Origin: a virus
DNA length: 23,752 bases
Virus record (IMG/VR): IMGVR_UViG_3300030333_006780
Coordinates: 28,960 to 52,711 of that record
Reading direction: 5' to 3' (one strand)
Below the pieces are notes generated by a model. It saw only the letters and a list, made by a program, of their open reading frames with translations. It was not told where the DNA came from and did not search any database. A program made the translations under genes and the position numbers. Shown here piece by piece: positions 1-23,752 of this stretch. Every line of letters begins with the position of its first letter. Within the stretch, counting starts at the first letter, position 1.

Positions 1-1659
1 ATCGGATTGACCATTTAACCCAATAACTTTTCTAGATGCATTTTCTATTGCTCCAGACCCTTTACCTGCATATAAGTCAAGCACTTCATTTCTACTATAC
101 TCTCTGCTTACTTGCGATATTTGAATAACTATCATATCCATATTAACAGCAAGATTTGACAATCCATGAGATACATATTTAATTCTTTCATACTCTCCTT
201 TATAGTTATGAGGAGTATCTACTAAATCAATATAATCTACAATGACTAAAGCTGGTTCTAACTCTCTTACCTTTTCAGATATTTTATCTAAAGTCGGTGA
301 TACAGTTTGAACCATTATATGCTCTAAGTTTTCCTTGTTGCTTTCATATATATTATGATAATTATCATTTACTTCTTGTTTTGTTTTTCCTGAGACTATT
401 TGAAGATGCCTTCTATGCATATACCAAGAGGATAACTCTAAACTTAGGAATAATGTAGGTATTTGCCAATCTTTTGATATTTTATTATTGACAAAGTCGA
501 CCCCTAATGCTAAATTTTGAGCAAAAGTAGTCTTATTAGAGCCTGTTGGTCCAAATATAGTTACTAACTCACCTGGATATATAACTGCCTCTTTTTTAAT
601 TCCTAATGCCCTACCTAGGTCTATAGTTTTACCACTGAAATCAGTAGTTAAACGCTCATGTAGTTCTCCTTGCATCTCATCTGCAGATTTAATATCTATT
701 AAATAGTCTTTTCTATTAAAGTACACACATTGAGTTTTGCAATGTTCCATCATTACTGTATCATGGCATCCATATCTATAATTTCTATTATAAACCTTTT
801 CAACCATTTCCATTATCTGATTTTCATTCATACTCTTGTTGTTCCAATGAAGCATACATACCTTAGCATAATGACTCGGTAATCCATTTCTTTTAAAATA
901 ACTTATTATTCTCATTGCTGTTATATGCCTACTTCCTTGACTAGCTCCTTTTTTTAACATTGATTGAACGCAAGGAACTATCTTGTTAGGTTCAGATATT
1001 TTATTAAATACTTGAACATCAGGAACTTCTTGTACAATAGAATGCTCTAACTCTCCATTACCCTTTAAATCGTGATAATTAAAATCAGCTCTATTGTTTT
1101 CAGCTAATTTTATTATATCATCACACTCTAAATTCATCACTTCATCTCTTGTTAGAGGTATTTTATATAATTCAGTTTTTTGATTTATAGTATGCTGAAC
1201 TCTATATATACCTGTTCTCATATAAATACTAGAATCTATATGTGGAGTTAATTTCTTTAGAGTTTGTTTAACTATATAAGGCAAATCTATACCAGCCTTA
1301 AAATTAAACAAGTCGCCTGATAATATAAGGTGGTATCCAGAGCCAGAAAAGTAGCATTGGAAACTTTCTTCCATAATGTCTGCCTCTTCCAGCTCCATGA
1401 TAACACTTCTCAAGATGTCTAGGGTTTTTTCGTTAGTATTATCACCTTTATCTATATCTATAGGTATTTTATCTATACTTCTTATTCCGAAATAATCTTT
1501 AAGAGTACCTTTTTTACTAACATACTCTAAAGCTTCTTCATCATATAAGTATACAGACCTATATAAAGGTTCTCCACTAATATAGTTACCAAGCTTATTA
1601 AAAGGTATTAATATACCTCTATTTGCTGGTGTACCTCTAGCAATCTCGACATACTTCAT
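1..1659 (-). CDS. Primase-helicase: AEP-like primase fused to DnaB-like helicase (3' end outside window)
   Basis: At least 553 residues, read as an uninterrupted frame from the ATG at 1659 to the window edge; the C-terminus is missing. It should make primers and unwind DNA at the phage fork. Residues about 60-115 show archaeo-eukaryotic primase hallmarks: an acidic pair in IDID (D68, D70) and FSGSGYH (104-110) with the expected Ser and His. Residues about 225-290 resemble a PriCT linker, followed by a Cys/His cluster (C298, H299, H306, C307, C311) that may bind zinc. The C-terminal half is a RecA-fold helicase with Walker A GPTGSNKTT (370-378) and Walker B LVIVD ending at D475. No Shine-Dalgarno site is seen; the start overlaps the upstream stop as ATGA, so translation is probably coupled. 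The domain calls come from motifs; the family assignment is inference. Confidence 0.85.
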   Translation of the reverse strand, partial: MKYVEIARGTPANRGILIPFNKLGNYISGEPLYRSVYLYDEEALEYVSKKGTLKDYFGIRSIDKIPIDIDKGDNTNEKTLDILRSVIMELEEADIMEESFQCYFSGSGYHLILSGDLFNFKAGIDLPYIVKQTLKKLTPHIDSSIYMRTGIYRVQHTINQKTELYKIPLTRDEVMNLECDDIIKLAENNRADFNYHDLKGNGELEHSIVQEVPDVQVFNKISEPNKIVPCVQSMLKKGASQGSRHITAMRIISYFKRNGLPSHYAKVCMLHWNNKSMNENQIMEMVEKVYNRNYRYGCHDTVMMEHCKTQCVYFNRKDYLIDIKSADEMQGELHERLTTDFSGKTIDLGRALGIKKEAVIYPGELVTIFGPTGSNKTTFAQNLALGVDFVNNKISKDWQIPTLFLSLELSSWYMHRRHLQIVSGKTKQEVNDNYHNIYESNKENLEHIMVQTVSPTLDKISEKVRELEPALVIVDYIDLVDTPHNYKGEYERIKYVSHGLSNLAVNMDMIVIQISQVSREYSRNEVLDLYAGKGSGAIENASRKVIGLNGQSD

Positions 1660-2249
1660 AGATTAGATAAACCGCTGCTAGACATTTCTGTTTTATTTTG
1701 AACTTCATCACTAAGCTCTTTTAAGTAGCCTTTTGACTTCATCCAAGTTACATCACTTTGCAGTTGAGCTTTATTTTTATCATTATTTTGATATATTTTA
1801 TTAAAAGCCCTAGTGTATGATTTACCACCAGTTTCTTTTGGTATTCCTTTATAGAAATATGCAAGATAATCCATATTTGGCTCTGTTTTTCCATTAGCTA
1901 TAACAAATTTATCATTTAAATATCTTGCTATATCTTCTATCTTATCACCATTTTCATCTTCCCATTCTCCATCTACGTTTATACCAGCTCCGCATCCTAA
2001 CTGTTCAAATACATGATACATTCTTTTAAGAACTGTTCCGCCTGTTATTTTACCATTTTCTCTTTCAAGGTTTCCTTTTATTTGAATAGTTCTATCATAA
2101 TCACTATTTTTCTGCTTAACTAATATTTCAATGAATAAGTCAGCCCATTCAAAATCTTTTGATTTATCTCTAAATTCTAAGATTCCAAACTCACATATTC
2201 CTAAATAATCATTGAAACTTCCGCTTGATTCAGGTTTAAATATCGCCAT
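1656..2249 (-). CDS. Probable ssDNA-binding (OB-fold-like) protein of the replication module
   Basis: The protein has 197 residues and starts with ATG after AAAGGAG. It overlaps the Sak4-like gene before it by one base (TAATG) and the primase gene after it by ATGA, so the three genes form a coupled replication and recombination unit. No catalytic motif is visible. The N-terminal 110 residues alternate short hydrophobic strands with charged turns and contain several aromatics (Y15, F21, F26, F33, W35), which fits a small beta-barrel. The C-terminus is charged and ends in a Ser-rich tail rather than the acidic tip of bacterial SSB. Phage Sak4 genes are commonly found beside an SSB, and that context is the main reason for the call. 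It could equally be another recombination accessory protein. Confidence 0.4.
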   Translation of the reverse strand: MAIFKPESSGSFNDYLGICEFGILEFRDKSKDFEWADLFIEILVKQKNSDYDRTIQIKGNLERENGKITGGTVLKRMYHVFEQLGCGAGINVDGEWEDENGDKIEDIARYLNDKFVIANGKTEPNMDYLAYFYKGIPKETGGKSYTRAFNKIYQNNDKNKAQLQSDVTWMKSKGYLKELSDEVQNKTEMSSSGLSNL

Positions 2250-2920
2250 TACTTTTCTCCTTTATAGATTGATTTCCAGTTTAATTCCATCTCTTTACCT
2301 CTCAAATGAGGACTTCTACTACCAGCTTCTAGAGCTTCATTTGCTTGAAATGATACCATTAACTTCTTATTTTCATCATCTCTATAAACGTAACCTATAG
2401 CGTCACAATCTGCCATCAGCATATTCTTTAACTTTCCTGTTAAATCTAAGCTTTCAGGTTCAACCATAGCTTTTCCGTCTACTATTGCTCTAGCCCATTT
2501 CCTATGTCCGATTATTATCACATGAGGAAATATTTCTTTAAGAAAATGTATAGTATTTAATACTTTCTCTCTTACAAGACCAAATCCTTTACCAAAAGGC
2601 AAATCTTGTACAGCAGACACATTTTCTTCTTCACACACAGCTTTATCAGCCCATGTTGCTATTCTATCAATTGTATCAATAGCTACATATTTATATTCAT
2701 GACCTTCCTGTGCTTCTTTTAATAAAGCTATTAATTCAGCTCTATTTTTAACTGATTCCACATATCCTTCAATCATATTAGCACCACCTTCAGTATCTAT
2801 GATTAAGCAATCATCAAGCTTACTTAATGCTGTAGTTTTACCTACTTTTGGTGCTCCATATAACAACATTGTTTTAGGATTATTGGAGACAGCTTTTCTT
2901 TTGACTTTTTTAAGCGCCAT
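2249..2920 (-). CDS. Sak4-like RecA-family ATPase (AAA_24 type)
   Basis: The protein has 223 residues. Walker A is GAPKVGKTT (22-30) and Walker B is YVAIDTID (78-85, D82), followed by a likely sensor strand HVIIIGHR near residues 133-140. The size and motif order match short phage RecA-like ATPases of the Sak4 group, which promote single-strand annealing and act with an SSB in phage recombination. The AAGGAG site 7 bases before the ATG supports this start. Its stop overlaps the ssDNA-binding candidate by one base. A long inverted repeat (2950-3009) separates it from the ubiquitin-like cassette upstream, so it may belong to the same transcript but a different processing unit. An alternative is another nucleotide-binding ATPase of the same fold, such as a replication loader. 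Confidence 0.75.
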   Translation of the reverse strand: MALKKVKRKAVSNNPKTMLLYGAPKVGKTTALSKLDDCLIIDTEGGANMIEGYVESVKNRAELIALLKEAQEGHEYKYVAIDTIDRIATWADKAVCEEENVSAVQDLPFGKGFGLVREKVLNTIHFLKEIFPHVIIIGHRKWARAIVDGKAMVEPESLDLTGKLKNMLMADCDAIGYVYRDDENKKLMVSFQANEALEAGSRSPHLRGKEMELNWKSIYKGEK

Positions 2921-2949
2921 TCTTATTCTCCTTTATTTAAAGTGAAATA

Positions 2950-3009
2950 GGCTGGAATAAGCAAGACCTGCAGTTTATTACATCCATAACTTGCTTATTT
3001 TATCCAGCC
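2950..3009. repeat. Long interrupted inverted repeat between the Ubl cassette and the replication genes
   Basis: GGCTGGA plus ATAAGCAAG (2950-2965) is matched by CTTGCTTAT (2990-2998) and TCCAGCC (3003-3009), with a 4-base bulge on one side and a 24-base loop. On the minus strand this would fold in the transcript just after the E1 gene. No U-tract follows, so it is not a classic intrinsic terminator. It may be an RNA-processing or stability hairpin separating two parts of the operon (inference). Confidence 0.65.
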
Positions 3010-3030
3010 CATTATATTACAACATTCTAG

Positions 3031-3714
3031 CTATTTATACAAGGTCTTTTTCTCTAACATTGTAGTTGGAAAATTAAATGACAAAGCGGCTTCATAAGGT
3101 TGTTTTGTTAACACCTTTCGAACGGTATTTGCTATAAAACTTCCACTCATATTAGAGCAATAGCTTGTTGCTTTCATGTTGCATGGTTCAGAGCTTCCTT
3201 CATCATCTGAATACCACGTTTTCTTATATTTATCCAAGGAAGGAGATACAAACGTGTATTGTTGATAATGTTCAGCTCCCATCCTCCCATCAATTACCAT
3301 AAGAGGTTTACTTTCTTTCCAATTAGGTCTTTTAGCTAAGCATACTTCCATTGATTCTAGTCTTGATTTCATACTATCAAATCCTAATATGATAATATCA
3401 TTATTACTATTCCAATAATAATTGCTAAATAAACCAAAGTGCTCAGTTACATCTATTTCATGATTAATATCTGTTAGTAACTGTTTAAGAGCAGATGTTT
3501 TATTCATTCCAATATGACATTGATTGTATTGAGATACGCCTATATTCGCTGTCTCAACCTTATCCATATCATATAATGAGAAGTTTTCTGCTCCCATTCT
3601 ACATAACTGGGTAGCTGCAGAGCTTCCTATAGCTCCGCAACCCAGTATGTGAAAGTAATGTTCATGAAGGTTATCGACTAAACCTATTGAACGAGTGTTA
3701 ATGTAAGTAGCCAT
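3031..3714 (-). CDS. ThiF/E1-like activating enzyme of a phage ubiquitin-like system
   Basis: The product is 227 residues from the ATG at 3714. It should use ATP to adenylate the C-terminal glycine of the small beta-grasp protein in the same operon. Residues 22-30 form the Rossmann loop HILGCGAIG. Asp49 and Asp51 (YDMD) sit where E1 proteins bind ATP and magnesium, N57 follows, and K72 matches the conserved Lys of the IGxxK motif. D113 and R118 (DSMKSR) also fit the ThiF pattern. C178 and C186 are candidate thioester or metal residues. The usual NxxRQ arginine is not apparent (N57 to Q62 reads NIGVSQ). The longer frame to 3765 was rejected because GGGGAGG lies 5 bases before this ATG. The gene overlaps the JAB gene by 17 bases. 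ThiF-family membership is secure; the partner is inferred from context. Confidence 0.85.
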   Translation of the reverse strand: MATYINTRSIGLVDNLHEHYFHILGCGAIGSSAATQLCRMGAENFSLYDMDKVETANIGVSQYNQCHIGMNKTSALKQLLTDINHEIDVTEHFGLFSNYYWNSNNDIIILGFDSMKSRLESMEVCLAKRPNWKESKPLMVIDGRMGAEHYQQYTFVSPSLDKYKKTWYSDDEGSSEPCNMKATSYCSNMSGSFIANTVRKVLTKQPYEAALSFNFPTTMLEKKTLYK

Positions 3715-4618
3715 AATTACCTCCCCAAACATCAGTTTGATTTTGATAAGCTTCTTTTGTATCATTATCCTTAAATTCTAACAAATCTTCAGGAAAGATA
3801 CTACTTAACTTATTTATTATTGCTTGTTTAGAGCCTTTTGGAATCTTTATCTTGTAATCCTTTATTTTGTGATTTTTAATTTCACTATTTAAGAATTTCA
3901 TTTGGTCGTTAAAATCCTTAAAAGATAATGAATCACTCATAAATTCATCCATAGCGCTCTCTATTAACTCAAGTGTTTTGGAATAGTTGTTCATATCATT
4001 CCAATTGGGCATATTAGATTTAAAACTATTATTCCATATTGTTGTTTGATGATTATTCTTCCAGTTATTATGATGAGTAACATATGAATGTTTATCAGAA
4101 CATAATTCTTCATATTGTTCTTTCATTTTATCTGTTACTTTTATTCCATTTTTTCTTAATATATTTAATGGAATATCATAATGTTGAGCTATATTTAATC
4201 CAGCAGCTTTCCAAACACTTACTCTGAATTTATATTCCTCTTTAAGATTAACAACAAGTGCTAATGAAAAGGAGTCATTTTCCCAAGCTTCTATCTCTTT
4301 TACATCAGTTCCTGACCAGAATGCATCCATAGTGTGATGTGAGTGCCACCATACAAATTTCATATTAGGATTTTTATGCTTCATCCCGTATTTCATTTTA
4401 TATGCTGTAACTGCATCTCCATCTAACTCTGTATTGGAGCCACTATTTTCTTGCTTCATTATTTCTACATCGCCAATAATAAAGAATCCATCTTTATCAG
4501 GTACTGCTGTAGCTAAGCCTGATATTTCATTTTTATCTTCATCATATGCTAACTTAGCCCAAGATATTATTTCATACCAACTTTTCTCTTTAATATGAAA
4601 CATTTCTTCTAATTGCAT
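3698..4618 (-). CDS. JAB/JAMM metalloprotease (deubiquitinase-like)
   Basis: The product is 306 residues. It carries a complete JAMM zinc motif: E31, then H92-S93-H94, seven residues, S102, two residues, D105 (WWHSHH...WSGTD). In this family Zn is held by the two His and the Asp, and the Glu is the general base. Such enzymes cut after the C-terminal glycine of ubiquitin-like proteins. The C-terminal half (about 150-306) is Asn- and Lys-rich and unrecognised; it may recruit substrate. The ATG at 4618 is chosen over an upstream one because AAAGGAG lies 6 bases ahead and the previous stop overlaps it as TAATG. Because the Ubl partner already ends in Gly-Gly, the likely job is removing conjugates rather than maturing a precursor (inference). 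The metalloprotease fold is well supported. Confidence 0.88.
   Translation of the reverse strand: MQLEEMFHIKEKSWYEIISWAKLAYDEDKNEISGLATAVPDKDGFFIIGDVEIMKQENSGSNTELDGDAVTAYKMKYGMKHKNPNMKFVWWHSHHTMDAFWSGTDVKEIEAWENDSFSLALVVNLKEEYKFRVSVWKAAGLNIAQHYDIPLNILRKNGIKVTDKMKEQYEELCSDKHSYVTHHNNWKNNHQTTIWNNSFKSNMPNWNDMNNYSKTLELIESAMDEFMSDSLSFKDFNDQMKFLNSEIKNHKIKDYKIKIPKGSKQAIINKLSSIFPEDLLEFKDNDTKEAYQNQTDVWGGNYGYLH
3720..3726 (-). promoter_or_regulatory. Shine-Dalgarno site fixing the E1 start
   Basis: GGGGAGG on the minus strand lies 5 bases before the ATG at 3714, inside the end of the JAB gene. It decides between this start and the longer frame starting at 3765. Confidence 0.8.
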
Positions 4619-6183
4619 TACATACTCCTTTCTGTTGCCCATTGCAACATTCTCTGTTGTATTTGTTCTCTTGTTGGAGCTGATGCTTCTCCATCTCTAT
4701 CTGCTAATTCACCTCCATCTTCATCATTATAATATCCATAATCATTTAACATTTGATTTCCATATATATTATTACCATATGTATAATTTATCATTAAATG
4801 ATTTATGATTAACTCATCATCACTTAGATAGCTTGTATCTAATTCATAGTAATCAGCAATAGCATATTTCCAATCAGGTAAAGTTTTAATCCACCCTAAT
4901 AAAGATTCAGCTTGAAATCTACAATTTTCATCTGTAAATATGCTTTTAATATGCTGTGTTCTTACATATGATGAGCAGCTTTCCCTCCATTGACATTGCA
5001 TTCTATCACATTCGTCATTAGCCATATCTATTTGATTTGATATATGCATGTTTGATACAGGAAATCCTGAGTTTAATCCATATACTCTACGCAATCTATT
5101 CGAACAATTATCAGCTGAAATAGGAAATGCTCCTTTATATTCTTTAGTCATATATTCAGGCATCCCAAAATGCAATTCATAAGGCTGGTTGTATGGATTT
5201 GAATATTCAGTATTATAATAAGTAGCCCAAGACATTAAGTTCATTATCATTTCCATATAACTTATATTAGATAAATTACGTTTTACATCATCTAAATATC
5301 TATCTAAGCATACTGCTTGATAACTATATCTATTTGTATCATAATTATATCTAGCTTTTGCTATATATGGAAAACTAAAATATCGTCCTCCATCACTACA
5401 ATAATTATCGTTATATTCATTAGCTTGATATATTCCTTTAAATGAATAATTATTTTTCCTAGATACTTTTAAGAAATTGCTCATAGCATCTCTTAATTTA
5501 TTATGAATAACTATTCTTATAGGTTCTAAAGGAAGTTCTTGTATCTTGCTACTTTGATGGAATATATTCATTATTAAGCTATTTAATGTTATATCTAGAT
5601 AAAATGTAGAATTCCTAGGTGAATGTTCATCTATAAAAACATAAGGTTTTATAGATACATTTGGCCAAGCTTTTGTTACTTTATCACATTCTTCTAAAAC
5701 AACATTTCCGAAAGATTTTAAATTATCTGTATATTCTTCAATATCTACATTATACGGATAACCATCATTTTTTAAATTATACTTTAATCTTTCAAGCTCA
5801 TCAAAATTGCGTATTATATTATGCATACTCCATTCTGCATTATCTTTTGTTCTTTTGACAAACTTATATATCCCATTACTACGTTTGTTTAACTGTAATA
5901 TCTTTACTGTTAGCTCTCTTATTTTATCGTAAGTTCCTGGTCGCCAATTCCAAGATGGTGTAACAGAAATATCAAGAGAATCATCAACAGGCATATTATA
6001 ATAATTTCTACCTGCTGATATTCTCCTGATAAGTCCGTTAGTACTTTCTAACAACTGAAAGAATTCATCTTGAGGTCCTGTAGCGATAGCATTAGCTAAC
6101 TCTTGAGATGGTTCAGATAATACATCTAAATTATTAACATTTACCATTGTTAATCCATTATCGAAAGTTATACTATCGCTCAT
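4618..6183 (-). CDS. Large protein with candidate E2-like domain, Ubl cassette
   Basis: The product is 521 residues, starting 6 bases after AGGAGG. It is not confidently recognised. Residues about 220-340 read like an E2 conjugating core: beta strands, then RYFSFPYIAKARY (267-279), then AVCLDRYLDDV (290-300) with Cys292, a helix, and SNPYNQP (328-334). This recalls the ICLDIL segment and following helix and P/N turn of eukaryotic E2 proteins. The codon of Cys292 is at 5308-5310. A second Cys group (C392, C397, C403, C421) could bind metal, and the C-terminus is rich in Tyr, Asn and Asp. It is far longer than a usual E2 (about 150 residues), so the N-terminal 200 residues may recognise a target or act as an E3-like part. 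Its position between Ubl and JAB genes supports an E2 role. It could instead be a substrate or a structural protein. Confidence 0.5.
   Translation of the reverse strand: MSDSITFDNGLTMVNVNNLDVLSEPSQELANAIATGPQDEFFQLLESTNGLIRRISAGRNYYNMPVDDSLDISVTPSWNWRPGTYDKIRELTVKILQLNKRSNGIYKFVKRTKDNAEWSMHNIIRNFDELERLKYNLKNDGYPYNVDIEEYTDNLKSFGNVVLEECDKVTKAWPNVSIKPYVFIDEHSPRNSTFYLDITLNSLIMNIFHQSSKIQELPLEPIRIVIHNKLRDAMSNFLKVSRKNNYSFKGIYQANEYNDNYCSDGGRYFSFPYIAKARYNYDTNRYSYQAVCLDRYLDDVKRNLSNISYMEMIMNLMSWATYYNTEYSNPYNQPYELHFGMPEYMTKEYKGAFPISADNCSNRLRRVYGLNSGFPVSNMHISNQIDMANDECDRMQCQWRESCSSYVRTQHIKSIFTDENCRFQAESLLGWIKTLPDWKYAIADYYELDTSYLSDDELIINHLMINYTYGNNIYGNQMLNDYGYYNDEDGGELADRDGEASAPTREQIQQRMLQWATERSM
4625..4631 (-). 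promoter_or_regulatory. Shine-Dalgarno site fixing the JAB start
   Basis: AAAGGAG on the minus strand lies within the last codons of the E2-like gene, 6 bases before the ATG at 4618. It supports coupled translation and rejects the longer frame that starts at 4642. Confidence 0.75.
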
Positions 6184-6185
6184 AA

Positions 6186-6389
6186 TTAACCTCCTACTTT
6201 GTTATTAGATGTATATGCTACATAATCATTTTCAGACAATGAGAAATCATTTTGTCTGATAGTTCCACCGACATTAACTTGTGCTGATGTAGGAATTTCT
6301 AATTCATTCCTTAATTCTCCAACATTACTTGAAGATACATCTCGCGATGTGAACTCACCATTGTTTAAAAGATTGATTTTTATAGACAT
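6186..6389 (-). CDS. Ubiquitin-like beta-grasp protein ending in Gly-Gly
   Basis: The protein has 67 residues, the size of ThiS, MoaD and prokaryotic Ub-like proteins. It opens with a hydrophobic strand IKINLL, a hairpin, a helix about residues 22-30 (NVGELRNEL), then a strand at AQVNVGG and the segment DFSLSENDYVAY, which matches the NG...L..GD.V pattern of beta-grasp sulfur carriers and Ubls. The last two codons before TAA (6189-6194) encode Gly-Gly, the tail that E1 enzymes adenylate. A purine-rich AGGAAGGAAGG stretch precedes the ATG. It is the first gene of a tight operon with E2-like, JAB and E1 genes. A sulfur-carrier role as in ThiS is the main alternative, but no thiamine, molybdopterin or cysteine pathway gene is nearby. 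Confidence 0.8.
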   Translation of the reverse strand: MSIKINLLNNGEFTSRDVSSSNVGELRNELEIPTSAQVNVGGTIRQNDFSLSENDYVAYTSNNKVGG

Positions 6390-6410
6390 GTCTTTCCTTC
6401 CTTCCTTTTT

Positions 6411-6764
6411 TTATCGGTTATTGTTAACTTCTTCTGCATAATATGTAGTGAAATAATCTCCATTCCAATTAAAGATATATCCCGCTCCATATAATGCTCT
6501 CATTTCATTGAATTTATCTCCAAAAGGCTTAAATGATTCTAATTGCTCTTTATACATTTCTTTATGTTCAAGAGCGCCTTTTAATGATTTCAATTCTTTA
6601 AACATTTGTTCTACTGATATTACTCTATTCATTAGAGTATTTACAGTTTTATTTAATATAGTATAATCAGGGACTATAGTATTTAATTTAACTGTGTGAA
6701 TCACTAGCCAAAATGTTAGCATTACTAATACTGCGAATACTGCTTGATTTGTTCTTCTTTGCAT
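6411..6764 (-). CDS. Membrane-anchored protein with C-terminal W-x-G-x-Y type domain, unknown function
   Basis: The product is 117 residues. Residues about 8-25 form one transmembrane helix preceded by two arginines, so the body probably faces the periplasm or outside (positive-inside rule). Residues 35-80 look helical or coiled-coil. The C-terminus FGDKFNEMRALYGAGYIF-NWNGDYFTTYYAEE (81-112) resembles a short domain known from phage proteins with the pattern F..A....G....F.W.G..Y.T. AAGGAG precedes the ATG by 5 bases. It lies 21 bases before the Ubl gene and overlaps a 51-aa ORF in another frame. Spanin-like or other lysis or envelope roles are possible, but nothing specific supports one. Confidence 0.65.
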   Translation of the reverse strand: MQRRTNQAVFAVLVMLTFWLVIHTVKLNTIVPDYTILNKTVNTLMNRVISVEQMFKELKSLKGALEHKEMYKEQLESFKPFGDKFNEMRALYGAGYIFNWNGDYFTTYYAEEVNNNR

Positions 6765-6843
6765 TACTACTCCTTTTTATTTTAATTGAGTTTTCTATTA
6801 ATACATCTATTTTATCTAAAAGATAATCTTCATAATTGTTCAT
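6688..6843 (-). CDS. Small 51-aa ORF overlapping the membrane protein start
   Basis: It starts MNNYEDYLLDKIDVLIENS after an excellent AAGGAGG site 6 bases before the ATG. The first 22 residues are an acidic amphipathic helix; the rest is Ser-, Asn- and Lys-rich and overlaps the first 77 bases of the membrane protein gene in another frame. The strong ribosome site is the reason to list it. It may be a real small protein, or mainly a leader whose translation sets the level of the downstream gene. I recognise no family. Confidence 0.45.
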   Translation of the reverse strand: MNNYEDYLLDKIDVLIENSIKIKRSSNAKKNKSSSIRSISNANILASDSHS

Positions 6844-6864
6844 TATAACCTCCTTATTAAATTA

Positions 6865-6969
6865 TAAGGCAGTGCTAAACAGGGTTGAAAGGATGAGATA
6901 TGAAGGTAGAATAACAACCTGTTTCTCAAAATCCCTTGCTGCTCTCACGATAACAGACACACTGCCTTA
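6865..6969 (-). ncRNA. Candidate structured RNA just downstream of the tRNA
   Basis: A perfect 10-bp outer stem (6865-6874 with 6960-6969, TAAGGCAGTG against CACTGCCTTA) encloses a second 10-bp stem with one bulged G (6877-6887 with 6915-6924). In addition GGATGAGA (6891-6898), inside the loop of the second stem, can pair with TCTC plus ATCC (about 6924-6934) outside it, which would make a pseudoknot. No ORF with a ribosome site lies inside. The element begins 4 bases after the tRNA end on the minus strand, so both could be cut from one transcript. The pairing is seen directly; strand and function are inference. Confidence 0.5.
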
Positions 6970-6973
6970 ATTG

Positions 6974-7045
6974 TTGCGGATAATGGAATCGAACCATTAA
7001 TTTCTAGCTTATGAGGCTAGCGTGAGACCACTTCACTCATCCGCA
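6974..7045 (-). tRNA. tRNA with CAT anticodon (elongator Met or Ile-CAT)
   Basis: The cloverleaf is complete on the minus strand: acceptor TGCGGAT with ATCCGCA (7 bp), D arm GTGA with TCAC, anticodon stem CTAGC with GCTAG and loop CTCATAA, five-base variable loop, T stem AATGG with CCATT and loop TTCGATT, discriminator A. It is 72 bases long and CCA is not encoded. The first acceptor pair is matched and the anticodon stem lacks the GGG/CCC run, so it is not an initiator. Whether it is Met or lysidine-modified Ile cannot be told from sequence by eye. Confidence 0.9.
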
Positions 7046-7356
7046 ATATTTAATCTTTTGCCTACCTGCCGCCGATGTTTTGTTTTCCTTGCACATCTCG
7101 CAATTTTATATAAACCTACACTTTTTCCTCGATAGTTTCAGGCGTTTCTGATAAATGTCTAGAAATCACTTATCTCTGTTTTAGGCGCAAAACTATCTCC
7201 CACCATTCCTAGCTGACAGTTTCAGTTAACTTGGAACCCTCGGTTTATAATTGATAGTCAGATGAACTTAATCATCCCGGTTATCAGCCTTTGGTCACAT
7301 ACTTGCATAATGAGCGCTATAGCCTTTTTCTCTTCTGCCTTGGTATGTTAGCAATT
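7046..7356 (-). ncRNA. 311-bp gene-free stretch upstream of the tRNA, candidate structured RNA
   Basis: No ORF longer than about 16 codons with a ribosome site is present on either strand. GC is about 40% where counted (7201-7260), well above the next coding stretch (about 25%). The clearest fold is two nested 8-bp stems: 7131-7138 with 7190-7197, and inside it 7150-7157 with 7167-7174. In the inner stem one pair is G-U if the minus strand is transcribed but A-C on the plus strand, favouring a minus-strand RNA. CATAC and GTATG near 7346 and 7300 can also pair. Large phage RNAs such as GOLLD and ROOL are known beside phage tRNA genes; similarity to them is not shown here. I could not match it to a known RNA. 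Confidence 0.45.
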
Positions 7357-7644
7357 TTAAAATCCTGGATGTGTATCTTTATGTCTTAATACATCTTGTT
7401 TACTCATTTCTTCTTGTATATTTAAGATATTAGATTCCATCCACTTTTTAACATAATCCCATTTATCTTTATTATCTTCTGCATAAATGATTTGTTCTGA
7501 TTTGTTACCTTTTAATGTGATACTTAATATACCACCATCATCTTTATCTACTAATTCAATTGCTTGGATTTCATTTACTTTAACAATTGAGAATGAATAC
7601 TCTGTTGTTATTGTTAAAACACTTAACATCATACTTAATACCAT
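7357..7644 (-). CDS. Hypothetical 95-aa protein
   Basis: The start at 7644 is chosen over one at 7677 because GAGAGG lies 6 bases before it. The first 20 residues are hydrophobic but lack a basic start or a cleavage site, so a signal peptide is unlikely. Residues about 15-60 alternate like beta strands (YSFSIVKVNEIQAIEL, then ILSITLKG), followed by a helix with KWDYVKKWM near 63-75. I recognise no family. It lies between two foldable intergenic segments in the small-gene region of the left arm. Confidence 0.6.
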   Translation of the reverse strand: MVLSMMLSVLTITTEYSFSIVKVNEIQAIELVDKDDGGILSITLKGNKSEQIIYAEDNKDKWDYVKKWMESNILNIQEEMSKQDVLRHKDTHPGF

Positions 7645-7701
7645 TGAAAACCTCTCTTTCTTTATTATAAATATCATAAAATTATTAAAAACACTAAAAT
7701 A

Positions 7702-7818
7702 TTTTAAAGAGGTAGCATTATAAATATTTATATCCCCAAACCACTCTCGTTGGCCTAGACCGCAGTTTTTCGCGATATGATGATACTGATAAATATATTT
7801 AACACTACCTCTCTAAAA
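7702..7818 (-). ncRNA. Candidate structured intergenic RNA with long closing stem
   Basis: Arms 7702-7731 and 7789-7818 pair over about 24 bp with a few mismatches: TTTTA with TAAAA, AGAGGTAG (7708-7715) with CTACCTCT (7805-7812), then TAAATA with TATTTA and TTTAT with ATAAA around a 2-base bulge. The enclosed 57 bases are more GC-rich and can form small hairpins (CCAA with TTGG, CGC with GCG). It fills the gap between the 46-aa and 95-aa genes. No U-tract terminator pattern is seen. The fold is visible; transcription and role are inferred. Confidence 0.45.
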
Positions 7819-7829
7819 TGGTAAAATGA

Positions 7830-7970
7830 TTAAAGTGGTGATACTTGCAATACTTTAATCTGATGATTGCCAAACCATCTTATAGCTCTTCTAAAAGCTT
7901 GATAATGGTTTTTAGCAATGATAATGTGTACTGACCTGCTTTTAGTACTCATTGTATAATACTCCTTCAT
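7830..7970 (-). CDS. Small basic hypothetical protein, 46 aa
   Basis: The frame continues upstream to 8078, but that part lies in the wrong frame over the 54-aa gene. The ATG at 7970 follows an AGGTAGG site that overlaps the stop of the gene before it. A second ATG at 7952 after GAAGGAG would give a 40-aa product. The sequence has basic and aromatic residues (KNHYQAFRRAIRWFGNH) in a likely helix between two strands. No family is recognised. Confidence 0.55.
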   Translation of the reverse strand: MKEYYTMSTKSRSVHIIIAKNHYQAFRRAIRWFGNHQIKVLQVSPL

Positions 7971-7977
7971 AAGATAC

Positions 7978-8142
7978 CTACCTTTCTTTCTTTTGTTTGA
8001 TTTTCTGTATAAATTGTAAATTCTTGTTATTCTTAGTCCATTCAATAATGGTTTTAAGAATAGAATCTTTAACACCACCTGTATCTGTTATTTTACTTAC
8101 TAATTCATTAAATTTAATAGTACTAGCTGGTTTATTTGACAT
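7978..8142 (-). CDS. Small hypothetical protein, 54 aa
   Basis: It starts MSNKPASTIKFNELVSKI after AGAGG, 7 bases before the ATG, and ends in a lysine-rich tail (KQKKER). It is mostly helical in character with no membrane segment. Its stop overlaps the ribosome site of the 46-aa gene, so the two are probably translated in series. No known family is recognised. Confidence 0.6.
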   Translation of the reverse strand: MSNKPASTIKFNELVSKITDTGGVKDSILKTIIEWTKNNKNLQFIQKIKQKKER

Positions 8143-8191
8143 TATATTACCTCTTTTTCTGTTTAATTATAGTTTCCTTGTTGCAAGTATA

Positions 8192-8291
8192 AAGATGTAT
8201 AAATAAGAGAATGCCTGCGTTTAGCCTAAATAGCTCTATTAGGACTTATTGAGTGTCTTCTCGGGACTTACATCTCTTATTTAAACATCTT
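8192..8291. ncRNA. Candidate structured intergenic element with 19-base stem arms
   Basis: Positions 8192-8210 pair with 8273-8291 with only one mismatch. The 62-base interior is more GC-rich and holds a small inner hairpin (CCTAA 8225-8229 with TTAGG 8239-8243). It lies between the 56-aa CxxC gene and the 54-aa gene. No ORF or U-tract is evident. The strand cannot be decided from the pairing. Confidence 0.5.
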
Positions 8292-8300
8292 CTAATAAAA

Positions 8301-8388
8301 TACCTTATTGTATACATTATAGGCTATATATACAATATTTGATGAGTCGTCATAAGTATTTGTAGAAGGTAACTTATCAAGCCTATAA
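8301..8388. ncRNA. Candidate foldable segment with alternative hairpin or pseudoknot
   Basis: TTATAGGCT (8317-8325) pairs with AGCCTATAA (8380-8388). TACCTT (8301-8306) pairs with AAGGTA (8366-8371) in interleaved order, which would form a pseudoknot. A competing hairpin ATTGTATA (8307-8314) with TATACAAT (8329-8336) is also possible. The short stems are AT-rich and could partly be chance. Confidence 0.3.
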
Positions 8389-8400
8389 ACTCATTTATAT

Positions 8401-8571
8401 TTAATTATCACAATCATCACAAATGTGAGTAAATATACTATCATCATCTCCATAATTTTCTTCATAAGTATTTATTCTATCAAGACGTACCATATTAGCA
8501 CAAATAGCGCACTCTTCCCAACTATATAGGTAATCATATAAATCCTTAAAAATATTCTGTGTATTAGTCAT
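8401..8571 (-). CDS. Small protein with two CxxC pairs (zinc-ribbon-like), 56 aa
   Basis: CAIC (21-24) and CDDC (51-54) bracket an acidic segment, the layout of a small zinc ribbon. The N-terminal 20 residues are a likely amphipathic helix. GGAG precedes the ATG by 5 bases. Phage zinc ribbons of this size are often host-takeover or nucleic-acid-binding proteins, but nothing here fixes the target. The zinc call follows from the Cys spacing only. Confidence 0.7.
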   Translation of the reverse strand: MTNTQNIFKDLYDYLYSWEECAICANMVRLDRINTYEENYGDDDSIFTHICDDCDN

Positions 8572-8666
8572 TTTTACTCCAAATTAAGCTATTGTAGATT
8601 TATAATACAAACTCATTGTATGTATTACTTAATATAAATAAAACCTGTTTCCGATACTTTATACGC

Positions 8667-8690
8667 ATAGAACCCTCCTAAGAGGGCTAT
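8667..8690. repeat. Short hairpin downstream of the 117-aa gene
   Basis: CCCTC (8673-8677) and GAGGG (8682-8686) form a stem with a CTAA loop, extended by ATAG with CTAT across a 2-base bulge. On the minus strand it follows the 117-aa gene and is followed by TTCTATGCG, so it is at most a weak terminator. TATACGCA occurs on both sides of it. Confidence 0.5.
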
Positions 8691-8710
8691 ATACGCAATT
8701 GAACAAAATG

Positions 8711-9064
8711 CTACGATTGTTGAGCATCGTCTGATTTACCCATAAGCTCTGCAATCTTAGCATTAGTAGCTTTTCTCTTATCTACTGCTTTGCATATGAA
8801 AAGATACGGTTGTGGCTCAACATAATCTGTGCCTGCAAGTTCTGCTCTTACTTTGGCTCTCACAATATCCTCAGGTGTTACTTTACTCATATCACAGGAT
8901 AATTGTGGTGGCAAAAGAGCAGATACTGTTGCAACGTCTATATTATGTTGAGCAATTGTATCGGCATAAATTCTAATACAATTTGGCAATATGTGATGAC
9001 GGCAAGCAGCTAATAGGTCTTCTAGTGTGCCAAATTTATTAGAATTGTTAGTAGTATTTTCCAT
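8711..9064 (-). CDS. Hypothetical 117-aa protein, first gene of the left arm
   Basis: The gene nearest the divergent control region on the minus side. AAGGAAGG lies upstream of the ATG. The protein is soluble and mostly helical, with three Cys and a short segment PYLFICKAVDKRKATNAKIAEL in its C-terminal half that looks basic and helical. Its codons look richer in GC than those of the small genes after it. As the promoter-proximal gene it may be expressed early. I do not recognise a family; DNA-binding or regulatory roles are possible but unproven. Confidence 0.65.
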   Translation of the reverse strand: MENTTNNSNKFGTLEDLLAACRHHILPNCIRIYADTIAQHNIDVATVSALLPPQLSCDMSKVTPEDIVRAKVRAELAGTDYVEPQPYLFICKAVDKRKATNAKIAELMGKSDDAQQS

Positions 9065-9116
9065 AATAGTGTCCTTCCTTTTAATTTATATTAGCACTAT
9101 TATCAGTGGCGCGAGA

Positions 9117-9133
9117 CGCACCGTCATGGTGCG
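9117..9133. repeat. GC-rich hairpin in divergent region
   Basis: CGCACC and GGTGCG form a perfect 6-bp stem around a GTCAT loop. Confidence 0.75.
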
Positions 9134-9143
9134 ACGAGCACGG

Positions 9144-9184
9144 CGAAATTCAACGAAGCAAGGGGGGTAGGCACCTGAATTTCG
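9144..9184. repeat. 9-bp inverted repeat in divergent region
   Basis: CGAAATTCA (9144-9152) pairs with TGAATTTCG (9176-9184). The 23-base loop contains a run of six G. A protein-binding dyad or RNA stem is possible. Confidence 0.7.
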
Positions 9185-9336
9185 ACGGGTAGGTTGTTGT
9201 GTATATCTCGTGTACGCATTCTCGTTACAATTTTTCAGGAATGGTGTTTTTTTCAACGAAAACCCCGAAATGTCTTGTTTTTTGTGTCAAAAGAAAAAAA
9301 GTCTTGCATAATATATTTTTTTGATTATTTTATACC

Positions 9337-9360
9337 ATAGGTATATATATAGGTATATAT
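9337..9360. repeat. Tandem 12-bp repeat, two copies
   Basis: ATAGGTATATAT occurs twice head to tail (9337-9348, 9349-9360), followed by the degenerate AGATATATAAT. It may be an iteron or binding site, or simple AT-rich drift. Confidence 0.6.
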
Positions 9361-9416
9361 AGATATATAATCGGTATAGTATCTTTCTATACTTAAAACA
9401 AGTAATTTCTTGTATA

Positions 9417-9444
9417 TATAGCTTTATATAGCTAAATTATAGCT
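9417..9444 (+). promoter_or_regulatory. Three TATAGCT boxes before the right-arm operon
   Basis: TATAGCT begins at 9417, 9427 and 9438, so copies are 10 and 11 bp apart, about one helical turn. The last ends 5 bases before the ATG at 9450, where a Shine-Dalgarno site is expected but absent. An operator array is the likely reading (inference). Confidence 0.5.
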
Positions 9445-9449
9445 ATTAT

Positions 9450-9785
9450 ATGAGCACAAATAACCCTAATATAGAGTTTTCAGAGTTTAGTAAGGACGTT
9501 TCACCTGTCTGGGCTAATCTATTGTATAAAGGAGCTAAAAACCCTAAAAAGGTAAGTAAAGGTATTGAAGCTATAAAAGGCGATAAAGACCTTTTATGGC
9601 AAGGATTGCTAGGAAAATCTTTATTAGATAGGTTTATTACTCCAGGTATCGATAGTTTACTTCCAGATAGTACTAAATTAGATGTTTTAAAGAGAGAATT
9701 TAAATTTTCTCCCACTAGGAAGTTAGATTTTACTTTGGGTAAAAGCGGTGATACTGCTAAATTAGGCTTTGACTGGAGGTTTTAA
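9450..9785 (+). CDS. Hypothetical 111-aa protein, first gene of the right arm
   Basis: Soluble protein with a helical N-terminal two thirds and a C-terminal basic strand-like segment (KFSPTRKLDFTLGKSG) ending in FDWRF. No Shine-Dalgarno site precedes the ATG; the upstream bases are the TATAGCT boxes, so translation may be leaderless or controlled. It is followed after 2 bases by the next gene. Its position ahead of the packaging genes suggests a virion or assembly part, but no family is recognised. Confidence 0.6.
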   Translation: MSTNNPNIEFSEFSKDVSPVWANLLYKGAKNPKKVSKGIEAIKGDKDLLWQGLLGKSLLDRFITPGIDSLLPDSTKLDVLKREFKFSPTRKLDFTLGKSGDTAKLGFDWRF

Positions 9786-9787
9786 TA

Positions 9788-10618
9788 TTGAAAGAATACA
9801 CTTACGAAGATGGTAGAGCTGGTAAAACAGGTGAAGACTGGACATCCTCAACTAGATATACTCCTGAAGAACTGGAGGCTATGGAATTAGCAAGAAGCTT
9901 AAAAAAAGAGCAAAGACGATTAAAAAGAGAGTCTAGGGGTAAGTTATTTTCAGGTTGGTCTCTTTTTGAAAACATGTTGGATGCAGTTGGAGGTAAAAAA
10001 GAAGATTATGACGAAATTGAAGCTCCTTTATATAAAGCTCCAGCATCTGGATTAGACAACAAGGCTAGATGGGCTATCGATAAAAAGAGAGTTTCTGATG
10101 CTATGGATAAAGGTACTGGCTCTGATGTAGCTGAAGATGTTGGTGAAGAGAAATTTGAGTATAAACCTGTAGATAATGTTACTACTACAGGTACTCCTAA
10201 ACAGGATTATAATAATTTAGGTGATTTAATATGGGTTGACACAGGTCAAAAGGTATCTGAATTTCCAGATGGTCCTTCTATGCCTGAATTAGAATTAGAT
10301 GAGGAGGGCTCTAAAGACCGAAAAAGACCTTTCAAAAGCTTATTAGAATGGATTAAATCTAAAAAAGATAAAGATAATGTATTAGACGTTGTTCAAAAGG
10401 TTTCTGAAGGAGCTAATTATCAAGATACATTAGAAAGTATTCAAAGGTCTGCAGGAGGTCAATGGTCAGACAATCCTTCTCCATGGGGAGAAAATTTATT
10501 TGGATATGCTTCTAGGAATTTTAATCAAGATATTAGTTTACCTACTTTTAATCCTTATATTCACCCATATTTAGGAACAGGTGGACTTTTTGGAGATGGA
10601 GGAATCAAATATAAATGA
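9788..10618 (+). CDS. Hypothetical 276-aa protein, TTG start
   Basis: The start codon is TTG at 9788, with GGAGG 8 bases upstream inside the end of the previous gene. The protein is hydrophilic and low in complexity: a Lys/Arg-rich helix near residues 35-52, acidic stretches in the middle, a charged block near 180-195, and a Gly-, Pro- and Tyr-rich tail with repeated PY and GG near 250-276. It has no membrane segment. It overlaps the lysozyme-like gene by 4 bases. The composition suits a virion-associated or internal protein (inference). No known family was recognised. Confidence 0.65.
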   Translation: MKEYTYEDGRAGKTGEDWTSSTRYTPEELEAMELARSLKKEQRRLKRESRGKLFSGWSLFENMLDAVGGKKEDYDEIEAPLYKAPASGLDNKARWAIDKKRVSDAMDKGTGSDVAEDVGEEKFEYKPVDNVTTTGTPKQDYNNLGDLIWVDTGQKVSEFPDGPSMPELELDEEGSKDRKRPFKSLLEWIKSKKDKDNVLDVVQKVSEGANYQDTLESIQRSAGGQWSDNPSPWGENLFGYASRNFNQDISLPTFNPYIHPYLGTGGLFGDGGIKYK

Positions 10619-11157
10619 ATTTTTTAGAAAAAATGTTACTAGGAATAGGTATTTTACCTCAAGATATGGAAAATGCCCTTAAAAATATGAAAGAGTTTTC
10701 TAATCAAGTAAGAATGATTGAGTCTGATAATAGAATTATGGCTGTTCCTAGAAAGAAAGATGGAACGCTTGCATCTACTGCTAAAGGAGTTTATCAATTT
10801 ACAGATACTAGTGTTCCTACAGGGATACAAAGAATGAGGAATATGGCTAGTAAATACGATGCATTTGATGATAGTTTTATAAATACAATTCCAATGAATC
10901 CTCAAGATTGGTCAGATGAACAAGCAAATGCTATGTTTTTTGCAAACTTATTTGCAGCTCCTGGTACTGATAGCGATTTAAAAGAAGTTTCTAAAGGTAG
11001 TATGTTAGCTAGGCATAATTTATATAAGAATGTTCATCATACCGATGCAGATGAAGCAACTATTGAAAGAATGTTAAAGTTTATACCAAGTTTAAACCAG
11101 CCTGTAGATGCTTTATTTGGAGAGAATACAAACTTAAATAGCGCATTTACAAAATAA
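10615..11157 (+). CDS. Lysozyme-like / lytic transglycosylase-like protein
   Basis: The protein has 180 residues. Residues 34-63 match the core of the lysozyme-like fold: MIESDN with Glu36 as the likely catalytic acid, then a short loop and STAKGVYQFTDTS (54-66), the AxGxxQF motif of SLT and related muramidases. There is no signal peptide, so it probably travels in the virion or needs a holin. It sits ahead of the terminase genes, not with a holin, which favours a virion-associated cell-wall enzyme that helps DNA entry (inference). The start overlaps the gene before it by ATGA, and its TAA overlaps the next ATG. The fold call rests on this motif; the specificity is unknown. Confidence 0.65.
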   Translation: MNFLEKMLLGIGILPQDMENALKNMKEFSNQVRMIESDNRIMAVPRKKDGTLASTAKGVYQFTDTSVPTGIQRMRNMASKYDAFDDSFINTIPMNPQDWSDEQANAMFFANLFAAPGTDSDLKEVSKGSMLARHNLYKNVHHTDADEATIERMLKFIPSLNQPVDALFGENTNLNSAFTK

Positions 11158-11906
11158 TGTATACAATAGATATACACCACAAAGGTGATAAGGAACCTAC
11201 TGCTTATAAGGTTTATAGAAGAGAGGAAGCAGATGAAAGAAATATTATATACAAGACCTGGAAAGAAGCAGGAGAAGGAGATTATGCACTCTCCGATGAT
11301 AACTACGTGGCTAAGGTCATCACTAAGTGTACCTATAAGCCTACTAGCGTCTATATTCGTCTTCCCTATGGTTATACTTTCTATAACCCTAATTATAGCT
11401 CCGTTAAGCTTAATGCTTCAGGGAGGAAAGCTAATAATACAATATCTGGCAAAACTCATTGGGAAGTGTTATCAGGTGGTCAAAAAATGAAAAATCTAGC
11501 TATGGTCTATGCTCAGACCATGGATTATGATAAGACAATAAATCACGTTCTAGATAATCCAACTGATAATCAAAAGATTATGTGGAAGAAAAGAATGAAA
11601 AAGGAGAAGTTTAAAGATATGGTAAGAGACGAACTACAAAAGTTACTTCAAGACCATGGCCTTACAGAGGCTTATACTTTAGAGTTACTTGAAGAAACTA
11701 TTAAAAAAGCTAAAGATAAAGGTGATATTACTAATTTAATGAGAGCTGTAGACAACTTGCAAGATATGCATGGTATGAAAGATAAGCATCTTGTTAAAAC
11801 AGTAGAACAAATAGAAGCAACAAGCAATGTTAAACTTATAGATGAATTAAGGGAAGAGGAAGAGAAGCTTATAGCTACTAAAACTATTACTAAAAGTGAA
11901 GATTAG
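11157..11906 (+). CDS. Probable terminase small subunit
   Basis: The protein has 249 residues and lies directly before the large terminase, which is the usual place for the DNA-recognition subunit. Residues about 135-225 are strongly helical and charged (for example KKAKDKGDITNLMRAVDNLQ), followed by an acidic C-terminus as in many small terminases that bind the large subunit. The first 90 residues are strand-rich with many Tyr and may be an added domain. No Shine-Dalgarno site is seen, but start and stop overlap the neighbours by one base. Identification is mostly by position. Confidence 0.6.
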   Translation: MYTIDIHHKGDKEPTAYKVYRREEADERNIIYKTWKEAGEGDYALSDDNYVAKVITKCTYKPTSVYIRLPYGYTFYNPNYSSVKLNASGRKANNTISGKTHWEVLSGGQKMKNLAMVYAQTMDYDKTINHVLDNPTDNQKIMWKKRMKKEKFKDMVRDELQKLLQDHGLTEAYTLELLEETIKKAKDKGDITNLMRAVDNLQDMHGMKDKHLVKTVEQIEATSNVKLIDELREEEEKLIATKTITKSED

Positions 11907-13405
11907 TGGATTACGAAGAAAAATATGAGCAGTTACAAGCTCTTAAGAAATTACGTAATAACATGGCTTTGTTTGGTAAACATTGCTTTCCTACTGCACT
12001 TAAAAAAGCAACACCCCCATTTCATAATGAGGTGTATGCAAATCTATCAAATGATGATAAACGTAGGGTTCTTATAGCAGCTCCTCGTGGTACAGCTAAA
12101 TCTACTGTTACTACACTTATATTTCCATTGTGGAAAGCTGCTTTTAAGTCTAGCACAGATGAATTATTTATAGTTATAGTATCTGAGTCTCAAGCTCAGT
12201 CTATAAACTTCCTATCTAGAATTAAATATCATTTAACTCATTCTGATAAATTTAGAGATATATTTGGTGATTTAGGTCCTAATACTGCTAAAAGATGGAC
12301 ACATACAGATATAGTACTTGCTAATGGGACAAGAATGATAGCAGTAGGTACAGGACAAAGAGTTAGGGGTTTTATTGAAGGTGATACACGACCTAACTTG
12401 ATTATAGTAGATGACTTTGAATCAGAGTTAAATGCATATACGCCTGAAGCTAGAGCTAAGAATAGGAAATGGATGACAGAAGCTGTAATACCATCTTTAT
12501 CAGATGAAGGTAGAATAGCTATGATTGGAACGGTAATATCAGAAGATTGTTTCTTATGCTGGGCAAAAGAATCCAGCGCATGGAATGTTCTTTGGTATTC
12601 TATATGGGACGAAGACGAGAAAAGTATTTGGCCTGAAAGATTTCCTAGAGAAAGGATATTGGCCATAAAGGACGAATTTTCGTCCGTAGGGAATATTAAT
12701 GGATTCTATCAAGAATACATGAATATAGCCCAATCTCCTGATGATGCACCTTTTCAACCAGATTGGATTAAAATACATCATTATGATTATGAAAGAATAC
12801 AAGGTCAAAATTTATTAATTAAAAATAAGGGGTTAGAAAATGAAGAAACAAAACCCGTGGAGCTCTATACTGGTGTTGACCCTGCGAGCTCTTTGTCTAC
12901 TAGGGCTGATTATTTTGTCATCGCTACTATTGCAATTGATAGCGATAATAACAAGTATATAGTAGATATTTATAGAAATAGAATATCTCCAGCTGAACAA
13001 CCAAGTATTATAATAGATACTTATAAAAAGTTTAAACCAAGAAGAATTAAAGTTGAAACAGTAGGTTATCAAGAGGCTTTAAGAACAGCAGTTAGAGAAT
13101 TAATGAGAGAAGAAAATTTATACATACCAGGTCTAGAAGCTGGTGTGAAACCAAGAAATAGTAAATCAGAAAGATTATTGTCGCTAGTTCCTCTATTTGC
13201 TAAAGGGACGTTTTACTTTAGACCAGAGGATATAAAAGCACAACAAGAGTTTTTATCTTATCCAAAAGGAAGAAATGATGATATTATGGACGCTATATGG
13301 ACAGCTTTAGATGGTGCGAAGCCATGTAGAATCAAGGAATTTGAACGATTGTCAGAAGATGATTGGAGAAATAACAAGAAAACTCTTGATTGGATGACAA
13401 TGTAA
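11906..13405 (+). CDS. Terminase large subunit
   Basis: The protein has 499 residues and a GTG start overlapping the previous TAG. It is the packaging motor ATPase and nuclease. Walker A is APRGTAKST (59-67), the deviant phage form, and Walker B is LIIVDD (165-170) followed by E172. The RNase H-like nuclease has Asp325 in YTGVDPASS, Glu384 in KVET, and the Asp cluster RNDDIMD (456-462). Length and motif order are normal for the T4 gp17 and related group, so it is intact. It uses procapsids assembled from the next genes and cuts the DNA concatemer. Confidence 0.95.
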   Translation: MDYEEKYEQLQALKKLRNNMALFGKHCFPTALKKATPPFHNEVYANLSNDDKRRVLIAAPRGTAKSTVTTLIFPLWKAAFKSSTDELFIVIVSESQAQSINFLSRIKYHLTHSDKFRDIFGDLGPNTAKRWTHTDIVLANGTRMIAVGTGQRVRGFIEGDTRPNLIIVDDFESELNAYTPEARAKNRKWMTEAVIPSLSDEGRIAMIGTVISEDCFLCWAKESSAWNVLWYSIWDEDEKSIWPERFPRERILAIKDEFSSVGNINGFYQEYMNIAQSPDDAPFQPDWIKIHHYDYERIQGQNLLIKNKGLENEETKPVELYTGVDPASSLSTRADYFVIATIAIDSDNNKYIVDIYRNRISPAEQPSIIIDTYKKFKPRRIKVETVGYQEALRTAVRELMREENLYIPGLEAGVKPRNSKSERLLSLVPLFAKGTFYFRPEDIKAQQEFLSYPKGRNDDIMDAIWTALDGAKPCRIKEFERLSEDDWRNNKKTLDWMTM

Positions 13406-13421
13406 TTCGTAAATTAAGCAT

Positions 13422-15647
13422 ATGGCATATACCAAAAAAGACGGCAAAACAGCAAATAATATAGTAGATGAAACATTAGACCTATTCGATAAATACTCTA
13501 GCAAAAGAGATACTTGGGCTAATCAAGCCAAAGAAGATAAAGAATTTAGACTAGGTAGGCAATGGACTGCAGAGCAGAGGGACACACTTGAATCTAGAGG
13601 TCAAGCTCCTATTGTTATAAACAGAGTTCATCCTGCGGTAGAATCTGCTAAAGCAATGCTTACAGCTAATAGACCTTCATTTAGAGCTGCTCCTAGAGAG
13701 GATTCTGATAATAAAGTAGCTCAAGTTATGAGTGCTTTGATGCAGTATATGTACGATATATCAGATGGAAGAACAGTTGTAAGGCAAGCTGTAGATGATT
13801 ATTATGTTATGGGGGTTGGATACATTCAAGTATATCAAGACCCTATGATGGATATGGGTAAAGGTGAGGTTTGTTTTCATGATGTAGACCCATTAGATGT
13901 ATATGTTGACCCTAATAGTCGACATAGGTTTTTTGACGATGCTGAAAATATTATAGTTTCTAAACTTTTTACAAAAGACCAGGCTAAAAAGCTATGGCCT
14001 ATGTATGCTAAAGCCATTGATAATGCAGCAGATGATAGTGGAACTAGATTTGATTTTAATGCGGCTTCTACCGAACGCGAAGATGATGGTGAAGTTCAAT
14101 TCCCAGAAGATGTAGGAAGATTAAATAATCAAGATTATATCAGAGGTTATGAGAGATATTACAAAGTAGATGTTACTGAATATAGAACATTTGAATCCTT
14201 TTCTGGGAAAGAAGAATTATTAGAGGAAGATGCATATGATAGTTATTTAGAGAGACCTGCTTGGATTATTGAAGGTAATGTTATAACAGATGAAAAAATA
14301 GCTAACAATCTATATGAGCAATTATCTATGCATAGACAGCAAGTAATGGCTCAAAAAGTTCAGGAGATGCTTTATGTTGGTTATTCAGAAAAAGAGGCTT
14401 TAACATTAGCTGAGGAGGAGACTCCTAATATAGATATGGAAGTTATTACCTTCGCAGAATTAGTTGAAAGAGGTCAAATCAATATAGTTAAAATAACTAG
14501 AAAAAAAGTTAAACAGTGTGTTATCGTAGGTGATACTCATCTGTATTCAAGAGTATTACCACTAGAGGATTATCCAATAGTCCCTATTATGAATGTACAT
14601 ACAAGAACACCTTATCCTGTATCTGATGTTAGAATGATTAAAGGATTACAAGAATATATAAATAAAACACGCTCTTTGATAATAGCTCATGCTACAACAA
14701 GTACAAATACTAAAATATTAGTACCTGAAGGTAGTGTCGATATGAAAGATTTTGAAGAGAAATGGGCTCAACCTGGAGTTGCAATTCCTTATGACCCCAC
14801 AGATGGAGCTCCTATGCCAGTTCAGCCCACACCTCTTCCTAATGAGTTGTACCAAAATGAGTTAACTGCAAAAAATGATATTGACCATGCTTTAGGTTTA
14901 TATGAGATGATGATGGGTAATTCTCAAGCAGCACCACAAACTTATAAAGCAACAATAAGTATAGATGAATTTGGACAAAGAAAAATGAAATCTAAGCTTG
15001 CTGACATTGAAGCAGCTTTGACAAGAGTTGGTCAAATATCTATACCTCTAATGCAACAACTATATACTACTCAGAAGGTATTTAGAGTAGTACAACCTAA
15101 TAATTCTATCAATGAATATGTTATTAATAAGAAATTAGTAGATGATAAAACAGGTGAAATAGAAGTTATGAATGACATTACAGTTGGAAAGTATGATGTC
15201 ATAGTTGTCACAGGTTCTACATTACCTTCAAATAGATATGCTGAATTAGAATTCTATATGGATGCATATCAAAAAGGCATAATAGATAGACAAGAAGTTC
15301 TTAAGAAAACCGAAGTATTTGATATGGAAGGTGTAATGCAAAGAACTGATATGATTCAACAGCTACAAGAAGCTTTAAAGAAAACTCAAGAAGAGAATAA
15401 AAAGCTTAAAGGAGATTTGCAAACTAGAGATAGAGAAGCTGTTAATCTTAGAAAGAGAGTTGAAGTTGAGAAATTCAAAGGAGGTCTTGACCAAGTTAGT
15501 AATAAAGCTAAAGCGGCAGGAACTATATTTGAAAAACGTCTTGATGACAACTTAGCCACTGTTAAGACGCAGATTAAAGATGCGGCAAACAAAATAAGCT
15601 CACCTCCTTCAGGTGGCAAAGGAGCAGCTAAAAGGAGAAAGAAATAA
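13422..15647 (+). CDS. Portal protein (P22-like)
   Basis: The protein has 741 residues, the length of P22-type portals. The N-terminus (WANQAKEDKEFRLGRQWT, 32-49) and the segment with QAPIVINR and VESAKAMLTANRP (about 61-84) are typical of this family. A VDPLDVYVDP element (about residue 160) lies in the wing, and a long helical coiled coil with a Lys-rich tail occupies about 640-741. It forms the dodecameric vertex ring through which DNA is packed. The start lacks a clear ribosome site and comes 16 bases after the terminase stop. It overlaps the scaffold gene by one base. The portal call is secure; the P22 subgroup is by size and pattern. Confidence 0.9.
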   Translation: MAYTKKDGKTANNIVDETLDLFDKYSSKRDTWANQAKEDKEFRLGRQWTAEQRDTLESRGQAPIVINRVHPAVESAKAMLTANRPSFRAAPREDSDNKVAQVMSALMQYMYDISDGRTVVRQAVDDYYVMGVGYIQVYQDPMMDMGKGEVCFHDVDPLDVYVDPNSRHRFFDDAENIIVSKLFTKDQAKKLWPMYAKAIDNAADDSGTRFDFNAASTEREDDGEVQFPEDVGRLNNQDYIRGYERYYKVDVTEYRTFESFSGKEELLEEDAYDSYLERPAWIIEGNVITDEKIANNLYEQLSMHRQQVMAQKVQEMLYVGYSEKEALTLAEEETPNIDMEVITFAELVERGQINIVKITRKKVKQCVIVGDTHLYSRVLPLEDYPIVPIMNVHTRTPYPVSDVRMIKGLQEYINKTRSLIIAHATTSTNTKILVPEGSVDMKDFEEKWAQPGVAIPYDPTDGAPMPVQPTPLPNELYQNELTAKNDIDHALGLYEMMMGNSQAAPQTYKATISIDEFGQRKMKSKLADIEAALTRVGQISIPLMQQLYTTQKVFRVVQPNNSINEYVINKKLVDDKTGEIEVMNDITVGKYDVIVVTGSTLPSNRYAELEFYMDAYQKGIIDRQEVLKKTEVFDMEGVMQRTDMIQQLQEALKKTQEENKKLKGDLQTRDREAVNLRKRVEVEKFKGGLDQVSNKAKAAGTIFEKRLDDNLATVKTQIKDAANKISSPPSGGKGAAKRRKK

Positions 15648-16588
15648 TGACACAAGATAATATACGAACAGATACCCCTCAAGAAACTTCTAATGAGCAA
15701 GAGTTTGCTTCTTTAGAAGAGGCTGTATTTAATACACCTATCGAGGGCTCTAATAGTATTGAAGGTGCTTTTACTAGTGGAAATGAAGGAAATACTGAAT
15801 CAGCTCCAGAAATTGGACAACCTGAGACAAGTAATGATGAAGCTACTCAACAACCAACTCAAACTAATAATGATGAGACTCGCTATCAATATTGGCAGTC
15901 TCAAGCAGATAAATATAAAAATGAGTTAGAAGCAATAAAGCAACAGCAAGCAGCTCCAGTTCAACCTGAAGCTCCTGCTCAACCTGCTGAACCTGCAGTT
16001 GAAGAGTTTCCTCCAGCTCCTCCAAAGCCACAACAACCTAGAACTTTTAATCGAGAAGAAGCATATAATGACCCTTCTAGTGAAAGTGCTAGGTATTTAG
16101 ATGAGTTAGAAGGATGGCGTGATGATATAACTGAATATAATTCTCTTAAATCTCAATATCAAACAGCTATTATTGAAGATAAATTCAAGAAAATGGAACA
16201 AGCAAGAATTGAAGAAGCTAAGAAACAACAAGCTGCTCAACAGATTGCTCAACAAACAGCTGAAGTTAAGTCTCATGTAATGGGACATCATGGTATGAGT
16301 GAAAGCGAAGCAAATGATTTTATAAAGAAAATGTCAGACCCTAATTCAATTAGTGTTGATAATCTTGTTCACTTGTATAGGATGAATAACGGAGGAACTA
16401 CTCAACAAGCAACTCCTTCTCAAACTACTCCTAGTGATACCTTTCAACAAACTAGAAATGCTCAGCAAGTGCCATCTCCTATGGGAGTAATGCCTTCTGG
16501 GAATACTAATGTAGATGGAAGAAGTATTGAGGACAAGATGATAGATACAATGATAGGGAATTTTAATAGTAAAAACCCTTGGAAATAA
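15647..16588 (+). CDS. Capsid scaffolding protein
   Basis: The protein has 313 residues and lies between portal and major capsid genes, the standard scaffold position. It is hydrophilic, rich in Gln, Glu, Pro and Asn, with a Pro-rich linker near residues 100-130 and a helical coiled coil near 165-205. The C-terminus (about 295-313) ends in an amphipathic helix plus NPWK, like the coat-binding end of scaffolds. No protease motif is visible. It should guide procapsid assembly and leave before or during packaging. The start overlaps the portal stop (TAATG) and GGAG lies upstream. Confidence 0.8.
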   Translation: MTQDNIRTDTPQETSNEQEFASLEEAVFNTPIEGSNSIEGAFTSGNEGNTESAPEIGQPETSNDEATQQPTQTNNDETRYQYWQSQADKYKNELEAIKQQQAAPVQPEAPAQPAEPAVEEFPPAPPKPQQPRTFNREEAYNDPSSESARYLDELEGWRDDITEYNSLKSQYQTAIIEDKFKKMEQARIEEAKKQQAAQQIAQQTAEVKSHVMGHHGMSESEANDFIKKMSDPNSISVDNLVHLYRMNNGGTTQQATPSQTTPSDTFQQTRNAQQVPSPMGVMPSGNTNVDGRSIEDKMIDTMIGNFNSKNPWK

Positions 16589-16599
16589 CTTAATTAACA

Positions 16600-16638
16600 G
16601 CCCTACCCGAAGGTCTAATAAGACAGCTGAAGATGGGC
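16600..16638 (+). promoter_or_regulatory. Leader hairpin before the major capsid gene
   Basis: In the 70-bp gap GCCC (16600-16603) can pair with GGGC (16635-16638), enclosing GTCT-AATA-AGAC (16613-16624). It precedes the AAGGA ribosome site. It may raise or protect the capsid message, but the stems are short. Confidence 0.4.
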
Positions 16639-16658
16639 ATAAATAAGGATGGAATCAA

Positions 16659-18023
16659 ATGGGAACATTTTTTTCAGGTCAAGCTGGTAACGATGTCGCC
16701 TCTAGTGTTGATATTAACGATACTAGGCGTAAGTTTAACTTTGGCGAAAGAGTTGCAGAGCTTGCTCCACAACAAAGTCCATTCTTCGTATATTTATCGA
16801 AGGTGGCAAAAAAAGCTACTAATGACCCTGTGTTCAAATTTCTTGAGCAAAGACATCAGTGGCAAAGACGTAATTTTGAAGTTAATTCTTCTGTAACTTG
16901 GACATTTGAAGGAGGTCCTACTATTGCTGATGCAGATTCAGACAATCTTGTAATAGATTGCGGATATGACCAATATGGTAAAGTCCAATCTAATAATGCT
17001 TGTCATTTCTTACTGCCAAATACTGTATTTTCAATGAAAGCTGATAATGGTAATGTTTATACATTTAGAATAGCTGCTGATGCAACTATTGCACATAGTG
17101 GTACTGATGGTACAAATGGTATAACTACTATTACTGTAACAGGTGGTGGAGATGAGATTGTGCCTTTAGACACTCCTACATCTGGAACTTTGACGTTTTC
17201 TGCTGGAAATGCTGGTCAATTGGTCGGTAGTGCATTTGCTGAGGGAACAGATAGTCCAAATGGTTGGGAAGATAAATTATATGACAGAGAAGGATATTGT
17301 CAAATATTCAAAACTGGAATGAACATCTTCTCAGGAACTTCTTTAGCTACTGAATATAGAGGTATTGCTAATGAGTTTCAAAGAATTTGGCAAGATAAAC
17401 TAATGGAACACAAGATGGATATAGAACAAGCCATGTTATTTAGTTATGGTGGTTCTTCTAATGAGCAATCTACAAGCGCTCCTTTAAGAACAACTTGGGG
17501 TATCGTACCTTATACTCAAACCTATGGTAAGATTTATAATCTGTCTTATGCTACATCAGGATATGATGCTTTCTTAGATGCAATGGAAGACTATTTTGCA
17601 CCTGAGTCTGGTAATAGTGGTGATAAGCTAGTATTAGCTTCAAGAAAAGTTATTACTTACTTAAATAAATTAGGTGCTGGTAGCTTCTTGAACAATTCTG
17701 TTGGTTCATCTCAATATCGATTAGACGTAAATAGTATTCCTGGTGCTTATGGGCATCAAGTAACAATGGTAAATACTATATTTGGTAATTTACACTTTAT
17801 TCAAGAGCCTTTATTAAGAGGACCTTGGGAAGATTATTGTGTATGTGTTGATTTGAAAAATGTAGCTTACAGACCACTTATGGGTAATGGTGTTAGTCGA
17901 GACACTTTCATTGAAACTAACGTACAAGACAACGGCGTTGATGGTAGACAAGACCAAATCATCACTGAAGCTGGCTTGGAAATTAGTTTGCCTGAAACTC
18001 ATGCAATTCTTAAGTTTTCTTAA
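16659..18023 (+). CDS. Major capsid protein
   Basis: The protein has 454 residues and follows the scaffold. The N-terminus has FGERVAELAPQQSPFFVYLSK (about 28-48), an element I associate with HK97-fold coat proteins of aquatic phages, followed by a charged helix and a beta-rich body. The late part contains a long strand and helix region (YRLDVNSIPGAYGHQVTMVN, about 349-368) as in the P domain and spine. It is the shell subunit. AAGGA lies 9 bases before the ATG. It is the only gene in this module of the right size and place, so the call is safe although the HK97 fold is inferred. Confidence 0.88.
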   Translation: MGTFFSGQAGNDVASSVDINDTRRKFNFGERVAELAPQQSPFFVYLSKVAKKATNDPVFKFLEQRHQWQRRNFEVNSSVTWTFEGGPTIADADSDNLVIDCGYDQYGKVQSNNACHFLLPNTVFSMKADNGNVYTFRIAADATIAHSGTDGTNGITTITVTGGGDEIVPLDTPTSGTLTFSAGNAGQLVGSAFAEGTDSPNGWEDKLYDREGYCQIFKTGMNIFSGTSLATEYRGIANEFQRIWQDKLMEHKMDIEQAMLFSYGGSSNEQSTSAPLRTTWGIVPYTQTYGKIYNLSYATSGYDAFLDAMEDYFAPESGNSGDKLVLASRKVITYLNKLGAGSFLNNSVGSSQYRLDVNSIPGAYGHQVTMVNTIFGNLHFIQEPLLRGPWEDYCVCVDLKNVAYRPLMGNGVSRDTFIETNVQDNGVDGRQDQIITEAGLEISLPETHAILKFS

Positions 18024-18037
18024 GGAAGGAGTGAATA

Positions 18038-18532
18038 ATGGCAAGTGTACAAAGTGATAATGGATGGACTAAAACTGAACTTGGTGATGGTTGGGTAAAA
18101 CTAACTGAGGTATGTGATGCTTTTAGCACTGGCGGTACTGATGATGTAAAAACAACTGCAATTACAAACGCAACAGCAAATGCCGTTACTGATGGGCCTA
18201 CAATGCCTATTATTAATGAATTAAAAGCTGCTGGTGAGTTTATAATTGAAGTAGTACTCGGAGCTGGTACTATATCGGCAGATGTACATCTGTATGCTAA
18301 AAATAGTGCTGGAACTTACCAAGCGCTCTCTTCTGACTTAATAGCTGATGCTGGAGCAAGTTCAACAAGTATTGTTTCGTATAGCGGGGCAATAACTAAT
18401 GGCTTAAAGGTTGTAGTAGAAAAAGATAGTGGTACAGCAGCAAATCCGCTTACAGTATCTTTAATCTATTATAATGGAGGTCCTAATCAATCAGATGTTA
18501 CAATATCAGGTGTAGGTGCTGACCCATCATAG
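18038..18532 (+). CDS. Probable head decoration or virion protein
   Basis: The protein has 164 residues, rich in Ala, Gly, Ser and Thr and with the strand alternation of a beta-sandwich. It lies 14 bases after the capsid gene with a strong AAGGAGTGAATA ribosome site. The N-terminus has a charged GDGWVKLTE hairpin. Phage genes just after the capsid commonly encode decoration or cement proteins, which suits it. There is no recognised family, and a tail component is possible. Confidence 0.55.
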   Translation: MASVQSDNGWTKTELGDGWVKLTEVCDAFSTGGTDDVKTTAITNATANAVTDGPTMPIINELKAAGEFIIEVVLGAGTISADVHLYAKNSAGTYQALSSDLIADAGASSTSIVSYSGAITNGLKVVVEKDSGTAANPLTVSLIYYNGGPNQSDVTISGVGADPS

Positions 18533-18552
18533 TGGTTAGTTTAATTAATAAC

Positions 18553-18579
18553 GTATATGGGGCCTTGTGCCCCATGTAC
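18553..18579 (+). repeat. 11-bp hairpin between two virion genes
   Basis: GTATATGGGGC (18553-18563) pairs with GCCCCATGTAC (18569-18579) with one G-T pair and loop CTTGT. The following bases are ATAAATTT rather than a T-run, so termination would be weak. It could tune expression of the genes that follow or block RNA decay. Confidence 0.7.
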
Positions 18580-18600
18580 ATAAATTTAGGAGGAAGATAA

Positions 18601-19104
18601 ATGGCAGGAGGATATACAACTCCTTGGACTAGAAAAGGCGCATCTGGGCATAATACCAATGTTTCTGGAACAGATTCTGGAGGAGCTTCTGGCACAATGC
18701 CAAATGCAACTAATATTTCTGGAAATGCTATAGTTCAATATCCAAGGAGAGAATGTGATGTTTGGATAATTGATGGAGATGATACTCATACGAATCATTT
18801 TAATTGGGCTGTAGATTCTTCATTTACAGTAATTATAAATGGTAATGGACAATCAGCAGATGATGACCCAGGAGATGTTGCATTGGTTGTACAAGGTTCA
18901 ATGGATAATGCAACTTGGTTTGATATGCAACTTATAGGTACCTGGAATCCAGGTACAGATGCAGTTTCAGACCATTTTGTATATGATATGGCAACAAATG
19001 GTAAGGCTCCATATATGAGAATCCAGCTTGATGCTACAGGAACATCAATAACAGGTAATGATGACAAACCAATTAAGTTAACAGTTTATCCAAATATAGT
19101 GTAA
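18601..19104 (+). CDS. Hypothetical beta-rich virion protein
   Basis: The protein has 167 residues. The first 45 are low-complexity Gly/Ser/Thr/Asn and probably flexible. The rest alternates strands, including CDVWIIDGDD, FTVIINGNGQ and VALVVQGSMDNATW, a pattern seen in phage decoration and fibre beta-sandwiches where the DNATW turn recurs. AGGAGG lies 7 bases before the ATG and the stop overlaps the next start by one base. The virion role is inferred from location. Confidence 0.55.
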   Translation: MAGGYTTPWTRKGASGHNTNVSGTDSGGASGTMPNATNISGNAIVQYPRRECDVWIIDGDDTHTNHFNWAVDSSFTVIINGNGQSADDDPGDVALVVQGSMDNATWFDMQLIGTWNPGTDAVSDHFVYDMATNGKAPYMRIQLDATGTSITGNDDKPIKLTVYPNIV

Positions 19105-20450
19105 TGGCTTTTAACGACTGTACAATAGCATCAAATGTTAATAAAGTAAGAAACAAATGGGTTAATTACTATTATTTGCCTATTGAAATGGAATGGACTA
19201 CATCTTTAAGTGTTCCTACTCCAGGTATAGGGCAAACAGATGGTGTTTCAGATTATGCTGGAGAGATAACAGGTACTTGCACTCATGTTTTAAATTGCGA
19301 TTATTATTATAAATTAAGATTTGTAGATAACCCAAGTGGAGGGGCAGCAGATGACGATGGATTTTGGGTTGAAAAATATTTAAAATCAGATAATTCTGAA
19401 GTTGATAGAATTTATGCTGCTTATACCCAAGGACTTGGAAGGTATTGGTCTTTTAATGATTTAGGACTAGGTAAATCAGGTGTAAATAATATGTCTTTTA
19501 CAATTGATATAGGCATAAATTTATCTGTCACTGATATAGATGGGTTTAGTGATGGACAGGTATTTACAATTAACACTCCAAGTAGAGAAGATATGGAGAA
19601 AAAGAAATTTCATTTTGGAGGTGTAATGACTTATATGCAACTTCCTAAAAGCGAAGACCATTCTAATTTTTCAGAGCCTATTCCAATCAATTTAAAAAAT
19701 AGAAATATTTCTTTTATAATTGGTGGAGGTGCAAGGAGTAAAGAAACTTATACGACTCGTCTTCCAATGTCTGCATTAGGTTCATATGCTCATGCTAGTA
19801 ATCAAGCTTGGCTGTCTGTTCATTTTAGTCATAGTCATGATACAACAGCTCCTCAGAGTCCTTTTTATTCAATGCCTATAACTGATGCAGATTGTTCTTC
19901 AACAACAATTACAATAACAAGTGCTAATCATGGACTACTTTCTGGAGACAGGGTTTCAATATCTGGAACTACAAATTTTAATGATGATAATTTAGTAGAT
20001 GGAGTTGTAACAAGAACTGGTCATAATACTTTTACTGTTGTTAGGTCAAGTTCGTCAAGCGCTACAAATGAAACTGGTACATGGACTTTGAAAGACGTAA
20101 CTGAAGATAAGAATTTGAAAGGGAGAGCTGGTTCTCAGTCTGGAGGTAGCCTTTACCCTATAATAGAAGCAGGTAGTAATATACAGCCTCGAAGCAGAGG
20201 TTTTAGATTTGTAAATGTACTAGATACACTTGAAGGACTAGATTTTCCCTCTAGTTATGGTATGAATAAAATACCTATATCAGAAGAACTGTTACTTGGG
20301 AATACTAGACAGATAAATACAGACTTAGCTAGTGTATCTGGTATTACGAGAATAGAATTAGCATATACTACAGATGCTGATACAAATAACGAATCAATGA
20401 CTTTGGCTAGAAATCAATTTTGGCCAGTATATTTAATGACAAGTGTGTAA
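19104..20450 (+). CDS. Hypothetical 448-aa virion protein
   Basis: Large beta-rich protein following the small virion proteins. Residues about 263-330 contain TSANHGLLSGDRVSISGTTN, a small beta-barrel motif that recurs in phage fibre and structural proteins and is sometimes labelled E1-FCCH-like. The N-terminus has a CTIASNVNKVRNKWVN helix-like start, and the middle has alternating strands. No enzymatic residues are visible. It may belong to the neck, tail or a fibre. The gene overlaps the previous stop by one base and is intact. Confidence 0.6.
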   Translation: MAFNDCTIASNVNKVRNKWVNYYYLPIEMEWTTSLSVPTPGIGQTDGVSDYAGEITGTCTHVLNCDYYYKLRFVDNPSGGAADDDGFWVEKYLKSDNSEVDRIYAAYTQGLGRYWSFNDLGLGKSGVNNMSFTIDIGINLSVTDIDGFSDGQVFTINTPSREDMEKKKFHFGGVMTYMQLPKSEDHSNFSEPIPINLKNRNISFIIGGGARSKETYTTRLPMSALGSYAHASNQAWLSVHFSHSHDTTAPQSPFYSMPITDADCSSTTITITSANHGLLSGDRVSISGTTNFNDDNLVDGVVTRTGHNTFTVVRSSSSSATNETGTWTLKDVTEDKNLKGRAGSQSGGSLYPIIEAGSNIQPRSRGFRFVNVLDTLEGLDFPSSYGMNKIPISEELLLGNTRQINTDLASVSGITRIELAYTTDADTNNESMTLARNQFWPVYLMTSV

Positions 20451-20473
20451 TTTTTTATAATAAAGGAGATAAA

Positions 20474-20662
20474 ATGAAAAGAGATATAACACATATCAAT
20501 TTAGTGGGCAGTAGTTCTGTTGGAAGCTCTTCTGGAGTAGTTAAATCCAAGAGAACAAAACCTGCTGCTAAAATGGTAGGTACTCATAAAAAAACAGGTG
20601 GTCGTTTTGGGCGAAGACTCAAACCTAGGCCAACTAGAAGTATAAATAGACGTCCTAGATAA
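20474..20662 (+). CDS. Small basic protein, 62 aa
   Basis: The ATG at 20474 follows AAAGGAG; a longer reading from 20420 begins inside the previous gene and is rejected. The protein is Ser-rich in the middle and strongly basic at the end (GRFGRRLKPRPTRSINRRPR), with an Arg/Pro tail. It could bind packaged DNA or a virion protein, but that is inference. It overlaps the next small gene by one base. Confidence 0.65.
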   Translation: MKRDITHINLVGSSSVGSSSGVVKSKRTKPAAKMVGTHKKTGGRFGRRLKPRPTRSINRRPR

Positions 20663-20778
20663 TGGCAAAAAAGCTAGCAAATAGATTTTCTACTAGTGTT
20701 GGGAATCCTTGGCATAGCCAAGTAAAGCCTGACACTAGAAGAAAGTTAAATTTAAAGAATAAAAAAGGTAAAAAATAA
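20662..20778 (+). CDS. Very small basic protein, 38 aa
   Basis: It runs from ATG at 20662 to TAA at 20778, overlapping both neighbours by one base (TAATG each side). It starts MAKKLANRFSTSVGNPWHS and has a Lys/Arg-rich tail ending KGKK. The exact overlaps and continuous frame support a real gene despite the size. There is no Shine-Dalgarno site, so it depends on coupling. Function unknown. Confidence 0.55.
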   Translation: MAKKLANRFSTSVGNPWHSQVKPDTRRKLNLKNKKGKK

Positions 20779-21464
20779 TGGCTGATGGTGGAACTATAAC
20801 TCAGAGAATAACAGACTTAATTGGAGCTCAGCATACTACTGACGCTTTATATTCAGGTGATTTAATAAACGCTGCTATAAACGAAATAGCAGATATGTTA
20901 CCTATTGACTTGCTTATGAAATACTCAAGAACCCCTGGAGTATTAGAGTCTAATTCTGAATGGCTTGTTGAAGGTAGGAAAATACTAAAAGTCACAAGAA
21001 TTGACGCTGATAGTAATGGGATAGAAAGAGAATGCAAAGAAGTTGATAGAGCTGGATTTGCAGTAGCTGGAGATAGTAATAGTATATACAATGCTACTGT
21101 ATATAGCCCTATTTATCATCATGATACAGCTAATGCTGGAGCAGCTACTCTTAAAATATTACCTGCACCTACAGTTCCTCAAAAAGGGAAAATATGGTAT
21201 TTTTCATATGTTGCTGATGGTACTGATACTATTGGAATGACAGCAACGACATTAAACTCTACATATTTTTTACCAAGTGAACTTATACATGCTGTGACAT
21301 TAAAAAGCTGTGTAAATATTTTAAAAGCATATATTGGAAATCAAGTTCAAGATGAAGAAGACTCTGAATTAATGCAAATGATTCAAGCACAAACACAATT
21401 ATTAGAAAAAGATTATTTAACAGAAATGCAAAGATTTACAGGTCAGGAGGCTCAAGCAGAATAA
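20778..21464 (+). CDS. Probable head-tail adaptor
   Basis: The protein has 228 residues. The N-terminal 55 residues are helical (ITQRITDLIGAQHTTDALY, AAINEIADML), the middle is strand-rich, and residues about 165-215 return to helices with FLPSELIHAVTLKSCVNIL, a pattern seen in phage adaptor and neck proteins that dock on the portal. It ends in acidic, Gln-rich residues. It is located after the capsid genes and before a neck pair, with one-base overlaps on both sides. The adaptor role is inferred from pattern and place. Confidence 0.6.
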   Translation: MADGGTITQRITDLIGAQHTTDALYSGDLINAAINEIADMLPIDLLMKYSRTPGVLESNSEWLVEGRKILKVTRIDADSNGIERECKEVDRAGFAVAGDSNSIYNATVYSPIYHHDTANAGAATLKILPAPTVPQKGKIWYFSYVADGTDTIGMTATTLNSTYFLPSELIHAVTLKSCVNILKAYIGNQVQDEEDSELMQMIQAQTQLLEKDYLTEMQRFTGQEAQAE

Positions 21465-21739
21465 TGACAATTAGACAAATGATAGAACTTATACAGCAAC
21501 ATCATCCTCATATGGGTGAAACAGAAATAATCAAATCTATTAATAGAGCTAAAGATGATTTTTGTGCTAAGACAGAAATAATTAAAGATACTTATACATC
21601 AACTACAGTTGCAAATCAAAGATACTATACCTTAGATAGCAAGATAATAAAAATAAGAGATATTTGGTTAAACGATGTTAAGATTCCAATGCTACTTAGT
21701 AAGCCTCCAATAGATGATGATACAAGTGAGGGAGGATAA
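21464..21739 (+). CDS. Neck protein, N-terminal part (split gene)
   Basis: The product is 91 residues. It contains MIELIQQHHPHMGETEIIKS and a YYTLDSKIIKIRDIWLNDV strand segment. From memory of aquatic phage neck proteins, a protein of about 200 residues would continue with a segment like the next ORF, with its DKL.RIGIVEKG, QIPEQFHEII and GY..PRN elements. Here a stop (TAATG overlap) divides them. So it is either a natural two-subunit version or a site of programmed recoding. Neck function is by context; the split idea is inference. Confidence 0.5.
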   Translation: MTIRQMIELIQQHHPHMGETEIIKSINRAKDDFCAKTEIIKDTYTSTTVANQRYYTLDSKIIKIRDIWLNDVKIPMLLSKPPIDDDTSEGG

Positions 21740-22125
21740 TGGCTACTGAAACACAAAAAGCTTGGTATGTAGATAAATTAAAAAGAATTGGTATTGTAGA
21801 AAAAGGCTCTACTGTTACTAGAGATGGAGTTACTACTACTTGGAATTCTATATCAAGTGTAAAAGATTTAAGAATATACGCTATATCTAGAGATACTGAT
21901 TTAAGCGTTAATACACTAGGGAATACCTTTAGTCAAATTCCTGAGCAATTTCATGAAATAATATTGTTTAAAGTTATAGCCTCTGGATATAAAGAACCTA
22001 GAAATATGGATTTAAACACAGCTCAATATTTTGATAAAGAGTATGCCTTAGGTGTTAAAGAAGGAAAGAAATTTTCAAGAAGTAATTATCAAACAACTGG
22101 TTCAATAAAACCTCAAGATTATTAG
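21739..22125 (+). CDS. Neck protein, C-terminal part (split gene)
   Basis: The product is 128 residues, starting at the ATG that overlaps the previous stop. It holds AWYVDKLKRIGIVEKG (8-23), QIPEQFHEIILFKVIASGYKEPRN and a basic helix EGKKFSRSNYQ near the end, elements I associate with phage head-tail connector proteins. GGAGG lies 5 bases upstream, so it can start on its own. Together with the ORF before it, it likely forms one neck ring component. Confidence 0.5.
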   Translation: MATETQKAWYVDKLKRIGIVEKGSTVTRDGVTTTWNSISSVKDLRIYAISRDTDLSVNTLGNTFSQIPEQFHEIILFKVIASGYKEPRNMDLNTAQYFDKEYALGVKEGKKFSRSNYQTTGSIKPQDY

Positions 22126-22132
22126 GAGATAG

Positions 22133-23752
22133 ATGCCTACTGAATGGACACAAGAAACTGTAACGGACTCTGGTACTGCTACTAGTACAACGACTCCATC
22201 TACTGCGTGGACAGTAGAAACACTTGATTTAAATGTAGGAGCTAATACTCTTAGCTTGACAGGAAACTTAACATTATCTGGACTTGCTGAAATTGGTAGT
22301 GATACTGATAAATTTTTAATGTCTGATAGTGGGGTATTAAAATACGTAACTGGGAATACTTTAAAATCCTATATAAGCCCAGAATTAAATGATTTAACAG
22401 ATGTTACATATACTAATGGCGATTTAACAATAAATAGTCTAGATACGATTTATTTACCAAATACAAGTCAAACTTATATACAGACAAAAGGAAAATTAGC
22501 TTTTAGAGATTGGGGAGCAGGAGCTGTATTTAATTTTCTAGAAATAGATGAAGATAATCATACTATAAAAATGGATAATGATACAGCTACTCTTACAATG
22601 CAAGTATCATCAAGTGACACTTATATTAAATCTTGGTCAGGTGGTGGAGCTGATTTAATAGTAACTTCTAATGATGATGTTGTTTTAAATTCAAATGCTG
22701 GAGATATATTATTTGAAAAAGGAGGGGTAAGTGCTAGAGCTATACATTCATTTTTTAATTTTGAATATGCAGATGGACTAGCAATATTTAATAAGTTTCA
22801 AATTAACAATCCTACTGACATAGGAGATGATTATTTTAATATAGTTGTAGGAGATAAAGGAGCTACAACTATAAATACAGTTGATAATGCAGGTTCTGAT
22901 GCAGATTTAACATTTGATGTTGGTGGTGATATTATATTAGATTCGGCTCCAGGTAATATTATAGTTAAGCATAATGGAGGAGCTTATACTCCTAGTTCAG
23001 ACTATCAAGTAGCTACAAAAAAATATGTTGATGATAATGTAGGGGGTGGTGGAGATATTACAGGTGTTGATTTAACAGCTGATACAGGAATATTGATAAC
23101 TAGTGAAACCAATACAACTAGTGGCTCTTATTCAGCAACTATAAGTTGTAATTTAGAAGGAACGGAATTATATTCTACAGGAGTAACAGGTACAACAAAG
23201 TTTTTAAGAGTCGATGGAGACAATTCTTGTTCTTGGCAAGTACCCCCTAATGATAATACTAATCAACTAACTACATTTAATATAGGTGTAGATACTAATA
23301 GTAACTCTACTACAATAGCACATGGAGAGACTTTAACTTTTACAGGTGGCACTGGTATATCGACTGAAACAACTGCAGATGGAACTATAACAATTACAAA
23401 CACTTCTCCCAATGTCAATACAATGGGAAGTGGTTTTACAGTATCTGCTACTACTGATAGTAACGCTACCACAATAACTCAAGGAGATGACTTGATGTTT
23501 GCTGCAGGAACAGGAATTGCTTGTGAAACAACTGCAGATGGCACTGTTACTATTACAAATACAGAACCTAATACCGATACAGATGTTACTATTGCAAATT
23601 TAACTAGTAGACTTCCACAAATAACTGAAAGCCTAACTATTGGAGATGCTTCTGATGTTGACATAACTATAGCAGGAGATTTAACCGTAAATGGAGCTGT
23701 AGTTCTAAATTCAACAATTAGTGTTAGCGGAGCAAGTTTTCATCTTGATGGA
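22133..23752 (+). CDS. Tail fibre or virion fibre protein (5' part, continues past window)
   Basis: At least 540 residues, open to the window edge. The ATG at 22133 follows GGAG after 5 bases. The protein is rich in Thr, Gly, Asp, Asn and Ser with no Lys/Arg-rich core, typical of trimeric phage fibres. A segment ATKKYVDDN (about residue 297) is a classic fibre motif. Two near-identical units of 53 residues begin at F382 and F435, each with GTGI..ETTADGT.TITNT. Such repeats build extended beta-helical shafts. It probably contacts the host surface, but the receptor tip is outside the window. Confidence 0.75.
   Translation, partial: MPTEWTQETVTDSGTATSTTTPSTAWTVETLDLNVGANTLSLTGNLTLSGLAEIGSDTDKFLMSDSGVLKYVTGNTLKSYISPELNDLTDVTYTNGDLTINSLDTIYLPNTSQTYIQTKGKLAFRDWGAGAVFNFLEIDEDNHTIKMDNDTATLTMQVSSSDTYIKSWSGGGADLIVTSNDDVVLNSNAGDILFEKGGVSARAIHSFFNFEYADGLAIFNKFQINNPTDIGDDYFNIVVGDKGATTINTVDNAGSDADLTFDVGGDIILDSAPGNIIVKHNGGAYTPSSDYQVATKKYVDDNVGGGGDITGVDLTADTGILITSETNTTSGSYSATISCNLEGTELYSTGVTGTTKFLRVDGDNSCSWQVPPNDNTNQLTTFNIGVDTNSNSTTIAHGETLTFTGGTGISTETTADGTITITNTSPNVNTMGSGFTVSATTDSNATTITQGDDLMFAAGTGIACETTADGTVTITNTEPNTDTDVTIANLTSRLPQITESLTIGDASDVDITIAGDLTVNGAVVLNSTISVSGASFHLDG
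23276..23593 (+). repeat. Two 159-bp repeats in the fibre gene
   Basis: Units at 23276-23434 and 23435-23593 encode aligned 53-residue repeats. They share ETTADGT and TITNT but differ at many third codon positions, so the repeat is old or under selection at the protein level. Confidence 0.7.

Follow-up and report, generated by a model that had tools for sequence, protein, structure and literature searches.

A candidate ubiquitin-like conjugation and deconjugation cassette beside the replication genes of tailed phages

Results

Four adjacent phage genes encode the parts of what is, with a probability of roughly two in three, a complete viral pathway for conjugating and deconjugating a ubiquitin-like protein (Ubl); its activity and substrates are untested. 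The proposal draws on the observed gene content, order and conservation, on intact catalytic motifs, on the assignment of two of the proteins to the JAB and E1 families by sequence and on the predicted fold of the Ubl. The genes were identified in a window of 23,752 nucleotides (the whole stretch analysed, positions 28,960 to 52,711 of the 52.7-kb phage record IMGVR_UViG_3300030333_006780). Open reading frame listing placed them on the minus strand as a coupled set, adjacent and co-directional as the first-pass annotation had described, in the order Ubl (67 aa, 6186..6389), E2-like protein (521 aa, 4618..6183), JAB/JAMM metallopeptidase (3698..4618) and E1/ThiF adenylyltransferase (3031..3714). 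The sequence suggests that the last two genes probably start later than their longest open reading frames, which begin at 4642 and 3765. Position 4618 is the likely JAB start because of a TAATG overlap with the stop codon of the E2-like gene and an AAGGAG upstream, and 3714 is the likely E1 start because GGGGAGG lies upstream. Promoter and terminator signals did not exceed chance expectation.

The AlphaFold2 model of the 67-aa protein (pLDDT 87.9) is a single domain with the order strand-strand-helix-strand-strand-strand. Foldseek comparison with the PDB gave 1ryj as the best match (E = 7e-4), followed by Caldiarchaeum ubiquitin, SUMO and ThiS, with TtuB also among the matches. The protein thus meets both criteria for membership, a β-grasp fold and a C-terminal Gly-Gly (...NNKVGG), and the first-pass description of it stands on a confident prediction. 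Pfam ThiS matched the Ubl in 8 of 38 relatives (best E = 1.6e-4). The diglycine is kept in all 50 relatives compared, and in 14 of these it is followed by 1-13 further residues, as if the precursor were matured by the JAB protein. In the window Ubl nothing follows GG, and its maturation therefore does not call for JAB. The GG codons of the window gene also form the Shine-Dalgarno sequence of the downstream gene; the idea that this ribosome site forces the diglycine was rejected, since GG is kept in relatives whose Ubl and E2-like genes lie a median of 117 nt apart. The Ubl gene was unrecognisable only in one relative, L012, where 1 kb upstream was inspected.

The 521-aa protein contains a core (approximately residues 148-345) modeled by AlphaFold2 (pLDDT 83) with an E2-type topology of a helix, five strands, the cysteine and two helices. 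The cysteine is C292, that of the Cys-Leu-Asp segment (...YQAVCLDRY...) previously singled out as E2-like; it is invariant in 61/61 relatives, as is P272, and W319 and C397 are invariant as well. The conserved motif reads [HFY]P[YF][IVL]-x(n)-[GS]x[VIT]C[LFM], with a Trp exactly 27 residues after the Cys in 51/51. The Asn of the HPN motif is replaced by Tyr or Phe, and the superfamily criterion of a Cys downstream of an HPN-like motif is met. Both the catalytic role of C292 and E2 activity itself are inferred. Behind the core lies a zinc-type cluster of four cysteines (C360/C392/C397/C403). The top Foldseek matches in the PDB were the TSG101/Vps23 UEV domains, at a nonsignificant E = 0.2-0.46 (probability approximately 0.7, TM 0.38-0.42 by target), and no significant match to a solved E2 was obtained by fold (E = 0.2) or by sequence. 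E2 sequence models in Pfam, PHROGs, NCBIfam and PADLOC did not match the 521-aa protein, and a profile of the core found nothing among PDB sequences; the Prok-E2_B control search was negative in every genome and is uninformative. Single-sequence searches for relatives of the protein were also empty owing to its too rapid divergence; the relatives were gathered only through their E1 neighbors. In the closest pair, dN was 0.216 for the E2-like protein vs. 0.01-0.035 for Ubl, JAB and E1.

The third and fourth proteins carry the motifs that the first-pass annotation had assigned to a JAMM peptidase and a ThiF/E1 enzyme. JAB matched Pfam Prok-JAB at E = 9.4e-4, under the curated cut-off, and the best solved relatives of its profile are the Rpn11 proteasomal isopeptidases (4.3e-6). 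All residues of the JAMM/MPN+ zinc motif (E ... H-x-H-x7-S-x2-D) are present; E39, H100, H102, S110 and D113 (E-HSH-x7-SGTD) are invariant in 81/81. E1 matched Pfam ThiF at E = 1.2e-20, its best NCBIfam models are ThiF, and its profile matched MccB (the best solved relative, 2e-14), UBA5, UBA6, BubCD and Cap2. It satisfies the E1/ThiF criteria (GxGxxG, DxD, equivalents of Lys86 and Asp130, and an Arg finger): R25, K89, D130 and C195 (numbering of the 244-aa ORF) are invariant in 93/93 sequences, as are G42, G44, G47, D66 and D68. C195 is a candidate catalytic Cys. An equivalent of MoeB Arg73 (NLxRQ), the canonical E1 arginine contacting ATP (PMC12355090), is absent from all 93, the position being Val in 88, Gly in 3 and Cys in 2.

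E1 is encoded on more than 400 viral contigs. Among relatives of the window family with enough flanking sequence, the JAB-E1 order was found in 75/75, the E2-like gene in 51/51 and the full order Ubl-E2-JAB-E1 in 41/42. Directly downstream of the cassette is a gene for a Sak4-like ssDNA annealing ATPase (2249..2920, minus strand; phrog_124 1.6e-32, AAA_24 1.5e-25), which adjoins it in nearly all relatives. A 197-aa protein without significant Pfam or PHROG match (1656..2249, minus strand) occupies a conserved position between Sak4 and another conserved neighbor, a primase-helicase with a DnaB-like C-terminal part (1..1659, minus strand; phrog_19 4.8e-29, phrog_16345 primase 1.8e-20) that runs off the window. 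The structural block (9450-23752) lies on the opposite, plus strand. In a scan of 84,980 prokaryote species, which needs near-exact peptides, the only match was a crAss-like phage contig, and a plasmid search for a cellular source returned generic ThiF matches only.

Cassettes of the same order were found in assessable crAss-like relatives (Ubl 45/45, JAB 34/34, E1 34/34). The recurrence of the order in every one of these and in 41/42 of the window family places the arrangement far beyond chance. The full set had been thought rare in a phage replication arm; this part of the first-pass annotation was not upheld, the set being the norm both in the phage family of the window and in crAss-like phages of the Steigviridae type. 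In crAss001, gp79-gp76 (annotated hypothetical, hypothetical, metalloprotease and ThiF) share the order and the four protein kinds of the window, with homologous JAB and E1. The crAss-like Ubl differs in having a tail K-[KNQ]-[IV]-x-SG followed by approximately 100 aa, and the E2 position is held by a divergent family with an invariant HSH...PC-x-G (51/51). A viral fold search connects the two E2-like families, and their alignment by hhalign is weak (P = 0.017, probability 2.7%); column-shuffled controls reached the observed score in 1/60 cases for E2 (an odd outlier) and 0/60 for Ubl, which is mild support only. Xanthomonas jumbo phages carry a Ubl ending in ASGG, an 892-aa protein with HPHM...HGSLCLGSF (in PhiXhv-12) and E1, without JAB. 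Primase/Sak4/UDG/topoisomerase genes adjoin the cassette in the window family, the crAss-like phages and the Xanthomonas jumbo phages. The cassette is so far unrecognized in the latter two groups: in the cultured crAss001 and DAC15, its genes bear no annotation beyond hypothetical, metalloprotease or thiamine biosynthesis.

Full Ubl-E2-JAB-E1 cassettes in the accessible literature are bacterial only (Bil, Bub and PRTRC). Bub operons, reportedly described by Ye et al. in 2026, are said to combine E1, E2, Ubl and JAB genes within a single operon, and Citrobacter BubCD is among the matches of the cassette E1 profile (E = 1e-7). Bub has been described as bacterial and putatively immune, and CapW, CapH/P or CapK/S regulators often accompany it (PMC13373217), whereas no such regulators were seen with the phage cassette, which is located in phage replication blocks. 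Bil resembles the cassette in combining the same four functions in one operon (BilA Ubl, BilB E2, BilC JAB, BilD E1), with a JAB deconjugase and a thioester-type E2 cysteine. BilA is a tandem of two Ubl domains, and a CEHH motif is found in BilB (PMC11354881); the phage cassette has a single Ubl, its 521-aa E2-like protein lacks CEHH, and it is phage-encoded rather than directed by a host against phage. No Bil model was among the PADLOC families listed for window proteins at E < 0.1, and the crAss001 E1 matched the BilD model at only 2.5e-5. Separate neighboring Ub-like, E2-like, JAB and E1-like genes, as in the cassette, also make up operon type 6d (Iyer et al. 2006, PMC1779556, Table 1), which appears to be the PRTRC group; NCBIfam PRTRC_ThiF and PRTRC_A scored only 22 bits (cut-off 145) and 14 bits (cut-off 102), and PRTRC B and C gave no match. 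The CBASS pair Cap2/Cap3 shares a related E1 domain (in Cap2) and a JAB partner. E1 is fused to E2 in Cap2, which conjugates a CD-NTase (PMC12355090); the cassette encodes E1 and E2 as separate proteins, with the Ubl as the tag.

Discussion

The first-pass annotation proposed that the parts of a conjugation pathway are present and left function as inference; the parts are supported and function stays inferential. Three outcomes would have refuted it: no β-grasp prediction for the 67-aa protein, no E2-like fold or exposed Cys in the 521-aa protein, or homologues of the four genes never occurring together. Each was tested and none was met, the four being found together in hundreds of phages. The E2-like protein remains the weakest leg, since comparisons with solved E2s never reach statistical significance.

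In the inferred order of steps, JAB would first trim any residues that follow the terminal diglycine in the Ubl precursor. ThiF/E1 would then adenylate the glycine thus exposed, perhaps also carrying the Ubl on C195, before transfer to C292 of the E2-like protein. With target binding possibly provided by its long N-terminal helices and its 4-Cys cluster, the E2-like protein would join the Ubl to a lysine (or other nucleophile) of specific proteins, from which JAB could later remove it. Because of the gene context, the targets are inferred to be, most likely, phage replication/recombination proteins or host DNA-metabolism proteins that meet this machinery. The nonsignificant E2 matches, the weak alignment between the two E2-like families, the replaced MoeB Arg73 equivalent and a window Ubl that needs no trimming weigh against such a pathway; in addition, there are no biochemical data and no E3 or proteasome partner has been identified.

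The same biochemistry could instead serve counter-defense, as an early weapon that tags and disables host defense proteins, or that strips and jams host Bil or CBASS conjugation with a decoy Ubl and JAB. The early-type gene block, the use of bacterial Ubl-like conjugation against phage (PMC10097602 for CBASS) and the far faster change of the E2-like protein than of its partners, as would fit an arms race or adaptation to the host, are in keeping with this. Such genes usually have a patchy distribution, however, whereas nearly all assessable relatives carry the cassette, which holds a fixed place next to replication genes in three phage groups; no known anti-defense genes were seen nearby, and a lone decoy or DUB would make E1 and E2 superfluous. 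Counter-defense is thus unlikely, if still worth entertaining. We consider a sulfur relay improbable. Here, the Ubl would be a ThiS/Urm1/TtuB-type carrier thiocarboxylated by E1, JAB would free it from protein fusions, the large protein would be an acceptor rather than an E2, and the sulfur would end up in a tRNA, a cofactor or an amino acid. ThiS is the nearest Pfam family to the Ubl, ThiS and TtuB are among its fold matches, E1 is best modeled by ThiF, and Ubl-E1-JAB triplets are known from sulfur metabolism (PMC1779556). Yet the cassette has no thiolation enzyme, its second gene always has the invariant Cys in an E2-like motif, and rhodanese and cysteine desulfurase domains were not found in the window record, crAss001 or FpV4 (two Pfam families, with positive controls).

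Two further readings have still less in their favor. ThiF might adenylate the Ubl or a peptide toward a non-protein product, as MccB does, with the large protein a scaffold without E2 activity; the rank of MccB among solved E1 relatives and the lack of significant E2 homology by sequence would allow this, but a JAMM protein closest to the Rpn11 isopeptidase and precursor tails past GG fit a protein tag, and Cys, Pro and Trp are conserved without exception in the E2-like core, making such chemistry very improbable. A role in virion assembly, modeled on lambda tail proteins I (Ubl) and K (JAB), is scarcely credible. Isolated Ubl and JAB domains do occur in phage tail operons (PMC1779556), but the lambda-type sets have no E1 or E2 and a different role, and the cassette lies beside replication genes on the strand opposite the structural block, so that its content and position largely refute the idea.

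The conjugation-deconjugation pathway remains the preferred reading. Its more specific form, in which an old, virus-specific Ubl pathway is fixed in the replication module of several large tailed-phage groups and modifies replication/recombination proteins as ubiquitin and SUMO do at eukaryotic forks, is possible but put forward only tentatively. The known complete bacterial Ubl-E2-JAB-E1 cassettes are host-owned, some of them anti-phage; here, the whole set is viral and is fixed in the replication block of at least two large phage groups, including cultured gut crAss-like phages. This suggests that phages with the cassette tag proteins during infection, although activity is untested. The cultured phages allow a direct test of whether phages use a ubiquitin-like modifier to tag proteins and of what the targets are, and the cassette adds viral lineages to the question of the origins of ubiquitin systems.

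Organization and genomic setting of the cassette

The first-pass annotation described four adjacent ORFs encoding a Ubl, an E2-like protein, a JAB peptidase, and a ThiF/E1 enzyme, and all are present as described. Gene boundaries are tightly coupled: TAATG (4620-4616) is common to the stop of the E2-like gene (4618-6183, minus strand) and the start of the JAB gene, with AAGGAG upstream, and for E1 the ATG at 3714, with GGGGAGG ahead of it, is the most likely start. In the window, the tail codons of the Ubl gene (6186-6389, minus strand), GGA GGT, serve a second role as the Shine-Dalgarno site for the E2-like gene. This overlap was rejected as the cause of the Ubl Gly-Gly, because relatives with a long Ubl-E2 spacer retain Gly-Gly.

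IMG/VR was scanned with an E1 profile, giving 404 contigs with a relative, 80 of which were retained; for neighbor counts, loci of the same contig were collapsed and only loci with enough flank were counted. The annotated gene order recurred in other phages, with JAB upstream of E1 in 75/75 loci and the E2-like gene upstream of JAB in 51/51. All four genes occurred in order in 41 of the 42 relatives with enough flank; in the sole exception (locus L012), no recognizable Ubl was found in the first kilobase. The counts do not represent independent events, since many of the contigs are related. The order persists although identity to the window's E2-like protein drops to 15–20%.

The virus record is 52,711 bp long, and the window comprises its bases 28960-52711. 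An 89-bp overlap between the two ends of the record (88 identities, one mismatch; window 23664-23752 versus L126:1-89, in the rest of the record) makes a complete, or circularly permuted, genome probable. Terminase, portal, and major head protein are encoded in the window's right part (9450-23752, plus strand); in the left part, the four cassette genes are followed on the minus strand by a Sak4-like ATPase (2249-2920), a 197-aa protein (1656-2249), and a primase-helicase (1-1659). Within this strand block, a tRNA-Met gene (CAT; 6973-7045, minus strand) precedes the cassette. The gene immediately ahead of the Ubl (6411-6764, minus strand) encodes a 117-aa protein whose N terminus contains a hydrophobic segment; it is matched at 69% in locus L001 and 51% in L003 and is weak or absent outside close relatives. 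Two very long ORFs, of 2931 and 3192 aa, lie elsewhere in the genome (L126:4821-13616 and record ~15977-25555). The host is probably not a member of the Bacteroidota, because Shine-Dalgarno-like tetramers precede 15/18 window genes versus 2/16 in crAss001 (L018) and 0/16 in FpV4 (L118). Bacteroidota is the phylum infected by crAss-like phages with the same cassette.

Ubl, JAB, and E1 components

The proposed beta-grasp fold of the 67-aa protein was supported by an AlphaFold2 model (pLDDT 87.9) with a strand-strand-helix-strand-strand-strand arrangement and a floppy tail. Its Foldseek neighbors were Mth1743 (E=7e-4), Caldiarchaeum ubiquitin, SUMO, NEDD8, and ThiS. Gly-Gly is kept in 50/50 family members, and in 14 of these the sequence extends 1-13 residues further (e.g., GGKEVK, GGSK, GGDKE), a pattern resembling that of a peptidase-processed precursor. 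Within the cassette, the Ubl is one of the slowest-evolving proteins (97% identity to its nearest relative, dN 0.013).

The JAMM motif residues E39, H100, S101, H102, S110, and D113 are invariant in 81 full-length JAB relatives. With a JAB profile including crAss-like members, the best solved relative was Rpn11 (E=4e-6), a proteasomal deubiquitinase. The E1 is a ThiF-family enzyme whose profile matches MccB, UBA5, UBA6, ThiF, MoeB, Citrobacter BubCD, and Cap2. A candidate Arg finger, the GxGxxG loop, DxD, and equivalents of MoeB Lys86 and Asp130 are invariant, as is the C-terminal Cys195 (93/93). The canonical NLxRQ Arg, equivalent to MoeB Arg73 and thus to Arg515 of human UBA1 (PMC12355090), is missing and replaced by Val, Gly, or Cys; this loss calls for caution in any E1 activity assay.

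The E2-like protein

The claim depends on the E2-like protein, which is also its weakest leg. No match to the 521-aa protein was found among library models or PDB sequences. Pro272, Cys292, Trp319, and Cys397 are invariant in an alignment of 51-61 relatives. Cys292 lies within [HFY]P[YF][IVL]-x(n)-[GS]x[VIT]C[LFM][DSG], with Trp319 exactly 27 residues further in every case, and this putative active-site-like segment resembles the E2 signature HPNI...GxICLDIL. The AlphaFold2 model (pLDDT 83) contains a helix (148-172), five strands (176-229), the Pro/Cys loop, and two helices. In a Foldseek search of the PDB, the four best folds all came from the UEV (E2-variant) domains found in TSG101 and Vps23, at only E=0.2-0.7 and probability 0.38-0.75. 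Most members have a C...C-x4-C-x5-C cluster behind the core that could bind zinc. The protein is graded "E2-like" and not "an E2".

Related cassettes in other phages

The window E1 matches Steigviridae crAss-like phages and Flavobacterium phages at ~30% identity. In crAss001 the order is gp79, gp78, gp77, gp76: gp79 has a Ubl-like N terminus ending KKIKSG, then an extension; gp78 is annotated as hypothetical; gp77 as a "metalloprotease" (Prok-JAB, 5e-4); and gp76 as "thiamine biosynthesis" (ThiF, 8e-16). Ubiquitin is unmentioned in the record annotations, an analysis of crAss-like genomes, and a Crassvirales review. A separate scan identified 47 loci with the gp78 family; where assessable, Ubl was present in 45/45, JAB in 34/34, and E1 in 34/34. 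Members of the gp78 family share an invariant signature of their own, HSH...C-x-G (Cys in 51/51). In cr106_1 (L019:2695-3898), the 92-aa Ubl ORF stops two residues past SG, an annotated HNH endonuclease gene, likely a mobile-element insertion, sits just behind the SG, and the remaining extension is a separate ORF. This arrangement suggests that the Ubl functions without the extension. Contig L128 (SABI01000248.1), which had been assigned to a Spirochaetia MAG, is a piece of a crAss-like phage genome: ThiF, the gene after it, and uracil-DNA glycosylase are arranged as in crAss001.

In hhalign, the motifs of the window and gp78 E2-like families align, but with P=0.017 and a probability of 2.7%. 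When the window's E2-like protein was compared with viral models in Foldseek, direct relatives came first, then a 420-aa protein (E=1.5e-3) of the same length as that of FpV4; further matches were a CrAss-like protein and a 435-aa cr128_1 protein, the same length as the gp78 homolog of that phage. From these profile and model comparisons, the two are probably the same family.

A third group is represented by the Xanthomonas jumbo phage PhiXhv-12. Adjoining topoisomerase genes, it encodes a protein ending ASGG whose last 65 residues are Ubl-looking, together with an 892-aa protein containing HPHM...HGSLCLGSF and a ThiF enzyme that shares the DGRMGA motif; the Ubl of this phage needs no trimming. 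The window-family E2 core picked exactly HPHM...HGSLCLGSF from the 892-aa protein in hhalign (P=0.018). A JAB was sought in the PhiXhv-12 record and not found. The very Cys-rich C-terminal tail of the 892-aa protein (L129:4700-5000) brings to mind an E3-like zinc-binding module attached after the E2-like motif. Beyond the window itself, L127 (11555-11740, minus strand) encodes a 62-aa CxxC...HxxC protein, found also in loci L001, L003, and L007, that gave a weak RING-like Pfam match (E=0.008); it is possibly an E3-like partner or merely a small zinc finger.

Relation to known systems and proposed function

In bacteria, full Ubl/E2/JAB/E1 sets have been described as Bil (PMC11354881), as Bub (PMC13373217), and as operon type 6d (Iyer et al. 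2006; PMC1779556), whereas phages were known to carry only isolated Ubl and JAB domains, in tail operons (PMC1779556). The window proteins fall short of the PRTRC models, and no Bil model was among the families listed for them at E<0.1. The open-access literature searched, which excluded the primary Bil (Hor 2024, Chambers 2024) and Bub (Ye 2026) papers, yielded no description of a complete set encoded by a phage. The parts list is shared with the bacterial sets; what differs is ownership by a virus, a distinct and unrecognized E2-like family, and a fixed site in viral replication modules.

The most likely reading of the cassette is a Ubl-conjugation pathway, with activation, transfer, and removal inferred from the parts via established ubiquitin biochemistry. 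A sulfur relay is disfavored because rhodanese and cysteine-desulfurase domains are absent from the three phages searched. Targets in a replication or DNA-metabolism setting are inferred from gene context only, since the cassette sits in all three groups among primase, Sak4, uracil-DNA glycosylase, exonuclease, ribonucleotide reductase, or topoisomerase genes. The E2-like protein evolves far faster than its partners (dN 0.216 versus 0.01-0.035), with residues 1-80 conserved and 401-480 ~40% identical, and this fast change would fit shifting targets.
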